From Woeseia sp. (lineage in GTDB: Bacteria > Pseudomonadota > Gammaproteobacteria > Steroidobacterales > Woeseiaceae), in the NCBI GenBank assembly GCA_021773015.1, contig JAJFKW010000001.1, forward strand, positions 3,455,305-3,519,304: a DNA stretch of 64,000 nt. The letters run 5' to 3'. Shown here piece by piece: positions 1-64,000 of this stretch. Positions within the stretch are counted from its first letter, which is position 1, and every line of letters starts with the position of its first letter. The notes beneath the pieces were generated by a model. It had not been told where the DNA came from, did no database searches, and worked only from the letters and a program-made list of their open reading frames with translations. A program made the position numbers and the translations under genes.

Positions 1-123
1 GGTATTCTCCTTGCGTTAAGTCGGCCCCCTTTGGCGCTTGCGGTGATCAGTTTACTGGTCGTTGGCATGTTGTATCGAAGTGCGACAAACGGAAGGTTCG
101 GCTACCATCCAGGCACCGGCTAG
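1..123 (+). CDS. C-terminal end of an unidentified membrane protein (cut by window edge)
   Basis: Frame 1 is open from the first base to a TAG at 121-123, giving 40 residues. They contain one hydrophobic stretch (LALAVISLLVVGML) followed by a short polar tail ending GYHPGTG, which is what the last membrane helix and tail of an inner-membrane protein look like. The family cannot be recognised from so little. The reading may be chance, since no start is visible and the piece is short. Confidence 0.4.
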   Translation, partial: GILLALSRPPLALAVISLLVVGMLYRSATNGRFGYHPGTG

Positions 124-187
124 GCGATCGACGGCGACTCGACGGGCCGCGGATTTAGCGCCAGTTCTGGCGCACCCACAAATAATC

Positions 188-215
188 CTTGATTTGACGG
201 AATTTGGCACTATCG
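188..215 (+). promoter_or_regulatory. possible heat-shock (sigma-32-like) promoter of htpG
   Basis: CTTGATT at 188-194 and CACTATCG at 208-215 are separated by 13 bases. They partly match the sigma-32 consensus CTTGAAA-N13/14-CCCCATNT. htpG is a known sigma-32 target in other gammaproteobacteria. The -10 match is imperfect (C, C, A and T of the core kept), so this is a weak call. Confidence 0.25.
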
Positions 216-283
216 TGTGTCTCCGTTGCGCCGATCTGCTGTAGAGAGAAACGGTTGCGCGCCGCATTTGTATATTATTTGGT

Positions 284-2170
284 ATGGGAGATACGCTTGT
301 GAGCGAGACCGCGACCCCCGAAACAATGGGGTTTCAAACCGAAGTTCGTCAGCTACTGCAGCTGATGATTCATTCTTTGTATAGCAATAAAGAGATTTTT
401 CTCCGCGAACTCATTTCTAACGCGTCCGACGCAGCAGACAAGCTTCGCTTTGAATCCTTAGAAAATGCTGAACTGCTGGAGGACCAGCCGGAATTGGCAA
501 TTCGTGTTGAGTTTGACGCCAAAAAAGGTGTCTTGACCGTTGTTGACAACGGCATCGGCATGTCACGAGATGAACTGATTGACAACCTTGGCACCATCGC
601 GAAGTCGGGCACCTCCGAGTTTCTGCAGCAGATGACCGGCGACGAAAAGCAAGATACACAGCTAATTGGTCAATTTGGCGTCGGTTTTTACTCCGCATTT
701 ATCGTTGCTGACAAGGTCGTGGTCGAATCGCGTCGCGCCGGATTGCAGGCGAGTGAAGGTGTTCGATGGGAATCCGCTGGGGAAGGTGAATTTACAGTTT
801 CACCGCTGGACAAGAGCGACCGTGGTACCACGGTTTCGCTCCATTTAAAGGATAGCGAAAGCGAATTCGCCGACAGCTACAGACTTGAGGCGCTCATCAA
901 AAAATACTCGGACCATATTGGCTTCCCTGTCATGCTGCTGGATCGTGCCGAAGCGGACGCGGAAGCAAAAAACGTTAATTCCGCAACCGCTCTCTGGACT
1001 AGGCCGCGAGCTGACGTAACGGGCGACGAATACAAAGAATTTTACAAGCATTTGTCGCACGACTTTGCGGACCCGATGAGCTGGAGCCACAATCGTGTGG
1101 AAGGTAAGCGCGAATACACCAGTTTATTGTACATTCCTGCCAACGCACCTTTCGACCTGTGGAACCGAGACGTTCCGCGGGGCCTAAAGCTATACGTCCA
1201 ACGCGTGTTCATAATGGATGATGCGGAGCAATTTCTGCCTCTCTACCTGCGCTTTGTCAAAGGCGTCGTCGATTCGTCGGACTTGCCGCTAAATGTTTCG
1301 CGAGAACTGTTGCAGCGTAATTCGGATTTGGATGCGATGCGCGGGGCACTCACGCGTCGGGTGCTGGATATGCTGCACAAATTGGCGAGCGGCGACGAAT
1401 ATCAGAAATTTTGGGATCAGTTTGGACAGGTTCTGAAAGAGGGTTTTGTTGAAGATTCTAGCAATGCCGAAAAGCTCGCGAAGCTCATGCGCTTCTCAAC
1501 CACCCAGGGCGATAGTGGCGCACAAGATCAGTCACTTGCCGCATACGTTTCGCGAGCAGCGGATGACCAGGACAAGATCTACTACTTGCTCGCTGACAGC
1601 TATGCGGCCGCCAAATCGAGTCCACATTTGGAGCAACTACACCAGCGCAACATCGAGGTCATTCTCATGTATGACCACATCGACGCGTGGATGATGGAGC
1701 ACCTAAAAGAATTCGATGGTAAGGAATTACTGGATGTCAGCCGCGGCCAGTTATCGTTGCCCGACGCCGACGGTGAGATTACGCAGTCTGCGATGAACGA
1801 TGAGAACAAACCGCTACTGAAGAAAATGCACAGGACGCTCAATGAACGAGTTGAGGCCGTGAACGTTAGCCAACGCCTGGTGGATTCCGCCGCTTGTGTC
1901 GTTGCTGCAGAACAAGATCTTACGCCGCAGCTGCGAAAAATGCTGGAAGCGGCGGGTCAGGATATTCCCGCGAGTAAACCAATATTGGAAATAAACATAG
2001 AGCATCCTCTTGTAAAGCGTCTATCCGGCGAAACCGAGGATCAACGTTTCGAAGCGTTATCGAACATAATTATGGATCACGCATTGCTCGCAGAGGGCAC
2101 GGCGCTTGCCGATCCCGCAAGTTACGTGCAACGTATGAATAACCTGTTGCTGGAAATTGACGCGAGCTAA
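284..2170 (+). CDS. htpG: molecular chaperone HtpG (Hsp90)
   Basis: Bacterial Hsp90, a cytosolic ATP-driven dimeric chaperone for late folding of client proteins. The 628-residue length is normal. The N-terminal GHKL ATPase domain shows E42 with [19 protein letters not shown] at about 88-93 and [11 protein letters not shown] at 129-139. The middle domain keeps VSRELLQ with the ATP-sensing arginine, and the C-terminal dimerisation region is complete. The ATG at 284 gives the longest reading but lacks a ribosome site. The in-frame GTG at 299 has GGGAG eight bases upstream and may be the true start (623 residues). msrB and an FKBP isomerase follow in the same direction, forming a protein-repair group. 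Identification is certain; only the start is open. Confidence 0.97.
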
Positions 2171-2227
2171 TTTCAGACCGATTATTGCCTTAACCACCGC
2201 TACTCTCGCGCCACACAATCGGAAACA

Positions 2228-2629
2228 ATGATGACCAATTCAAGCAAAGACGATATCAATTCACGTTTGACGGAAGAGCAATATCGGGTTACTCAAACGA
2301 AGGGCACTGAGCGACCATTTAGTGGAGAATACGTCGACCATAAGGCAGACGGCACATACAACTGCGTATGTTGCGGTGTGAATTTATTTAGTTCTGAACA
2401 CAAGTACAATTCAGGGTCCGGGTGGCCGAGTTTCTGGTTGCCGCTTGCCGGGGATAATGTGCGTAAAATTAGTGATACCAGTCATGGCATGATTCGCGAA
2501 GAGGTTGTGTGTAACAATTGCGAGGCGCATTTAGGGCATGTGTTTGACGACGGGCCAGCACCAACAGGACAGCGATATTGCATAAATTCGGCATCGCTCA
2601 ATTTTAAAGATAACGATCGTGAGGAATGA
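2228..2629 (+). CDS. msrB: peptide-methionine (R)-S-oxide reductase MsrB
   Basis: Reduces the R epimer of methionine sulfoxide in oxidised proteins. At 133 residues this is a stand-alone MsrB domain. Zinc-binding pairs C46/C49 and C95/C98 are present, followed by the [10 protein letters not shown] signature and the catalytic cysteine C118 in RYCINSASL. No signal peptide is seen, so it should be cytosolic. It lies 57 bases after htpG and five bases before the FKBP lipoprotein gene, which suggests one transcript devoted to protein damage. ATG codons at 2228 and 2231 are both possible starts; the first is used. Confidence 0.95.
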
Positions 2630-2633
2630 ATAA

Positions 2634-3158
2634 ATGAATAATTATCGGCATTTTATTGCCATCTCTGCTGTTCTACTGCTGGCTTCGTGCAGTAAAGAAG
2701 AATCGACTACGCCGAGCGCGAATGTGCCTGACGAATCTGTAGCGCAATCAGAGCCGGCCGCCGCAGCAATCTGTGCGTCTAGCAAGGTTGATGAGGTAGT
2801 TAGTGTAGAAATCGTGCCTGGATTGAACAGTAAGACATTGGCGGTAGGCTGCGAGCCAGCGATTGCGCTTGGACAGGTTGCGGTGGTTCACTATACCGGC
2901 TGGTTGTATGACGAAAGCGTGGAAAACAAACGCGGCACAAAGTTCGATAGTTCTAGAGATCGCGATCAGCATTTTCCATTTCCGTTGGGCGCGGGTCGAG
3001 TCATCCAGGGCTGGGACAAAGGTGTTGTCGGCATGCAAATCGGCGAGATACGTGAATTGACTATTGCACCGGCTTTGGCGTACGGAGAAAGCGGTCGCAG
3101 CGTCATACCGCCGAATTCGACGCTCGTGTTCGAAGTGGAACTGGCGGGCATCGAATAG
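2634..3158 (+). CDS. FKBP-type peptidyl-prolyl cis-trans isomerase, lipoprotein
   Basis: Predicted envelope prolyl isomerase of 174 residues. The N-terminus is a lipoprotein signal with lipobox LASC (lipidated C19), then a low-complexity linker rich in Ser, Ala and Glu to about residue 45. The C-terminal FKBP domain shows VHYTGWLYD, GTKFDSSRDR, FPLGAGRVIQGWDKGVVGMQ and the closing LVFEVELAGIE. These give the aromatic active-site residues of an active FKBP. It starts five bases after msrB stops and is probably co-transcribed. By family it assists folding of secreted proteins, either in the periplasm or facing it from a membrane anchor; the client is unknown. Confidence 0.9.
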   Translation: MNNYRHFIAISAVLLLASCSKEESTTPSANVPDESVAQSEPAAAAICASSKVDEVVSVEIVPGLNSKTLAVGCEPAIALGQVAVVHYTGWLYDESVENKRGTKFDSSRDRDQHFPFPLGAGRVIQGWDKGVVGMQIGEIRELTIAPALAYGESGRSVIPPNSTLVFEVELAGIE

Positions 3159-3167
3159 CGTGTGTTC

Positions 3168-3191
3168 GGGGTCAGCGTTACGTCTGACCCC
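3168..3191. repeat. GGGGTCAG / CTGACCCC inverted repeat
   Basis: Perfect 8-bp arms at 3168-3175 and 3184-3191 around the 8-base loop CGTTACGT, just after the FKBP gene. One further C follows the right arm but there is no T-run, so it is a poor intrinsic terminator. Arms of the form GGGGTCAG..CTGACCCC resemble REP-like palindromes found in many gammaproteobacteria. Only this copy was noticed in the window. Confidence 0.5.
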
Positions 3192-3289
3192 CCGCGCGAA
3201 ACCGAAGCGGAGACTACAGTCAACTAGTTGAGCACCGGAAGTCAACGCGCAACAACGCGTGCGGACAATTGGGACTTTTTCCGCGGCGA

Positions 3290-4051
3290 CTAGTTGCGGC
3301 CAGCCATTACTCCGCCATCAATATTCCAAACGGCGCCGGTGACCCATGCGCTTTTATTTGAGAGCAAATGTGCGATCGTGTGTGCCACGTCAGAGGCTGT
3401 ACCAGTGCGTCCGATAGGATGAAATGCATCAAAGGTCGCAAGTACGTTATGCAAGTCTTCTCGTGGGATAAATTCTTCGTAAATTGGCGTTTTGACAACC
3501 GCGGGCGCCACCGCATTCACCCGAATATTGTGATCTGCCAATTCCATTGCCAGATGTTGAGTGAGCGCGTGTAAAGCCGCCTTTGCCATCGAATAGGCCG
3601 ATGAGGGCGTGGCTTTGACTGCCTGGTGCGCCCACATCGAACCGATATTGACGATTGAACCGCCACCGTTCGCGAGCATATTGTTTGCAATTGTCTGCGA
3701 TATGAAAAACAAGCCGCGATTTATTTTCATGTAAACATCATAGTCGTCGTCGGCGTGTTCGAGAAATGGTTTCGGGTTGAAGTAACCAGCCGCATTGACG
3801 AGGTATTTATAATGATCGGTCGACTGCTTCAACGAGGCAATAAGCTTGCCAAGCGCTTCTGCATCCGAGATATCAGCTGGTAACCCGTGCGCGTTTCCGA
3901 GTTCACTTAGGGCATCAACTGCCGCATCGAGTTTGTGCGTATTCTTGCCGACTATGTCTACGTCGATATCTTTTTTAAGTAATGTTTCGGCTACCGCGTA
4001 GCCGATTCCCGACGAGCCGCCAACAATTAGCGCTTTGCTTTGTTGAGTCAT
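3290..4051 (-). CDS. SDR-family NAD(P)-dependent oxidoreductase
   Basis: Classical short-chain dehydrogenase of 253 residues from the ATG at 4051. That start was chosen because GGAGAG lies nine bases upstream and the protein then begins just before the Rossmann fold. An upstream in-frame start at 4087 would add 12 residues unlike the family. The glycine motif GGSSGIG is at 11-17, NAAGYF follows the fourth strand, and the catalytic Ser of NIGSM and YSMAK give the Ser-Tyr-Lys set. The end WNIDGGVMAGRN is typical. It is divergent from an HxlR regulator that probably controls it, perhaps in response to electrophiles. The substrate cannot be deduced. Confidence 0.88.
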   Translation of the reverse strand: MTQQSKALIVGGSSGIGYAVAETLLKKDIDVDIVGKNTHKLDAAVDALSELGNAHGLPADISDAEALGKLIASLKQSTDHYKYLVNAAGYFNPKPFLEHADDDYDVYMKINRGLFFISQTIANNMLANGGGSIVNIGSMWAHQAVKATPSSAYSMAKAALHALTQHLAMELADHNIRVNAVAPAVVKTPIYEEFIPREDLHNVLATFDAFHPIGRTGTASDVAHTIAHLLSNKSAWVTGAVWNIDGGVMAGRN

Positions 4052-4125
4052 CTTCGTTGCTCTCCGTATAGTAAAGTGGGTGTACACGGGTTACTCTAGA
4101 GCGCAATTAACTCCTTGAAAACTAA

Positions 4126-4161
4126 GTACAATACGGTGATGTAGGTACTTTTTGGTACATC
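4126..4161. promoter_or_regulatory. HxlR promoter with overlapping GTAC inverted repeats (predicted operator)
   Basis: TACAAT at 4127-4132 is a good -10 for the HxlR gene. Just downstream, GATGTA (4138-4143) and TACATC (4156-4161) form a perfect 6-bp inverted repeat. Inside it GTAC occurs at 4145-4148 and 4155-4158, with a further GTAC at 4126-4129. HxlR proteins bind such short palindromes. The position at the transcription start would suit autorepression and control of the divergent SDR gene. Confidence 0.45.
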
Positions 4162-4188
4162 TTGTTGAAAACAGAGACAAAGAAAATA

Positions 4189-4506
4189 ATGAAAAAGTCC
4201 GCTCCGGCTCAGTCCGCGCGGATGGTAGAGGCAATCTACGGTTGTAAATGGTCGCTGACGGTCTACCAGCTACTGAGTACCGGTATTGTTCGTCCTGGTG
4301 AAATGGTACGAAGTGTTGAGGGCCTGACAACCAAGGTGCTGAACGATTGCCTGCGCAGAAATATCGAATTTGGTATCTTGGAGCGAATCTCGTATCCCGA
4401 ACTGCCGCCGCGTGTTGAATATCGTGTGACGCCGTTTGGCGATAAGTTCATGCGCGTGTTAGATGGCTTGGAAGTTTTGCAGGAAGAAATTGATCAGGCT
4501 AGTTGA
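4189..4506 (+). CDS. HxlR-family winged-helix transcriptional regulator
   Basis: 105-residue regulator of the HxlR family: small dimeric winged-helix proteins that often sense aldehydes, quinones or disulfide stress. The family signature is clear in order: GCKWSLTVYQLLSTG, then LTTKVLNDCLRRNIEFGILER, then the wing PPRVEYRVTPFGDKF. Two cysteines (GCKW and NDCL) could be redox sensors as in characterised relatives. The ATG at 4189 is used because the N-terminus then matches the family length; an upstream TTG at 4162 would add nine residues. It is divergent from the SDR gene across a 137-base gap with palindromic sites. Confidence 0.9.
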   Translation: MKKSAPAQSARMVEAIYGCKWSLTVYQLLSTGIVRPGEMVRSVEGLTTKVLNDCLRRNIEFGILERISYPELPPRVEYRVTPFGDKFMRVLDGLEVLQEEIDQAS

Positions 4507-4588
4507 AGCTATGATAGGGCAGGTCCTATCGCTGGCGTTATCGGCGTTAGGTAATTCTCGCCGTTCGTAGTGCGTCGCGCTTTCGTAC

Positions 4589-5371
4589 CTACAATGGCGC
4601 CTTCTCTTGCACGTTTAGCGATATTTGAAATTCGCCCGCAGCAGCCGATCCGCGTCTTACCACTCGGCGGTTTTCGCTTAAGCCTATTCTTGACAGGTAT
4701 GCAGCGATGGATTGTCCGCGTTGCCGCACGAGATCTTGTGCCGCCGTGTTACCGCGGTCACTGACGCTGATCCAGATTGTCGTCGATGGGCAATCCGTAG
4801 TTAGTTCGGCAAGCTCGTCCAGCACGTGATAAGCAGTCGTGCGTAGGGTTGGGCTATTGCCGACGAATTCAATCTTTTGTTCTCGCAGTGCCGCATTCGC
4901 TAGCTGAATGCACAACTCACCGAGTGATGCATCGACATTGATCAGTCTGACGTGCGATTTGAGACGCATAGTGTCAGCAATACTGGTTTTCAATCTGGCT
5001 AGGGATGACACCCAGGCCAACGAATCCCGTGCATAGCCGGTAACCTCCAATTCACTTGCGCTTACCGTTACTGTCCCGCTATGCACGTTGGCCATTGTCC
5101 GTAACGCCATCTCGGTAATCAGTGACCATCGCGCTGGCAGCCCGTTTCCAATCTGCAAATCAAGCGTATGAGTCTCTCCAGGAAATAGTCGAGACGTGGT
5201 TGCGCTGATAATTTCGATATGAGCGACGGAACTAGCGCTACCGCTCACCGTAAGCGTTGCCGATTCGCGTTGTATGGTCATCAACGGCGCCGCTAAAGGT
5301 GATTCATCGGCTAACGCATATCGATTTGCGGCCACCAACTGAGATAGCGCCAAGAACAATAACAAGCGCAT
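4589..5371 (-). CDS. secreted protein with a degenerate OmpA-C-like domain
   Basis: About 260 residues from the ATG at 5371, which gives a clean signal peptide (MRLLLFLALSQLVAANRYALA). A GTG at 5395 would add eight residues in front. The middle, roughly 30-160, has two or three repeating segments resembling BON-type or OmpATb-type repeats (TLTVSGSASS.., TVTVSASELEVTGYARD). The end, 165-260, follows the OmpA C-terminal pattern: IEFVGNSPTL, a helix, TIWISVSDRGNTAAQDLVRQRGQSIAAYL. The usual GHTD loop is replaced by SVSDRG, while the Arg of the peptidoglycan-binding helix is kept. It sits 39 bases after the coiled-coil gene and is probably in one operon with it. Likely periplasmic and cell-wall associated; function unknown. 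Confidence 0.6.
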   Translation of the reverse strand: MRLLLFLALSQLVAANRYALADESPLAAPLMTIQRESATLTVSGSASSVAHIEIISATTSRLFPGETHTLDLQIGNGLPARWSLITEMALRTMANVHSGTVTVSASELEVTGYARDSLAWVSSLARLKTSIADTMRLKSHVRLINVDASLGELCIQLANAALREQKIEFVGNSPTLRTTAYHVLDELAELTTDCPSTTIWISVSDRGNTAAQDLVRQRGQSIAAYLSRIGLSENRRVVRRGSAAAGEFQISLNVQEKAPL

Positions 5372-5410
5372 GATTAGGCGAGATAGTTCTGGCACTGGTT
5401 TACTGAAATT

Positions 5411-6727
5411 CTAAGTCTTAGATTTTTCGTACTGTAAGGTTTTCGCTTGGCCAATCCAATCTTCACGATAGATTCGACTTCGAAATCCCTTCAGTTCCTG
5501 AGCGACTCTGTCGATGTCATATTCGCTCATCTCCGCGATTTGGTTGTAGCGAAAAATTCCCAGGTCGTTGAGGGTCTTTTCTATTGCCGGCCCAACACCC
5601 TTTATTTTTCGTAGATCGTCCTGGGAGTAAATACCGGTCGCATAATCGCCGGTCAGCAGGTTTGGAAAATCTTCCGTGCCCTCTGCGGAGATAACATCAT
5701 CAGAAACAGTTTCTCCGTCGGTTGTTGGCCCAGCTGTATCATCTTGAATTTCAGCAAAGGCATTCTCGAAATCGGTATCATCGATTGTTGCTTCGATTTC
5801 GTTTGGTTCATCGTTGCTTGCCGCAGATGCATCCATCGACACTACATGACCCTCGTCGTCTGCCGCGGCGTCTCGCTCGGAATTCAGTTCGGCGGCCTCA
5901 TCGTCAACCGCATCTGCTGACTCCGAGCTGATATCGTGATCAAGATCCCCGGCAGGCTGGTCATCGTTTTTGGCGGCCGGTTTGTCGGGCGAGCCCGTCG
6001 CCGTGCTGTCGCCAGACGCCTCTTGGATCTGATCGTCCAATCCGCTGATGATGCCCGTGGTTGTTTCAATGTGTGGCTCGTTAGACGCATCTAATCCGTC
6101 CGGCAATGAATTCGAATCGACGGGTTCAATACGTGTGTTGTCGCTCTTTGCAACATTTTCAATCTCGGCAAGCTGATCATTCGCCTTCTGCAGCTCAATC
6201 TCCAACTGCTGTGCTTCGAGGTCACGCTGTCGATATCGCTCTACCAACGGCGGTACACGATCACGCCACTTTGAAAGCTCTATTGTCAGTTTTTCGATTC
6301 TGTTGTCTCTATCGAGTAATGTCTTACCCGTCGCTTCACCGCGGGCCGATGCAGTCTCGGCGCTTGTTTTGAGTTTGTCGCGCTGCGTTACCGCCACCTC
6401 AAGGTTGCCGCGGATGTCTTTCAATTGTCGTTGCAGCTCGTCACGCCTTTCAAATGCGTCTTTCAATGAGTCGGCGAGCTCACGGGCGCGCATTTTGGAA
6501 TCCTTGTTGGACGCCTGATACTGGGCTATTTGCTCCATGAGGCTCTTATTTTGCTCCGCGAGCCGGTCATGCTCAGACTGCTGTGAATCGATCTGTGCTT
6601 GCCAGCCGGCGCTAATGGCCTTTTTTTCACGCGTGCTTCTGCTGCTGCGGAGAATCCACCCAAGGACAATGCCCAATAACAGCGCGGCGGCAACGATTGC
6701 AATATGGGTTATCGTCAATTCAGGCAT
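5411..6727 (-). CDS. membrane-anchored coiled-coil protein with C-terminal helix-hairpin-helix domain
   Basis: 438 residues in four parts. Residues 1-30 form one N-terminal membrane helix (IAIVAAALLLGIVLGWIL). About 35-190 is a long coiled coil rich in Gln, Glu, Lys and Arg heptads. About 190-360 is a very acidic, Ser/Asp/Glu-rich disordered linker. The last 70 residues carry a helix-hairpin-helix fold (LRKIKGVGPAIEKTLNDLGI) of the kind found at the ends of many proteobacterial proteins with poorly known roles. HhH motifs usually bind DNA backbone, but this version may instead mediate protein contacts. It lies between rocD and the OmpA-like gene in the same direction. Function unknown; a structural or scaffold role at the inner membrane is a guess. 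Confidence 0.7.
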   Translation of the reverse strand: MPELTITHIAIVAAALLLGIVLGWILRSSRSTREKKAISAGWQAQIDSQQSEHDRLAEQNKSLMEQIAQYQASNKDSKMRARELADSLKDAFERRDELQRQLKDIRGNLEVAVTQRDKLKTSAETASARGEATGKTLLDRDNRIEKLTIELSKWRDRVPPLVERYRQRDLEAQQLEIELQKANDQLAEIENVAKSDNTRIEPVDSNSLPDGLDASNEPHIETTTGIISGLDDQIQEASGDSTATGSPDKPAAKNDDQPAGDLDHDISSESADAVDDEAAELNSERDAAADDEGHVVSMDASAASNDEPNEIEATIDDTDFENAFAEIQDDTAGPTTDGETVSDDVISAEGTEDFPNLLTGDYATGIYSQDDLRKIKGVGPAIEKTLNDLGIFRYNQIAEMSEYDIDRVAQELKGFRSRIYREDWIGQAKTLQYEKSKT

Positions 6728-6742
6728 ATGGCGATACTCGAA

Positions 6743-7960
6743 CTAAGATGCCAGTCGGGTCTTGTGATGAGAAATCAAAACATCCTTGATCTGTGTTATC
6801 GCCCAATCGATTTGTTCACGGGTGATGATCAGTGGTGGTGCGAGACGCACAACGGTTTCGTGTGTCTCCTTGCTGAGTATACCTTTCACCATCAGTGACT
6901 CGACTATTTCCCGAGCGCTGGCAATTGCGGGATTGATCTCAATACCGACAAACAATCCGATGCCCCGGACTTCGCCGATAATTGGATTATCGATCGCACG
7001 TAATTGTTCGACAAGATAATTGCCAAAGCTCGCGCTGCGGCTTGCCAAATCCTCGTCGACTAGAATATTAATCGCTTCCAGTCCGACCGCCGCAGCCAGT
7101 GGGTTACCACCGAATGTGCTGCCATGATCACCGGGTGTAAACAATTCCATAATCTCTCGCTTTGCGAGAAACATCGAGACCGGCAAAATGCCACCGCCTA
7201 ATGCTTTACCCAGAATCAGGCCGTCCGGGACAACATTTTCGTGTTCGCATGCGAGAAGCTTACCGGTGCGCCCCAGACCCGTTTGAATCTCATCGGCGAT
7301 GAACAAAACATTGTGTTTTTCACAAACAGCCTTGCATGCTTTGAGGTAACCCGCAGGCGGCATCACAATTCCGCCTTCCCCCTGAATAGGTTCGACTAAA
7401 AACGCCGCTGTGTTCGCAGTAATTTGCGCTTCCAGGTCATCCACGTCGCCATATTTCGCAAGCTTGAAACCGGCGGGATAGGGACCAAAGCCGCGCTGAT
7501 ACTGCGGTTCATCGGACATCGCAACGATCGCAATCGTACGACCGTGAAAATTACCGGTGCAAGCAATAATTTCCGCTTTATTGTCTTCTACACCTTTAAC
7601 ATCGTAGGCCCATTTGCGAGCCGCTTTTATCGCTGTTTCCACTGCCTCAGCGCCGGTATTCATCGGTAGTGCCATGTCCTGCCCGGTCACCTCGCAAACG
7701 CGCTTTAGAAATGGTCCCAACTGATCGGAGTAATATGCCCGCGATACAATATTGAGCTTCGCCGCTTGGTGTTTCACGACGTTGACCAGCCGCGGATGTG
7801 CATGCCCGTGACTCACGGCCGAATAAGCGCTCATCATGTCCAAATACTTGTTTCCAGAATCGTCCCAAACGTAGACGCCTTCACCACGGGTCAAAACAAC
7901 GGGCAGTGGGTGGTAGTTGTGTGCACAATATCGGTCTTCGACATCAATCACGGAATTCAT
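6743..7960 (-). CDS. rocD: ornithine--oxo-acid aminotransferase
   Basis: PLP enzyme of class III that converts ornithine plus 2-oxoglutarate to glutamate-5-semialdehyde plus glutamate, in arginine/ornithine breakdown or proline synthesis. The 405 residues match the family throughout: MSAYSAVSHGHAHPRL, the PLP-phosphate loop NTGAEAVE, FHGRT, the cofactor Asp in IADEIQTGLGRTG, and the Schiff-base lysine K252 in LGKALGGG. The FHGRTIAIVAMS segment and overall match favour RocD over the related acetylornithine enzyme ArgD. It ends 15 bases before the coiled-coil gene. An 18-base perfect palindrome lies just upstream of its start. Its product could feed ProC, encoded far to the right. Confidence 0.93.
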   Translation of the reverse strand: MNSVIDVEDRYCAHNYHPLPVVLTRGEGVYVWDDSGNKYLDMMSAYSAVSHGHAHPRLVNVVKHQAAKLNIVSRAYYSDQLGPFLKRVCEVTGQDMALPMNTGAEAVETAIKAARKWAYDVKGVEDNKAEIIACTGNFHGRTIAIVAMSDEPQYQRGFGPYPAGFKLAKYGDVDDLEAQITANTAAFLVEPIQGEGGIVMPPAGYLKACKAVCEKHNVLFIADEIQTGLGRTGKLLACEHENVVPDGLILGKALGGGILPVSMFLAKREIMELFTPGDHGSTFGGNPLAAAVGLEAINILVDEDLASRSASFGNYLVEQLRAIDNPIIGEVRGIGLFVGIEINPAIASAREIVESLMVKGILSKETHETVVRLAPPLIITREQIDWAITQIKDVLISHHKTRLAS

Positions 7961-7983
7961 AGCGCTTTACTCTCATACAGATA

Positions 7984-8001
7984 CGCCTGCGGGCGCAGGC
8001 G
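7984..8001. promoter_or_regulatory. perfect GC-rich palindrome upstream of rocD
   Basis: CGCCTGCG-GG-CGCAGGCG: two perfect 8-bp arms around GG, 23 bases upstream of the rocD start. It could be an operator for a dimeric regulator, or, with the inner pairs open, an RNA hairpin in the leader. There is no T-run, so it is not a terminator. Confidence 0.5.
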
Positions 8002-8114
8002 AGCTTCATAAGGCCATAATTTTACAGCAATAATGGGGCGACAAGCTAGCAGGCCATGCAATCATCGGCCCTGTATACTGCGGCATTTATAACGAGTGGG
8101 GAACAACTTTAGGT

Positions 8115-8762
8115 ATGGGCGCGCCACCGATTAGCCAACTTGTCACTGTTGACGGCTCTGACGCGTCGTTGGAGGGTTTGCTGGAAACGCCGTCTGCAGG
8201 TGAGTTGAGCGGCATTGCGGTGGTTTGCCATCCACATCCGCTACACGGCGGAACAATGACAAATAAGGTTGCGCACACGGTAGCAAGGGCGTTTGTAGCG
8301 GAGCAAGCGTGTGTATTGCGCTTCAATTTTCGCGGCGTTGGTAACAGCGCTGGCGAATTCGACCATGGGAACGGTGAACTGAGGGATGCGCTGGCGGCGC
8401 TGGCGTATGTTTCGGCTCGACACCCCGGGCAACCTGTCTGGCTGGCGGGTTTTTCTTTTGGCGGCGCGGTCGCCATTCGCGCAGCGTTGCAATGCGATGT
8501 GGCGGGTCTCGTGAGTGTCGCACCGGCTGTCAGTGGATACGCGGACAGCCTAACGGCGGAGCCTACATGTCCCTGGTTGATTGTGCAGGGCGACCAGGAT
8601 GAACTCGTCGATATTGATGAAACGATCAAGTTTGTCAATCACCTGCAAGCGCGGCCAAGTTTGGCAGTCATCCAGGGGGGTGAACACTTTTTTCACGGCC
8701 GCCTGGTCGAATTGCGAAATCTGGTTCAGGATTTCTATAGAGAGAATTCTACTTCAGCGTAA
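8115..8762 (+). CDS. alpha/beta-fold hydrolase
   Basis: 215-residue cytosolic hydrolase of the small dienelactone-hydrolase-like alpha/beta group widespread in proteobacteria. The oxyanion region is CHPHPLHGGTM. The nucleophile elbow is GFSFGG with S114. The acid is in the QGDQDELVD strand, and the catalytic His is in GGEHFFHG near the end. RFNFRGVGNSAG is the typical loop after strand four. No signal peptide is present. It is divergent from rocD and convergent with the hydantoinase-like gene, so it is probably expressed alone; TATACT at 8074-8079 could be its -10. The substrate is unknown. Confidence 0.87.
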   Translation: MGAPPISQLVTVDGSDASLEGLLETPSAGELSGIAVVCHPHPLHGGTMTNKVAHTVARAFVAEQACVLRFNFRGVGNSAGEFDHGNGELRDALAALAYVSARHPGQPVWLAGFSFGGAVAIRAALQCDVAGLVSVAPAVSGYADSLTAEPTCPWLIVQGDQDELVDIDETIKFVNHLQARPSLAVIQGGEHFFHGRLVELRNLVQDFYRENSTSA

Positions 8763-8785
8763 CGGCCAACGATCTGTTTGCGCCT

Positions 8786-10783
8786 TTATACAACTTCCCC
8801 GATACATTCAACCGTGAGTGTCGCAGCAATTAGGCTATGCGCTTCATCGACGTTCGGTAGGTCGACACGTTGAAGTTTGAAGGTCGAGCGCACGTTCATC
8901 GCGCCCATGTCGATGGCCCTTTCTTGCGCGAGGTCCTCGGCAAATTCACGCGCGACCCGGATCGCCAAATCCACGGTGGGCGCTCGCCTCGGTTCTCCCG
9001 GCAGGTGAATGACATAGCCGCCGTCATCGACGGCAGCAATTTCTATTGTGACCAGCGTTTTGATCATCCCGGTTGCTGCGCCCACAGCATTGGCAACGGC
9101 GCTGTGCGGCGGAATCACCGTCTGGCTGCCCAATCGCCGACCAACCTCTGGATAATAAACTGCGGCTGGTCCGCCAACCGCGACAATCGGAATATTGGTC
9201 GTCCCATTGAGCATAAATTCACCGACCTTCGAGTTACCAGAAATGGTTGCGGCGACAAGTGGATGGTCGGCGCTCAACTCGTGGCCACATAGACGCGAAA
9301 GCAATAAGTGACAGCTTTTTCTCGTAACTTCTTCGATTATGCGGTCAGCGAATTGCATCAACTCCTCGGTATTCATCTTGCTATTGGCCGAAACAATTCC
9401 GCTCGATTGGCCAACAAGCTGGCATGCAAGTTGTGCAGTCTTCTCGCACCATTGTGATTGTTTACCCAGGGCGTGCGCCGCATCGCTGGGTGTTAGGCCG
9501 GTTACTTGCACCAGGCCGCGTGACAACAAGTGTTGAACGGCGCGTTCGTCGGACGTGCGATGTATCAATGTTGCCCATGGTTGTGGTGTTTCGGTGATTT
9601 GTCCGAATATTTTTCTTTCGTGATCGCCAAGGTCAACAGGTATACGATCAGACCGTGGCCCGATCGGCCGTAGCAGAAATTTGCATGCTGTTCGCAAGCC
9701 CTGTGCATTGTGCAACACCTCTTCCAAGTGCAGACTTATGTGCGGCCAACGACTACCTAGGGAACAGACGGGGATCACCCGGTGACTTGCGAGTCGAACA
9801 TTTCCCCGATAATCGGTTATCACTTCGCTATCGCCGCCGAGACCACTTGTGTGCATGTCCACTGCTTGGACCAGCGTTTGATAGCCTCCAATGGTTGATC
9901 CGGCGTCGGTGATTTTCGGCCAACCGTTATGTGCAATGGCAATGTCTGTTGTTGTCCCACCAATATCGGAAACGATAAAGTCGCTTTCGCCGCTCAAGTA
10001 TCGGGCACCGATTACACTGGCCGCGGGCCCAGACAGGATGGTTTCTATGGGTCGCTCGACAACGGCGTCAGCGCTGACTAAAGATCCATCGCCTTTGACG
10101 ATCATGAGTTTGGCAGCAATATCGTAGTTCGACAATGAAGTGCGCACTGCCTCTAAAAGGGCGACAATTTTCGATACGATTCGCGCGTTGAGCGTTGCTG
10201 TCAATGCACGTCTTGGTGCATCTAACGCGTCGGATAGATCCGAGGATCTTGTAACCGAGGTGGACGTAATCTCTCGTATAACTTTTTCAGCTCTCAATTC
10301 GTGGCTTGAATTTCGTACTGAATAATGCGCAGCGACGGCAAAAGCCGCGACATTGCTGGCTGCATTTCTAACAGCAGCACGCAGCGCCTGTTCATCAAGG
10401 GGGCATACCTCTTCGCCGTTATGCGTGTGGCCGCCCGCAACGCGGATGATGTGGGTATCGGCAATGGTGCTGGCAATTCGGCTGCGGCCAACCATGGCGT
10501 CGTCGAACCCTATTAGTACGACGGCTACCGCGGCACCGTGCCCCTCAACCAATGCATTCGTTGCGAGCGTCGTGGAAACAGATACCAGACCAATTTCATC
10601 ACGCGGAAAATCTTTGGCGACTTGCGCCAACACTGCATCCAACGCAGCAGATACACCGATTGAAAGATCGCCATGTGTTGTTATTGCCTTGGAAGCGGCG
10701 ATGACTTCGCGCGCCGACATGTCGATGACGACAGCATCGGTATAGGTTCCGCCAGTGTCGATTCCGATATTGTATCTGGACAT
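8786..10783 (-). CDS. hydantoinase A / oxoprolinase-type ASKHA ATPase beside corrinoid genes
   Basis: 665-residue protein of the HyuA/oxoprolinase family. The N-terminal phosphate-1 loop is GIDTGGTYTDAVV (about 7-19), the phosphate-2 loop is SDIGGTTTDIAIA, and near the C-terminus VGGPAAVYYPEVGRRLG completes the actin-like ATPase fold. Normal HyuA works with HyuB in ATP-dependent ring opening, but no HyuB gene is present here. Instead it follows a corrinoid protein and an MttB-like methyltransferase on the same strand, 137 bases after the corrinoid gene. ATPases of the same superfold (RACo/RamA) reactivate corrinoid proteins, so a reactivation or maturation role is a reasonable guess. The iron-sulfur cysteine motif of RamA-type enzymes is absent. 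Confidence 0.8.
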   Translation of the reverse strand: MSRYNIGIDTGGTYTDAVVIDMSAREVIAASKAITTHGDLSIGVSAALDAVLAQVAKDFPRDEIGLVSVSTTLATNALVEGHGAAVAVVLIGFDDAMVGRSRIASTIADTHIIRVAGGHTHNGEEVCPLDEQALRAAVRNAASNVAAFAVAAHYSVRNSSHELRAEKVIREITSTSVTRSSDLSDALDAPRRALTATLNARIVSKIVALLEAVRTSLSNYDIAAKLMIVKGDGSLVSADAVVERPIETILSGPAASVIGARYLSGESDFIVSDIGGTTTDIAIAHNGWPKITDAGSTIGGYQTLVQAVDMHTSGLGGDSEVITDYRGNVRLASHRVIPVCSLGSRWPHISLHLEEVLHNAQGLRTACKFLLRPIGPRSDRIPVDLGDHERKIFGQITETPQPWATLIHRTSDERAVQHLLSRGLVQVTGLTPSDAAHALGKQSQWCEKTAQLACQLVGQSSGIVSANSKMNTEELMQFADRIIEEVTRKSCHLLLSRLCGHELSADHPLVAATISGNSKVGEFMLNGTTNIPIVAVGGPAAVYYPEVGRRLGSQTVIPPHSAVANAVGAATGMIKTLVTIEIAAVDDGGYVIHLPGEPRRAPTVDLAIRVAREFAEDLAQERAIDMGAMNVRSTFKLQRVDLPNVDEAHSLIAATLTVECIGEVV

Positions 10784-10920
10784 GGTCAGAATATTCTGGC
10801 GTTGTTGGCGCAGTCTCCCGGCTCGATATTCATTATGCCCGTCAATATTCGACTAGCAGAAGTTGCCGCACGTTCGCGGCATTCTGCGATTATAGTCTTA
10901 ATGAAGTATGCGGCTAACGG

Positions 10921-11637
10921 CTAGCCATCTGCAGCTTGTTTGGCGTCGACCAGTTTTCGTGCCGTTTCAACTGCCATTGCGGCGTCTCGACAATATGCAT
11001 CGGCACCAATTGCCTCGCCAAATTCTTCATTCAACGGCGCGCCGCCCACCAGCACAATATAGTTGTCTCGAATGCCCTGTTCTTTCATCGTATCGATGAC
11101 CACTTTCATATAGGGCATGGTTGTCGTCAGCAATGCGGACATGCCAACAATATCAGGTCGATGTTCTTCGATGGCTTCTAGATAGTTTTCTACAGGATTA
11201 TTAATGCCAAGATCCACAACCTCAAAGCCTGCACCTTCCATCATCATGCTGACGAGGTTTTTGCCGATATCGTGAATGTCGCCTTTCACCGTGCCAATGA
11301 TCATCTTGCCAACTGGTTTAGCGCCAGTCTCTACAAGCAAAGGGCGAAGTATTCCCATGCCGCCTTTCATTGCATTGGCTGACAAAAGTACTTCCGGGAC
11401 AAATAAAATGCCATCGCGAAAATCGATTCCGACAATGCGCATGCCTTCGACTAAGGCGTCGGCTAACACTTTTTCTGGCGACCAGCCGCGCTCCAAGAGA
11501 ATATTCGTACCTTCTACGATTTCCTCTCTCAGCCCGTCATAAAGATCATCATGCATCTGCTCGACCAATTCGTCATCGGGCAGGGCGCTAAGATCAATAT
11601 CTTCGTCGTCAACTTCTACTTCTTGGTTTTCAGCCAT
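10921..11637 (-). CDS. corrinoid (cobalamin-binding) protein of a methyltransferase system
   Basis: 238-residue methyl-carrying corrinoid protein like MtbC/MttC/MtgC. An acidic N-terminal tail precedes the helical cap domain (about 25-100). The B12 Rossmann domain follows, with the cobalt-ligand motif D-x-H-x-x-G (GDIHDIG), then SALLTTTM and the GGAPLNEEFG loop. The His of this motif replaces the lower ligand of cobalamin and carries the methyl group by way of cobalt. The ATG at 11637 was chosen over an in-frame TTG at 11643 because AAGAG lies about six bases upstream. It follows the MttB-like gene by 52 bases, which makes the pair a probable methyltransferase/acceptor couple. Confidence 0.93.
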   Translation of the reverse strand: MAENQEVEVDDEDIDLSALPDDELVEQMHDDLYDGLREEIVEGTNILLERGWSPEKVLADALVEGMRIVGIDFRDGILFVPEVLLSANAMKGGMGILRPLLVETGAKPVGKMIIGTVKGDIHDIGKNLVSMMMEGAGFEVVDLGINNPVENYLEAIEEHRPDIVGMSALLTTTMPYMKVVIDTMKEQGIRDNYIVLVGGAPLNEEFGEAIGADAYCRDAAMAVETARKLVDAKQAADG

Positions 11638-11689
11638 CGCCAACTCTTACACCTAGGAACTACTTACGATTCAACAGACTAATCGGATA

Positions 11690-13234
11690 TTATCGACGGC
11701 CCATAGCCTCAGGCGACAGAAAAATGGGAAATTCGGCCCTCACCTTTTTGTCGATTTCGTCACTAATGTGTTTGGGAAAATGGTTTTTGAGAATTTCGTT
11801 TCTGCGTTTTATCGCCTTTTCTAGAATGAGCGGTTTACCATTTTCTTCCCAAACATTTGGACTATCGCGATCGCTCAATTCTGGGTAGATATATTCGCTT
11901 TGCATAACACTGAGTGTTTGGTCGGAACCAAGATAATGCCCTTCGCCGCCGATGCAAACGCTCCTAATATTCTCGAAGCTCAGCGTCTCGTCATTGACTT
12001 CTATGCCGCGGGTCATGCGTAAAGTAGCGCCCAGTACGTCGTTATCCATTAGAAAGCTCTCCGGACTGGTTCCGAGCAAACTTGCGTACATCCCGGCAGA
12101 CTCGTAAATGATATTGGCACCCGCCAACGCCGCCGCCGACAGCGTATAGGCGCGTTCGGCGCCCGCTTGATAGTCGGGAAATTTAGCGTCCGTCATGCCA
12201 CAGGCAGTGCCAAATGGCAGGTTCAAATCATTACCAATTTGTGCGCAGGCTGCTGACAGCAGGCCCTGCTCTGGAGAGCCGCCACTCATTGCCCCCGTAC
12301 GCAGATCAGAGACAAAGGGCCAGGTACCCAGTATGGCAGGTGCGCCGGCTTTGATCGCGTTCAGGTACACCAAGCCACCAAGACACTCCGCCCACGCCTG
12401 TGAAACCGCACCGGCTAGGCAGGCGGGCGTGGTCGCGCCGGCCTGGCCGGCCGACAACAGCAAGACTGGCATGCCGCCCTCGACCGCGACACGCAGGCAC
12501 TCAAGGGCGTCTTCTGTAAATTTCATTGGCGGCACAACAAAACAATTGGATTGGCTGACGAATGGTCGTGCGCGCCACGCTGCATCGCTGCCGGCGACCG
12601 CATGTAGTAACTCCAGCGATTTTTCCAGATGCGTGTAGTGGGTCCAACTGCAACCGACGTGTTTCGCCGTACCGGAAATAGCACCGTAGAGGGTGTTGAG
12701 GTCCATCTCATAGTTGTCCGCCACGTCGCGCAAAACACAAGTGCGTTGATACATATGTATGTGCTCGCACTGATCTACGATGCGTGCCATATCGTAAAGA
12801 TCCTGTGCTGTGGAGTCGCGATAGGCGTTGCTCTCGTAGTCGGCAATCATCACCGCCGCGCCCGCAGTTGAGAAGTGTACTTTCTGCCCCTGTATTTGCA
12901 GATCGAATTGCGGATCCTGCCCATGCAACACTAGGTTGCGATCGCACAGGTCAAGTGCATTTTCTACAACATGGCCCGGCATACGAAGTCGTCCATCGTT
13001 ACCCATAATCGCACCGACCGCGGTGCAGGTCTCGATGCAATGCGCCGTCGCGTCGCCGAAGCCAATTTCTTCGAGAATTCGAAAAATGTTCGATCTTATC
13101 GCAAGGACGTCGGCATCCGAGAGGGGTCGATATTGACCGCCGGTCTCGCCGGGATGTACAGGTTTAATAGCTTCTGACAAAGGCGCACTGCGCAGCGCCT
13201 TGCGTGCCTCACGTCCTCCGGATCTTCGGGCCAT
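11690..13234 (-). CDS. trimethylamine methyltransferase (MttB) family protein, non-pyrrolysine
   Basis: 514-residue TIM-barrel methyltransferase of the MttB superfamily. It moves a methyl group from a quaternary or tertiary amine to the corrinoid protein encoded next door. The frame is continuous with no internal TAG, so it is not the pyrrolysine enzyme. Such members act on glycine betaine (MtgB), carnitine, proline betaine and similar compounds. Recognisable segments are RPLSDADVLAIRSNIFRILEEIGFG, HFSTAGAA, GTAKHVGCSW, GAMSGGSPEQGLLSAACAQI and the C-terminal HYLGSDQTL. It is first in a leftward group and divergent from a LysR regulator. A glycine-betaine substrate would fit the two FAD/GcvT dehydrogenases at 54.7-59.5 kb, but that is inference. 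Confidence 0.92.
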   Translation of the reverse strand: MARRSGGREARKALRSAPLSEAIKPVHPGETGGQYRPLSDADVLAIRSNIFRILEEIGFGDATAHCIETCTAVGAIMGNDGRLRMPGHVVENALDLCDRNLVLHGQDPQFDLQIQGQKVHFSTAGAAVMIADYESNAYRDSTAQDLYDMARIVDQCEHIHMYQRTCVLRDVADNYEMDLNTLYGAISGTAKHVGCSWTHYTHLEKSLELLHAVAGSDAAWRARPFVSQSNCFVVPPMKFTEDALECLRVAVEGGMPVLLLSAGQAGATTPACLAGAVSQAWAECLGGLVYLNAIKAGAPAILGTWPFVSDLRTGAMSGGSPEQGLLSAACAQIGNDLNLPFGTACGMTDAKFPDYQAGAERAYTLSAAALAGANIIYESAGMYASLLGTSPESFLMDNDVLGATLRMTRGIEVNDETLSFENIRSVCIGGEGHYLGSDQTLSVMQSEYIYPELSDRDSPNVWEENGKPLILEKAIKRRNEILKNHFPKHISDEIDKKVRAEFPIFLSPEAMGRR

Positions 13235-13334
13235 AGTCGCTTTGCCTCATGTTCGTTTCAGGCCAGTAGTCGGCGTTAGCAGATCTTCTGATTGCGGAAG
13301 TTTGCCAGTGTTTTCAATGGCTGAATTGGCAAAA

Positions 13335-13355
13335 TTCTAATATCATGCATTAGAA
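13335..13355. promoter_or_regulatory. LysR-type operator between LysR and the MttB-like cluster
   Basis: TTCTAAT and ATTAGAA, perfect 7-bp inverted arms with a 7-base spacer, lie 23 bases before the LysR start. A second TTC-N7-GAA occurs at 13359-13371. LysR regulators bind inverted repeats of the T-N11-A type in divergent promoters, repressing themselves and activating the neighbour. The match to that architecture is good. Confidence 0.6.
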
Positions 13356-13378
13356 AAATTCATCTATAGAATGCCAGC

Positions 13379-14257
13379 ATGCCGAACCGTCAGTTGCCGC
13401 CACTCACAGGTCTAAAAGCTTTCGAAGCTGCTGGTCGTCACCTTAGTTTTACCCAAGCTGCTGACGAGCTCGGGGTTACGCAGGCTGCGGTAAGTCATCA
13501 AATAAAAACCCTTGAGGCGCACTTGAATCTCCGTCTGTTCCACCGCCAAACGCGCAAACTCCGTTTGACGAACGCGGGTGAGCGGTTGCTGGAGACGACG
13601 ACTGCTGCACTCGACCGCATTCAGAAAACGGTCAACGATATCAAGAATGTCGCCAAGGTCGCTAGTTTAGCGATTCGCGTGCCGCCAACATTCGCGGCGA
13701 AGTGGCTATTACCTCGGCTGCACCAGTTTCGCGAACGTAATCCTGATATTGAATTGGCAATTAATCATTCTAACGAAGTGGTGAAATTTGCCGATGAACC
13801 ATTGGACCTGGCGGTAACATACGGTAACGGTCATTGGCCCGGTGTTAATTCGCACAAAGTATTTAACTTGGATTTTTTTCCGGTTTGTGCAGCGGATTTG
13901 ATAACGCCTGCGACGCCGCTGAATGATTTGTCAGACTTACGAAATTTTGATTTGCTGCACGACGCAAACTTTGATAACTGGACTGCATGGATTCGGCAGG
14001 CGAATTTACAGAATTTCAATGCACGTACCGGAACAATTCTAGATGACACCAATGTGCTAATTCAAGCAGCAATTGATGGCCAGGGCATAGCCATGTGTTC
14101 CAGCATTTTTGTGTCAGAGCACCTTGCAGATGGACGTTTGGTCAAGCCGTTTGATTTGGTTTTGGAAATTGACTCGGCGTATTACCTGGTGTATCCGGAA
14201 GCACACTTGCAACGCGATCGAGTAGTTGCATTTCGCGACTGGATACTCAGCTACTAA
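13379..14257 (+). CDS. LysR-family transcriptional regulator (GcvA-like)
   Basis: 292 residues. The N-terminal winged helix reads LPPLTGLKAFEAAGRHLSFTQAADELGVTQAAVSHQIKTLE, the hallmark of the GcvA branch. A linker helix follows, then a two-lobed effector domain (about 95-290). GcvA itself controls glycine cleavage. This gene is divergent from the MttB-like/corrinoid cluster, with a palindromic LysR box in the 144-base gap. It probably activates that cluster in response to a methylated amine or glycine-related effector; the ligand is not known. Confidence 0.92.
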   Translation: MPNRQLPPLTGLKAFEAAGRHLSFTQAADELGVTQAAVSHQIKTLEAHLNLRLFHRQTRKLRLTNAGERLLETTTAALDRIQKTVNDIKNVAKVASLAIRVPPTFAAKWLLPRLHQFRERNPDIELAINHSNEVVKFADEPLDLAVTYGNGHWPGVNSHKVFNLDFFPVCAADLITPATPLNDLSDLRNFDLLHDANFDNWTAWIRQANLQNFNARTGTILDDTNVLIQAAIDGQGIAMCSSIFVSEHLADGRLVKPFDLVLEIDSAYYLVYPEAHLQRDRVVAFRDWILSY

Positions 14258-14495
14258 GACGTCAACCTTAGAACAACTCTAGTTGTGGCCTTGGCAATCC
14301 GGGATCCGCACAGGCGATTGTTTCCGCCATCACGGAAATCGGTCTGCCGGCATTATGCACAACGCCAATCTGCGCAGTTTCTCCACTGTTTCTCCTAATT
14401 TCGGCGTCATCCGGCAATACCCCGACCCGTTAATTAGTAGATGCGCCTCATGATTCGATGCGCGTCGCGATGTTGTTGGAAAAAGGAGACCAACT

Positions 14496-16055
14496 ATGAA
14501 TTATCTACGACAATTGATGATGGTTACGCTGGCTTGTTTCGTGGCCGCCTGTGGCAGCAGTGGTGAGGGGGACTTTGCTGACGATCAGGAGGTTCCTGCG
14601 CCCGGCCCGAATGTGGACCCAGACCCCTTGGATCAGACCGATCCGCTAGACGTCGAATTGCGCGAGCTTATCGCGACACGGGCTCTAACAGGTGACCCTG
14701 TTGGAGCCCGGCAGGTTCCTGATTTGGATGATCCGCTTGCACGGCTTGGTATGCTGTTGTTTTTCTCTAAGTCTTTGGGCGGGCAGTTCGATGCGGCTTG
14801 TGCAAGCTGCCATCATCCGTCATTGGCGGGTGCCGACGAGCTATCGCTACCTGTCGGTGTAAATGCCGTTGATCCAGATCTGCTCGGTCAGGGACGGTTC
14901 AATTCGCAAGGCATACCCATCGTACCCAGAAATTCGCCAACGTCATTTAATGTTGCGCTATGGGATTCTGGGCTTTTCTGGGATTCTCGAGTTGAGAGTC
15001 TGGGCAAGGAACTCGGGCAGAACGGCGCGGCTTCAGGCATTAGCACCCCGGATAGTGGCACGCTGATTATCGATACGTCCGCGGGAGCTAATCTGGCGAT
15101 CGCGCAGGCGCGATTTCCGGTGACATCGGACGCTGAGATGCGTGGTGATCTGGACCTGGGCGCGGATAACGATTCGCTACGTGGGCACCTGGCGGCGAGA
15201 ATAGGGAATTACGGCGCAGGTCTTGGCGAAATCCGAAATGGCCGCTGGCTGGCTGAATTTCGAAGCGCATTTTCAAGCAGTGCATCGGCCGAACAGTTAG
15301 TAACATTCGAAAATATCGTCGCGGCTATTGGTCGATACGAGCGATCTCAAACGTTTGTTCAAAATCCCTGGCGGGATTACGTTGCTGGCGACAATGACGC
15401 GATTGGCGATCAGGCGAAACGTGGTGCCCTATTGTTTCTTACGAGCGACAATAATGGCGGCGCGTCCTGTTTTGAGTGTCACTCAGGCGACAAGTTTAGC
15501 GACGAACGGCACCACGCAGTTGGTACGCCGCAATTTGGACCGGGTAAAGGTAATACAAACAACAACGACTTTGGCCGCGAGAACATCACCGAAAACGCAA
15601 ACGATCGATTCCGCTTTCGAACTCCTTCGCTATTGAATGTCGCAACCACTGCGCCTTACACGCATACTGGCGCCTACGAAACGCTCGGCGAAATAGTGGC
15701 GCACTACAATAATCCGCGAGGTCGCGTAGATGATTTTTTTGACAATGGTGGCTGGTGTCAGCTCGCACAATACGAGTTTGTAGTGAACTGTGCCAGTCTA
15801 TATCCAAATGCTGAGAGCAATAGCAATTTGGCGCTAAATAAAGTTACCGCCGAGCAAAATCAAAACGACCCAGACGCATTGCCAAATATCGGCATCAATA
15901 ATCAGGAGCAAGGCCAGATCGTTGCGTTTCTCAACGCGCTGACAGATCCCTGCGTCGAAGATGCAAACTGCGTAAGCGCTTGGATTCCCGGACCGCAGGA
16001 TGCGCCTGACGCGCATCAACTAGACGCGATAGACGAAAGTGGCAATCCTTTATAG
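14496..16055 (+). CDS. di-haem cytochrome c peroxidase / MauG family lipoprotein
   Basis: 519 residues. The lipoprotein signal ends in VAACGSS (lipidated C19), followed by a Pro/Asp-rich linker to about residue 55. Two c-type haem sites are visible: CASCHH in the N-terminal half and CFECHS in the C-terminal half, as in bacterial cytochrome c peroxidase and MauG. The segment FRTPSLLNVATTAPYTHTGAYETL is the conserved second-haem surround with its distal Met replaced by other residues. The extra length comes from the N-terminal linker and an Asn-rich C-terminal insert. It would act in the periplasm with electrons from a soluble cytochrome, either removing peroxide or oxidising a substrate. AAGGAG lies seven bases before the ATG. 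It seems monocistronic. Confidence 0.88.
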   Translation: MNYLRQLMMVTLACFVAACGSSGEGDFADDQEVPAPGPNVDPDPLDQTDPLDVELRELIATRALTGDPVGARQVPDLDDPLARLGMLLFFSKSLGGQFDAACASCHHPSLAGADELSLPVGVNAVDPDLLGQGRFNSQGIPIVPRNSPTSFNVALWDSGLFWDSRVESLGKELGQNGAASGISTPDSGTLIIDTSAGANLAIAQARFPVTSDAEMRGDLDLGADNDSLRGHLAARIGNYGAGLGEIRNGRWLAEFRSAFSSSASAEQLVTFENIVAAIGRYERSQTFVQNPWRDYVAGDNDAIGDQAKRGALLFLTSDNNGGASCFECHSGDKFSDERHHAVGTPQFGPGKGNTNNNDFGRENITENANDRFRFRTPSLLNVATTAPYTHTGAYETLGEIVAHYNNPRGRVDDFFDNGGWCQLAQYEFVVNCASLYPNAESNSNLALNKVTAEQNQNDPDALPNIGINNQEQGQIVAFLNALTDPCVEDANCVSAWIPGPQDAPDAHQLDAIDESGNPL

Positions 16056-16065
16056 ATTGCTCTGA

Positions 16066-16986
16066 CTAGGCCTCTGACTGTGTCGCATTCGGTTTTTCTT
16101 GGGATCGTGGCAGGCTAACGAGAATTATGCCTGCCGCGACTGCCATTACAGCAAACAAATAGTCGGGACCAAGTTGTTCATCAAGTATCAGATAGCCCAT
16201 CGCCGCGCCGGCGAGCGGGGTGACGAATGATATAGCGGAAAGTTTGGTGGCCGAATAACGCGATATCAGCGCAAACCAGATCCCGAAGGTTATTGCTGCG
16301 ACCCAAATCGTTTGATAGAGGATGGAGGCCACGGTGAGTGCCGTCATCGGTACGATCGGGCTATCGTCAAACCAGAGCCCTGCGATAAAAAACATGCCAG
16401 CAGATACGGCAAGTTGATACCAAAGTACCTGTGCAGGCGGACAAACGCGTAATTTGCTGGCGCGGATTACCAGCGTGGTGAGACCCCAGCCGATACCGCC
16501 TGCCAGCGCAAGCAAATCTCCCTTCAACGTCTCTAAATCAGTGCTGCTCGCGGGGTTCAGGGCAACTGCAACGCCAACAAAAGCCAGCACAATACCGAAC
16601 GTTGATTTTACGTCCAATTTTTCTCCCGGAATGAGAAAGTGGCTCCCCAGTGCGACGACAAAAGGTGCTGTATATACCAGGGTTACTGCGCGGGATGCAT
16701 CGGTATACACGAGTGCAACAAACAGCATAATAAATTCTGCGCCGAATAAGGTTCCAACGCATATGCCCAGCCAATTCATACCGTAGGCCCACGGTGTTTT
16801 TCGCAAGCCCCAAAGCACGTAGGCGCCAACGAGAATTGCTGCGCCCGTAGATCGAATCGTGCCCTGCCCAAGCGGGCCGATGTCTGGCAATGCGAATTTG
16901 ACTGTGAGCTGTTGGAATGCCCATGAAAAGCACAGCATCAGCATTACGGCGACCGCGGCTAAGTCGAGCGACTTGGGTTGGCTCAT
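16066..16986 (-). CDS. EamA/DMT-superfamily transporter
   Basis: 306-residue inner-membrane protein with ten predicted helices in two repeated EamA halves (about 8-145 and 155-295). The family exports metabolites and amino acids; the substrate cannot be read from sequence. Typical segments are FSWAFQQLTVKFALPDIGPLGQGTIRSTGA at the start of the first repeat and SRYSATKLSAISFVTPLAGAAMGYLILDEQL in the second. It starts six bases after the alanyl-tRNA editing gene stops, so the two are probably one operon. It converges on the di-haem peroxidase gene with a ten-base gap and no visible terminator. Confidence 0.9.
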   Translation of the reverse strand: MSQPKSLDLAAVAVMLMLCFSWAFQQLTVKFALPDIGPLGQGTIRSTGAAILVGAYVLWGLRKTPWAYGMNWLGICVGTLFGAEFIMLFVALVYTDASRAVTLVYTAPFVVALGSHFLIPGEKLDVKSTFGIVLAFVGVAVALNPASSTDLETLKGDLLALAGGIGWGLTTLVIRASKLRVCPPAQVLWYQLAVSAGMFFIAGLWFDDSPIVPMTALTVASILYQTIWVAAITFGIWFALISRYSATKLSAISFVTPLAGAAMGYLILDEQLGPDYLFAVMAVAAGIILVSLPRSQEKPNATQSEA

Positions 16987-16992
16987 CGGCTG

Positions 16993-17694
16993 CTAGCTAT
17001 CCAGCAGCAAATTTACACGCCGGTTGTGTTTGCCTTTGTTTTCGATCTTGCTGATACGAACCGCACCAACTTCCGAAGTTTGTCGGAGGTGGGTTCCGCC
17101 GCACGGCTGAAGATCCACGCCTTCGATCTCGAGTAGTCGTACTTGCCCCGAACCCACCGGCGGTTTCACTGACATCGTACGCACCAACTCCGGTTGCGCG
17201 GCAAGTTCTGCATCCGTTATCCAGCGGCAAGAAATTGAATGATCCTCCGCAACCAGCGCCAGCAATCGCTCAGTGACGTCTACCTTATCTATTGCTTCGT
17301 GTGTGTCGAAATCGAGCCTGCTCTTGGCGGCCGAGATATTTCCGCCAGTGACGCCGTACGGCAGCAAAGACCCGAGCAAGTGCATCGCCGTGTGCATGCG
17401 CATGTGAATATAGCGACGGTCCCACTCTAGTTGCAGCTGAACAGGCGTCCCTACTGGTGGCAGAGAAGATCCCTCGGGGAGATGATGATTTATGTTTTTA
17501 TCGGTCGCATATCGCGTGTCGACAACGTTGATTTGATGGCCTTCCCAGGAAACTCGACCTGTATCGCCCGGCTGGCCACCACTGAGTGGATAAAAGACTG
17601 TCCGGTCAACCTGGATGGCGCCGTCTTCGTGCCCGGTAACCACAGTCGCGCAATCTCTAAGATAGGCGTCATCGCGAAACAGCATCTCTACCAT
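16993..17694 (-). CDS. alaX: alanyl-tRNA editing protein AlaX
   Basis: 233-residue stand-alone editing domain that removes serine or glycine wrongly attached to tRNA-Ala. The zinc ligands are H101 and H105 in MRMHTAMHLLGSLLP, and C198 and H202 in QPCGGTHLRQTSEVG. The N-terminal half resembles the translation-like domain of AlaX-M (YPLSGGQPGDTG), so this is the medium-length form. It is cytosolic and precedes the EamA exporter by six bases. A functional link between them is not obvious and may only reflect shared transcription. It is divergent from dapF across 117 bases. Confidence 0.93.
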   Translation of the reverse strand: MVEMLFRDDAYLRDCATVVTGHEDGAIQVDRTVFYPLSGGQPGDTGRVSWEGHQINVVDTRYATDKNINHHLPEGSSLPPVGTPVQLQLEWDRRYIHMRMHTAMHLLGSLLPYGVTGGNISAAKSRLDFDTHEAIDKVDVTERLLALVAEDHSISCRWITDAELAAQPELVRTMSVKPPVGSGQVRLLEIEGVDLQPCGGTHLRQTSEVGAVRISKIENKGKHNRRVNLLLDS

Positions 17695-17811
17695 GATCTA
17701 ATCGACCGTAGACTTGGAATACTGGAATGTACCTGCACTACTGGTGGAGCCGCAATAAATTTCGTTGCTCCTGTCCGGATTAATCGCAGGATAAATTGCT
17801 AAACTACGCAG

Positions 17812-18657
17812 ATGTTGAGTTCCGAAAAATGTTCAGGCCGTCGCTTCGTCAAAATGCACGGCCTAAGAAACCACTTCGCCATTGTCGATGCTCGGCAAGA
17901 ATCATTCGCGCCATCTCAGGCCGCCATCGCCAAAATTTGTGACGGCAGTGTCGGCGTCGGTGCCGATGAACTTATTGTCATTGAGCATAGTGCCGGCCCC
18001 GCAAATGTGTTTATGCGGATATACAATGTCGACGGCAAGGAAGTTGAAGCCTGTGGAAATGCAACCCGGTGTGTCGCCTGGCTATTAATGGAAGAGGCCG
18101 ACAGCGACGCCGAGGACATCGAGACTCTGGCAGGCATCTTGTCGTGCAAACGCGCGGGTGAAAAACGGGTTGCCGTTGATATGGGCAATGCCGAATTGCG
18201 CTGGCAAAAAATTCCCATCGCGAAAGCGCTGGATACGCTGAACCTTGGTACGATCCATGGAAAGTTGTCGAATCCGGTTGCTGTCAATATTGGAAACCCG
18301 CATGTGGTCTATTTCGTAGACGACTTGGATGCCGTCGATATAGAGCACGATGCGCAGCTCGTTCAAGCTGATCCGCTGTTTCCAAATGGTGTCAACGTCG
18401 GCGTTGCACAAATAATGGATGAAAACACAATGCGGCTAATTGTCTACGAGCGAGGTGCCGGCATGACAATGGCTTGTGGCAGCGGCGCGTGTGCCGCAGC
18501 CGTTGCGGCACGGCTACGTAGGTTGATTAGCAGAGAGCGCGTTGATATTTTACTGCCCGGTGGCGAGCTCAGTATTTTGCTTGACGATGCTCAAAGTATC
18601 ACCATGCTGGGCCCCGCCGAATATTGCTTTAATGGCTATTTACCATTGGAAATCTAA
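17812..18657 (+). CDS. dapF: diaminopimelate epimerase
   Basis: 281 residues. Interconverts LL- and meso-diaminopimelate for lysine and peptidoglycan synthesis without a cofactor. Both catalytic cysteines are present: C81 in EACGNATRC and C222 in MACGSGAC. Other family blocks include NPHVVYFVDD and the Glu of YERGAGMT. The usual N-terminal MHGLGNDF is here MHGLRNHF, so the conserved Gly and Asp are replaced although the substrate-binding Asn stays. It overlaps the stop of the convergent BamA-like gene by four bases. A TTG or ATG nearer the motif could also serve as start. Confidence 0.92.
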   Translation: MLSSEKCSGRRFVKMHGLRNHFAIVDARQESFAPSQAAIAKICDGSVGVGADELIVIEHSAGPANVFMRIYNVDGKEVEACGNATRCVAWLLMEEADSDAEDIETLAGILSCKRAGEKRVAVDMGNAELRWQKIPIAKALDTLNLGTIHGKLSNPVAVNIGNPHVVYFVDDLDAVDIEHDAQLVQADPLFPNGVNVGVAQIMDENTMRLIVYERGAGMTMACGSGACAAAVAARLRRLISRERVDILLPGGELSILLDDAQSITMLGPAEYCFNGYLPLEI

Positions 18658-20318
18658 AAGCTGCCTTTAGCATCGACCAGGATTTGTAACTTATCGATAT
18701 CGTCCTCGCCGTCAAGCGGGAATGCCAGATCAAGGTGTAGTACGCGGCCATTGCCAGAACGGGTATTTCCAAGCCGTAATCCGACCCCAACGTTCTTCAA
18801 TAAGCCAAGGTTGGGTGCGCCGACCGGGCTGTCGCCCCAAACTCTACCGGCATCGAAAAATATTGCAGCACCTACATGCGCGAGCCGAAACGGATACCAT
18901 TCCGTATACAGTCTATGTTCTACCGTGAGCAGCGCTTTGCTGTCCCCATTTTGATAGCGCAGCGGATAGCCGCGCAGACCACGCTCTCCGCCTAGGAGCA
19001 GGGGGTTGTCGATATCGAGGTTGCGACCGGCAGAGCCGGAGAGGCTTGCATAGAAAAGTTGGTTTTCACCGATGCGCCGATGAAAACGCAGGGCGCCGGA
19101 AATCAATCCGTTCTGTACGCCATTACTGTCGTGTCGGCCGTCGATTCGAGCACCAATGGTCAACGAAGTCCTCTTGGTCGTTACAGGCGAACTCGAAAAT
19201 CGAGCGTTGTAGTGCCAGGCGTTTGCGCTTGAGCCTGTTCCGCGATCGGAATAGCCGATACGAAAACTAAAAAACGTGCCAAGAAATCGGTCTTCCGTTC
19301 TATGAATCTGATCGAAGTTGGTGGCCGTTTCGAAACGATCTTGCACCAACTCATATTCAAAAAACGGGTAGGTAAACTCGCGGTCATCCGGTAACACTGT
19401 TACTGGCAGTGTCGGATCGAAATTAGGCGAAAATTCATCGCGGTCGTAACCGAGTCCGAGTGAATAGCGCCGTACCCAGCCATCGCGCAGTCCACGTGAT
19501 ACACCGAACTTCAATTGGTTGAAATCGAATCGGTGATTGAATTCGGCCACCACGTCGCCACGATCGTAAAGCTGGTCGATTTGCTCGCCCGCTGAATACA
19601 GTATGCCTCCGGCCTGCCTGCTATCCAGGGCATAGAAGGGTTTTGAGAAATCGAATGCCCGAAAAAACCCATCGCTATTATCCGAATAATTCAAGGCAAA
19701 GCGATAGCGATCCCGCAAAAAGTTATTATCAGTGTATTCGAGAAACAGGATATCCCGATCTACGGTCGACTTGAATTGGCCGCCAACCGTAATGCCGCGA
19801 CCGAAGAGATTTTGTTCCAAGAGTCCAAAACCGTATCGATTTTCGCCGCCGCCTCGTGACGCTGACAGCTCCGGCGTCAGCGTCCATACGTCGTGAGTCT
19901 CCACTTCCAGGTCGACGACACCATCTGCATATTTGATCGGCGTAATTTTGGCATCGAGGAGATAGTTGTTGCGGCGTAAGATCCGTTCACTTTCATCGGC
20001 AATACGTTTCGAGTACGTGTCGCCTTCGAGAAACAAGAGTTGCGATTCAATTTCATCTTTCCGCGTGACAGTGTGCAAGCGGTTAGCCCAACGGAAAAGC
20101 CACTTGTCCTCTAGTGGGTTGGTTAGGTCAAAAATATTGCGATTGACCACCCGAATTTCGCCAACGACGGCACCGGCCGACTCGATTTTTTCTGCGCTAG
20201 GGACTCGAGATTCTGCTTTCTTAACGGCTGGGGACTCTGCGGCCCAAAGGTCGCCACAGCCAACGAATGCGCTCAGGCAAACGCTTGTGAACAGGGCTTT
20301 ATAGACATAATCCAGCAT
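18654..20318 (-). CDS. BamA/TamA-family outer-membrane protein
   Basis: 554 residues. A signal peptide leads into one or two POTRA-like modules (about 30-160), with EIRVVNRNIFDLTNP, FLEGDTYSKRIADESERILRRNNYLLDAKI and DGVVDLEVETHDVWTLTPELS. A 16-strand Omp85 barrel follows (about 170-554), ending in ILVDAKGSF with the C-terminal Phe needed for outer-membrane insertion. The barrel keeps the family LLGGERGLRGYPLR motif (L6 loop, VRGY/F-like RGYP). It is shorter than BamA (about 800), so it is more likely a TamA-like or patatin-less accessory Omp85 protein. The ATG at 20318 was chosen over a TTG at 20324. It probably translocates or inserts proteins or lipids; the partner is unknown. Confidence 0.85.
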   Translation of the reverse strand: MLDYVYKALFTSVCLSAFVGCGDLWAAESPAVKKAESRVPSAEKIESAGAVVGEIRVVNRNIFDLTNPLEDKWLFRWANRLHTVTRKDEIESQLLFLEGDTYSKRIADESERILRRNNYLLDAKITPIKYADGVVDLEVETHDVWTLTPELSASRGGGENRYGFGLLEQNLFGRGITVGGQFKSTVDRDILFLEYTDNNFLRDRYRFALNYSDNSDGFFRAFDFSKPFYALDSRQAGGILYSAGEQIDQLYDRGDVVAEFNHRFDFNQLKFGVSRGLRDGWVRRYSLGLGYDRDEFSPNFDPTLPVTVLPDDREFTYPFFEYELVQDRFETATNFDQIHRTEDRFLGTFFSFRIGYSDRGTGSSANAWHYNARFSSSPVTTKRTSLTIGARIDGRHDSNGVQNGLISGALRFHRRIGENQLFYASLSGSAGRNLDIDNPLLLGGERGLRGYPLRYQNGDSKALLTVEHRLYTEWYPFRLAHVGAAIFFDAGRVWGDSPVGAPNLGLLKNVGVGLRLGNTRSGNGRVLHLDLAFPLDGEDDIDKLQILVDAKGSF

Positions 20319-20487
20319 GCGCAAATGCTACAGGTAGAATCCCCAAGCTAACAATGACTAGTTCGCAAAATGGGTCGAAACGCCGGGTTTGGTTATGGCT
20401 GTCGCGCGTTACCGCCAGGTAAGTGAATTGATACGCGCGCGGCAGCGCGACATACTGTGTCGGCATTTGGATACAGATTGTGGCGGC

Positions 20488-21554
20488 ATGCAAGTTTGCG
20501 AAAAAACTTTCGGCAGTCTGTCTGACGGCGCACCGATCCGGCCATGGTCCTTGGAAAGCTCGGCGGGAGCCAGTATATCGCTGTCTGAATTGGGAGCGAC
20601 CCTTGTGTAGGCCGTTTTTCCGGACCGGCAAGGAGATTTCGACGACGTTGTTCTCGGCTACGATAATCCATTGGCTTATCTGCAGGGCGACGCATACGTG
20701 GGTGCGGTTGTAGGCCGTTACGCTAATCGTATTCTCGATGGTAAGTTTGTTTTGGACGGTAAAGACGTCGTCATCACAACATTGCGTAGCCGACATGCTC
20801 TTCATGGTGGTAGCGATGGTTTTGATAAGCGCATCTGGCGTGCCGCGGTGGTTAGCGGAAAAATCATGCGGCGGTCGACTTTACGCTGGAGAGCCCGTTC
20901 TTGGATCAAGGTTTTCCCGGCACGAAAAAGGTTTCGGTGCGTTATGCGCTAGATCAGCAGAATCGTGTGACAGTTACGTATCACGCAGAATCCGATGCAA
21001 CGACTGTCATCAATCTGTCACAGCACAGTTACTTTAATTTGGGCGGCCACGCCGCTGGCCACATTTGCGGGCATCGTCGGAAGATCATGGCAGACAGCTA
21101 TACAAAAATTGACCACACGATGATTCCGACCGGTAAATTTGCGAGTGTGGTCGGAACGCCGCTGGATTCTCGCGACTTCAAATCGATTTGAGCCGATATT
21201 GACGATCAGCTTCAGGAGATGAGTTTTGCGGATGGCTTTGATCACAATTGGATTTTGCGCGATGGTCACCACAGCGAAACCACTCTGGCTGCGATAGCGA
21301 CATCGCCGCTATCCGGTCGAACACTGAGTATCTACACGGACCAGCCTGGACTTCAATTTTACTCTGGCAATTTTTTGCGACCATCGGGCGCTGACAAGTC
21401 TGGTGCAAGCTACGCCAAGCACAGCGCTTTTTGCCTGGAAACCCAACACTTTCCAGATAGCCCAAATCACCCGCATTTTCCATCCACCATTCTGCGCCCC
21501 GGTGAGCGATTCGAATCGCAATCAGTTTTCGAATTTGGATCGCAGCCGAGCTAA
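20488..21554 (+). pseudogene. galM: aldose 1-epimerase (galM) pseudogene
   Basis: The plus strand encodes nearly a whole aldose 1-epimerase but cannot make it. From ATG 20488 the reading KTFGSLSDGAPI..LSELGATLV meets TAG at 20608-20610. The same frame resumes with AVFPDRQGDFDDVVLGYDN, VGRYANRILDGKFVLDG and ALHGGSDGFDK. A single-base loss in the A-run at 20859-20863 shifts the frame. The next frame gives VDFTLESPFLDQGFPGTKK and HSYFNLGGHAAG, then TGA at 21189-21191 where relatives usually have Gly. It continues with FADGFDHNWILRDG, LQFYSGNF, the catalytic Glu in FCLETQHFPDSPNHP, and TAA at 21552. Two stops plus one frameshift indicate recent decay, since the catalytic residues remain. Confidence 0.93.
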
Positions 21555-21574
21555 CGATAAGTGCCGTATCGAGC

Positions 21575-22978
21575 CTAGATAAAATAGGCAAGAAAAAAAG
21601 CGGCCATGGCGATTGCCCCCGCCAGCAGTGCATACGGTAGCTGCGTTCTGACATGATCGATGTGATCGGTGCCCGCTGCCATCGAGGCAACCACCGTGGT
21701 GTCGCTGATTGGCGAGGCGTGATCGCCAAATATTGCGCCGGATATTGCGGCGCCCAGCAAGAGCGGTACCGGCAGCCCGAGAGTCGTGGCTATGGGCACG
21801 GCGATAGGAATCATGATTGCAAACGTACCCCAACTCGAGCCTACCGAGAATGCAATAAAGCCCGAAACGAGAAAAACCAGCGGCGCCAATAATGCGGCGG
21901 GCACGGTTTCGCTCACAGTGCGTGCAACGTAAACGCCAGTTCCCAGTAATTTAGCGACATCGCCCAAAGCCAATGCGAGCAGCAAGATGATTGCAATCGG
22001 TAGCAACGCTCCAGCGCCTTGCATGAACACCTTAATCAGTTCTGAAAAACTGCTTTGTCGTGTAGCCAAAATCATTATCCACAGGATCATTTGCGCGCTA
22101 CAGATCGCCCACAATATTGCGGTTGATCCGGATCCGCTCGCTATCCGGCCGTCACCTGTAGCGTAAAGTCCGATTGGCATGGCAACGATCATTGCAATGA
22201 TCGGAATTGCCATGAATGCGGCGGACTTTGCGGACACGTCAGCGCCTAATTTTTTGCCTTCGTCGAATGAGACGATTGCATTTGGGGAAAGCAGCTCACC
22301 CGATTGGGTACGCGCTTCCGCCAATTTCATAGGTCCCATATTCCAATTTCGCCAAATTACGACTGCAACTAAGAAGATCGCAGCGATTGCATAGAAATTG
22401 TATGCAATCGAGGCGACGAATACTTCTAACGGATTGTCGACACCGGCGGATGCGATGAGCCCGATGATGACGGCGCCCCACGCGTTTAAAGGAATCATGA
22501 CGCAAATAGGCGCTGATGTAGAGTCGATGATGTATGCAAGTTTTTCACGAGATACCCGGTAGCGGTCAAACAAGGGTCGACTTACCGATCCGGCGACCAG
22601 CAACGTAATGTTGCTTTCCACAAAAATTATGACACCGCTAGTCCACGCCAAGAATTGTGCACGTTTTGCATTGTGAACCCAGCGGCGAGATTCGAGGAAC
22701 TCGACGAAACCACGTATTCCACCGGAGTGCTCGATGGTGGCGATCAAGGCGCCAATCAATAGAGTGAAGATTAGAACCCGGGCATCCCCGGCATCGGCGA
22801 AAACGGCGACAATGCCGTCGAGCGCAGCGGCGCTGCCGGCAAGAGGGTCGAAACCATGCAGTATGGTAAATCCCAGCCAGATGCCTGCGGCGAGAGAAGG
22901 GACGACCTGCCGTGTTCCAATCGCCAGCACAATGGCAAGAACTGGTGGTAACAAGGAATACCAAATCGGGTCCGTCAT
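21575..22978 (-). CDS. nhaC: NhaC-family Na+/H+ antiporter
   Basis: 467-residue inner-membrane protein with about 11-12 helices. Blocks typical of NhaC-type antiporters are FVESNITLLVAGSVSRPLFDRYRVSREKLAYIIDSTSAP, SVGSSWGTFAIMIPIA and GDHASPISDTTVVASMAAG. The family swaps sodium for protons or, in some members, carries organic anions such as lactate/malate. It starts with a good ATG. It converges on the galM remnant with a 20-base gap and no clear terminator. Its sodium role would fit a marine host, where the sodium:solute symporter at 39.9 kb could use the same gradient. Confidence 0.9.
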   Translation of the reverse strand: MTDPIWYSLLPPVLAIVLAIGTRQVVPSLAAGIWLGFTILHGFDPLAGSAAALDGIVAVFADAGDARVLIFTLLIGALIATIEHSGGIRGFVEFLESRRWVHNAKRAQFLAWTSGVIIFVESNITLLVAGSVSRPLFDRYRVSREKLAYIIDSTSAPICVMIPLNAWGAVIIGLIASAGVDNPLEVFVASIAYNFYAIAAIFLVAVVIWRNWNMGPMKLAEARTQSGELLSPNAIVSFDEGKKLGADVSAKSAAFMAIPIIAMIVAMPIGLYATGDGRIASGSGSTAILWAICSAQMILWIMILATRQSSFSELIKVFMQGAGALLPIAIILLLALALGDVAKLLGTGVYVARTVSETVPAALLAPLVFLVSGFIAFSVGSSWGTFAIMIPIAVPIATTLGLPVPLLLGAAISGAIFGDHASPISDTTVVASMAAGTDHIDHVRTQLPYALLAGAIAMAAFFLAYFI

Positions 22979-23103
22979 TCGATCACGCTCGCAAATCTGT
23001 CGTGTGGGGCGCCACCTTAAAGCCGATCAAGGGTCAGCGCAATTTGGAATTGAACTTGCAACATACTGCATGCTGAGAAAATGTTGGCATAATCGAGGTG
23101 ATA

Positions 23104-24033
23104 ATGACGAGTCGAATCATGAAAAATCGATCGCTGCTTTTGTTGGACGGCGGCTTGGCGACACAAATCGAGGCGCAAGGCGTCAAATTACACGAGAGTC
23201 TGTGGTCTGCCGGGTTGCTTTTGGATAATCCAAGCGAAATCGTCGCAGCACATCGGGCGTATTTGGATGCGGGCGCCGAATGTATTATTGCGGCAAGCTA
23301 TCAAGCCAGTCGTAGAGGATTTGCGTTGCTTGGCTTGGGCGTCACAGAGGCGGACGAACTCATTGTTAGTGCGGTGGCGCTGGCGGCACGGGCGAGAGAC
23401 GAATTCTTGCATGACAATCCCAACACCAAAACCAGACCGTTGATCGCAGCCAGCATTGGGCCGCTGGGTGCGGCGAATCATGATGGCTCCGAGTATACGG
23501 GCAAATACGACGCTGATGAATTGGCACTACGTGAGTTCCATCAACAGCGGACCGAACTGCTTGACGATGCTGGTGCAGACATCCTCGCTTGTGAAACGAT
23601 TCCGAATGCGATTGAAGCAACGGTTCTTGCGTCGTTATTGCAGAAAACAAAAACGCCCGCGTGGGTGAGTTTTTCCTGTCGAGATGGAACGGCAATTAAT
23701 GACGGCAGTCCCGTCAGAGATGTTGCGGCGATTTTTGCAGCGCATCCCACGGTGTTCGCAGTCGGCATAAATTGCACGGCGCCGGAATATGTGTTGTCGC
23801 TCATTGCGGAATTACAGCAGGCTGTTCCTGACAAAGCCGTTGTGGTCTATCCGAATTCGGGCGAGTGCTATCACTCGGTTGACAACAGTTGGAGCGGAGA
23901 AAATTCCGCTGTAATCGCTGCAGACGCGGCGCTAACTTGGCACGCTGCAGGAGCTACAATCATCGGCGGTTGCTGTAGAATGGGGCCTCAGCATACGCGT
24001 GCAATGCACGAAAAAACAAGAAGAATAATGTGA
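23104..24033 (+). CDS. homocysteine S-methyltransferase family protein
   Basis: 309-residue zinc-dependent TIM-barrel methyltransferase of the BHMT/MmuM family. It transfers a methyl group to homocysteine, making methionine, from S-methylmethionine, a betaine or a related donor. The N-terminus LLLLDGGLATQIEAQG matches the family. The zinc cysteines are in GINCTAPEYV and the paired GGCCRMGPQH. The ATG at 23104 is preferred because GAGG lies six bases upstream; a GTG at 23098 is also in frame. Its last codons overlap the start of the following MFS gene, so they are translationally coupled. The pairing suggests the carrier imports the methyl donor. The donor is not known. Confidence 0.9.
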   Translation: MTSRIMKNRSLLLLDGGLATQIEAQGVKLHESLWSAGLLLDNPSEIVAAHRAYLDAGAECIIAASYQASRRGFALLGLGVTEADELIVSAVALAARARDEFLHDNPNTKTRPLIAASIGPLGAANHDGSEYTGKYDADELALREFHQQRTELLDDAGADILACETIPNAIEATVLASLLQKTKTPAWVSFSCRDGTAINDGSPVRDVAAIFAAHPTVFAVGINCTAPEYVLSLIAELQQAVPDKAVVVYPNSGECYHSVDNSWSGENSAVIAADAALTWHAAGATIIGGCCRMGPQHTRAMHEKTRRIM

Positions 24034-25328
24034 AGTACAACATTCGCTGGGTCATTCTATCGCTGATAATCGTTGCCAGTTTCGTGGCATATGTTTTACG
24101 TACCAACATGAGTATTGTCGCGGCCACGATGGCCGAAGATCTTCAACTCACAGAAACGCACCTTGGTTGGATAGCTGCCGCGTTTGCATTCGGTTACGCA
24201 CTATTTCAGTTTCCCGGCGGACTCCTTGGCAGTAAATACGGTCCGCGGTTAGTAATCGCAATCATGGCGCTAATCTGGGGCGTACTGACCGTGGCGACAG
24301 CATTGGTACCGGACACCGACACATTGTCAATTGGTTGGACTATTGGCAGCCTTTTGGTTGTCCGATTTCTTGTCGGTATGACACATGCACCCTTCTTTCC
24401 CTGTGTTTCGGGCGCGGCGATCGCGAATTGGTTTCCTCAGGGCGGGTGGGGTGTTCCAAACGGCTTATCCAGCACCGGTCTTACCCTCGGTGCCGCGGCA
24501 ACAGCGCCGATTATTGTGCTGTTAATGGAAAGCTTCGGTTGGCGTGGTGCAATTCTTGCGACCGCACCAACCGCGTTCGTCGTTGCTGTTGTTTGGTGGT
24601 GGTACATGCGCGATCACCCGCGCGAGCACAAAAGTATTACAGAAAAAGAGCTGGCGATTATTAATCGGAATCGTTCGACAGGTAACGCGCAAGATGGTGA
24701 AGAGAAGGGTGCGGCATTACTCGTAGTTCGAAATAAGAACATACTTTTGTTGATGATCAGCTACTTTTGTATGAACTACATTTTCTACCTGTTTTTCAGC
24801 TGGTTCTTTTACTATCTGACAGAGATTAAAGGCATAGGCGCCACGGAAGCGAGCTTTCTCAATGCTGCATTGTGGGTTTTGGGAGCTGTTGGTGCCACTG
24901 TCGGCGGCATAGCCTGCGATCAGGCGATCAAACGATTCGGTTTTCGTCGCGGACCAGCGGCGATATGCGTGACAGGTTTAGCATTGTGCGGCGTTTGTCT
25001 GTTTGCTGGGGCTATGGCCACTGACGCCTACGTTGCGGTCGCATTGTTCTGCCTGAGTTTCGCCGCTACGCAAATAACTGAGGCATCTTTTTGGTCCACA
25101 TCGATTTCCGTTGCCGGTAAGCATGCGGCGGCGGCAGGCGGAGTAATGAACACCGGCGGGAATGTCGCTGGTATTGTTGGCGGGTTTCTTGTTCCGCTGG
25201 CTTCGCATCATTTCGGTTGGACTGCTGCGATTGCCAGTGGAGCATTGTTCGCGATCGTTGGCGCTATTCTTTGGCTATTCATACGAGGGGACGAACCGAT
25301 GAGCGGGCTCGCCGATGCTATAGGTTAA
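24030..25328 (+). CDS. MFS transporter (anion:cation symporter-like) coupled to homocysteine methyltransferase
   Basis: 432 residues with 12 predicted membrane helices. The opening VLRTNMSIVAATMAEDLQLTETHLGWIAAAFAFGYALFQFPGG resembles the ACS branch of the major facilitator superfamily, which imports organic acids and their derivatives. The segment GLSSTGLTLGAAATAPI and the loop WRGAILATAPTAF support this. The GTG start at 24030 lies inside the stop of the methyltransferase gene (ATGTGA), so the two proteins are made together. Import of a methylated precursor for that enzyme is the simplest reading, though many ACS carriers take sugar acids. Confidence 0.88.
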   Translation: MKYNIRWVILSLIIVASFVAYVLRTNMSIVAATMAEDLQLTETHLGWIAAAFAFGYALFQFPGGLLGSKYGPRLVIAIMALIWGVLTVATALVPDTDTLSIGWTIGSLLVVRFLVGMTHAPFFPCVSGAAIANWFPQGGWGVPNGLSSTGLTLGAAATAPIIVLLMESFGWRGAILATAPTAFVVAVVWWWYMRDHPREHKSITEKELAIINRNRSTGNAQDGEEKGAALLVVRNKNILLLMISYFCMNYIFYLFFSWFFYYLTEIKGIGATEASFLNAALWVLGAVGATVGGIACDQAIKRFGFRRGPAAICVTGLALCGVCLFAGAMATDAYVAVALFCLSFAATQITEASFWSTSISVAGKHAAAAGGVMNTGGNVAGIVGGFLVPLASHHFGWTAAIASGALFAIVGAILWLFIRGDEPMSGLADAIG

Positions 25329-25347
25329 CGGTAATAACTAATTCGAA

Positions 25348-26544
25348 CTATGCTGCGGCAACAACCTGCGGGCTAACGCGCCTTAAATACGAATACATAA
25401 ATACGTAGATCAGCATGCCGGAAAATGCTGCGATCGCGCACACAACGAATACTGTTTTATAGCCCATGCCAGCGCCAAGAATAGATCCGGCAATGTTGGG
25501 TCCGACGATCTGCCCCAGCCCTTGTGCGCCGGGCATCAAAGCAGCGTAAGACCCTTTCGGATCGACGACAGCCACCGTCGACATTTGATATACGTCGATG
25601 AAGATCCACAGAAAATTGAACATGAAAACGCTAACAATAATATTGTAGTTCGATATTCCGGAGGCCAACATACCGACAATAATTGTCATTGCAATAAGTG
25701 CGGTCGCGAGCGGCCTAGCCAACCCAAATCGATTGCTTACTACCGTTGCAAAAGCGCAGCCGACAATACTCAAAAATGATGCCCAAACTAAAACATCGCC
25801 GATCCATTTTTCGGGGACGCCCGCGTCAAGGCTCGCTAGTTCAATGTACGTCCAGTAGGCCCCAATATTAATATACGTTACGAATATGGCACCGAGGCAA
25901 AGCCACGGTATATAGCTTGGAACGCTGGGCTGCAACACATCCGCAGGCGCATCAAGACTGTTTTGTTTAGTATGGGCATAAGACGGAGCCCACGCGACAA
26001 ACAGTAAACTGAACGCAAAGCAGCCGATAAAAAACCAGTAAATACCATTCATCGTGAATTGCGGCAATAAATGCATTTCAAGTGCCTGTGAAAACGCGAA
26101 TGCGAATAACATCCAATTAAATGCCCGTGTTGGCTTAATCGTGGCTCCAAGCGCGGCAACGGCAACGGCCGTATAAATTCCGCTTCCAACGCCGGACATT
26201 GTGCGCAACCAAAATACCGTTTCGTAATCCTGAAAAAGCGTGCACAAGTAGTTGGCTAGGATTGCGATGCTCGCACTTAGTAATATCAAAAATTTTCGAT
26301 TGCTGCGCGAAATGATGACAGCGGTAATAATCGCACCAAGAGACAATCCGCCAAGATCCGCGCCTGCGACGCGGCCGACCTGCTCCTCGGTAAAGCCCAA
26401 GAGGTTGACCCACGCGGTACTGATGACTGGAATTCCGACCAGCACGCCGTAACCGACAAGCGTCATGTACAAAGACAATGTCATGGAGCGCCACCCATCG
26501 AATTCCGAACGTTGCCTGGCGGGTTGTGACGCGGCGTCTGTCAT
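25348..26544 (-). CDS. MFS transporter
   Basis: 398 residues from the ATG at 26544, preceded by AGAG; a TTG at 26577 would add 11 residues. About 12 membrane helices are predicted, with a central break around 190-220. The first helix pair reads YGVLVGIPVISTAWVNLLGFTEEQVGRVAGADLGGLSLGAI. The same layout (sensor-like AD/VD-x-x-G-x-x-L/LA after helix 1) appears in the MFS protein at 33593, so the two look like distant paralogues of one subfamily. It is convergent with the preceding MFS gene, 19 bases apart, and divergent from the GFA-family gene. Substrate unknown. Confidence 0.87.
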   Translation of the reverse strand: MTDAASQPARQRSEFDGWRSMTLSLYMTLVGYGVLVGIPVISTAWVNLLGFTEEQVGRVAGADLGGLSLGAIITAVIISRSNRKFLILLSASIAILANYLCTLFQDYETVFWLRTMSGVGSGIYTAVAVAALGATIKPTRAFNWMLFAFAFSQALEMHLLPQFTMNGIYWFFIGCFAFSLLFVAWAPSYAHTKQNSLDAPADVLQPSVPSYIPWLCLGAIFVTYINIGAYWTYIELASLDAGVPEKWIGDVLVWASFLSIVGCAFATVVSNRFGLARPLATALIAMTIIVGMLASGISNYNIIVSVFMFNFLWIFIDVYQMSTVAVVDPKGSYAALMPGAQGLGQIVGPNIAGSILGAGMGYKTVFVVCAIAAFSGMLIYVFMYSYLRRVSPQVVAAA

Positions 26545-26584
26545 AAAATATCTCTTATTATTATTGCTGCACGCCAATTAACAC

Positions 26585-26590
26585 TATAAT
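26585..26590 (+). promoter_or_regulatory. -10 element for the GFA-family gene
   Basis: A perfect TATAAT lies 34 bases before the ATG of the GFA gene. TTGCTG at 26564-26569 is the nearest -35-like hexamer, but the 15-base spacer is short. The AT-rich stretch here also separates the two divergent genes. Confidence 0.45.
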
Positions 26591-26624
26591 CCGTACAAAC
26601 GCGAGTGACTTTTGAGGATGTGAA

Positions 26625-27047
26625 ATGACGATTATCGAAGAAGCTTCAGGTCGCTGCTTATGCGGCGGCGTAACCTTTGTTGCCCAAGGTGTTCAGCCCA
26701 AGCATCATGCCTGTCATTGCGATATGTGCCGCCGTTGGTCTGGATCGCCGTTTTTCGGCATTGAGGTTAGTAGTGTAGAGTTTTCGGGGGCGGAGAACAT
26801 TGTCCGATATACGTCGTCAGAATGGGCCGAAAGAGGTTCATGCGGCGTCTGTGGTTCCGGCTTGTTCTATTTCTTGAAGCCGGCCGACAGCTATTCGATC
26901 AGCGCAGGAGTCTTCGACGACCAGAGTGGTTTTCAGCTCGACAATGAAATATTTATTGATCACAAACCGCCGGGCTATGCGTTCGCCGGGAACTTGCCAG
27001 CAATGACCGAGGCGGAAGTATTTGCCAAGTATGCTCCTTCAGAATAA
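26625..27047 (+). CDS. GFA (CENP-V/Mss4-like) family protein
   Basis: 140-residue zinc protein of the glutathione-dependent formaldehyde-activating (GFA) fold. Cysteines follow the family plan: CLCGG near the start, HACHCDMCRRWSG at about 28-40, and CGVCGSGLFYF at about 84-94. They bind one structural and one possible catalytic zinc. Despite the family name, most such proteins have no proven formaldehyde role. A good ribosome site (GAGGA) precedes the ATG. It stands alone between the divergent MFS gene and the MalT-like regulator. With methyl-group metabolism in the window, an aldehyde-detoxifying role is possible but unproven. Confidence 0.88.
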   Translation: MTIIEEASGRCLCGGVTFVAQGVQPKHHACHCDMCRRWSGSPFFGIEVSSVEFSGAENIVRYTSSEWAERGSCGVCGSGLFYFLKPADSYSISAGVFDDQSGFQLDNEIFIDHKPPGYAFAGNLPAMTEAEVFAKYAPSE

Positions 27048-27252
27048 CGAGTGATGTTTGACAATCGCCCGGCTGACAAGAGGGTGAGCGCGGCAAGAAA
27101 TTTAGAGTGTGATTCGAAACAGCCGAATACCGCTTGTTGATTTTTAGATAGATACATGGCCGATTTCGAGTGCGTTCGATGCGGTCGTGAACGTCGCTTA
27201 CGTCCCTGCGCTATTCCAGTTGCTTCGCGGACGACGTATATTCGCGAGGATG

Positions 27253-29985
27253 ATAGAGACGTCGGCGTTAATTAAAACCAAGGTGTTGGCACCGTTTAGC
27301 CGCCCCGGCATGGTACGACGCACTAGTTTGTTAGACACGCTGAATTCTGCGAAAAGCAAAAAGCTGGTGTCTATAACCGCTCCTGCCGGATTCGGAAAAA
27401 CAACATTGCTTGGGCAGTGGTATTCGTCATTGCAGGATGCCGGCGATACCACTTGTTGGTTGTCGCTGGACGCGAGCGACAATGATCCAGAGAGTTTCAT
27501 TCACTATTTGATCGCGGCGTTTCAGCAGTCGATCGAAAAATTCGGATTGCAGGCACTCCGCTATATGGACAACGCGCCACTTCCCGATATTTCCAAATCG
27601 CTGGTTTTCCTGGCGAACGAGCTGGTCGAATTTGAGAAAGACGTATTTCTATTTGTGGACGACTATCATCTTATTACATCGTCTGAAGTAAATCAGTTCG
27701 TCGAATTGCTCTTGAACGTTTCGCCTGAAAATCTACACATTGTATTGTCTGGCAGGTCGACACCGATGCTGCCGCTGGCAAGTTTTCGGGCGCGAAATGA
27801 TTTTCTGCAAATATTATCCGACAATCTTCGGTTTGACTTCGATGAGTCCAAGAGTTTTATGCTTGACTGTCAGAAGGTTGAGATTAGTAGCGAACAGGTC
27901 AAAACGCTGTTTTCCAGATGCGACGGTTGGGCTGCTGGCCTGCAACTGGCTTCCGTCTCACTGCGCGACGCAGAAAACCACGACGAGTTCATTCAGCAAT
28001 TCTCGGGTAGTGATCGAGACATTACAGACTATCTGGCAGCAACGGTGCTGGCACGGCAACCCGAGCACGTACAGTCGTTTCTTATCGGCACGGCCATTCT
28101 CGACCGATTTAGCCGTGAGTTGTGTAATGAGTTGCTCGACCGTCGTGATGCCGATGAAATTCTTCGCGGTTTGGAAGCAAACAATCTCTTTATCGTTCCA
28201 TTGGATCACGAACGGCAATGGTATCGATACCATCCGTTATTTCAGGAATTTCTGATCGCTCAGCTGAGTCTCGAACAGAAAGATTCGCTCAGCCGTTGCA
28301 ATCGAATTGCTAGCGAGTGGTTTCGGCGGGAAGGTCATCTGCACGAGGCGGTGACTTACGCATTGCGGGCAAATGACATGTCTCTTGCTGCAGACCTGAT
28401 CGAAATTCGGGCGCTTGAGGAGTTTCTTGACGGCCGAATGCCGAGAGTTGCTTCGTGGATAAAACGCATCCCGGTAGACGTTCAGCAACAGCGACCAAAA
28501 TTGATGTTGTTGCTCGGCACGGCGTTGTATCACATGAATCAAGCGGACAAGGCGGTATACGTCTGCGACCGGCTCGAAGAATGTGTTGCAAGACTGGTTG
28601 ATCAAGGTGATATGTCTTTTCGTGAACATCAGGATCTCGCCGGTGATATGGCGATTTTGCGGGCAGGCGTCAGCATGTCACTGGATAACGCGTCGGACGC
28701 GATTGAAGATGCGCCGCAGGAGGATTACTCGCATCCTGAATTTGTTGACGGTGTGATCAACAATATCAAGGGGTACTGTTTTTACGTTCTTGGGGAATTT
28801 GATTCGGCAAGAAAACATCTCGCGCTGGCACGCCGAGTGCACCGGCTCGCGGCTTCGGATTTTGGTGTCATGTATTCCGATTGTTTCTTATGTTTGCTGG
28901 AACTTGCTCAGGGAAATCTCAAGCGTGCACAGCAGATTGTCGACAATTTTCAGCATGCTCCAGATGACCTCGAGCAAAATCTCAGCGTTGCGTCGGCTGC
29001 AGATGTTGTCCGCGGAGCAGTTGCATATGAACTGAACGAGCACCACTCGATCGTCGAGTTACTGCAACCAAGATTGGTGGCGCTGGAGCAAGTTGGGCAC
29101 ATAAGTCTAATTCAACTCGGCTACGTGACGCTGGCAAAATATTTCGCTGCCAAGGGCGATTATGACGGCGCACTGCGGTTATTAGAAAGGCTCAACGTCT
29201 TATATCCACTCCCCGACAGCAATCTAAACCACAAACTTTTTGTGGGCTACCATCGAATTAAGATTCTGTTGCATGGCGGTAGGCGTTCAGAAGCGTTGAA
29301 AACCGCGTCAATGCTCGATATCGGATTGGATGACGCGCTGCCGGTTTTCACCAGTAAGTGGAGCCGAGAAGGCTTCCAACAACAGCTCATTCAGATGCGG
29401 CTTTGGCTGGCAGCCGGTCAGCAGGAGCCATTGATTTCCGTTGGAACACGTCTCTACCAGCAAGCACAGGAAATCGGTATGGGCTTTCGGGCGATAGAAT
29501 GTCTTCTTGTGTTGTCGCAGGCGCACTACAAGTCGGACAATAGGGACAATGCGGCCAATGCAATGCAGCTTGCGCTGAGTCACGCCTCAATGAATGATGT
29601 AATCCGCCTATTTGTAGACGAAGGTGCCGCATTAGTTCCGATTATCAAATTGGTGCAACGAAATCTCGCGGCGACCGATGACATTGTGCTAAGTCAATTC
29701 GTCACCAATGTGCTAGGCGCATTTGAAGGCGAATTGCGTGAGTCCGCAGAACATAATCACTCAATGTCTGCCGCCGGACTGATCGAAACGCTTAGCCAAA
29801 GAGAAATGGACGTATTGCATCTTATGGGACAAGGACATACCAACGGCTCAATTGCAGAAGCGCTTGGGATTAGCGAAAACACGGTCAAATGGCATGGCAG
29901 AAATGTATTTGGCAAACTCCGCGTGAGCAACCGTACGGCGGCGGTCATCACCGCCCAAGAATTGGGTCTTATAGATTCCCTGTGA
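27253..29985 (+). CDS. MalT-like LuxR-family transcriptional activator
   Basis: 910-residue STAND-type regulator. The N-terminal ATPase has Walker A APAGFGKTT at 43-51 and Walker B LFVDDYHLI. A long helical TPR-like sensor fills about 400-830. A LuxR helix-turn-helix ends the protein (LSQREMDVLHLMGQGHTNGSIAEALGISENTVKWH). Such proteins bind ATP and a small inducer, oligomerise and activate catabolic genes, as MalT does with maltotriose. The ATG at 27253 is used because homologues start just before ALIKTKVLAPFSRP; a GTG at 27187 would add 22 odd residues. It directly precedes the TonB receptor and catabolic run, which it probably activates. Confidence 0.9.
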   Translation: METSALIKTKVLAPFSRPGMVRRTSLLDTLNSAKSKKLVSITAPAGFGKTTLLGQWYSSLQDAGDTTCWLSLDASDNDPESFIHYLIAAFQQSIEKFGLQALRYMDNAPLPDISKSLVFLANELVEFEKDVFLFVDDYHLITSSEVNQFVELLLNVSPENLHIVLSGRSTPMLPLASFRARNDFLQILSDNLRFDFDESKSFMLDCQKVEISSEQVKTLFSRCDGWAAGLQLASVSLRDAENHDEFIQQFSGSDRDITDYLAATVLARQPEHVQSFLIGTAILDRFSRELCNELLDRRDADEILRGLEANNLFIVPLDHERQWYRYHPLFQEFLIAQLSLEQKDSLSRCNRIASEWFRREGHLHEAVTYALRANDMSLAADLIEIRALEEFLDGRMPRVASWIKRIPVDVQQQRPKLMLLLGTALYHMNQADKAVYVCDRLEECVARLVDQGDMSFREHQDLAGDMAILRAGVSMSLDNASDAIEDAPQEDYSHPEFVDGVINNIKGYCFYVLGEFDSARKHLALARRVHRLAASDFGVMYSDCFLCLLELAQGNLKRAQQIVDNFQHAPDDLEQNLSVASAADVVRGAVAYELNEHHSIVELLQPRLVALEQVGHISLIQLGYVTLAKYFAAKGDYDGALRLLERLNVLYPLPDSNLNHKLFVGYHRIKILLHGGRRSEALKTASMLDIGLDDALPVFTSKWSREGFQQQLIQMRLWLAAGQQEPLISVGTRLYQQAQEIGMGFRAIECLLVLSQAHYKSDNRDNAANAMQLALSHASMNDVIRLFVDEGAALVPIIKLVQRNLAATDDIVLSQFVTNVLGAFEGELRESAEHNHSMSAAGLIETLSQREMDVLHLMGQGHTNGSIAEALGISENTVKWHGRNVFGKLRVSNRTAAVITAQELGLIDSL

Positions 29986-30144
29986 AACCCAAAAATCGGC
30001 TGCCAACAATACGAAAGGATGGGTTCAAATAGAACGAAAGCTCATATAGTCACTCAGTGGTGAACACCACGCCGAATCGGTCATCTAGTTGAGTTTGAGC
30101 CGATCCGAACAGCGCAATCTACTGTGTATTGGGGGGACTAAGTC

Positions 30145-32433
30145 ATGAGTGCAGCGCTTGCCAGCAGAAAAGTACGCATCGGAAAGCGAATTCTCGGTGT
30201 ATCGTTATATTCCGCCGCGACTTTGGCGATCGGTATTTGTTTGCCATTCTACGCGCACGCCCAGGAGGGCGCCAAAAGATATCAACTCGAAGAGATTGTT
30301 GTAACCGCTCGCAAGCGCGAAGAGAGTTTGCAGGACGTACCGTCTTCGATAACTGCTATCACTGAATCTCAGCTGGACGAGCGCGGAAATGTCGAATTAG
30401 TCGACCTAGCGCGCAGCGTACCCAATCTCACGTTCAACGGTAATGGCAGCACGTTATCTGCAATCGGCATCAGGGGAATTGTCGCGGCGACGCGAAATAT
30501 CGGATTTGAGAGCGGAATTGGTGTTTATGTCGATCAGGTTTATGTCGGGCGGCCAGCCGGCTTTAATCAGAATTTGGATGATATTCAACAGGTCGAAGTA
30601 TTACGTGGCCCACAGGGCACGCTGTTTGGACGCAACACGATCGGTGGTGCAATTAATATTACAACAAAGACGCCGGGCGATGAGATTGAAGGCAAGATTA
30701 AGCTAACGGCGGGAGACTTTAGCCGATTCAACGCAAGCGGCTACATATCCGGACCGATTGCCAAAGATAAGGTATATGGAAAGCTAAGCGTGTATTCGAT
30801 TACTCGTGACGGATTCGTCGACAATATCGTCGACGGCTCAACGCTGAGTGACGAAGATCGGCAGGGCTACCGGGCGAGCCTAAGATTTACACCAACGGAT
30901 AATTTGGAAATAGCAATTAGTGCGGATGATATGGAAGAACGTACTAATCGCATGTTTACGCAATTTACGTCATTTGACGTGACATCGCCGTTAGCGGGAC
31001 TTTACCTTGGCCCTCTCGGTGGCAACCCCGCATTGGCGGCAACGCCAAATTTGACTGGGCAGGATTTCACGCCAGTAGAAGACCGGGATGTCAGCGGTCA
31101 AAGCTTGCGGGCAACGTTGGAGTTGGAGTCCGGTGCAAACCTCGTTTCTATATCGTCAATTCGAGAAACGGACTTTCTGCTACTCGCTGACGATGATACG
31201 ACGCCAATTTTCTTGTCCCACACCACATTTGACGACCGATCCGAGCTATTCACTCAAGAGTTGCGTTGGGAGTCTCCCGTCGGTGATACATTCGACTATC
31301 TATTCGGCTTTTACTACCAGGACTCTGATGCATCCGCCAGTCGATCGACCCTAATTACGACACCACCCGGTCTGCCATTTACGGTTAACGGTGCGGGATT
31401 TACGTTTGGGCCAGTCGGTTGTATCTGCAGCGAGTCCAGCGTCGAATCTGAATCATGGGCAGTGTTTGGAAGTCTTAATTACCGCTTCACGGAACGTGTT
31501 TCGCTGGCGGTCGGTCTCCGCTTCACCGACGAGGACAAGTCACTCAACTTCAACCAGGAGAACACAGCTTTCACGGGCCATCCAAACATTAACACTCAGC
31601 CGAGCATTAGCGACAGCGGTTTGTCAGGGAATGTAAGCCTGAGTTACGCGACGGATAATGTTACCTACTATGGCTCGATTGGTCGAGGGTTCAAGAGCGG
31701 TGGATTTAATCCCGATATCGTTCCCAATAGTGACATCACGTTTAGCGAAGAATTAGTCTGGACTTACGAATTGGGGCTAAAATCCATATTAGCCGACGGC
31801 GCCGTCCGCATAAATGGCGCCGTGTTTTTCACGGATTACCAAGATCAACAGGTACAGCGTCTCGGGTCCAGTCCAATCGGTGGAACTGGATTTCAAATCA
31901 GCAATGCCGATTCAGAAATTACCGGGGCCGAGGTCGAGTTAAGCGCTTTGCCTACAGAAAACTTGGAGCTCGGACTTGGTATAGGTTTGCTCGACCACGA
32001 ATATACGAGTTTCGCCGATTGCAGCACGACAGCTGACAACGCTATTGATCCGGTCACCGGGCAGTTGGTTCAGCTTGATTGCACCGGCAATAAGCTCTCT
32101 TATGTCCCTGACGTTTCATACAGTGCCTCAGTGAAATACGTCGTACCGTTAGGTTTTGCCGACCTAGTCAGTCGAGTAGAGTTTAGTTACAAGGACGAAG
32201 TATTTAGCGAGCCTGGAAATTTCGATAGAACATTCGTGCCGGACCAAGACAATATCGATCTGCGTATTGGTTTAGTGGCGGAAGACGGCTCATGGGAGTT
32301 GTCAGCGTGGGGCAAGAACTTGGGCGATAACGAGGATGAGCAGTTTTCCTGGTATATCCCGGCATTTCAAACGTCGTATTCCAGTTATTCGATTGGTCGT
32401 CAGTACGGCGTTGATTTCATCTACGGCTTTTAG
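30145..32433 (+). CDS. TonB-dependent outer-membrane receptor
   Basis: 762 residues. The signal peptide ends at YAHAQ, the TonB box is EEIVVTARKR, and the plug domain begins SLQDVPSSITAITESQL and includes GIRGI, DQVYVGR and RGPQGTLFGRNTIGGAINI. A 22-strand barrel runs to the final YGVDFIYGF with its terminal Phe. This type (no siderophore-specific features) imports scarce large or hydrophobic nutrients using TonB energy. GGGGGGA lies nine bases before the ATG. It is followed by the deacetylase, MFS, amidohydrolase and P450 genes, so it probably takes up the compound they process. It belongs to the same general class as the second receptor at 46.5 kb. Confidence 0.95.
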   Translation: MSAALASRKVRIGKRILGVSLYSAATLAIGICLPFYAHAQEGAKRYQLEEIVVTARKREESLQDVPSSITAITESQLDERGNVELVDLARSVPNLTFNGNGSTLSAIGIRGIVAATRNIGFESGIGVYVDQVYVGRPAGFNQNLDDIQQVEVLRGPQGTLFGRNTIGGAINITTKTPGDEIEGKIKLTAGDFSRFNASGYISGPIAKDKVYGKLSVYSITRDGFVDNIVDGSTLSDEDRQGYRASLRFTPTDNLEIAISADDMEERTNRMFTQFTSFDVTSPLAGLYLGPLGGNPALAATPNLTGQDFTPVEDRDVSGQSLRATLELESGANLVSISSIRETDFLLLADDDTTPIFLSHTTFDDRSELFTQELRWESPVGDTFDYLFGFYYQDSDASASRSTLITTPPGLPFTVNGAGFTFGPVGCICSESSVESESWAVFGSLNYRFTERVSLAVGLRFTDEDKSLNFNQENTAFTGHPNINTQPSISDSGLSGNVSLSYATDNVTYYGSIGRGFKSGGFNPDIVPNSDITFSEELVWTYELGLKSILADGAVRINGAVFFTDYQDQQVQRLGSSPIGGTGFQISNADSEITGAEVELSALPTENLELGLGIGLLDHEYTSFADCSTTADNAIDPVTGQLVQLDCTGNKLSYVPDVSYSASVKYVVPLGFADLVSRVEFSYKDEVFSEPGNFDRTFVPDQDNIDLRIGLVAEDGSWELSAWGKNLGDNEDEQFSWYIPAFQTSYSSYSIGRQYGVDFIYGF

Positions 32434-32489
32434 TGCGATCCGAGTCCAACAATGGCGACTCGATGACCATACCTAAGCAGAGTGCTTGA

Positions 32490-33590
32490 ATGAAAACCGG
32501 CATCGTATTTCACGAAATTTACATGTGGCATAACACCGGAAATTACGCTGGCGTGCTGCCTTACGGAAACCCAGTTCAGCCTGGTGAGCACTTCGAAAGT
32601 CCTGAGTCAAAGCGCCGCCTTCGAAATTTGCTAGAGGTGAGCGGTTTGCTCAGTGACTTGCAGGGGATCGAGGCGCACTCGGCGACCGAAGAACAGATTC
32701 TTCAGTTTCATTCCAAAGAACATCTAGAGCGAATCAAGTCGATGAGCGCAGGTTTTGGCGGAGACGGCGGTGGACTATCGCCGATTGGGCACGGCTCCTA
32801 CGAGATTGCGTTGCTGTCGACGGGCGGTGTCATTGCTGCTGTCGATGCCGTACTTGCTGGAACGGTAAGAAACGCCTATGCGTTGGTGCGTCCGCCAGGG
32901 CACCATGCGATGCCCGACACATCGATGGGCTTTTGCACGTTCGGCAATGCTGTCATTGCTGGAATGCACGCGTTAAACGAGCATGGACTTGAACGTATTG
33001 CTTTTGTTGATTGGGATGTACATCACGGCAACGGTACCGAAGCCGGTTTTTGGGACAATCCAAATGCATTGACGATTTCTGTTCATCAGGATAATTGTTT
33101 TCCACCGAATTCCGGATACTTGTCGGATATAGGGGCGGGTCCCGGAGAGGGGTACAATATTAACGTTCCGCTGCCGCCGGGAAGCGGTGTCGGTGCGTAC
33201 GAAGCAGTATACGAACGCGTTGTGCTGCCGGCGCTGTTGTCTTATCGACCGCAACTCATTGTCGTGCCGAGCGGTTTCGATGCAGGCGCGCACGACCCGC
33301 TCGGACGCATGATGATGCATAGCCAAGGCTACAAAGTACTTACTCAAAAGCTAATGCAGGTAGCCGACCAAATCTGCAATGGACGAATCGTCATGTGCCA
33401 TGAGGGAGGATACAATCCGGCGACCGTTCCCTTTTGTGGGCTAGCGGTGCTAGAGGCTTTGTCAGGAATAGACACTGGCGTGGTCGATCCATTTCAGGAA
33501 CTGTTCAACGGACTGGGCGGCCAGGAATTGCAGCCACACCAAGACGCTGCCATTAAGAAAGCCGAGAGGTTGCTGAGCAAGCTGCGCTAA
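32490..33590 (+). CDS. histone-deacetylase-like amidohydrolase (class II / acetylpolyamine type)
   Basis: 366-residue zinc hydrolase of the arginase/deacetylase fold that removes acyl groups from amines. The catalytic His pair is H138-H139 in RPPGHHAMPD. The metal ligands are D176 and H178 in DWDVHHGNG and D264 in GFDAGAHDP. The transition-state Tyr is in HEGGYNP. Bacterial members act on acetylpolyamines or other N-acyl amines rather than histones. The length and the MGFCTFGNAVIAG block fit the class II side. It begins 57 bases after the TonB receptor and its stop is two bases before the MFS start, so it is in an operon. The natural substrate is probably whatever enters by the receptor. Confidence 0.92.
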   Translation: MKTGIVFHEIYMWHNTGNYAGVLPYGNPVQPGEHFESPESKRRLRNLLEVSGLLSDLQGIEAHSATEEQILQFHSKEHLERIKSMSAGFGGDGGGLSPIGHGSYEIALLSTGGVIAAVDAVLAGTVRNAYALVRPPGHHAMPDTSMGFCTFGNAVIAGMHALNEHGLERIAFVDWDVHHGNGTEAGFWDNPNALTISVHQDNCFPPNSGYLSDIGAGPGEGYNINVPLPPGSGVGAYEAVYERVVLPALLSYRPQLIVVPSGFDAGAHDPLGRMMMHSQGYKVLTQKLMQVADQICNGRIVMCHEGGYNPATVPFCGLAVLEALSGIDTGVVDPFQELFNGLGGQELQPHQDAAIKKAERLLSKLR

Positions 33591-33592
33591 AC

Positions 33593-34750
33593 ATGGGCCG
33601 AGGCGCTGCCTACGACGTCAACCATCCGGCGAACGTATTTGCACTCGTTTGGCTTGGTTCAGTTGCGGCTTGTGTTCTATTGCTGGCGCCCGCATTTGTA
33701 GGTGCATTCATTGTCGAGTTATCAATGACTGCACAGCAAGCTGGATACATCATTTCTGTGGATATGGCCGGAATGGGTTTGGCGACGATTCCAGCTCTGT
33801 TTTGGCTGCACAGACTTAATTGGCGTCGGGTTGTAGTGACAGCGCTGATCGCAAATGCGTTTTGTCATTTCTTGAGCGCTGGCGCGAACTCATTCGAGTT
33901 GCTCGTTACGCTCCGCTTTGCCGCGGGATTGTTCGCCGGCACCGCGATGGCGGTCTGCCTGGCGTCACTTGGGTTGACGGAGCAGAGGGAGAGAAACTTC
34001 GGCTTGTGGGTAGTCGGTCAACTCGTGGTCGGGGCAGTCGGATTAGCGTTAATTCCGCACATGATTCGCGCATTTGGATTGATGAGTGTCTTTATCGTTA
34101 CCGCGTTAGCAAACTTAATCACAGTGGCGGTGGCGCAGAAATTGCCCGATGGCAGTCAGTCTCGTGTTCAATATCCGAGTTCCGGCGCGCGTGCTGAGTC
34201 TGCGGGCAATGCGTCGAAAATCGTGAGCGGCGTCGGTGGAATATTTTTGTTCTACATTTCTTTGAGCGCGGTTTGGTCCTACCTCGAACGAATTGGTACC
34301 GCAGTGGGACTTAGCGCTGAGTCGATTGGCTACTTTCTAAGTATCGCATCTGTCGCGGGAATTGGCGGCGCGATCACGGCGACAGTTTTGGGCGTAAGGG
34401 CTGGAAGAATCTGGCCTATCACTTTCGGAATGGTGACAATTCTAATATCGCTTGGCATGCTGCTTAGCCAGAACGCTGTGTTGGTCTATGCTATTTCGGC
34501 AAGCTTATTCAAATATGCATGGACGTTCGTAGTTCCTTATGCGCTGGCTGCGATAGCAAGCCTTGATCCAACGGGCCGGGCGATTGTGGTCAGTAATATT
34601 TTCATCGGTGGCGGATTGGCCGTCGGCCCTGCCATCGCGGGAAACCTGATTTTCGGTGCCGATTATTCGCCGGTTATTTGGCTGGGTATTATTGGTATGA
34701 TCTGTGCCTATTTACTAATTGTGCCTATGGCACTCTCATCAGTGAAGTGA
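33593..34750 (+). CDS. MFS transporter in the catabolic operon
   Basis: 385 residues with about 12 membrane helices. It opens with VWLGSVAACVLLLAPAFVG and the helix-2 region TAQQAGYIISVDMAGMGLATIPALFWLHRLNWRR. The second half is ALAAIASLDPTGRAIVVSNIFIGGGLAVGPAIAG. It resembles the MFS protein at 25.3-26.5 kb in the first two helices and may be a distant paralogue. It starts two bases after the deacetylase gene and precedes the lipoprotein amidohydrolase by 28-46 bases. It is likely the inner-membrane carrier of this pathway, taking up the product released in the periplasm. The cargo is not identifiable. Confidence 0.88.
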   Translation: MGRGAAYDVNHPANVFALVWLGSVAACVLLLAPAFVGAFIVELSMTAQQAGYIISVDMAGMGLATIPALFWLHRLNWRRVVVTALIANAFCHFLSAGANSFELLVTLRFAAGLFAGTAMAVCLASLGLTEQRERNFGLWVVGQLVVGAVGLALIPHMIRAFGLMSVFIVTALANLITVAVAQKLPDGSQSRVQYPSSGARAESAGNASKIVSGVGGIFLFYISLSAVWSYLERIGTAVGLSAESIGYFLSIASVAGIGGAITATVLGVRAGRIWPITFGMVTILISLGMLLSQNAVLVYAISASLFKYAWTFVVPYALAAIASLDPTGRAIVVSNIFIGGGLAVGPAIAGNLIFGADYSPVIWLGIIGMICAYLLIVPMALSSVK

Positions 34751-34796
34751 GCGGCAGATAACTTCCCGGTCCGTTGAAATGATCGCTAGGGGATGT

Positions 34797-36566
34797 ATGC
34801 AAAATAGTAGTCACAATTTGCCTCAATTGACAGCACGGCCATACGCGCATCTATTTGGCATCATTTTCCTGATCGTTGCGCTTGGGTCCTGTGAGGCAAA
34901 AAAACCGATACCCGCGGACGCCGCGGATCTTGTGTTGCACAGCGGGAAAATCTATACGGTCAACGACGCTAAACCATGGGCGCAGTCTGTTGCGGTTCGA
35001 GGTGGGAAAATTATCGCCATCGGATCTGACAATGAAGTTGCAGAATTGATCAGTGATGCAACGGAGCTCGTGAACCTGGGTGGCCGCATGGCAATGCCGG
35101 GCATAGTTGATATTCACTTGCACCCGACAACCGGCGCGATGGCAGAGTTGTTCGATTGCAGCTTTCCGTTTACGTCGAGTGTCGACGAAATTCTTCAGAA
35201 AGTAGCTACTTGTGCGCAGGATGCGCCAGCCGGACAGTGGGTGCGCGGCGGCCAGTGGCCGGTGAGTTTGCTCGCAGACAAAACAGCAATTACCGCCGCG
35301 ATGCTCGATGCCGTTACGCCGGACAATCCAGTGTTATTGATGGATTCGACGGTGCACAACGCCTGGGTAAATTCTGCAGCGCTATTAATTCTGGGTATTG
35401 ATGAGAATTCAGCAGACCCGCCCGGCGGCAGAGTCGTTCGCTTCGCTGATGGGCAGCCAACGGGTGTTCTCGTCGATGATGCCGCTTATGACGCGATGCC
35501 AGTACTACCGGATTACACGCTGCAACAATATCAATCTGCAATTCGATGGACGGTCGAAAACCTGCACGAATTCGGCGTTACAGCATTTATGGATGCGATC
35601 GCGGAGGCAGGTTCTCTCGAGGCATACGCTGAATTGGATCGCGCGGGACAATTGAATATGCGGGTGGCTGCGGCGCTGATATGGAAACGCTCGTGGAGCC
35701 AGCCGGAAAAGCAACATCGCGAGAACATTGAACAGCGGGATAAATATCGTACCGAGCATGTTAATCCGGACTTCATCAAGATTTTTCTCGATGGGATTCC
35801 ACTAACCCGCACGGCCTATTTGCTTGAATCGTACGCAACGGCGATGGACGGCGTGCCGCCACATCGCGGCAGTCCCTTACACAGTGACGACGAGTTAAAC
35901 AATGACATCGTGGATTTCGATCGCCGTGGTATGACGGTCAAGATGCATGCTGTTGGCGACGCCGCGCTGCGACAAGGCCTGAATGCCATTGCTGCTGCGA
36001 GGATGCACAACGGCGAATCCGGTTTACCACATCAAATCGGTCACGCAGGGCTAATACACTCAGCTGATATTCCAAGGTTTTCTCGGCTTAGTGCAATTCC
36101 CGAGATGTCGCCGATCATGTGGTATCCGATTCCTGGAGTATTCGCCGGGCAAATAGCAGCCGTGGGCGAGGAACGTGCGATGCATGCGTATCCGATCAAA
36201 TCACTAGTCGAGTCAGGCGCGGAGCCCGCGTACGGTTCTGACTGGCCTGCGATCGTTCCGGACCCAAACCCGTGGCCAGGTCTTGAAGCGATGGTTACGC
36301 GTCGCAACCCCTATCTGGATGCGCCACAGCAGGCACGTTGGGAGGATGAGGCAGTCGATCTCGCAACCGCGATCAAGATATTTACACTGAATGGAGCCAA
36401 GGCCCTGAATTTGTCGGAAGATACTGGCTCGCTCGAGGTTGGTAAGTCGGCGGACATCATTGTGTTGAGTCAAAACGTATTCGAAATTCCTGCTGTAAAC
36501 ATCGCAGAAACAAAAGTTGCATTGACGTTTTTTCAAGGTCAGTTGGTGCATGAGGACAATCGGTGA
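34797..36566 (+). CDS. amidohydrolase (YtcJ/AepA-like), lipoprotein
   Basis: 589 residues. A lipoprotein signal ends at LGSC, followed by an amidohydrolase-3 domain with metal-dependent hydrolase features: the composite N-terminal beta domain (LVLHSGKIYTV), the first ligands H-x-H in DIHLHPTTG, further His in the KMHAVGDAA and QIGHAGLI strands, and the final Asp in YGSDWPA. The lysine in the FIKIFLDG segment may bridge the metals. The ATG at 34797 (AGGGGA just upstream) is preferred over 34779, because it puts the lipobox at normal depth. It would act in the periplasm on an amide, imide or similar bond. Its stop overlaps the P450 start, so they are coupled. Confidence 0.9.
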   Translation: MQNSSHNLPQLTARPYAHLFGIIFLIVALGSCEAKKPIPADAADLVLHSGKIYTVNDAKPWAQSVAVRGGKIIAIGSDNEVAELISDATELVNLGGRMAMPGIVDIHLHPTTGAMAELFDCSFPFTSSVDEILQKVATCAQDAPAGQWVRGGQWPVSLLADKTAITAAMLDAVTPDNPVLLMDSTVHNAWVNSAALLILGIDENSADPPGGRVVRFADGQPTGVLVDDAAYDAMPVLPDYTLQQYQSAIRWTVENLHEFGVTAFMDAIAEAGSLEAYAELDRAGQLNMRVAAALIWKRSWSQPEKQHRENIEQRDKYRTEHVNPDFIKIFLDGIPLTRTAYLLESYATAMDGVPPHRGSPLHSDDELNNDIVDFDRRGMTVKMHAVGDAALRQGLNAIAAARMHNGESGLPHQIGHAGLIHSADIPRFSRLSAIPEMSPIMWYPIPGVFAGQIAAVGEERAMHAYPIKSLVESGAEPAYGSDWPAIVPDPNPWPGLEAMVTRRNPYLDAPQQARWEDEAVDLATAIKIFTLNGAKALNLSEDTGSLEVGKSADIIVLSQNVFEIPAVNIAETKVALTFFQGQLVHEDNR

Positions 36567-37801
36567 CTGGTTCGAACATAGCAGTTCGCTCAAAAGCGAT
36601 TCCAGTTATCGATGATGTGACATTCGAAGCGTTGTATTCGAATCCGTATCCAACTTACGCAAGGTTACGACGAGACGCACCCATCGCATGGCTAAGTGCC
36701 GCCAATATCAATCTGGTCACACGTTTTGACACGATAAAACACATTGATGCTCATGCAGATGCTTTCCCGGCGTTTGACCAGAAATCGCTGATGATCCGCG
36801 CAATGGGGCATGGCTTTCTTCGCATGGATGGCGCCGAGCATCGCGCAGAGCGTATGGTCGCGCAAAAATCTGTGACGGCCGATTTGATTCGCAATCACTG
36901 GTTTCCGCGCTTTCAAAGCATCGTGGATGACTTGATCGCGGGTTTCGAACACAGAGGCGAGGCTGATCTATTTACCGATTTCGCGGCGCCGATGGCGTCC
37001 CGTTGTCTTATGGAGCTGCTGGGCCTGACGAATGTTCGTTGGCAGGATCTCTGTACGTGGTCGCAGTCATTGATGGATGCGGTCGGCAATTATTCCGACG
37101 ATCCGACAATCTGGTCGAGGGGAGAGGAGGCATCCCGCGGGATCGACGACGCGCTTGACGAAGTATTAGGCGACAAGCGCAGCACGCCGGACCCAACTCT
37201 AGTGTCGCAGATGGCGAATTCCTCGGCTATGTCGCGAGAGAAAATTCGCGCCAATGTAAAGTTCATAATTGGTGGAGGTCTGAATGAACCGCGAGATGCG
37301 ACGTTGACTGCAATGTATTGTTTGTTATCCAACGTCTCTCAGTTGGCGAAAGTTCGCGCCAATCCATCACTTTGGTCTAACGTTTTCGAAGAAGCTGTTC
37401 GCTATTGCGCGCCAATCGGCGTTTACCCGAGGACTGTGGCGAACGATATTGAGTTGGACGGCGTCGATTTGAAGAAAGGCGATAGACTAGGGCTATGTAT
37501 TGCATCGGCTTGCCACGACGAGGCGCACTGGCGCAATGCTCAAGCGTTCGATATCGAGCGACCGAAAAGAAATCACTTGGCATTCGGCTCCGGACCGCAC
37601 CTGTGCTTAGGCGCTAAGACGGCGAGAATGCAGGTCGGTCAATTATCGGTGCCGGCACTGGTCGAGCGCTTACCCGGACTTAGCTTAAATTCAGAACTGA
37701 AAACTGAATTCGCCGGTTGGGTATTTCGTGGTCCGACAAGGTTGCCGGTGATCTGGGACTCCGGAAACGGATCAGCGAAGGGACTTTCGCGGCAGCCGTA
37801 A
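36563..37801 (+). CDS. cytochrome P450
   Basis: 412-residue soluble bacterial P450 starting with GTG inside the amidohydrolase stop. The haem pocket is canonical FGSGPHLCLG with ligand C348, and the K-helix ExxR is E277..R280. The I-helix is unusual: GGGLNEPRDAT (237-247) lacks the normal acid-alcohol pair (D/E-T) that helps activate oxygen. No ferredoxin or reductase gene lies nearby, so electrons must come from elsewhere, or the enzyme may use peroxide or a different mechanism. It ends the rightward run and converges on the aminotransferase gene, 11 bases away. It probably hydroxylates or dealkylates an intermediate of this pathway. Confidence 0.93.
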   Translation: MTGSNIAVRSKAIPVIDDVTFEALYSNPYPTYARLRRDAPIAWLSAANINLVTRFDTIKHIDAHADAFPAFDQKSLMIRAMGHGFLRMDGAEHRAERMVAQKSVTADLIRNHWFPRFQSIVDDLIAGFEHRGEADLFTDFAAPMASRCLMELLGLTNVRWQDLCTWSQSLMDAVGNYSDDPTIWSRGEEASRGIDDALDEVLGDKRSTPDPTLVSQMANSSAMSREKIRANVKFIIGGGLNEPRDATLTAMYCLLSNVSQLAKVRANPSLWSNVFEEAVRYCAPIGVYPRTVANDIELDGVDLKKGDRLGLCIASACHDEAHWRNAQAFDIERPKRNHLAFGSGPHLCLGAKTARMQVGQLSVPALVERLPGLSLNSELKTEFAGWVFRGPTRLPVIWDSGNGSAKGLSRQP

Positions 37802-37812
37802 ATGGTAGATCG

Positions 37813-38946
37813 CTAACCGAATAGCGGGCGTAAACGGGCAACGCCTTCCGTGATTTCCTCCTCGCTATAGTGCGCGAAACTCAATCGAAGGAAGCTGTTC
37901 AGCTCACCGCAACTGGAAAAGACCGCACCGGGTTGAAACCCGGTTTGATGTTCATTCGCAAGTTCCTTAATGGCAGCTGTGTCGGTCGATCTGGCCAGGG
38001 AGAGCCAGAAAAAGTAGCCGCCGTCGGGTCTGTTCCATTGTGCGATGTCGCCAAAGTGCTCCAGAAGTGCCGTTTCCATGGCTTCTACTCTAGACCGATA
38101 CGCATTTTTCAAAAGTGAAACGTGCGCGGTAAGCAAACCGTCGTCAATCGCATGGCGTACGATGTGTGAGGTGTAGTGATTGATGCTGCCGCCGCTATTG
38201 ATGAAGCCGTTTGAAAGCAGCAACTGGCGCAGATTTTCCGATGTCTGAATCCAACCGAGACGCAATCCAGGCGCAAGAATCTTAGAAAACGACCCAAGCG
38301 ACAGCACGGGTCCAGAATTGCAGTAGGTGCCGAAAGCCGGCGGCGGTGATTCGTAATACGATAGCAGTTGGTAGACTTCGTCGGCGACGATCAAGAAATC
38401 GTGCTGCCTACTAAGTTCTAGAATTCGTCGCCGACGTTCTTCGCTGAGACACTGCCCACCCGGATTGTGATAGCTGGGAACGGTATAGAGAAACGCCGGT
38501 TTGTGTTTTCGTAATTCTTCCTCAAGGCAGTCGATTCGTATTCCTTGGTCATCAATCGGGATACCGACAATATTCAGTCCACGATCGCGAAAAATTTGGA
38601 AGGCAAGAAAATAACTAGGTTCTTCGACGAATACGGTATCGCAGGGCTTCGCGAAAATCGACGATACCAGATCAAGTGCTTGCGAATTTCCGCCGGTGAC
38701 AAAAAGAGACTCCGCATTGACGGGTGCGCGATAGCCAGTGCTCAAATACCCAGCAAGTGAGTGCAAGAACCGTTCGTCGCCTGCTGTGACACCGTAATTC
38801 AATTCAATGGGTGTTGCTTTACGATAAAATGCTTCGCTCGCTTTGCGCATTAGCTCGACAGGCAACAAGTCGGCAGAAGGCTGACCAACCCCTAAGTTAA
38901 TGGTGCCAGGCGGCGGTGCGCCATCGAAAGTGACAGTGCTACTCAT
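37813..38946 (-). CDS. PLP-dependent aminotransferase, class I (MocR/2-aminoadipate-like)
   Basis: 377-residue class I/II aminotransferase resembling the catalytic half of MocR regulators and LysN-type 2-aminoadipate aminotransferases, without the HTH domain. The segment TPIELNYGVTAGDERFLHSLAGYL is diagnostic. The pocket has TGGNSQALDL, the catalytic Asp in IVADEVYQLL, the PLP lysine in SLGSFSKILAPGLRLGW, and a C-terminal Arg in FLRLSFAHY. It is the last gene of a leftward operon, its ATG overlapping the stop of the dehydrogenase gene (ATGA). With that dehydrogenase it can interconvert an amino acid, a 2-oxo acid and a D-2-hydroxy acid. The exact amino acid is unknown. Confidence 0.9.
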   Translation of the reverse strand: MSSTVTFDGAPPPGTINLGVGQPSADLLPVELMRKASEAFYRKATPIELNYGVTAGDERFLHSLAGYLSTGYRAPVNAESLFVTGGNSQALDLVSSIFAKPCDTVFVEEPSYFLAFQIFRDRGLNIVGIPIDDQGIRIDCLEEELRKHKPAFLYTVPSYHNPGGQCLSEERRRRILELSRQHDFLIVADEVYQLLSYYESPPPAFGTYCNSGPVLSLGSFSKILAPGLRLGWIQTSENLRQLLLSNGFINSGGSINHYTSHIVRHAIDDGLLTAHVSLLKNAYRSRVEAMETALLEHFGDIAQWNRPDGGYFFWLSLARSTDTAAIKELANEHQTGFQPGAVFSSCGELNSFLRLSFAHYSEEEITEGVARLRPLFG

Positions 38947-39935
38947 TTTATTAATCTGCTCGATTGCAGGACGTAGTGCGTAACGTCGTCGAAATTTCCA
39001 TGGAAATGGTTGAGGATATTTTTGGCCGACGTTGTCCGCGCCTGCATAATTGATTCATCAGAATAGAAGGCGGCATGCGGTGTCAGCAGCACGTTGTTTC
39101 GATTAACCAAGCCGCTAATGCCGAGATCGGGCGACTCGCTAGCCAGAACGTCGAGCCCAGCGCCCGCCACCTTACCGGTATCCAGCGCATGAACTAACGC
39201 ATCCTCGTCCACTAATCCGCCTCGGGCAACGTTGATGAAAAAAGGCGTTTTTGTCATTTGATCGAACGCCGCAGCATTGACAAAATTTGCATTCTCCGCG
39301 GTCAGGTTACAGTGTAACGAGATAATATCCGAGCGAGCGTAAATGTGCTTCAGCTCGCAAAGTTCGACAATTATTTGGTCGGCGTCAGTTTGTTTGACGC
39401 ATGGATCATTGGCAATGATCCGCAGACCGAAAGCCTGAGCTCGTTTTGCGACTGCCTGGCCGATCCGGCCAAGGCCAATCAATCCAAGCGTTCGCCCCTG
39501 TAGCCGCTTTAGTCCCGCAATGGCATCGAATCTCCACAAATGTTGTTCTTGTACGAGCTGATGATATTCAGGAAGCCGTCGACACAACGCTAAGATCAGG
39601 GCCAAAGTGTGGTCGGCAACCTCTTGCGTACAATATTCATCAACCGCCGAAACATTAACGTCGTTCTCCTGTGCTGCGGCAATGTCAATGGCGTTGTAAC
39701 CTGTCGCCGCTAGCGATATCAGTTGACAGTTTTTTAACTTTTGAATAACCGATTGTGAGAACGGCGCGAAGTCGGTAAGGATAAAGTCGGCACCGCAGCA
39801 AGCGTTGGCAAGCCCAGCGGAATTGCCGTCATAAACGTAGCGCCTAACGTTGAATGAATTGCCCCAAATACCCTGTTCGACGGACAGGTCCCGCCCGGCA
39901 TTTTCGGGCATATCAACGACAACGAGATCATTCAC
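38943..39935 (-). CDS. D-isomer-specific 2-hydroxyacid dehydrogenase
   Basis: 330 residues of the formate/glycerate/phosphoglycerate dehydrogenase family. The NAD site GLIGLGRIGQAVAKRAQAFG is in the middle. The catalytic Arg is in INVARGGLVDEDAL, the Glu in DVLASESPD, and the His in TPHAAFYSDES. It reduces a 2-oxo acid to the D-hydroxy acid or the reverse. Hydroxypyruvate reductase-type enzymes look like this, but the substrate is not fixed by the motifs. It is coupled by 4-base overlaps to both the symporter gene before it and the aminotransferase gene after it. This arrangement argues for one pathway of uptake, oxidation and transamination of a hydroxy or amino acid. Confidence 0.9.
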   Translation of the reverse strand: MNDLVVVDMPENAGRDLSVEQGIWGNSFNVRRYVYDGNSAGLANACCGADFILTDFAPFSQSVIQKLKNCQLISLAATGYNAIDIAAAQENDVNVSAVDEYCTQEVADHTLALILALCRRLPEYHQLVQEQHLWRFDAIAGLKRLQGRTLGLIGLGRIGQAVAKRAQAFGLRIIANDPCVKQTDADQIIVELCELKHIYARSDIISLHCNLTAENANFVNAAAFDQMTKTPFFINVARGGLVDEDALVHALDTGKVAGAGLDVLASESPDLGISGLVNRNNVLLTPHAAFYSDESIMQARTTSAKNILNHFHGNFDDVTHYVLQSSRLIK

Positions 39936-41332
39936 GATGCTGGTTTATCGGTGAGATTCAATACCGTAAATACGCTAAATGATACGGCGAGTCCTGGCCA
40001 TACCGGGTCAAAGTCGTATGGTGCGCCTGCAGCGGTTTGCCCTAATAAATACCACCCAACAACTGTCGTTAGCGACAGGGCAATACTCCAAAATGCGGCT
40101 CGCTTGTTCGCTTTTGCGAAATAGACGGCTGCGATGCTAGGCAAGAACAGCGCGGCGGAGTTCACGGTAAAGCCGACCAGCAATATGTCGATAACGTCCT
40201 GCATCCGCCATGCCATCACCGCCGCAACGATGCCAATGACTACCGACAAACCAATGCTTAGACGAAATAAATTGTTTGGGCCAATATCGGGATTGACGTA
40301 TCGTTGATATACGTCTTTGCTGAGATTGGCGGACGCAGTAAGAATGCAAATGTCCGCCGTGGACATGAGTGCAGCAAGAATGCCGACCAACACCAGTCCT
40401 TTCAGTCCAACAGGAAATGTACTGAGCACAAAGTTAGACAATACGTCGCTACTGTCTTCTAGACCGGGAAATAGCATTGCGGACGTCATACCAAGCCAGC
40501 TGGCGCCTATGGCAAGTGGAATTAACAGGATCACCGCAAGCAGCGTGCCGCGTTTCGCCGTTGCAGCATTACGCGCGGCAAATGTCCTCGTGTAACTGTC
40601 CATCGCCGTAAAAAAACTTAGTGTGATCGAGACGATCAATGCCAGGATAGTTCCCCATCCCCAACCACCAGGGTCGAAAAATGTCTCAGGAAGCTCGCGA
40701 TTGAGCGCTGCCCAAGTGCCACCCTGACTGATTGCGACAGGAATACCAACGATAACCACACCGATAAACAATAAGGTGAATTGTACCCAGTCGGTGTAGG
40801 TAATCGCGAGAAACCCACCGGTTGCCGTATAGACGATTATGATGGCGCTGGCGATTAGCAACGCCGTGCCAAAATCCCACCCCAAAAGTGTGTGCAGAAT
40901 CGCGGCGGCGGCCGCCAGTTGCCCCGCCGCATACGCGATAAATGCCGCGACAGTCGTTATCGTCGCAACAATTCTTGTTCTACCGTCGTAGCGAAGCTCC
41001 ATGAGTTCGGGGTAGGTCAGCAAACTGTGCTGGTTACCCAGTTGCTTCACACGGACCGCAAAAAACAAGCCAAACAGCAAACAACCAATGGCCATCGCGA
41101 TCGTGTACCAGCTTGCAGATATTCCGACCTCGTAAGCCTTCGATGCTGACCCGACAATTGCGGCGCCACCGACCCAGGAGGCCATCCACAGGCAAGCTAT
41201 AGAGAGCGTGCCGATCTTGCCGCTCGCAACGAAATAATCTTCAACGTTATTTTGCTTGCGGCTGGCGTACAGGCCGACCAAAATCATCGCAATCAGATAC
41301 GCGATAATAATTGCTGTATCAATGGTCGCCAT
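39932..41332 (-). CDS. sodium:solute symporter (SSS family)
   Basis: 466 residues, about 13 membrane helices. The family core is visible: LYASRKQNNVEDYFVASGKIGTL, ASWVGGAAIVGSASKAYEVG, and the fifth-helix GGFLAITYTDWVQFTLLFIG. It uses the sodium gradient to bring in small organic solutes (pantothenate, proline, sugar or organic acid types). It heads a leftward operon, overlapping the dehydrogenase gene by four bases. The BNR/VPS10 protein starts upstream on the same strand with a 70-base gap. It probably imports the hydroxy or amino acid used by the two following enzymes. Confidence 0.9.
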   Translation of the reverse strand: MATIDTAIIIAYLIAMILVGLYASRKQNNVEDYFVASGKIGTLSIACLWMASWVGGAAIVGSASKAYEVGISASWYTIAMAIGCLLFGLFFAVRVKQLGNQHSLLTYPELMELRYDGRTRIVATITTVAAFIAYAAGQLAAAAAILHTLLGWDFGTALLIASAIIIVYTATGGFLAITYTDWVQFTLLFIGVVIVGIPVAISQGGTWAALNRELPETFFDPGGWGWGTILALIVSITLSFFTAMDSYTRTFAARNAATAKRGTLLAVILLIPLAIGASWLGMTSAMLFPGLEDSSDVLSNFVLSTFPVGLKGLVLVGILAALMSTADICILTASANLSKDVYQRYVNPDIGPNNLFRLSIGLSVVIGIVAAVMAWRMQDVIDILLVGFTVNSAALFLPSIAAVYFAKANKRAAFWSIALSLTTVVGWYLLGQTAAGAPYDFDPVWPGLAVSFSVFTVLNLTDKPAS

Positions 41333-41401
41333 GATTTTCTCTAAATTGCGCTGCCAACTTCGAGGTCTTCGGCGTTAACCAAGTCATACTCGCTCTTGTC
41401 T

Positions 41402-44400
41402 TCAATTTTTCGGCAGCATGCTACCAGGTGTCCAAGGAGCGCCAGCGTCATGCAGTCGTCGCTCGAATTCCGGAAGTTTTTCCCTAACCAGATCGTCCAG
41501 TTGCCGACGCACCGTCGAATATTCCTCATTGGCAATTTCAAGGCTGCGTTTTTGCGTTGCAGTAGGTCCGTAAGTGGAATATGCCGAGCCAAATCCTGCG
41601 ACCTGAATTCGTTCTGCAATTGTATGCGGCTCCAGGCCACCGATTTCGCCTTTGGCTTTGTTGCCGCTTAAAGCGGCGTCGACATCGTAAAGAACTTGTT
41701 TGATGTTATGCAGTTCGATATCCAATGCGTTAGGGTCGCCTGTTGACAACTCCAGCGCCTGTTCGAGGTAATCGATGCGTTCGAAGGTGTTGGTGACAAT
41801 CTCGTCAGCGCCGAATATGGAGCGCTCCAACGAAGCCACGCGCTGCCAATGCGCGACTGCTTCCTCGGGCGATGAACCGGGTAGTGCGCCGCCACGCATT
41901 TTCGCAACATCGAAGCTTACCGGCCCGCTGAGTGTTGTGCTTTGACCATCCACCCGTTTCATCAGCGTTGCGGTGTACTGTCCCGGTTCCGCGAGATAGC
42001 CGGTGGGCGGTCCGAAATACGACTCTTCCGTTGGCAGAGCCTCGTTTTGGGGGTAACGAAGATCCCAGGCGACACGATGGATGCCCTGCGTTTTTTCCCC
42101 GCTGATTCGGCGGATAATCTCGCCGTCGCCATTCTTAATCAGAACGAAAACAGTGGGGTCGGTCTCCCTCCTTTCCGCCTCAACAGCATCCCAACCCGGA
42201 AATGGCGTATCCGCGTTATCCTCCAACTGCGCTTTTTCTTTGGTTTGGCGTTTTTCCTCACGGCTTTGCAATTCTTCTGCAAGATAATAGGTGAGCACCG
42301 CACCAAACGGCGGGTTCTCGGCAACGAAATACCCGGCACCCTGGTCACTTTGTCCGGCTCCGCCTAGCCGACTACCCTGTTGATACCAGCGCGCCGTGCG
42401 AGCCGGAAATAACATCGCATTGTTTTCCAGCAATGCTCTTTTGGTGATTGAACGCAAAGGCGTGTAATCATCCAATACGTAAAACCCGCGACCGAACGAG
42501 GCGCCAACCAAGTCATTTTCCCGTCGTTGTATAGCGAGATCCCTAAATGAAATCGTCGGCACGTCGCCAGTAAGTTTTAGCCAACTTCCACCGCCGTCCA
42601 CGGTGAAAAAGAGGCCGAATTCGGTGCCGGCAAATAACAGATCAGGCTGCACGTGATCTTGCACAACGCGCCAAACGATATGACGGTCCGGTATATCGCC
42701 TGTCACCGACGACCAGGACCGGCCGCGATTCGTACTCTTCACTAGATAGGCGCTGAAGTCGCCATACTTGTGATTGTCGAGTGCAACATAAACGGTATTG
42801 GAATCGAATAGATCGGCTTTGATGTCGTTTACAAATGCTGTGTCGGGAACGCCAGGCAACGTGCCCACTTCAATCTTGCGCCAGGATTCGCCGCCGTTCT
42901 CAGTAACTTGAATGAGTCCGTCATCTGTACCGATGTAAATTAGACCTTCCTCAAGCGGCGATTCGCCAATTGACGTGATCGTGTTGTAGGCGGACATTGC
43001 GTAGATGTCCCACGGTGCATCCCACGACCATTTTCGGTCCATGAATTCAAACTGCATACGATTTTGGTCGCGCGTCAGATCGCCGGACAGTGCTCGCCAA
43101 GTGTCGCCTCTATCATCTGAACGCCACAATCGATATGAAGCAAAGTAAAGGCGCGCGGGATTGTGCGGACTTACTAAGATAGGCGCGTCCCAATTGAATC
43201 GCTCTGCCGGTTCGCCCTTTTCCGGTTGCGGTTTGATGTATACGAACTCGCCATTGGTGCGGTCAACGCGCACGAGGTTACCCTGCTGCCACTCGGCGTA
43301 CATGATGTCCGGGTTGCCTGGTTCGGTTGCCGGTTGATGTCCGTCGCCAAATAGCACGACAAACCAATCTGCGTTGCGGATGCCATTATCGTTGTCCGTG
43401 CGAGACGGGCCGCCCTGCGTATTGTTGTCCTGCGTGCCGCCAAATATATTGTAGAACGGCTCCGCGTCGTCCAATGCAACTTTGTAAAACTGTGTTACCG
43501 GGAGGTTGGCAACAAAACGCCAGTTCTCGGCCAGATCAAAACTTTCGTAGAGACCGCCATCTGTGCCGATTAGTAAGTAGTCTTCATCGTCGGGTCTAAA
43601 CGTCAGGGAATGATTGTCCGAGTGTTTGGCGACCTCAGTCATAGTGCGAAATGTTTTGCCACCGTCATCGGATACGTTCATGCGAACGTTTGCGAGATAT
43701 ATTCGATCAAACGCATGCGGACTTGCATATAGTTCTTGATAGTAGTGTGGACCGGTACCGCCCGATACAGTCTCCGACATTTCTTCCCATGATGCGCCAC
43801 GATTACTGGAGCGGAAGACTTTGCCTTTACGGCGGTCTAACTCAATTGCGGCATAGATGACGTCCGGCTCCTGCGGCGATATCGCGAGGCCGATCTTGCC
43901 CATGTTGCCTTCAGGCAAGCCTTCTGTCAGTTCGACCCAAGAACCGCCGCCGTCTTCAGAGCGGTAGATGGCGGTTTCAGGACCGCCGCCCATGTAGCCG
44001 GCAACCGTTCTGTGATGTTGCCACGTCGCGGCGTATAGCCGTTGCGAGTTTCGCGGGTCAATTAACAAATCGGTCGCGCCAGTCCACTCTTCATCGCCTA
44101 GGGTTTTCGTCCAGCTATTGCCGCCGTTGGTCGTTTTATATACACCTCGCTCCCCACCTTTGGACCACAACGGCCCCTGCGCCGCAACCCATACAGTATT
44201 GGAATCTTCCGGTGAAACGACAATTTCAGATATATGTTGCGAGTCCTTCAGCCCAAGGTTCTCCCAGGTATTGCCATCGTCGGTGCTCCGGTACACGCCG
44301 TCGCCAAAGCCAACATGTCGACCGCCTACATTTTCGCCCGTGCCAACCCACAGCGTATGCGGATTAGTTGGATCAATAGTGATTGCACCGATTGAATAGA

Positions 44401-44677
44401 CATCTTGATCGTCAAATACGGGCGTCCAAGTGGTCCCTGCGTTGACCGTTTTCCAAACCCCGCCAGAGCCGACCGCGACGTACCATATGTTCGGGTCATC
44501 GGGATGCAGCGCGACATCGGCGATTCGACCAGACATCAATGCAGGACCGATACTGCGCAATTTCATTCCTTCAAATGTCTTGCTGCTGAATCGCTCCTCA
44601 GCTTCCTGCGCGAACCCTGTTAGTGTGAAGAATGAAACTGAAAATAGGGCGATCACTTTGATGAGTCGAAAATGCAT
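41402..44677 (-). CDS. very large secreted BNR/VPS10-like beta-propeller protein
   Basis: 1091 residues from the ATG at 44677, chosen because GGGGGA lies six bases upstream; the ATG at 44692 adds five residues. A signal peptide (MHFRLIKVIALFSVSFFTLTGFAQE) precedes a run of BNR/Asp-box repeats, the form S-x-D-x-G-x-T-W occurring many times between about 50 and 730 (YRSTDDGNTWENL, YKTTNGGNSWTK, FRSSNRGASWEE, YLVKSTNRGRSWSS, FFTVDGGGSWLKL). The C-terminal 350 residues hold an immunoglobulin-like FlgD-type segment and a helical tail. The family is known as VPS10/sortilin-type or glycosyl-hydrolase-like, but no catalytic set is evident. Exported, probably periplasmic or extracellular, possibly a binding or scaffold protein. 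Confidence 0.88.
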   Translation of the reverse strand: MHFRLIKVIALFSVSFFTLTGFAQEAEERFSSKTFEGMKLRSIGPALMSGRIADVALHPDDPNIWYVAVGSGGVWKTVNAGTTWTPVFDDQDVYSIGAITIDPTNPHTLWVGTGENVGGRHVGFGDGVYRSTDDGNTWENLGLKDSQHISEIVVSPEDSNTVWVAAQGPLWSKGGERGVYKTTNGGNSWTKTLGDEEWTGATDLLIDPRNSQRLYAATWQHHRTVAGYMGGGPETAIYRSEDGGGSWVELTEGLPEGNMGKIGLAISPQEPDVIYAAIELDRRKGKVFRSSNRGASWEEMSETVSGGTGPHYYQELYASPHAFDRIYLANVRMNVSDDGGKTFRTMTEVAKHSDNHSLTFRPDDEDYLLIGTDGGLYESFDLAENWRFVANLPVTQFYKVALDDAEPFYNIFGGTQDNNTQGGPSRTDNDNGIRNADWFVVLFGDGHQPATEPGNPDIMYAEWQQGNLVRVDRTNGEFVYIKPQPEKGEPAERFNWDAPILVSPHNPARLYFASYRLWRSDDRGDTWRALSGDLTRDQNRMQFEFMDRKWSWDAPWDIYAMSAYNTITSIGESPLEEGLIYIGTDDGLIQVTENGGESWRKIEVGTLPGVPDTAFVNDIKADLFDSNTVYVALDNHKYGDFSAYLVKSTNRGRSWSSVTGDIPDRHIVWRVVQDHVQPDLLFAGTEFGLFFTVDGGGSWLKLTGDVPTISFRDLAIQRRENDLVGASFGRGFYVLDDYTPLRSITKRALLENNAMLFPARTARWYQQGSRLGGAGQSDQGAGYFVAENPPFGAVLTYYLAEELQSREEKRQTKEKAQLEDNADTPFPGWDAVEAERRETDPTVFVLIKNGDGEIIRRISGEKTQGIHRVAWDLRYPQNEALPTEESYFGPPTGYLAEPGQYTATLMKRVDGQSTTLSGPVSFDVAKMRGGALPGSSPEEAVAHWQRVASLERSIFGADEIVTNTFERIDYLEQALELSTGDPNALDIELHNIKQVLYDVDAALSGNKAKGEIGGLEPHTIAERIQVAGFGSAYSTYGPTATQKRSLEIANEEYSTVRRQLDDLVREKLPEFERRLHDAGAPWTPGSMLPKN

Positions 44678-44742
44678 GGCTTTCCCCCGCATATTATTTT
44701 TTTCGTGAGGTCGTGAGTGACCGACCTTGATGAATGGCGTCG

Positions 44743-44748
44743 ATTATA
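44743..44748 (-). promoter_or_regulatory. -10 element for the BNR/VPS10 gene
   Basis: TATAAT on the minus strand (ATTATA at 44743-44748), 65 bases before the BNR gene start. No convincing -35 hexamer lies at the right spacing, so this is a weak promoter call. Confidence 0.35.
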
Positions 44749-44925
44749 ACGCCCCACGGTTGCGGCGGGTAACCGAAATTAGGGGATGGCCATGGTATTG
44801 GCTGGCGCCATACTGGGCGCAGATTGGGCATCCTCGTCGCTGTTGCTACCCACAACGGCTGACGTGGTGAGTTAACGATCATTTCGTTGTTGCTACGGGT
44901 TACAGCAACTGACAAACTCAATATC

Positions 44926-46398
44926 ATGAATTTAATTGCACTGCCTTCCTCCAAGGAAGCGAAAAGTATAGCCGCTGTCTTCGTTGATTGCGGCTATTCA
45001 GAAGCTGCGTTAATAGAGCGTCTTGGTCGCTCGGCGCCCCCAACCGGCGATGACCTGCAGATAATGTTGCATCTCACTGCCGAGGCGACCACAACAAATA
45101 CACTAATTCGGCTTTTTCTAATGGGCCAAGAGCTTGCCGCCGATATTGTCCAGTCCGCTTTGCCGGAATCATTTCGCACGCTTTGCGAGCGTTTTGGTTT
45201 ACTGCAACAGTCGGGCAATCAATATCGAGCAAGCATCGCCATCGTACCGGTCGGTGAATTCTTGATCGCTTCCGACGCTTTTCAGCTGCTTGCAACAGAG
45301 CAGGCAAGCGAATTTGTTTTGCCGGCCAGTACACATTCAGCGAATTTCTTGCGGAAGCTAATTTTGCCAGGCGATGCAGTCGATGCGTTGGATCTGGGTG
45401 CCGGCTGCGGGATTCACGCGCTGTTTCTGTCTAAGCAGAGCGAACAGGTTGTTGCCAGCGACATAAGCGAGCGTGCAATTCGGTATATCGAGTTTAATGC
45501 TTTGTTAAATGATCGAGATAACATCACCGCGGTACGCAGCGATCGATTTGCAGGCCTCGACGGGAAGAAATTTGACCACATTGTTAGTAACCCCCCGTTT
45601 GTTCCTGGTCCGGGCGGCGAGTACACCTATCGTGATTCGCAATTAGAGTTGGACGAATTCTGCAGCAAACTGGCAGCGGAAGCGGCCGACCATTTGAAAC
45701 CCGGCGGACTTTTTCAGATGTTGTGTGAGTGGGTGGAAATTCAGGGTGAGCAGTGGAGCGAGCGTCTTGCGGGATGGTTCGAGGATGCGGGATGCGATAG
45801 TTGGATTCTACACAGCTTGCCGGTAATCCCTGCAAATTATGTCGCAAAGCGCCTCACGGATATTGGCAACTCGGATAACGATATCGGACAAGCATTCGAC
45901 AAATGGGTTAAATACTTGACCGATCGACACGTCGTAGCGATTCATCCAGGAATGGTCGTCATAAGAAAGCGCCAGGGCAATAACTGGTTTCACGTGCATG
46001 ATTTCGCGAGCGACGTAGAAGACGGAGCTGGCGCTGCAGTTGCAAGCGCGATTTCCGCCTGTGACTGCATTTATGAGTTTACGGATCAACAATTATTGGA
46101 CAGTGTTGTGATTTTGTCGCCACAACTCAGATTGGAGCAGTCATTTGAGCGCGCCGAAAATGCTTGGGCGCCTGGGCAGTCTGTGTTGAGTTTGAGCGGA
46201 GGCCTACCGCTGGTCGCCGAAGTCGATATGGCGGTGTTGGCGTTTCTCAATCAACTCGACGGCAATCGAACAATTCGTGACTGTGCAGCAAAATTTTCCG
46301 ATGCCGCGAACGCCGAAGCTTCAAAGGTGGAGGCGGATTTTCTGCCGATCATTCGTATGTTCATGGGCCGAGGATTTATTATTCAGCCTGCCGCATAG
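44926..46398 (+). CDS. class I SAM methyltransferase with N-terminal helical and C-terminal winged-helix domains
   Basis: 490 residues. A helical N-terminal domain (1-140) precedes the SAM fold with motif I LDLGAGCGIHALFLSK (155-170), the acidic ASDIS end of strand two, and the NPPF motif (222-225) shared by N6-adenine and HemK-type glutamine methyltransferases. After a middle region, the last 70 residues (EVDMAVLAFLNQLDGNRTIRDCAAKF..) look like a small winged helix resembling PqqD-like domains. NPPF suggests methylation of a planar amide or amine nitrogen, so the target may be a protein Gln, an RNA or a DNA base. It stands alone between the BNR gene and a terminator. Target unknown. Confidence 0.78.
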   Translation: MNLIALPSSKEAKSIAAVFVDCGYSEAALIERLGRSAPPTGDDLQIMLHLTAEATTTNTLIRLFLMGQELAADIVQSALPESFRTLCERFGLLQQSGNQYRASIAIVPVGEFLIASDAFQLLATEQASEFVLPASTHSANFLRKLILPGDAVDALDLGAGCGIHALFLSKQSEQVVASDISERAIRYIEFNALLNDRDNITAVRSDRFAGLDGKKFDHIVSNPPFVPGPGGEYTYRDSQLELDEFCSKLAAEAADHLKPGGLFQMLCEWVEIQGEQWSERLAGWFEDAGCDSWILHSLPVIPANYVAKRLTDIGNSDNDIGQAFDKWVKYLTDRHVVAIHPGMVVIRKRQGNNWFHVHDFASDVEDGAGAAVASAISACDCIYEFTDQQLLDSVVILSPQLRLEQSFERAENAWAPGQSVLSLSGGLPLVAEVDMAVLAFLNQLDGNRTIRDCAAKFSDAANAEASKVEADFLPIIRMFMGRGFIIQPAA

Positions 46399-46440
46399 TT
46401 GTCGTGCAAATATTGATGACCGAGTAAGAATTTGAGACAA

Positions 46441-46469
46441 AAAAAGAGCGGCAATCGCCGCTCTTTTTT
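46441..46469. terminator. strong bidirectional intrinsic terminator
   Basis: AAAAAGAGCGGC, loop AATC, GCCGCTCTTTTT: a perfect 12-bp stem with flanking A- and T-runs, so it can end transcription in both directions. It lies between the rightward methyltransferase gene and the leftward TonB receptor gene. Confidence 0.92.
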
Positions 46470-46487
46470 ATGCTGCTCGAGCTAGTC

Positions 46488-48908
46488 TTAGTCACCCCAG
46501 TCAACACGCAAGCGTAATCCGTACTCTCGTGGACGGTTAACGTTGACGCGATTCCTGCCGAAGAATGTGTCATGGAAGAACACGTCGTTATAAAGCTCGG
46601 CGCGTTCGTCAGTAATGTTATTCACGAATGCCTGCAGTTCCCACTTATCCCCGGTTAACCCAATCTTTAGATCACCGATGGCATATGAGGATTGGACTCG
46701 AGTCGGTGTGGACGCTGTTAACGGCGCGGCCTCAGGGAAAAATTCCAGCTGAGAAATAGAGTCGCTTTGGTAGGTGTATTGCAGTCGTGCGTACATTTGA
46801 CCGTCGGAAACGAAATTGACCGGCCAGTTGTATTGTGCGAAACCGTTAACTTTCCATTCCGGCGTATTCGGCAGACGCGTGCCCTCCGGCACAACGGTGG
46901 TGACCGTGAATTCCTCGGCTGTTTCTGCCTGAACGTAGGTTCCATTCAAACCAAGATCGAGGTTTTCGCCAGCGATTGCACGTAAGTCAAATTCAACACC
47001 AACCTGCTCAGCATCTCCGACATTGGCAACGACAACCTGAAAATTCTGGTTGCACGGATCTGTTTCACGCGATTCGCCGGGTCCGCAAGGTTGGAAGCTT
47101 GGGTCGATTGTCTCGATTTGATAATTTTCCCACTGCATGAAAAACGCGGTGACATTCAATTGAACACGCCCTTCGTTCCAGCGTGTTTTGGCACCTATCT
47201 CGAAGTTCTTTAGCTTGTCTGGCTGGAACGCAAGCGGGAATATCGTTAATTCCTCGGCGACTCGATTGCGGTTTGCACCTCCTGAGCGGAAGCCTTCAGA
47301 GTAAAGACCGTAGAGCATGCGCTCGTCGTCAATTCGGTAGGTAACAGACACTTTTGGCACGACGTCGCTGTTGCCGCCTTCCACATCCGCAAAACTCGGA
47401 TGTGCAGCGGTGCCGGTAAGGAAAGGTTTGTCCACAAAGTAGATTCGATCCTGATTCTGATCGAAGTATCGCAGGCCAACTTCGGCAGACCATTGATCGT
47501 TAAAATCCATGCTGAAGTTGCCGAATACCGCCCATTGGTCCCATTGAGTGTCGTCAACCGATAACCACCATGACGGGTCTACACCCGATGGTGTGTATCC
47601 ATAGCCCACCGTCCAAGTGTAATAGGAGAGTGTATCCAGGAATTCCGGGGTGACCGCGCGATATTGCCAGAATTCAGTTTTGTCCTCGTAAAATGCGCCA
47701 AAGACCGCACGATAATTCTCACCGGTTTTCGACAGGCGGAATTCCTGGGTAAAGCGCGTGTTTTCCTGAATCTGCGAGTTGAAACCAACCGTGTCCTGAT
47801 TTGCCCGCGAGTCTCCAGACCAGCAATAGGTCGCATACGCCGGGCAGAAGTTGTAATTGAAATAGGCGGAATAGGTTGTTCGATCAAATATGTAATCGAT
47901 ATCGCGCTCGAAGTAGCTTGTGGCTGACAGAAAATCGAAACCATCGCCAAAACTGCCTTCTATCGTTAGTGCGCCTTGATACCAACTATCATCTCGAGTG
48001 TCTTTGAAGAATTTGATGGTTTGCAGGTCGCCAACGCCAGGGTCGTAGTCGTTACGACCTTCGGCCTGCGAGTCTTGGTAAATGACCGCAGCGGTGGCAG
48101 ACCATTCCTCATTCATGAACCACTTGGCAGAAACACGACCTCCCACGTGATCCACTTCGTTGATATCGTCCTGGACGATTGCACTGTTATCTTTAAGACC
48201 AAGCTGCGGAGAGACACCAAATACGTTGTCGACAAATCCGCCATCGGTCGCCGAGAAGCCGACAATACGAATCGCAAATTTGTCTTCAACCAGCGGCATA
48301 TTGAGCATGCCACTGATCTCGTAACTTTCGCTGGATTCTGAACCTGTGCGAATCATCACGTCGCCAAATGCAGAGAAGCCCGTAGGGTCTGGTTTGTTGG
48401 TGATAATTCTTAGCGTGCCGGATTGCGAACTATCGCCATACAGCGTGCCCTGAGGACCAGCAAGTGATTCCACGCGCTCGATGTCGACCATGCGTGGCTC
48501 TGGATTAATGGAGAACTGCGTCAGCGGTTGCTCATCGATATAAAGGGCTGCTGACGAAGCTGCGATAAATGCACCGGGATTATCCGAAACGCCGCGGAAA
48601 ATAATCTTGTTAGCGCCTGCAGTACCGCCAACGAAGTTTACGCTCGGCAGAAAGCGCACTACGTCTTCGAGATTCGCTAGTCCCTGGCGTTTTAGGTCAT
48701 CGCCTGTTATTGCCTGCACGCTCGCGGAAACGTCTTGCAAGCTCTCCGCGCGCTTGCGTGCGGTTACGGTGATTTCTTCAATGCCGACGGATTCTTTATC
48801 CTGTGCTTGCGCGTTACCTGTTTGGCCGCTAAGTGCCATGGATACGGCGACGGCGATTGTGCTCTTGACGGGGATTGTTGCTTTGCTCTGAAAATCCGAT
48901 GTGGCCAT
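46488..48908 (-). CDS. TonB-dependent outer-membrane receptor
   Basis: 806 residues. A long signal region ends at NAQAQD, then the TonB box EEITVTARKR, plug segments SLQDVSASVQAITGDDLKRQGL, FRGVSDNPGA and GPQGTLYGDSSQSGTLRI. The barrel continues to YGLRLRVDWGD. Its plug starts like that of the receptor at 30 kb, and both belong to the large TBDR class common in marine bacteria, but the barrels differ and the cargo cannot be guessed. It is alone on its strand, with a palindrome overlapping its predicted -35 and a second hairpin further upstream. An AspH-like oxygenase is divergent from it. Confidence 0.94.
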   Translation of the reverse strand: MATSDFQSKATIPVKSTIAVAVSMALSGQTGNAQAQDKESVGIEEITVTARKRAESLQDVSASVQAITGDDLKRQGLANLEDVVRFLPSVNFVGGTAGANKIIFRGVSDNPGAFIAASSAALYIDEQPLTQFSINPEPRMVDIERVESLAGPQGTLYGDSSQSGTLRIITNKPDPTGFSAFGDVMIRTGSESSESYEISGMLNMPLVEDKFAIRIVGFSATDGGFVDNVFGVSPQLGLKDNSAIVQDDINEVDHVGGRVSAKWFMNEEWSATAAVIYQDSQAEGRNDYDPGVGDLQTIKFFKDTRDDSWYQGALTIEGSFGDGFDFLSATSYFERDIDYIFDRTTYSAYFNYNFCPAYATYCWSGDSRANQDTVGFNSQIQENTRFTQEFRLSKTGENYRAVFGAFYEDKTEFWQYRAVTPEFLDTLSYYTWTVGYGYTPSGVDPSWWLSVDDTQWDQWAVFGNFSMDFNDQWSAEVGLRYFDQNQDRIYFVDKPFLTGTAAHPSFADVEGGNSDVVPKVSVTYRIDDERMLYGLYSEGFRSGGANRNRVAEELTIFPLAFQPDKLKNFEIGAKTRWNEGRVQLNVTAFFMQWENYQIETIDPSFQPCGPGESRETDPCNQNFQVVVANVGDAEQVGVEFDLRAIAGENLDLGLNGTYVQAETAEEFTVTTVVPEGTRLPNTPEWKVNGFAQYNWPVNFVSDGQMYARLQYTYQSDSISQLEFFPEAAPLTASTPTRVQSSYAIGDLKIGLTGDKWELQAFVNNITDERAELYNDVFFHDTFFGRNRVNVNRPREYGLRLRVDWGD

Positions 48909-48931
48909 TGACTAATTCCCGATGCGGTTTA

Positions 48932-48967
48932 TAGATAATTACTCGTGAATACTAATTCAAGAATTAG
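48932..48967 (-). promoter_or_regulatory. TonB-receptor promoter with overlapping 16-bp palindrome
   Basis: On the minus strand TTGAAT (48955-48960) and TATCTA (48932-48937) stand 17 bases apart. The perfect palindrome CTAATTC-AA-GAATTAG at 48952-48967 covers the -35. A repressor bound there would block RNA polymerase, a usual way to control nutrient receptors. The palindrome is certain; its use is inferred. Confidence 0.5.
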
Positions 48968-49013
48968 CTATCGCCAAGCGCCGCCCGCGCTTGATTTGTA
49001 ACAATCTACGATG

Positions 49014-49037
49014 ATTTGTTGCGAAAAAGCAACAAAT
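49014..49037. repeat. perfect inverted repeat in the TonB receptor / AspH intergenic region
   Basis: ATTTGTTGC and GCAACAAAT, 9-bp arms around GAAAAA. There is no T-run. The 338-base gap between the two divergent genes otherwise holds only the promoters listed here. Confidence 0.6.
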
Positions 49038-49184
49038 GGGAATCGCAGGCAAAGCCCTATTCCCTATAGATAGTATAAAAGCACCGGATCGCTGCCAATG
49101 ATCCCATATGCACAGATACCACAGTGGGCGTCGACCCCACTATGTGACATATAGGGAGTCGCAAAAAGGCCAGAATACGTCGCC

Positions 49185-49212
49185 TTGCAAAGCACGAAAG
49201 ATTTGCTACCTT
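49185..49212 (+). promoter_or_regulatory. promoter for the AspH-like gene
   Basis: TTGCAA (49185-49190), 16-base spacer, TACCTT (49207-49212), with TG at 49204-49205 as an extended -10. It ends 34 bases before the ATG. The hexamers match the consensus only in part. Confidence 0.35.
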
Positions 49213-49246
49213 GCGTTTCCGTACCGCTGATCGTCAAACAACATCT

Positions 49247-49807
49247 ATGAATATTGAGCAAGCAATGAAGCAACTGGGCGATGTCGATATCGAGTCGTTG
49301 CAGCGGGCAGTCGTCGCATTGGATGACGAAGCGTGGGCTTCGAATAGTCTGCGGCAGGACGAATATGAGGTTCATCGGCAAACACAGTCGGTTGTGCTCG
49401 TTTTCTGTGACGGCACGATTGAGGATCTCGAAGTGCGACAGTCTGACGGCTGGGGATCATTGGCAGATGTTGCAGTGCCGGTCATGCATGACATCATTGC
49501 GCGGTTTTACTCTCCTGGCGGCACGATTATTCGAGCGATGGCGGCGAAGCTACCAGCCGGTGGCAGGATAAATCCACATTTTGATGCCGACCAGACATTT
49601 CACCGAAGCCATCGCATTCATGTGCCAATCACGACCAATGCGCGCGTTCGATTCATGATTGACGGCAAGCCGCATCAGATGCGAGTCGGCAACGCCTACG
49701 AGATTAATAACCAGAAAACGCACAGTGTAATGAACAGTGGCAGTGACGATCGCATTACATTTATTTTTGACTACATGCCAAAAGATTTTATTGCTGCGAA
49801 CCGGTAA
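49247..49807 (+). CDS. aspartyl/asparaginyl beta-hydroxylase-like 2-oxoglutarate oxygenase
   Basis: 186-residue jelly-roll dioxygenase of the AspH type. Iron ligands are H111 and H159 (in NPHFDADQTF and NNQKTHSVMN), with D113 possibly a third. R169 in DDRITFIFD probably binds 2-oxoglutarate. The SHRIHVPITTNARVRFMIDG strand fits the family fold. The ATG at 49247 was chosen; an upstream start at 49211 would overlap the promoter. It is convergent with the TPR-sulfotransferase gene 27 bases away and divergent from the TonB receptor. It may hydroxylate a protein or peptide side chain; the substrate is not known, and a link to the receptor is unproven. Confidence 0.88.
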   Translation: MNIEQAMKQLGDVDIESLQRAVVALDDEAWASNSLRQDEYEVHRQTQSVVLVFCDGTIEDLEVRQSDGWGSLADVAVPVMHDIIARFYSPGGTIIRAMAAKLPAGGRINPHFDADQTFHRSHRIHVPITTNARVRFMIDGKPHQMRVGNAYEINNQKTHSVMNSGSDDRITFIFDYMPKDFIAANR

Positions 49808-49834
49808 GTTCATATTTGGGGGCTGCGTCAAACG

Positions 49835-51853
49835 TCAAAAAGACTCTGGTTGCCATTCTTTCGGCAACTCGCGGAGCAACGGTTCGAGCACCTCAATCAA
49901 CGGTCCGAGGTGATTTTCGTATTTTCGCCACAATTGGACTGAGCTGGCATAGATTGGCTTTCTAACCTGTTCCGAGCTTGCTGTTTTCACCGCGCGATCG
50001 GTTTCCCAAAATCTCAGGCAAGCCTCTTCGAACGGCAAATCGCAATGCTCCAACATCCGCCGAATTTGCGTATCGGTATCGCCGACAACCTCTTCATATT
50101 GAACCTGCAACACTTTTCCGGGCAGTACGTCATGCCAATGATCCATCAGCCGAACATACTGCAAGTAAAATTCACCAAGTTCATAGAGATCGTAGGTAAA
50201 CGGCTGTCCACGAGCGAATAACTGCTTGAAGCTGCCCAAGCAACTGTCCAGCGGATGACGGCGTGCGTCGATAAACTTGGCTTGCGGAAGAATCAAATGC
50301 ACGAAACCTACGTGAACAAAATTATTCGGCATCTTGTCGGTAAAGTTTGCTACACCGCCAAGCCGGTGGCGCTCAACCCTGCGCAAATAATCGGCGCCGT
50401 GTTCGGCAAATTTGTCAGGCTGACAGTTTTCGATAGCCAGAGGATAAGCCGCCAACTGTCCTTCCGCATTGCCAACCTGACGGGCTACCCGCCCTAAATC
50501 AGGCAGTTCATGCGTCCCCTCCACCAACGAGTGGCTGGCGAGTATTTGTTCTATCAAGGTGGAGCCGGAGCGTGGCAAACCAACGATAAAAATCGGCGTG
50601 TCGCCGACGTGCCCCAGGCCTTGCCACTGATTAAGAAATGCTTTGCTAAATACGCGAATGAAAGTATCGTGTTGATCGATTGTGCGCACCGGGTCGTAGG
50701 ACTCATGTTGGCGGCGGGTCTGATTGCCTAGCGCGTAGTATTCAAAAGCCTTGTCGTAGTCACCTTTGTCTTCGAATGCTTTGCCTAGAGAGAACAGAAA
50801 GTTAGCGCGCGGTTCGTCGCCTAGCGCTTCATTGGCGGCGTGCGTCTTCATGACGTCGATTTCATCGTCTGCGAAGCGAAATGTCTTCAAATTGGCCAAG
50901 CTGAAATAGGCTTCGCCATGCTCCGGATTGTGCTCAATGCAAGTGCGGTAAGCAGCGATCGCGTTCGGTTGATTACCGACAGTTTTCAATACATGTCCCA
51001 ATCCGGCGAGTGCGCCAGGACTTCCGGGGTCTCTCTTAACCGCTTGATTGAACAATTTGGTGGCTTCTTCATGGCGGCCCGCCATCGCCGCGCTGGTACC
51101 TGCTGCCGCAAACGGGTTTGCTTTATCAGGTTCGATCTGGCGCGCTTGCTTGTAGGCTTCAAGCGCCTCGTCCGTGCGATCCTGCTCTTGTAGAGCCAGG
51201 CCTAAATCCATCCATCCCTGGAAGAAAGCTGGCGCTAATTCAAGCGCCTTGTTTAGCAGTACTTCAGCATCGCCCCATTGTTTGGCGCGCATAGCGATGC
51301 CGGCGAGCAGGCGCAGTGCATCGACGTTTTGCGGATCTTGGCGCAATACGTCACGATAAATTTTTTCGGCGTCGACGACATCGCCCATGCGCTGCAATTG
51401 GAGCCCTTTGATTAGCTCCTCGCGATGCGGTGTCAGCTTGAACGATTCTTCAAAAGCCTTGCTCGCGTCATTGTCGCGACCCAGACCCGCGAGCACCTTG
51501 CCTCTCTTTGCGCGAATACTCGCACTGTCAGGCTCTAGAGTCGCCGCCGTATTGAGTGATTCCAGCGCTTCAAAGAGCTTGCCCTGCAATACATACGCCT
51601 CAGCCAACCCCTCGTGGGCGCGAGAAAAGCGCGGATACATTTTTGCCGCGCGCCAGAGCGTGTGTTCTGCATCTTCCCCACGTTTTTGTTTGATCAGCGA
51701 TGCGCCGAGCAGACAGAGTAAATTGGCGTCGCGCGGGAACTCGCTGAGTGAGTTACGGCAAATTTGTTCCGCCATTGAGAAGTCGCCAGCATGCATAAAA
51801 ACAACGGCTCGTTCGAACGATGCCTTGGGTGAGTTTTGCGGTTGATCTTGCAA
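49835..51853 (-). CDS. TPR-repeat sulfotransferase
   Basis: 672 residues. About ten tetratricopeptide repeats fill 10-390 (for example DAEHTLWRAAKMYPRFSRAHEGLAEAY). A sulfotransferase domain follows at 415-660, with the 5'-phosphosulfate loop IFIVGLPRSGSTLIEQIL (421-438) and the 3'-phosphate segment DARRHPLDSCLGSFKQLF. It uses PAPS to sulfate a hydroxyl or amine, with the TPRs probably holding a protein or peptide acceptor. The reading begins with TTG at 51853 and has no clear ribosome site; an ATG at 51796 is a shorter choice. It is 72 bases after the Mpo1-like gene on the same strand. Acceptor unknown. Confidence 0.9.
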   Translation of the reverse strand: MQDQPQNSPKASFERAVVFMHAGDFSMAEQICRNSLSEFPRDANLLCLLGASLIKQKRGEDAEHTLWRAAKMYPRFSRAHEGLAEAYVLQGKLFEALESLNTAATLEPDSASIRAKRGKVLAGLGRDNDASKAFEESFKLTPHREELIKGLQLQRMGDVVDAEKIYRDVLRQDPQNVDALRLLAGIAMRAKQWGDAEVLLNKALELAPAFFQGWMDLGLALQEQDRTDEALEAYKQARQIEPDKANPFAAAGTSAAMAGRHEEATKLFNQAVKRDPGSPGALAGLGHVLKTVGNQPNAIAAYRTCIEHNPEHGEAYFSLANLKTFRFADDEIDVMKTHAANEALGDEPRANFLFSLGKAFEDKGDYDKAFEYYALGNQTRRQHESYDPVRTIDQHDTFIRVFSKAFLNQWQGLGHVGDTPIFIVGLPRSGSTLIEQILASHSLVEGTHELPDLGRVARQVGNAEGQLAAYPLAIENCQPDKFAEHGADYLRRVERHRLGGVANFTDKMPNNFVHVGFVHLILPQAKFIDARRHPLDSCLGSFKQLFARGQPFTYDLYELGEFYLQYVRLMDHWHDVLPGKVLQVQYEEVVGDTDTQIRRMLEHCDLPFEEACLRFWETDRAVKTASSEQVRKPIYASSVQLWRKYENHLGPLIEVLEPLLRELPKEWQPESF

Positions 51854-51925
51854 GATTTGAATTCGCCGAGTGAGGAGCTATATGGCGAAGTTTGACAAGG
51901 ATATCGGCGCGAGCCAAGTTTTGCC

Positions 51926-52456
51926 CTATGCGGTTCCCGCCCGTTCCTGTCGTTGGCGCTCCACCTGGGCTTTGACGGAATCGAACAAGTCCCCGCGCAG
52001 GCCGATCAGATGAAAAATCTCAACGACTGTGAAGAAGGGCGCCGCCAAATTCGCCTGAATAGGGTGATGTACCAGTACCGGCATGGACTTTTCGACTGCA
52101 TGACCGACGAACTGCGCTAAATAGCCGCCGAAAAAGCACGCTGCCGCAATGATTGTCGATGTGCTGCCGAAGCCTGAAAGTTTTAGCGCCAGCGCGGCGA
52201 GGCCGAAGCCAAAAATAAGAAATACGAGCGCGAAGGTCTTGTCGAGCGTCATATAAAACAAAAAAGTGGCGAACAAGACGAGATGCGCAAGCGTCGCGGT
52301 GAATGGTCCGATCTCGATCGCAAACCATGACAACGGGATGAAAACGCCAAGCATGATCGTGGGTATGCCAATCAAATGCACTGCGACATTGAACGGATGC
52401 TGGTGCGCAGCGGCGTAGCCGGTGAGCATTTTCATCAACTTTGAGTCTTCACCCAT
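51926..52456 (-). CDS. Mpo1-like (DUF962) membrane protein
   Basis: 176 residues with about four membrane helices. It matches the DUF962/YGL010w family, whose yeast member Mpo1 is an iron-dependent dioxygenase in alpha-oxidation of 2-hydroxy fatty acids. The family His residues are visible in AAAHQHPFNVAVHLIGIP (N-terminal), the central GHAVEKSMP and the LVHHPIQANLAAPFFTVVEI end. The bacterial members are mostly uncharacterised, so lipid hydroxy-acid breakdown is only a transferred idea. It begins with ATG and is probably co-transcribed with the sulfotransferase gene below it. It is divergent from the YiiX-like gene. Confidence 0.85.
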   Translation of the reverse strand: MGEDSKLMKMLTGYAAAHQHPFNVAVHLIGIPTIMLGVFIPLSWFAIEIGPFTATLAHLVLFATFLFYMTLDKTFALVFLIFGFGLAALALKLSGFGSTSTIIAAACFFGGYLAQFVGHAVEKSMPVLVHHPIQANLAAPFFTVVEIFHLIGLRGDLFDSVKAQVERQRQERAGTA

Positions 52457-52582
52457 GTCGGCTAGCCTAGCAAAAAGCGCCGAAATGCGCCCGTCAATCG
52501 ACGATATGTGACCGAGTGGTCACTGTCGGCGCGTGGCAATCAACTATACTGCATAGCCTTATTTTTCGTGTCACGACGACCT

Positions 52583-53917
52583 ATGTCTATTGCACTGACT
52601 TCAACCTTGCGGGCGTTAATGGAAGCCGCTGAGCAACTCGAGCGCGAAGCGCCCGACGAGGCTGCGCGCCAGTTGATCATTGAACGCGGCGACTTTCGGC
52701 CAAACGAAGATGAAGCGATTGGTTATTGGTTTGCACAATTCTTGAGCGTTCGCGAGAGTTTGTGGAGCGTTATCGAGGACGTGCTTGACGCTTTGAACAA
52801 ACCCGTGAGTAAGATTCGCAGCCACCAAGATTGGAAATATTTCCTCGTCGGCTATGTTGCGATGTGCGTGCTTATCCGAATCGATCGGCTGTTGCTGTTT
52901 GAGGTCGGCCATCACAGCGTTATTCAACGCAAACTCAACGAGGCTTTTCCGGAGTACCGGATACCGCGCAAACAATACACGACGATATTTTCTGCGTTCG
53001 TCGATCATGGCAATATAACTGCAATTCGCGATGCCATACGGCTTGCCGAAGATAATCGTGAAGCACTAAACAAGCTAGCTGACGACAACGACGTTGGCTT
53101 CTTGGTGGCTCAACTCGACGCTCTGCAAAGCGCCGTGAATCCGAGTAAATTGAGCTATATCCGACGAGCCTGGCAGTACATTAGCCACAAATGGCGCCGA
53201 CGCGGCGTTGTTAGCGCGACCAATACACTTGCGAGCGTGCTTGAAGGTTTTGGCCGCACGGCGTCAGAACTCTACGACCCAAATAATAAGAGGGTTACTG
53301 AAGATAAACTGCAACAGGTGGCGGAATTATTGCAGCCGGGCGACGTTGTGGTTACGCGGCACGCGAAGGCTCTAACTAACCTGTTCTTACCCGGTTTCTG
53401 GCCGCATGCTGCGCTTTATATCGGCACACCAAAGGAACGAGAAGCAGTTGGCATCAACGCGGACTGGGCCAAAGAGCGGACTTGGGTCGGCGACATCTGC
53501 ATGCTGGAAGCGCGCAAAGACGGCGTGCGGTTTCGACCGCTGACCGACACTTTTTCCGTTGATGTTTTTGCATTGCTAAGACCGGCGATGAGTCAGGAAA
53601 ATATCTGTCGGGGGATAGAGCGGGCGGTGCTCCACGAGGGTAAGTTGTATAACTTCGACTTCGACTTCTTTAATTCCGACAAATTGGTGTGTACAGAGGT
53701 AATTTACCGCGCATACGACGGTTTGGAGCCCATCCAATTTCCATTGCACGAGCGCGCAAGCCGCAAAACCCTATCTGCAGAAGATCTCCTAGATTATGCG
53801 TTGGATTCGGGACATTTCGAGCCGTATGCGATATTCGGCGTTGCGGGCTGCAAGGACGACATAGTAACGGGCGATGCGGCAAAACAGTTGTTGATTAATA
53901 GCTACCGCAAGACATAA
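52583..53917 (+). CDS. YiiX/YebB-like (NlpC/P60 superfamily) cysteine hydrolase
   Basis: 444 residues from the ATG at 52583. The N-terminal half (1-230) is helical with no clear homologue named. The C-terminal half has the permuted papain-like fold of the YiiX group: GDVVVTRH opens it, the catalytic His H275 is in GFWPHAALYIG, and the catalytic Cys C370 is in SDKLVCTEVIYRAYDG. Members cleave or transfer amide or ester bonds on peptidoglycan or lipids. No signal peptide is apparent, so the site of action is unclear. An upstream start at 52508 would give 25 unlikely residues. It stands alone, divergent from the Mpo1-like gene. Confidence 0.85.
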   Translation: MSIALTSTLRALMEAAEQLEREAPDEAARQLIIERGDFRPNEDEAIGYWFAQFLSVRESLWSVIEDVLDALNKPVSKIRSHQDWKYFLVGYVAMCVLIRIDRLLLFEVGHHSVIQRKLNEAFPEYRIPRKQYTTIFSAFVDHGNITAIRDAIRLAEDNREALNKLADDNDVGFLVAQLDALQSAVNPSKLSYIRRAWQYISHKWRRRGVVSATNTLASVLEGFGRTASELYDPNNKRVTEDKLQQVAELLQPGDVVVTRHAKALTNLFLPGFWPHAALYIGTPKEREAVGINADWAKERTWVGDICMLEARKDGVRFRPLTDTFSVDVFALLRPAMSQENICRGIERAVLHEGKLYNFDFDFFNSDKLVCTEVIYRAYDGLEPIQFPLHERASRKTLSAEDLLDYALDSGHFEPYAIFGVAGCKDDIVTGDAAKQLLINSYRKT

Positions 53918-54023
53918 TTGCAACGCAGCATTAAGTCGAACTATTCCGCTTAGCGGGATCAAATAACAAGCGAAGCTTGCTCATCGTTTTGTATTGCGTT
54001 CGCAAATTAACCGAGGCGGGTCG

Positions 54024-54428
54024 ATGGGAATGGAATTTATGAGTCAAGTGCATTCTAAAGCGGTGGCTTTGTTAGTCACGATCATGCTGATACCCGCAGC
54101 CAGCGCAGAGGAGTTAGTGCGGGAATTTATCGGCGACGGCAATCGAATTACCAGCGAGTTTGAAGTCGATGGTCCGTGGCTTCTCGACTGGCGCGTTAAC
54201 AGCGATTACGCGACATTTATGTCGGTCGACATCGTCTTGCTCGACGGTCGAACTGGATTCGAAGTAGGTCGAATCAAACACAAGAAGGAAGCGTCGGACG
54301 GCGTGCGTCTGTTTCAAACGGGCGGCAGCTACAAATTACGTGTCGATGCAATTCACACGCGCTGGCAACTCAAGGTAATCGAATTAACGCCGGCAGACGC
54401 AGCGCGCTACAAACCGAATCAAAAATAA
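54024..54428 (+). CDS. small secreted protein of unknown function
   Basis: 134 residues. The ATG at 54024, with GAGG upstream, gives a signal peptide ending near PAASA. The mature part of about 105 residues is rich in beta strands (WLLDWRVNSDYATFMSVDIVL, GGSYKLRVDAIHTRWQLKVIE) and has a polar Lys/Asn tail. It has no cysteine pair or known motif I recognise. It resembles small periplasmic proteins of gammaproteobacteria. It lies 106 bases after the YiiX-like gene on the same strand, and 250 bases before the FAD/GcvT genes in a gap where I see no promoter, terminator or other feature. Confidence 0.7.
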   Translation: MGMEFMSQVHSKAVALLVTIMLIPAASAEELVREFIGDGNRITSEFEVDGPWLLDWRVNSDYATFMSVDIVLLDGRTGFEVGRIKHKKEASDGVRLFQTGGSYKLRVDAIHTRWQLKVIELTPADAARYKPNQK

Positions 54429-54679
54429 TCAGCCCAGCGGAGGGCGATGTACGTGCTTGATCGTTGGGTCGATAGTGCGGCACCGTCCGGACAAATCGTG
54501 GCACGGCGGGCGAGTCGATTGCCCTAGTTCTAACAACGACATGGCGATTCACGCCAACAATGTGACGCGCGCGGTCAAGCTGGGCGTTGCCGCTCACCGC
54601 AGAATGCCGGAACGACGCAGCCTGACGTTGCGACGAATTTCTGCTGGCTCTGCCACGTGGCGGGTCATGGGAGCACTAG

Positions 54680-57100
54680 ATGGAGAGTCACGCACAAACA
54701 GTCATCGTCGGCGGCGGGATCATGGGCGCAGGGCTGCTCTATCATCTGGCTGAGGAAGGCTGTGACGATCTGTTGCTGATAGAAAAAGGCGAGCTAACGT
54801 CTGGCTCGACCTGGCACGCAGCGGGCCAATGTCCAAGTTTGGTCGGCAATTACAACCTTGCCAAAATTCACGCATACAGCAACGAACTCTATCCAAAGCT
54901 CGAAGGCTTGACCGGTCAATACGTCAGCTGGCACGCCTCGGGCGGGATTCGACTCGCTTTGACGCAACACGACTTGGATTGGTTTGCCTACATGAAAGGC
55001 ATCGCTGACAACGTCGGCTTCCATATGGAAATAATCGATTTGGCCAAAATCAGCGAGCTCAACCCGTACATGAACACAGATGGCGTGCTCGCGGGCGCGT
55101 GGACCAACGATGACGGTCACGCTGACCCCGCGGGCTTGTGCAACGCCATGGCGCGTGGTGCAACCAACATGGGCGCGAAGATTCAACGCCACACTTTGGT
55201 TACCGATATCAACTTGCTGCCGTCGGGAGAATGGCAAGTTGTTACCGACAAAGGCACGGTCGTTGCGGAAACGGTGGTGAATGCGGCGGGTTGCTTTGCG
55301 CGCCAAGTAGCGAAGATGGTGGGTGCCGATTTACCTATCGCAAATATTCAACACCACTATCTGGTTACCGGTGCCGTGCCGGAGTTCGTCGAGCGGCCGG
55401 ATTGGGAGATGCCCGTGATCCGAGACCCGCGAGCATCGGCCTATTTACGGCAGGAACAAAAATCTGGACTGATTGGTATCTATGAGAATGTGCAGATAAC
55501 TGAAGCGTGGCCGCCCAATGGCTATCCGCCCTGGGAATCGGACAGCGAATTATTTCCGGATGATCTCGAGCGCCTCATGCCGTGGCTCGGCTATGCGATG
55601 GAGCGAATGCCGATCCTCGAAAATGCCGGAATCAAGCGAATTGTGAATGGCGCGATTCCGCATTCCGCAGACGGGCCGCCAATGCTGGGGCCAGTTGCTG
55701 GCTTGCGTAATTATTGGATGTGCTGCGGTTCGTCGTTCGGTATTGCGCAAGGGGCAGGATGCGGAAAATACCTCGCGCAGTGGATGGTACACGGCGACTC
55801 AGAAATCAATATGACCGGTTTCGACCCGCGCCGCTTTGGCCGCTACGCAAACGACACATACATGCATGCAAAGGGAATCCAAGATTACGGGATGACCTAT
55901 GCGACGCCGGTTCCTGGCGAAGAGTTGCCTGCCGGGCGTCCCAGCCGTACTAGCCCACTGTACGAAGCGCTGAGAGCGCAAGGCGGCGTGTTTACGGAGA
56001 CGTTCGGCTGGGAGCGGCCAAAATGGTTTTCGTTGGACGGTAGCGTTGAGGAATACAGTTACCGGCGCAGTAACGTGTTCGAAGTCGTGCGCGATGAATG
56101 TCTCGCGGTGCGCGAGCGGGTGGGTCTGTTGGATCTATCGGGATTCGCCAAGTTTGAAGTGAGTGGTGCGGATGCAGAACTTTATCTAAATCGCATTTGC
56201 GCGAATCGGATGCCCACGAAGCCGGGCGGCATTACGCTGACGCATATTTTGTCAGAGAATGGCCGTATTGGCGCGGAAATGACTATCACACGTTTGTCTG
56301 CAGATCTTTGGTATGTGTTATCAGCCGCCGGTGCAGAGCTTCGCGATCTCGATTATTTGCAACAGAGCAAACGCTTAAACGAAGATGTATCGGTGCGCAA
56401 CGTTACGGATGATCGGGGAAATTTGGTGCTTGCGGGTCCGCATGCGCGCGATGTGCTGTCACAACTCACGACAGCCGATCTTACAAGCGCTGCATTTCGT
56501 TGGCTCAGCGCTGCTGAAATTGATATCCAAGGAATGCAAGTGCGTGCGTTACGCGTCAATTATGTCGGCGAACTTGGGTGGGAATTGCATGCACAAATGA
56601 AAGATTTGCCGGCGTTGTACGAATACTTGATGGACGCTGGACGATCCTACGGCATCGCCAATTTTGGTTTGTATGCGGTCAATAGTTTGCGCATTGAAAA
56701 AGCGTATCGCGGCTGGGGTGCGGAGTTAACCAACGAAGTCACGATGCGTGACGCTGCGATGGAAAGATTCATCCGGCTGGAAAAAGAAGATTTTGTCGGC
56801 AAACAAGCAAGTCTCGATCAAAACGAAAGCAATCTGCGGTTGATCTATTTTTCAGTTGATGCAAATGATGCCGATGTGCGCGGCGGTGAACCTATTTTCA
56901 ACGGTGACGACTGCATTGGCGTGACGACCTCCGGCGGCTATGGGCATAGTGTCGGGAGGAGTCTTGGTTTCGGTTACGTCGACCCTGTCAGCGCAATGCC
57001 CGGCACACGGCTCGCCGTTGATATTGTTGGCAGCCGTTGTCCAGTTGAGGTGCTGGCGGACGCAGTCTACGATCCGCAAAACGATCGTTTGCGGGCCTGA
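54680..57100 (+). CDS. FAD-dependent dehydrogenase fused to GcvT domain (dimethylglycine/sarcosine dehydrogenase type), first copy
   Basis: 806 residues. The N-terminal DAO fold has TVIVGGGIMGAGLLYHLAEEG and LTSGSTWHAAGQ, the latter carrying the His that binds FAD covalently in mammalian dimethylglycine and sarcosine dehydrogenases. A folate-dependent GcvT-like half follows from about 430 (RERVGLLDLSGFAKFEVSGADA, YVGELGWELH, LRIEKAYRGWGAELTNE). The enzyme family oxidises N-methyl amino acids and passes the one-carbon unit to tetrahydrofolate. GGGAG lies seven bases before the ATG. It is followed one base later by a paralogue. By neighbourhood and family it could act after betaine demethylation; its exact substrate is not shown. 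Confidence 0.92.
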   Translation: MESHAQTVIVGGGIMGAGLLYHLAEEGCDDLLLIEKGELTSGSTWHAAGQCPSLVGNYNLAKIHAYSNELYPKLEGLTGQYVSWHASGGIRLALTQHDLDWFAYMKGIADNVGFHMEIIDLAKISELNPYMNTDGVLAGAWTNDDGHADPAGLCNAMARGATNMGAKIQRHTLVTDINLLPSGEWQVVTDKGTVVAETVVNAAGCFARQVAKMVGADLPIANIQHHYLVTGAVPEFVERPDWEMPVIRDPRASAYLRQEQKSGLIGIYENVQITEAWPPNGYPPWESDSELFPDDLERLMPWLGYAMERMPILENAGIKRIVNGAIPHSADGPPMLGPVAGLRNYWMCCGSSFGIAQGAGCGKYLAQWMVHGDSEINMTGFDPRRFGRYANDTYMHAKGIQDYGMTYATPVPGEELPAGRPSRTSPLYEALRAQGGVFTETFGWERPKWFSLDGSVEEYSYRRSNVFEVVRDECLAVRERVGLLDLSGFAKFEVSGADAELYLNRICANRMPTKPGGITLTHILSENGRIGAEMTITRLSADLWYVLSAAGAELRDLDYLQQSKRLNEDVSVRNVTDDRGNLVLAGPHARDVLSQLTTADLTSAAFRWLSAAEIDIQGMQVRALRVNYVGELGWELHAQMKDLPALYEYLMDAGRSYGIANFGLYAVNSLRIEKAYRGWGAELTNEVTMRDAAMERFIRLEKEDFVGKQASLDQNESNLRLIYFSVDANDADVRGGEPIFNGDDCIGVTTSGGYGHSVGRSLGFGYVDPVSAMPGTRLAVDIVGSRCPVEVLADAVYDPQNDRLRA

Positions 57101-57101
57101 G

Positions 57102-59543
57102 ATGGCAGCAAGAGAGTTACCTAGTCAAGCACGCGTCGTCATTATTGGTGGCGGCGTGATCGGTTGTTCTATTGCCTATCATCTCGGCAAACTTGGCTGG
57201 TCCGATACAATTATGTTGGAGCGCCAACAGCTCACCAGTGGTACGACTTGGCACGCCGCCGGGTTGGTTGGCCAGCTTCGCAATTCAATCAACATGACCA
57301 AGTTGGCTCGCTATACCAGTGAATTGTATGGCGGACTTGAGGCGGAGACGGGTCAGGCGACCGGCTATCGAAAAAGCGGCTCGATTTCGATAGCGACTAC
57401 AGATGGGCGGCTCGAGGAGCTGAAGCGTAGTGCATCCATGGCAAAAGTATTCGGCTTGCAGGTTGATGTCCTGTCGACTAATGAAATCGCCGAGCGCTAC
57501 CCGCTGATAACCATCGAAGACGTTCTCGGCGGCATACACATTCCGTCTGACGGTTACGCAAATGCTGTCGATATCACGCAAGCGTTGGCGAAAGGCGCAA
57601 GAAATTCCGGCGTCCAAATATTTCAGGACACCAAGGTTGAGTCAATTTTGCAGGACGGCGGCAAAATTACCGGGGTCAGTACGGCGAGTGGGAGCGTATC
57701 GGCCGACTATGTCGTCATCTGCGGCGGTATGTGGAGTCGGGATCTTGCGGCGAGCGTCGGTGTAAATATTCCTCTACACGCCTGCGAACACTACTACGTC
57801 TTATTTGAATCCGTTGCCGGCTTGCATCCAGAGCTCCCGGTGTTGCGCGACTATGATTCTTGCGCGTACTACAAGTACGACGCAGGAAAATTGCTGGTTG
57901 GCGCGTTTGAGCCCAATTCAAAACCGTGGGGTATGGACGGTATTGCGGAAGACTTTTGCTTCGACGAAATTGCTGGCGACTTCGAGCATTTCGAACCGGT
58001 GCTGGCTGATGCGATGCATCGGCTGCCCGCATTGGAAGACGCTGGAATTCAAAAGTTTTTTTGCGGTCCTGAGAGTTTCACGCCGGATGTTCGGTACCAC
58101 CTCGGTGAAACCCCGGAACTCGAGAACTGTTTTGTCGCCGCGGGTCTCAATTCCATTGGCTTGCAGTCTGCTGGCGGTATCGGAAAAGTCGTCGCGGAAT
58201 GGATGCGCGACGGCGTACCGCCTGCTGATCTGTGGGAGGTCGATGTCAGGCGAAATATGCCGTTTCAGGGCAATCGGCGCTACCTTCGTGAGCGCGTCAG
58301 CGAAACGCTCGGTTTGTTGTATGCGACGCACTGGCCCTACCGGCAGTACGAAACTGCTCGCGGCGTGCGCAAATCCGCCATGCATGACCGCTTAGTCACA
58401 GCAGGGGCGTGTCACGGTGAGGCATTCGGTTGGGAGCGGCCGAATTGGTTCGCTCCCCAAGGTGTGGAAGCGAAATACGATTATAGCTACGCAAGACAGA
58501 ATTGGTTTGAGCACTCTGCCGCGGAGCATCGGGCTGTACGTGACAATGTCGGATTGTTCGATCAGTCGTCATTCGCCAAATTTAGACTTGAGGGGCGCGA
58601 TGCAGCGCGCGAATTAAATCGTGTGTGCGCTAACGATATCGATGTCCGCGTAGGCCGCTTGGTCTACACGCAATGGTTGAATGACAAAGGCGGTATCGAA
58701 GCGGATCTTACGGTAACGCGAATTGCCGAAGATTGTTTTCTGATTGTGACGGCGGCAGAAACAGAAGTCCGCGATTTTCACTGGCTGAAGTCGCATCTGG
58801 CAGCGGGGGCGAATTGCTTACTGACGAATGTTTCCTCTGCGATGAACGTGATATCGATCATGGGCCCGAAATCGCGAGAATTGTTACAGTCCTTAACGCC
58901 GTTCGATATGTCCCACAAGGCGTTTCCTTTTGCCAGCAGTCAAGAAATAGAACTCGGATATGGGCTGGTGAGAGCGTCAAGAATTACGTTTGTCGGTGAG
59001 CTGGGTTGGGAGCTGTATATCCCGACAGAATTCACGCTCGATATTTACGATCACCTTGTACGCGAGGGCGAGAACTTCGGTTTGCTGCATGCCGGCTACC
59101 ACGCTTTGAATTCACTGCGCATTGAGAAAGCCTATCGACACTGGAGTCACGACATCACGGACGAAGACACGCCGCTGGAGGCGGGTCTGGATTTCACGTT
59201 GAAGTTTGACAAAGCCGGTGGCTTCATTGGCCGAGACGCGTTGCTACGCCAGCGAGAGCAGGGTATCTCACGGAAGTTGTTGCAGTTCCGCCTTATAGAT
59301 CCAGAGCCTCTGCTTTACCACAATGAGCCGATTTGGCGAGACGACAATATTGTGGGTCATGTGACCTCCGCGGCCTACGGACATACGCTCGGGAGTTGTG
59401 TCGGTCTGGGATATGTGAGCGATGCGGCCGGTGAATTTCCTGTGGGTGATCACTACGAGATTGAGGTTGCGGGTCAGCGATATGCGACGCTAGCCTCCGC
59501 GGAGCCGATGTACGATCCACAGAACGAGAAAATCCGCTCCTAA
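57102..59543 (+). CDS. FAD-dependent dehydrogenase fused to GcvT domain, second tandem copy
   Basis: 813 residues from the ATG at 57102, one base after the first copy stops; an upstream start at 56940 lies inside the first gene and is rejected. The layout matches its neighbour: VVIIGGGVIGCSIAYHLGKLG, LTSGTTWHAAGLVGQLRNS with the FAD-binding His, then the GcvT half with LFDQSSFAKFRLEG, TFVGELGWELYIP and NSLRIEKAYRHWSHDITDED. Both keep the FAD and folate motifs, so both should be active. They are clearly different in sequence, which suggests two substrates or two successive demethylation steps (dimethylglycine then sarcosine) rather than a recent duplication. The idea is testable but unproven. 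Confidence 0.92.
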   Translation: MAARELPSQARVVIIGGGVIGCSIAYHLGKLGWSDTIMLERQQLTSGTTWHAAGLVGQLRNSINMTKLARYTSELYGGLEAETGQATGYRKSGSISIATTDGRLEELKRSASMAKVFGLQVDVLSTNEIAERYPLITIEDVLGGIHIPSDGYANAVDITQALAKGARNSGVQIFQDTKVESILQDGGKITGVSTASGSVSADYVVICGGMWSRDLAASVGVNIPLHACEHYYVLFESVAGLHPELPVLRDYDSCAYYKYDAGKLLVGAFEPNSKPWGMDGIAEDFCFDEIAGDFEHFEPVLADAMHRLPALEDAGIQKFFCGPESFTPDVRYHLGETPELENCFVAAGLNSIGLQSAGGIGKVVAEWMRDGVPPADLWEVDVRRNMPFQGNRRYLRERVSETLGLLYATHWPYRQYETARGVRKSAMHDRLVTAGACHGEAFGWERPNWFAPQGVEAKYDYSYARQNWFEHSAAEHRAVRDNVGLFDQSSFAKFRLEGRDAARELNRVCANDIDVRVGRLVYTQWLNDKGGIEADLTVTRIAEDCFLIVTAAETEVRDFHWLKSHLAAGANCLLTNVSSAMNVISIMGPKSRELLQSLTPFDMSHKAFPFASSQEIELGYGLVRASRITFVGELGWELYIPTEFTLDIYDHLVREGENFGLLHAGYHALNSLRIEKAYRHWSHDITDEDTPLEAGLDFTLKFDKAGGFIGRDALLRQREQGISRKLLQFRLIDPEPLLYHNEPIWRDDNIVGHVTSAAYGHTLGSCVGLGYVSDAAGEFPVGDHYEIEVAGQRYATLASAEPMYDPQNEKIRS

Positions 59544-59584
59544 TCAACGTTGAACGGCATAGCCGGTTCAATAAGCGCCCACAA

Positions 59585-59610
59585 AAAAGCCGGGGCTGGC
59601 CCCGGCTTTT
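59585..59610. terminator. bidirectional intrinsic terminator
   Basis: AAAAGCCGGGGC, loop TG, GCCCCGGCTTTT: a perfect 12-bp stem with A- and T-runs on each side, between the rightward FAD/GcvT pair and the leftward HU gene. Confidence 0.9.
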
Positions 59611-59633
59611 CGCATAATCAGATTGTCTCTGAT

Positions 59634-59963
59634 CTAGACCATATCTTTCAGGCCTTTCAGCGCTGCAACCTTTACGGTTTTTGATGCAGGCTTGGCTTTG
59701 AACATCATTTCTTCGCCGGTGAAAGGGTTTACACCTTTTCTGGCCTTGGTAGCCGGCTTCTTCACGACACGCATTTTCAGCAAGCCGGGAATGGTGAACA
59801 GACCAGGTCCGCCGCGTCCGCCAAGATTTTTCTTGATTTGACCGGACAACGAGTCGAAAACTGCTGCGACGTCTTTCTTAGTCAGGCCGGTATCGTCGGC
59901 GATCGTTGCATAAATTTCTGATTTGGTGGGCGGCTTCTTGCCCGCCGATTTGCTAGCTGCCAT
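59634..59963 (-). CDS. HU-family DNA-binding protein
   Basis: 109 residues from the ATG at 59963 (GAGGAG upstream); the longer reading from 59981 adds six residues. The HU/IHF dimer fold is visible: KSEIYATIADDTGLTKKDVAAVFDSL, the beta-arm region GLFTIPGLLKMRVVKKPA, and the DNA-binding RKGVNPFTGEEMMFKAKPASKTVKV. A Lys-rich N-terminal tail and the GGRGGPG turn set it apart from the classic 90-residue HU. Such variants occur as nucleoid proteins in many proteobacteria. It is a single gene with terminator at 59585-59610 and a fair promoter upstream. Confidence 0.93.
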   Translation of the reverse strand: MAASKSAGKKPPTKSEIYATIADDTGLTKKDVAAVFDSLSGQIKKNLGGRGGPGLFTIPGLLKMRVVKKPATKARKGVNPFTGEEMMFKAKPASKTVKVAALKGLKDMV

Positions 59964-60089
59964 GAAACAATGACTCCTCAATTAAACGAAAAATCGGGCG
60001 GCGGTCCATACCGGACCACGCCCGAATGCGGCGCGACGATAACACATGAGTCATCACGAGGTAAATCGAAAAAAGCATCAATGCGGACG

Positions 60090-60119
60090 ATTTAGCCTAA
60101 TTTTATAGGGTTTTCTCAA
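60090..60119 (-). promoter_or_regulatory. promoter for the HU-family gene
   Basis: On the minus strand TTGAGA (60114-60119) and CTAAAT (60090-60095) are 18 bases apart. The hexamers match TTGACA in five and TATAAT in four of six positions. They lie about 127-156 bases before the HU start, so the leader would be about 120 bases. Confidence 0.4.
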
Positions 60120-60206
60120 TTCGTTGCTATTCGCGAAGCCTAGAATGTACTTATGCGACCGATTGATAGCAAAAGTCGACGCTAACGGCTGAAATTTGCC
60201 CGGGAT

Positions 60207-60677
60207 TTAGTCGGAGAAAAATTGCCGTTGAAATCGCAATTGAGACGCTTCTGTTTCCCCGATCGGAGTCACCGAAATGTCAAACACGAGAACTTCTCGA
60301 TTCGCAACTGCAGTTTCGCCAATATAATAGATCGCCTCCTGCTCTTGGACTTTTCGCATGATGACATTCTTGAGCTGACCGGTCAGATTGACTGTTTTGA
60401 CGGTAACCTCACCTTCTACAGCTTTGTTGCCCTCTTGTTCCAGGATTGACACATTCAACATCGCGCGGTTTTTGCTACGCACGATGTTGTAGGCACGCGC
60501 GACCTCGGGCGGTAACTGATCTGTCGACTGTGCGCTGAAGTGAACGACATGATTGCCGATATCGGCAAACGTCTCGCCAGCGGGTTGCGCTTCAGGCACT
60601 GTTTGCTCGCCACCACCACCGCAGGCGCTCAGCATGCTAATCAGTGCAACGAGGGCTGCGGAATTTATTGGTTTCAT
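60207..60677 (-). CDS. DUF4426 lipoprotein
   Basis: 156 residues. The signal ends in the lipobox SACG (lipidated C19) with a Gly-rich GGGGEQ spacer. The rest fits DUF4426: FADIGNHVVHFSAQSTDQLPPEVARAYNIVRSKNRAMLNVSI and the C-terminal VFDISVTP. The function is unknown. The family is usually encoded with yggT, proC and yggS in gammaproteobacteria, as here, at the end of that leftward run. The gap of 134 bases from yggT is large for the operon but contains no terminator I can see. It is the most useful marker of gammaproteobacterial origin. Confidence 0.87.
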   Translation of the reverse strand: MKPINSAALVALISMLSACGGGGEQTVPEAQPAGETFADIGNHVVHFSAQSTDQLPPEVARAYNIVRSKNRAMLNVSILEQEGNKAVEGEVTVKTVNLTGQLKNVIMRKVQEQEAIYYIGETAVANREVLVFDISVTPIGETEASQLRFQRQFFSD

Positions 60678-60811
60678 TGTCTATTTCCCCTGGGTCAGGC
60701 CTCAGCTTATGCGGGAACTATAGCTGATTGCCAAAACGAGTCCCAATTTCACAGTTGCCGCGTGCCGGTTGCAAGCTAAATTATTGTGGAAGCGATATGC
60801 TCGCTGGCTAC

Positions 60812-61384
60812 CTAGACGATATTCACCATCAGGCCAGCGAGAAATTTATTCAGTGCTATCAGTAGTATGAGTACGATAAACATCGACAAATCGACAACGC
60901 CCATTGGCGGAAGTCGGCGCCGAATCGGCCGCACCAGCGGTTCCGTGAGATCAGCGAGAATGTCCGAAATCGGTCCCATATAGCGGCCAATCCAACTCAG
61001 AATCACGCGAACAAATATAGCGACGATGAACAGCGTTACGCTGAGCATGACGAGTTCGAGCAGAGCGCGCAAAGCAAATGACAGCAACGGCATGGACATC
61101 GCAAATGCCGGCAGGCCGAGACCAACGCCCTGCAGGCTCATAATGATCAGCAAAACGACGAACTGGAGCAGAAATGCAACGATTACAGTCGCTGTATCGA
61201 TGCGGCCAATTGCCGGTACAAACCGTCTGACGGGAGAGATCAACGGTGACGTATATCGTAGTACACCCTGGGCAACCGGGTTTTGAAAATTGGCGCGTAA
61301 CAACGGCAACCAAAACCGCAACAACAAAATGAGTAAATACAATTTCGAGAAGGTGTCGATCAAAAATATCGGAGCATCGATCAT
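60812..61384 (-). CDS. yggT: YggT family membrane protein
   Basis: 190 residues with four or five membrane helices in two YggT repeats. Repeat one has LLRFWLPLLRANFQNPVAQGVLRYTSPLISPVRRFVPAIG, and repeat two has ILSWIGRYMGPISDILADLTEPLVRPIRRRLPPMGVVDLS. The two PxRR segments are the family signature. The role is still unclear; members are linked with osmotic tolerance and cell-division or plastid-like functions. It sits in the yggS-proC-yggT order, starting ten bases after proC, so they share a transcript. Confidence 0.92.
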   Translation of the reverse strand: MIDAPIFLIDTFSKLYLLILLLRFWLPLLRANFQNPVAQGVLRYTSPLISPVRRFVPAIGRIDTATVIVAFLLQFVVLLIIMSLQGVGLGLPAFAMSMPLLSFALRALLELVMLSVTLFIVAIFVRVILSWIGRYMGPISDILADLTEPLVRPIRRRLPPMGVVDLSMFIVLILLIALNKFLAGLMVNIV

Positions 61385-61394
61385 AGTTTATTCG

Positions 61395-62225
61395 TCATTC
61401 TTGGTTTGCTTGGTGGGCGAGTTCAATCGATCTTTCTTTTGCGGCCTGAATTGCCGAATCAAAGATAGCATGGATATTCGCCGCGTCGAGTTTTTCGAAA
61501 GCTGCGGTCGTTGTGCCGCCTGGCGAGCGGACACGCTCTATTAACGCCGACATCGATTCAGCTTCGGCGGCGGCCAATGTTGCGGCACCACGAGCGGTCT
61601 CAACGCACAACGTGCGTGCAACGGCGGGGTCGATGCCGAGCTTCACAGCCGACTTAATCATTGCGTCAATCAGCAAATAGAAATAGGCCGGACCGGTACC
61701 GGAGATTGCGGTTACCGCATCAAGCAGAGATTCACTTTCTACCCAAACCGCCTGGCCAACGGCGGTCATTACTTTTTCCGCCAGTATCCGGCCGAGTTCG
61801 TCAGTCCGTCGATTGGCAAACAATGCGGATATTCCCTGGTCGACCAGTGCGGGCTGATTCGGCATCACGCGGACGATTTCTAGCTCGCCGCCAAGCCAAC
61901 GCTCAATGTCGTCGACCCGCGGTCCTGCTGCAATGGAAATGACCAGTGGTTTTTGTTCCTGAGCCGCGTCGCGTAGATTGATACATACAGCCCTTAATAT
62001 TTGCGGTTTCACAGCAAGCACCATGGTGCCCACTTGTGAGGCGACGGCGGAATTGTCGTCAACAATGGTGGACGATCCAAACTCACCGCTGAGGAGGGAG
62101 CGCTGTTCCGCGTTCGGCTCCGCAATGAATATGTGTGCCGGGTCGAAACCGCTGCGAATTAGGCCGCCGGCAATGGCGCGTGCCATGTTGCCGCCGCCGA
62201 TAAATGCGATGTTGCTTCTACTCAT
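61395..62225 (-). CDS. proC: pyrroline-5-carboxylate reductase
   Basis: 276 residues. Reduces 1-pyrroline-5-carboxylate to proline with NAD(P)H, the last step of proline synthesis. The Rossmann start is IAFIGGGNMARAIAGGLIRSG, the middle has VKPQIL and VRVMPNQPALVDQG, and the C-terminal substrate helix is AVTAISGTGPAYFYLLIDAM with LAAAEAESMSALIERVRSPGGTT. It is between yggS and yggT in a leftward operon. Ornithine aminotransferase at 6.7-8.0 kb could supply its substrate. Confidence 0.95.
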   Translation of the reverse strand: MSRSNIAFIGGGNMARAIAGGLIRSGFDPAHIFIAEPNAEQRSLLSGEFGSSTIVDDNSAVASQVGTMVLAVKPQILRAVCINLRDAAQEQKPLVISIAAGPRVDDIERWLGGELEIVRVMPNQPALVDQGISALFANRRTDELGRILAEKVMTAVGQAVWVESESLLDAVTAISGTGPAYFYLLIDAMIKSAVKLGIDPAVARTLCVETARGAATLAAAEAESMSALIERVRSPGGTTTAAFEKLDAANIHAIFDSAIQAAKERSIELAHQANQE

Positions 62226-62260
62226 AATCTGCCTGTCATGTAGTGCTAAAAGGTCGTCCG

Positions 62261-62947
62261 CTAATTCCCGCGCGGCCCAAACAACGCCGTGCCAATCCTC
62301 ACCATCGTCGCGCCTTCGCGTATTGCTGCGGCGTAATCTCCGGTCATGCCCATGGACAACGTATCGATCGGTAGATTGGCGGCACTGAGCTGCTCCGACA
62401 ATAATCGCAAATTTCGGAATGGAACACGCTGTTTATCGAAGGTGTCGCTGGCCGCAGGGATACACATGAGTCCACGAAGCCTGAGTTTCGGCAACTCATT
62501 GATCGCCTGCGCCAGTTCCATCGTTGCGTCGGGCGCTATGCCGGATTTGGCCGGGTCTGCGTCAATATTGACCTGCACGCACACATTGAGGTCATCAGCA
62601 TAGTAGGGGCGCTGGGCACTAAGCCGTTCGGCGATTTTGAGTCGGTCAACGGTATGCACCCAAGCAAAATGCTCGGCAACCGCGCGTGTTTTGTTGCTCT
62701 GGAGGTGGCCGATAAAGTGCCAAATTAGGGCCTTGGTCTCGGTCGCCTTGATCTTCGCAATACCCTCGGCAACGAAATTCTCGCCGAAATCGAAATGGCC
62801 GCATTTGACTGCCTCCAGGACCGTTTCGGCGCTTTGAGTCTTGCTGGCCGCGAGCAAACTTACACTCTCTGGTGGGCGATCAGCATCCATCGCAGCTTTT
62901 GCCAGCAAATCTTGGATTTTTCGAAAGTTTTCCGTGACTCTAATCAC
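62261..62947 (-). CDS. yggS: YggS/PLPBP family PLP-homeostasis protein
   Basis: 228 residues. A PLP-binding TIM-barrel protein that buffers free pyridoxal phosphate and affects amino-acid balance. The PLP lysine is in LLAASKTQSAETV, the phosphate site in SMGMTGDYAAAI with MVRIGTALFGPR, and the FGENFVAEGIAKI block is typical. It starts with GTG at 62947, supported by CGGAG upstream. It is first in the leftward run with proC and yggT and is divergent from pilT, exactly the order in other gammaproteobacteria. Confidence 0.94.
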   Translation of the reverse strand: MIRVTENFRKIQDLLAKAAMDADRPPESVSLLAASKTQSAETVLEAVKCGHFDFGENFVAEGIAKIKATETKALIWHFIGHLQSNKTRAVAEHFAWVHTVDRLKIAERLSAQRPYYADDLNVCVQVNIDADPAKSGIAPDATMELAQAINELPKLRLRGLMCIPAASDTFDKQRVPFRNLRLLSEQLSAANLPIDTLSMGMTGDYAAAIREGATMVRIGTALFGPRGN

Positions 62948-62968
62948 GTTTTGCTCCGGGTGCTCCGC

Positions 62969-62974
62969 TATACT
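62969..62974 (+). promoter_or_regulatory. -10 element between yggS and pilT
   Basis: TATACT on the plus strand, 57 bases before the pilT ATG. No strong -35 lies at the right distance. It is the best -10 in the 84-base gap shared by the two divergent genes. Confidence 0.35.
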
Positions 62975-63031
62975 AGGCTTCGATCAGTGCCAAGTTATGG
63001 TAAGTCAGATTAATCTTCGAGAGGGAGAAAC

Positions 63032-64000
63032 ATGGCCGTAGACGTTGCGCAATTACTGTCGTTCTCGGTAAAGAACAACGCATCCGACCTGCACTTGTCG
63101 GGCGGCGTACCGCCAATGATTCGAGTTGATGGAGACATCAAACGAATCAACATGCCGGCGCTTACCCACAAAGATGTCAATAGCATGGTGTACGACATCA
63201 TGAATGACAAGCAGCGCAAGGACTATGAAGAGTTTCTCGAAACCGATTTCTCTTTCGAAATTCCAAAGCTTGCCCGCTTTCGAGTCAACGCATTCAATCA
63301 AAATCGCGGCTCGGCTGCGGTATTTAGAACCATTCCGTCAGAAATCCTGACGTTGGACGATCTCGGCGCACCCGCTATATTCAAAGATTTGTCGATGCAT
63401 CCACGAGGCATCGTTTTGGTTACTGGACCAACTGGCTCGGGCAAATCGACGACCCTTGCGGCGATGGTCGACTACATCAACGACAATAAGCCGGACCATA
63501 TTCTCACCATTGAAGATCCGATCGAATTTGTACATGAAAGTAAAAAGTCGCTGATCAATCAGCGCGAAGTGCATCGCGACACTCTGGGGTTTAACGAAGC
63601 ATTGCGCTCAGCATTGCGCGAGGATCCCGATGTGGTGCTGGTTGGCGAGCTGCGTGACTTGGAAACTATTCGACTGGCGCTGACAGCGGCAGAGACCGGT
63701 CACCTGGTGTTCGGCACGTTGCACACCAGTTCGGCCGCAAAAACAATCGATCGTATTGTTGACGTATTCCCCGCGGCCGAAAAGGAAATGGTGCGCGCGA
63801 TGTTGTCCGAATCGCTGCGTGCTGTTATATCGCAAACGCTGCTGAAGAAAATTGGCGGCGGCAGAATTGCCGCGCACGAGATTATGGTGGGCACACCGGC
63901 CATTAGGAATTTGATTCGTGAAGGCAAGATCGCGCAAATGTATTCAGCTATTCAAACAGGCCAGGGTTCCGGCATGCATACGCTGGATCAAAATCTTGCC
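63032..64000 (+). CDS. pilT: type IV pilus retraction ATPase PilT (3' end cut by window)
   Basis: The first 323 residues are present. PilT is a hexameric ATPase that depolymerises type IV pili for twitching motility. The N-terminal domain has ASDLHLSGGVPPMIRVDG. The core shows Walker A GPTGSGKST (132-140), the Asp box REVHRDTLGFNEALRSALREDPDVVLVGELRD with Walker B, and FGTLHTSSAAKTIDRIVDVFP. The end of the window falls at about GSGMHTLDQNLA, so roughly the last 20 residues and the stop are missing. GAGGGAG gives a good ribosome site. Being divergent from yggS is the usual arrangement. Confidence 0.96.
   Translation, partial: MAVDVAQLLSFSVKNNASDLHLSGGVPPMIRVDGDIKRINMPALTHKDVNSMVYDIMNDKQRKDYEEFLETDFSFEIPKLARFRVNAFNQNRGSAAVFRTIPSEILTLDDLGAPAIFKDLSMHPRGIVLVTGPTGSGKSTTLAAMVDYINDNKPDHILTIEDPIEFVHESKKSLINQREVHRDTLGFNEALRSALREDPDVVLVGELRDLETIRLALTAAETGHLVFGTLHTSSAAKTIDRIVDVFPAAEKEMVRAMLSESLRAVISQTLLKKIGGGRIAAHEIMVGTPAIRNLIREGKIAQMYSAIQTGQGSGMHTLDQNLA

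Follow-up and report, generated by a model that had tools for sequence, protein, structure and literature searches.

The nine genes of Woeseia sp. that an earlier note had joined into one 14-kb pathway for a single nutrient form two modules, and a single pathway is not supported. We put the probability at roughly 55% that the first of these, module 1, serves the substrate-induced uptake and breakdown of N-acylated aryl-ethyl amines, probably methoxylated. The window, the whole 64,000-nt stretch of DNA analysed (GCA_021773015.1, contig JAJFKW010000001.1, positions 3,455,305-3,519,304), contains all nine open reading frames (ORFs) of the families named in that note, present and uninterrupted according to the ORF list and profile searches (Table 1).

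Table 1. Features of the island and its neighbour, with positions in the window
Feature	Position	Strand	Evidence
MalT-like LuxR-family ATP-dependent activator (LAL type)	27187..29985	+	TPR_MalT 100 bits, GerE 65 bits
Two imperfect 20-nt direct repeats, 23 bp apart	29998..30040	+	70% identity between copies; regulator-TonB receptor interval
TonB-dependent outer-membrane receptor	30145..32433	+	Pfam plug 63 bits, barrel 123 bits
HDAH, class-II HDAC-like zinc amidohydrolase	32490..33590	+	Hist_deacetyl 284 bits
MFS carrier	33593..34750	+	MFS_1 63 bits
Amidohydro_3 amidohydrolase	34779..36566	+	Amidohydro_3 317 bits (Pfam cut-off 29.7)
Cytochrome P450	36563..37801	+	PDB 6g71 336 bits, next best 149; I-helix GGGLNEPRD
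Fold-type I aminotransferase (MppQ/2-aminoadipate class)	37813..38946	-	Aminotran_1_2 132 bits; PDB 1wst 214 bits
D-2-hydroxyacid dehydrogenase	38943..39935	-	2-Hacid_dh_C 184 bits
Sodium:solute symporter	39932..41332	-	SSF 138 bits
Vps10/BNR beta-propeller protein, secreted (by eye)	41402..44692	-	Sortilin-Vps10 110 bits; absent from the earlier gene list

Separation of the two modules

Module 1 (27187-37801) runs on the forward strand from the MalT-like regulator through the TonB receptor, HDAH, the MFS carrier and the Amidohydro_3 protein to the P450, with intergenic gaps of 159, 56, 2, 28 and -4 bp; the last three bear out the tight, co-directional run from HDAH to P450 described earlier. 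The convergent, overlap-coupled operon likewise stands, as the reverse-strand symporter, dehydrogenase and aminotransferase of module 2 overlap by 4 bp each and 11 bp separate the aminotransferase from the P450. A promoter and terminator scan gave fewer matches than in shuffled sequence.

Module 2 forms an operon of its own, for amino/hydroxy acids. The dehydrogenase adjoins the aminotransferase in all six relatives opened and the symporter lies beside the dehydrogenase in four of them, while the stretches taken from these six hold no HDAH, P450 or Amidohydro_3 gene; none of 36 HDAH loci has an island-type symporter, dehydrogenase or aminotransferase. Because module 2 is conserved on its own in this way, a single 14-kb pathway is unsupported: the core order of module 1 recurs in other genomes, but module 2 does not adjoin HDAH in any of these relatives or loci. 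It is improbable that the nine genes together handle a single complex amide nutrient, with module 2 taking its amino- or hydroxy-acid half. The modules are adjacent and convergent, a sodium:solute symporter adjoins HDAH in 2 of 17 annotated plasmid neighbourhoods, and one relative (G182) has both HDAH and module 2, on different contigs. These points are set against the separate conservation and against a relative (L089) in which module 2 lies beside D-aminopeptidase and D-serine-dehydratase-like genes, neighbours that suggest amino-acid or peptide use.

The Vps10/BNR gene may be the first gene of module 2, since 69 bp separate its end from the symporter downstream and it has homologues near the dehydrogenase-aminotransferase pair in two of the six relatives (L084 and L089). 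Both the aminotransferase (232 bits against the MppQ enduracididine aminotransferase model, cut-off 540) and the symporter (146 bits against the PutP proline symporter model, cut-off 515.5) score below the specific models.

HDAH, its family and its neighbourhoods

HDAH resembles bacterial deacylase cluster 1b, in which we place it by similarity rather than by phylogeny. Its top PDB matches are HDAH (379 bits), propanil hydrolase (PrpH, 373), dimethoate hydrolase (DmhA, 368) and KpHdaH (9glb), aligned from residue 2 through the L1 region, and the alignments with cluster 1b enzymes span at least residues 2-338 of 366 at about 348-379 bits. All catalytic residues are present (H138-H139, the zinc ligands D176, H178 and D264, and Y308) and fit KpHdaH numbering with a constant offset of 5; no signal peptide was seen by eye.

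Bacterial HDAC-like enzymes are widespread and less well understood than eukaryotic ones, and cluster 1b includes hydrolases of an aryl amide (propanil) and of an N-methylamide (dimethoate), according to the parts of Graf et al. 2024 drawn on here (PMC11532494). The same parts describe in vitro lysine peptide deacetylation by VsHdaH and KpHdaH, the latter with a KM of 18 µM and a kcat of 0.057 per s on acetyl-lysine peptides (PMC11532494). HDAH could on this basis be a protein lysine deacetylase that regulates the pathway rather than an enzyme of it, which we consider quite unlikely: this turnover is slow, the two hydrolases just named act on small molecules, and transporters, regulators and catabolic enzymes make up most of the neighbours of HDAH in the 17 annotated plasmid neighbourhoods, with acetyltransferases (by product name) in one of the 17, from Micromonospora.

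The proposed combination of uptake and amide hydrolysis holds for module 1, which recurs as such a set. Within 6 kb of HDAH, TonB receptors (21/36 versus 2/26 in controls), Amidohydro_3 (15/36 versus 1/26), amidase (10/36 versus 0/26) and APC permease (14/36 versus 0/26) are enriched (Fisher p 4e-5 to 0.0035), in loci that are phylogenetically related and with several queries drawn from the case loci, which inflates the counts. Glutamine synthetase (3/36) and class-III aminotransferase (7/36) occur as well, and eight of the 36 neighbourhoods contain none of the families sought. Neighbourhoods with glutamine synthetase, GABA-type transaminase or APC permease fit aliphatic amines equally. The count includes two case loci each from genomes G317 and G330 and omits L047 (the same place as L070), L061 (inside L062), L076 (a 36% HDAC, not 1b-like) and the P450 loci L067 and L068; order matches in G287, G350, G361 and G372, with full flanks not taken, stand outside it. 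Among the controls, tiles shorter than 5 kb were excluded, three of them whole short contigs.

Of the HDAH orthologues found, the three most similar (66-69% identity) lie in L042, L062 and L041. The order in L042 is MalT-like regulator, TonB receptor, amidase, HDAH and Amidohydro_3, and L062 has the same order with MFS in the last position; in L041, HDAH clusters with a P450, an MFS carrier, an HpaD-like dioxygenase (126 bits, under the cut-off of 316), a GABA-transaminase-like enzyme, MauE and a MauD-like protein. MalT-like genes of 30-38% identity occur in L042, L062, L141 and L142, and the similarity of the TonB receptors in L042 and L062 is only about 27-41%, a match at the level of the family. 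The island regulator is itself MalT-like, not MalT, because its 391 bits do not reach the NCBIfam equivalog cut-off of 537; its ORF opens at GTG 27187, with the ATG at 27250 the likelier start from the N-terminus of the L042 homologue. The direct repeats downstream of it are weak candidates for activator sites, as a short two-copy repeat can arise by chance.

HDAH is associated with amine and aromatic catabolism. Monoamine or 4-hydroxyphenylacetate genes lie beside it in 4 of the 17 annotated plasmid neighbourhoods (Klebsiella moa/ats; Agrobacterium and Pantoea hpa, which are homoprotocatechuate genes; Bacillus 4-hydroxyphenylacetate 3-hydroxylase) and aldehyde dehydrogenase in 9, among 18 of 28 plasmid records opened, one without annotation, that were picked mostly for an annotated match and cover unequal lengths (6-9 kb flanks, 40 kb for two). 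Furthermore, homologues of the aromatic amine dehydrogenase heavy chain are present in 30 of the 36 genomes with HDAH and in 12 of the 44 without it (p 5e-7), and within one family in 26/31 versus 6/14 (p 0.011), the genomes counted being phylogenetically related, which inflates the counts; the other six HDAH-positive genomes gave no amine-dehydrogenase match. Two loci have amine dehydrogenase genes within 5 kb of HDAH: a heavy chain in L048 (aromatic amine dehydrogenase 152 bits versus methylamine dehydrogenase 108) and a light chain in L050, which at 195.0 lies so close below the NCBIfam methylamine dehydrogenase cut-off of 196.85 that the amine there could be methylamine. In Woeseia, contig C4 encodes an aromatic amine dehydrogenase homologue (186 versus 93 bits for methylamine dehydrogenase) together with aldehyde dehydrogenase, a kinase, class-III aminotransferase, two MFS paralogues, a TonB receptor, and sulfatase-like and Rieske-type genes; no amine oxidase or amine dehydrogenase is among the genes scanned in the window between 25348 and 44692.

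A candidate route for N-acyl arylethylamines

From these data we infer a substrate class, an order of steps, a localisation and a P450 chemistry. The TonB receptor would carry the amide through the outer membrane, the Amidohydro_3 protein could make a first or alternative hydrolytic cut in the periplasm, the MFS carrier would move the compound inward, and HDAH, in the cytosol, would hydrolyse the amide to release an arylethylamine and a carboxylate, while the P450 may remove an aryl O-methyl group. The amine would then be oxidised by gene sets that lie beside HDAH in some relatives and on another contig here, namely the aromatic amine dehydrogenase, aldehyde dehydrogenase, and kinase and class-III aminotransferase of C4.

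The Amidohydro_3 protein contains HLH, KIFLDG, HAVGD and GSDW, the metal-ligand/catalytic motifs of YtcJ/NfdA-like members, and is probably a periplasmic lipoprotein, since, by eye, its N-terminus has a plausible signal and lipobox. The same family includes N-substituted formamide deformylase. With these motifs intact, the island might degrade an isonitrile/formamide-type natural product, this protein being the deformylase and the rest accessory; such a function is highly improbable, as no protein of the isonitrile-hydratase type is among the island proteins scanned and a PDB comparison at E up to 1e-10 turns up just two relatives of this protein, both hydrolases that are uncharacterised (84 and 76 bits).

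The MFS family also adjoins HDAH in L062 (41%) and in Klebsiella and Agrobacterium (35%). We rejected the gene as a specific marker: the family is broad (59 of the 246 genomes encode relatives, E up to 1e-30), and the gene's best three matches outside this genome lie beside SDR genes with no HDAH (L122, L123) or beside a TonB receptor and amidase (L124).

The P450 is a candidate aromatic O-demethylase. It is identical to 6g71 at 164 of 388 aligned residues (42.3%), and under P450 nomenclature, in which more than 40% identity to a member indicates the same family, it falls within CYP1232 if 6g71 is, as we take it to be, CYP1232A24, the alkaloid (papaverine) O-demethylase of Arthrobacter. A literature search on CYP1232 returned no match. 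P450 homologues adjoin ferredoxin and reductase, and in Rhodococcus also protocatechuate dioxygenase. The orthologue in Pseudomaricurvus (62% identity, L011) was discounted as evidence of a common island, with no HDAH match nearby; around it are a TonB receptor and, by eye, Rieske-type oxygenase-like and ferredoxin-reductase-like ORFs. More distant relatives in island order (33-34%; L067, L068) have no HDAH, Amidohydro_3 or TonB receptor match.

It is rather unlikely that the substrates of module 1 are instead N-acylated aliphatic amines (methylamine, polyamines, N-acylethanolamines or similar), with HDAH freeing the amine for dehydrogenation, gamma-glutamylation or transamination. The glutamine-synthetase-like, class-III aminotransferase and APC permease genes counted above fit this, as do the L050 light chain, a Burkholderia HDAH that sits with glutamine synthetase and aldehyde dehydrogenase, and a kinase and class-III aminotransferase pair upstream in L062 that presumably parallels phospho-amine lyase pairs, but the hpa and moa genes, the aromatic amine dehydrogenase and the O-demethylase-like P450 favour aromatic amines. 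N-acyl polyamines are less likely than N-acyl aromatic amines because, among the enzymes expressed in the part of Graf et al. 2024 drawn on here, polyamine deacetylase activity is confined to a cluster 4 enzyme (PMC11532494), and HDAH resembles cluster 1b.

Beyond the N-acyl arylethylamine route proposed for module 1, we suggest, at somewhat less than even odds, that cluster-1b 'histone deacetylases' across the family could be dedicated N-acyl arylethylamine hydrolases (of tyramines, phenethylamines and O-methylated forms) for monoamine catabolism from Bacillota to Pseudomonadota, with lysine deacetylation incidental and with TonB capture and P450 O-demethylation as additions in the island version. 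The Klebsiella plasmid HDAH carries the motifs printed for KpHdaH, an enzyme studied so far as a lysine deacetylase. If the gene context is right, the whole subfamily, including this crystallised Klebsiella enzyme, would belong to neurotransmitter-like monoamine metabolism. Bacterial HDAC-like enzymes have been treated so far mainly as protein deacylases and drug targets, and the meaning of inhibiting them would then change. The terms 'tyramine', 'monoamine' and 'gene cluster' do not occur in the main text of Graf et al. 2024 (PMC11532494). A literature search for histone deacetylase, TonB-dependent receptor, amidohydrolase and cytochrome P450 together gave no match, and one on class II histone deacetylase gene clusters for amide degradation gave nothing relevant.

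Relation to known systems

The island HDAH matches the cluster 1b enzymes HdaH, PrpH and DmhA and shares their catalytic motifs, whereas those enzymes, in the parts of the literature drawn on here, were studied in isolation on lysine or pesticides and the island enzyme lies within a TonB/P450 uptake and catabolism locus. The P450 shares the GGGLNEPRD motif as well as its 42% identity with the CYP1232-type 6g71; its homologues in L094 and L095 have ferredoxin and reductase adjacent, unlike the island P450. The genome encodes a ferredoxin homologue at another site. The moa/ats genes, the monoamine (tyramine) regulon of enterobacteria, in Klebsiella and the hpa homoprotocatechuate pathway in Agrobacterium include MFS genes related to that of the island, overlapping HDAH by 4 bp there. 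On the other hand, the genes scanned in the island include no moa, hpa or amine oxidase gene; in their place are the TonB receptor, MalT-like regulator, Amidohydro_3 and P450. Aralkylamine/aromatic amine dehydrogenase clusters, finally, are linked to or co-occur with HDAH and are absent from the island itself, but one is encoded on Woeseia contig C4.

Layout of the two gene modules

All nine genes that an earlier note had joined into one 14-kb catabolic island for a single amide- or acyl-containing nutrient (27253-41332) are genuine, unbroken open reading frames of the families claimed. They are arranged in two modules on opposite strands, the first of which contains HDAH, a class-II HDAC-like zinc amidohydrolase. 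The intergenic gaps of module 1 are, in gene order, 159, 56, 2, 28 and -4 bp. A Vps10/BNR gene near module 2 is absent from the earlier list.

Coordinates of the features discussed (plain numbers, window; G, genome; C, contig; L, extracted locus)
Feature	Location	Strand	Content or observation
Module 1	27187-37801	+	MalT-like regulator, TonB receptor, HDAH, MFS carrier, Amidohydro_3, P450
Module 2	37813-41332	-	Aminotransferase, D-2-hydroxyacid dehydrogenase, sodium symporter; overlaps 4 bp
Vps10/BNR gene	41402-44692	-	69 bp ahead of symporter
GFA-domain protein gene	26625-27047	+	Immediately upstream of MalT-like regulator
Second MFS gene	25348-26577	-	26% paralogue of MFS 33593-34750
MttB-family methyltransferase gene	11690-13234	-	No internal stop
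PYLIS_3 Rfam match	12097-12196	-	Inside MttB-family gene; 42 bits (gathering 38)
Aromatic amine dehydrogenase island	G000 contig C4:293000-312000 (L125)		Window's own genome
APH-type kinase and class-III aminotransferase-fold pair	L062:668-2988		Upstream of HDAH module
Same pair	L145:953-3209		Beside amine dehydrogenase genes
Reductive-dehalogenase-like protein	L041:6950-9004		684 aa; 204 bits (NCBIfam cut-off 160); adjoins HDAH
P450 homologue	L005 / G014:C4:25073-26203		One TGA within match

A relative (59%) of the second MFS gene adjoins a different HDAC-family gene in another genome (G006, L076). The GFA-domain protein might act on formaldehyde released by demethylation. The MttB-family gene looks like a non-pyrrolysine homologue, because its frame continues without a stop.

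Recurrence of module 1 and separate occurrence of module 2

Module 1 is a recurring locus for uptake and amide hydrolysis; its gene content, motifs, recurrence and associations are established. Counting the window's genome each time, the order yields HDAH in 35 of 396 genomes (E <= 1e-60), the class in 6 of 369 (1e-100) and the phylum in 21 of 249 (1e-90). Its nearest orthologues, three at 66-69%, are those of L041, L042 and L062. L042 has the order MalT-like/TonB receptor/amidase/HDAH/Amidohydro_3 and L062 the order MalT-like/TonB receptor/amidase/HDAH/MFS, while L041 carries glutamine-synthetase-like, MFS, P450, HpaD-like dioxygenase (under its model's cut-off), GABA-transaminase-like, reductive-dehalogenase-like, HDAH, MauE and MauD-like genes. 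In these loci the regulator and receptor match at family level (27-41% identity). A MalT-like gene is also immediately upstream of HDAH in L141 and L142. In a second family, many of the loci have Amidohydro_3/TonB receptor/HDAH/APC permease/amidase. Clustered with the HpaD-like dioxygenase, the reductive-dehalogenase-like protein of L041 is possibly part of a route for halogenated tyramines.

Looking up to 6 kb from each of 36 HDAH genes, and in 26 control stretches of 5-13 kb from the same genomes' other contigs, we counted TonB receptors (21/36 versus 2/26), Amidohydro_3 (15/36 versus 1/26), APC permeases (14/36 versus 0/26), amidases (10/36 versus 0/26), class-III aminotransferases (7/36 versus 1/26), GS (3/36 versus 0/26), Mau-type genes (3/36 versus 1/26), MalT-like genes (2/36 versus 0/26), P450 (1/36 versus 0/26) and the window-type MFS family (1/36 versus 0/26), in genomes that share kinship and with part of the queries drawn from case loci. 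Eight of the 36 neighbourhoods held none of the sought families within 6 kb. As P450 and MFS are rare among them, the window's exact gene set is no fixed unit.

Module 2 is kept separately from HDAH. In 246 genomes of the order (E <= 1e-70), its dehydrogenase matched in six besides the window's own; the aminotransferase adjoins it in all six and the symporter is also present in four, and the extracted stretches around it gave no match to HDAH, P450 or Amidohydro_3 in any of the six. These loci include TonB receptors (L084, L088), Vps10 genes (L084, L089) and D-aminopeptidase and D-serine-dehydratase-like genes (L089). The one genome of the six that also carries HDAH, G182, has the two on separate contigs (HDAH, L046; module 2, L088). 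Likewise, a symporter, dehydrogenase or aminotransferase of module 2 type occurs in none of the 36 HDAH neighbourhoods. Some sodium:solute symporter does lie beside HDAH in 2 of 17 annotated plasmid neighbourhoods, and it is therefore possible that such symporters serve HDAH substrates. Given this distribution, the proposal that all nine genes form one pathway, symporter operon included, is improbable.

Amine and aromatic gene context of HDAH

A tblastn search with HDAH yielded 28 plasmids, of which 18 were examined and 17 of these are annotated. Monoamine or 4-hydroxyphenylacetate genes lie near HDAH in four of the 17: Klebsiella aerogenes ('monoamine regulon transcriptional regulator', atsBA, moaE, moaF, feaB), Agrobacterium CFBP7129 (hpaR, hpaE, hpaD, hpaH, hpaI, 4-hydroxyphenylacetate 3-hydroxylase and flavin reductase), Pantoea piersonii (hpaD, hpaE, hpaR, a LuxR regulator, aldehyde dehydrogenase) and Bacillus badius (4-hydroxyphenylacetate 3-hydroxylase, class-III-type aminotransferase, aldehyde dehydrogenase). 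Aldehyde dehydrogenase is nearby in 9/17. The remaining neighbourhoods hold chiefly transporters (for example, Ruegeria) or mixed content, including a decarboxylase and acetyltransferases in Micromonospora. The Klebsiella and Agrobacterium plasmids each have an MFS gene that shares 35% identity with the module 1 carrier and a 4-bp overlap with HDAH.

Quinoprotein amine dehydrogenase genes lie less than 5 kb from HDAH in L048 (heavy chain; aromatic 152 versus methylamine 108 bits) and L050 (light chain; 195.0 on the NCBIfam methylamine model, cut-off 196.85). On contig C4 of the window's genome, the heavy chain scores 186 (aromatic) versus 93 (methylamine) bits and the light chain 165 versus 151. 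The island there encodes an aldehyde dehydrogenase 63% identical to one adjoining HDAH and Amidohydro_3 in L045, together with a kinase (51%) and class-III aminotransferase (61%) whose relatives form the upstream pair of L062. A TonB receptor and two MFS paralogues also belong to it, and low-scoring model matches and visual inspection add a sulfatase-like protein and a Rieske-type oxygenase. In an 80-genome set, the heavy chain occurs in 30/36 HDAH-positive versus 12/44 HDAH-negative genomes (p 5e-7), negative meaning no match at E <= 1e-60 in the order-level search and one positive, G006, carrying merely a more distant HDAC; within family f10 it occurs in 26/31 versus 6/14 (p 0.011). The kinase/aminotransferase-fold pair could represent a kinase/phospho-lyase route for beta-hydroxy arylethylamines.

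The best solved relative of the window P450 is PDB 6g71 (336 bits, next best 149; 42.3% identity over 388 residues, GGGLNEPRD common to both), which we take to be CYP1232A24 and which is presumably tied to papaverine O-demethylation. Plasmid homologues (47-49%) adjoin ferredoxin and reductase genes, and the Rhodococcus one also has protocatechuate dioxygenase and ring-hydroxylating dioxygenase nearby. The window's genome has two P450s, with a ferredoxin relative located elsewhere, at C1:346227. The P450 homologue in G014 is either a putative pseudogene or affected by a sequence error.

We infer that N-acylated, perhaps O-methylated, arylethylamines are the most likely substrate class of module 1, at a probability of about 55%; localisation, order of steps and the P450 reaction are likewise deduced.

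Comparison with characterised HdaH enzymes

We found no prior description of the module 1 gene combination in the open-access literature. Graf et al. 2024 (PMC11532494) place HdaH enzymes in cluster 1b and print Klebsiella HdaH (KpHdaH) with VTL, GKEAP and LLEFIQQQQ. Since the Klebsiella plasmid HDAH has these motifs at the same positions (23, 99 and 340), it is very likely an orthologue of the crystallised KpHdaH. According to that paper, KpHdaH deacetylates lysine peptides at a kcat of 0.057 per s, propanil is a substrate of PrpH and dimethoate of DmhA, and polyamine activity is limited to cluster 4 among tested enzymes; nowhere does its main text use the terms tyramine, monoamine or gene cluster. 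In a wastewater study (PMC9420511), an HDAH clusters with paracetamol-cleaving DmhA, a grouping consistent with aryl-amide activity.
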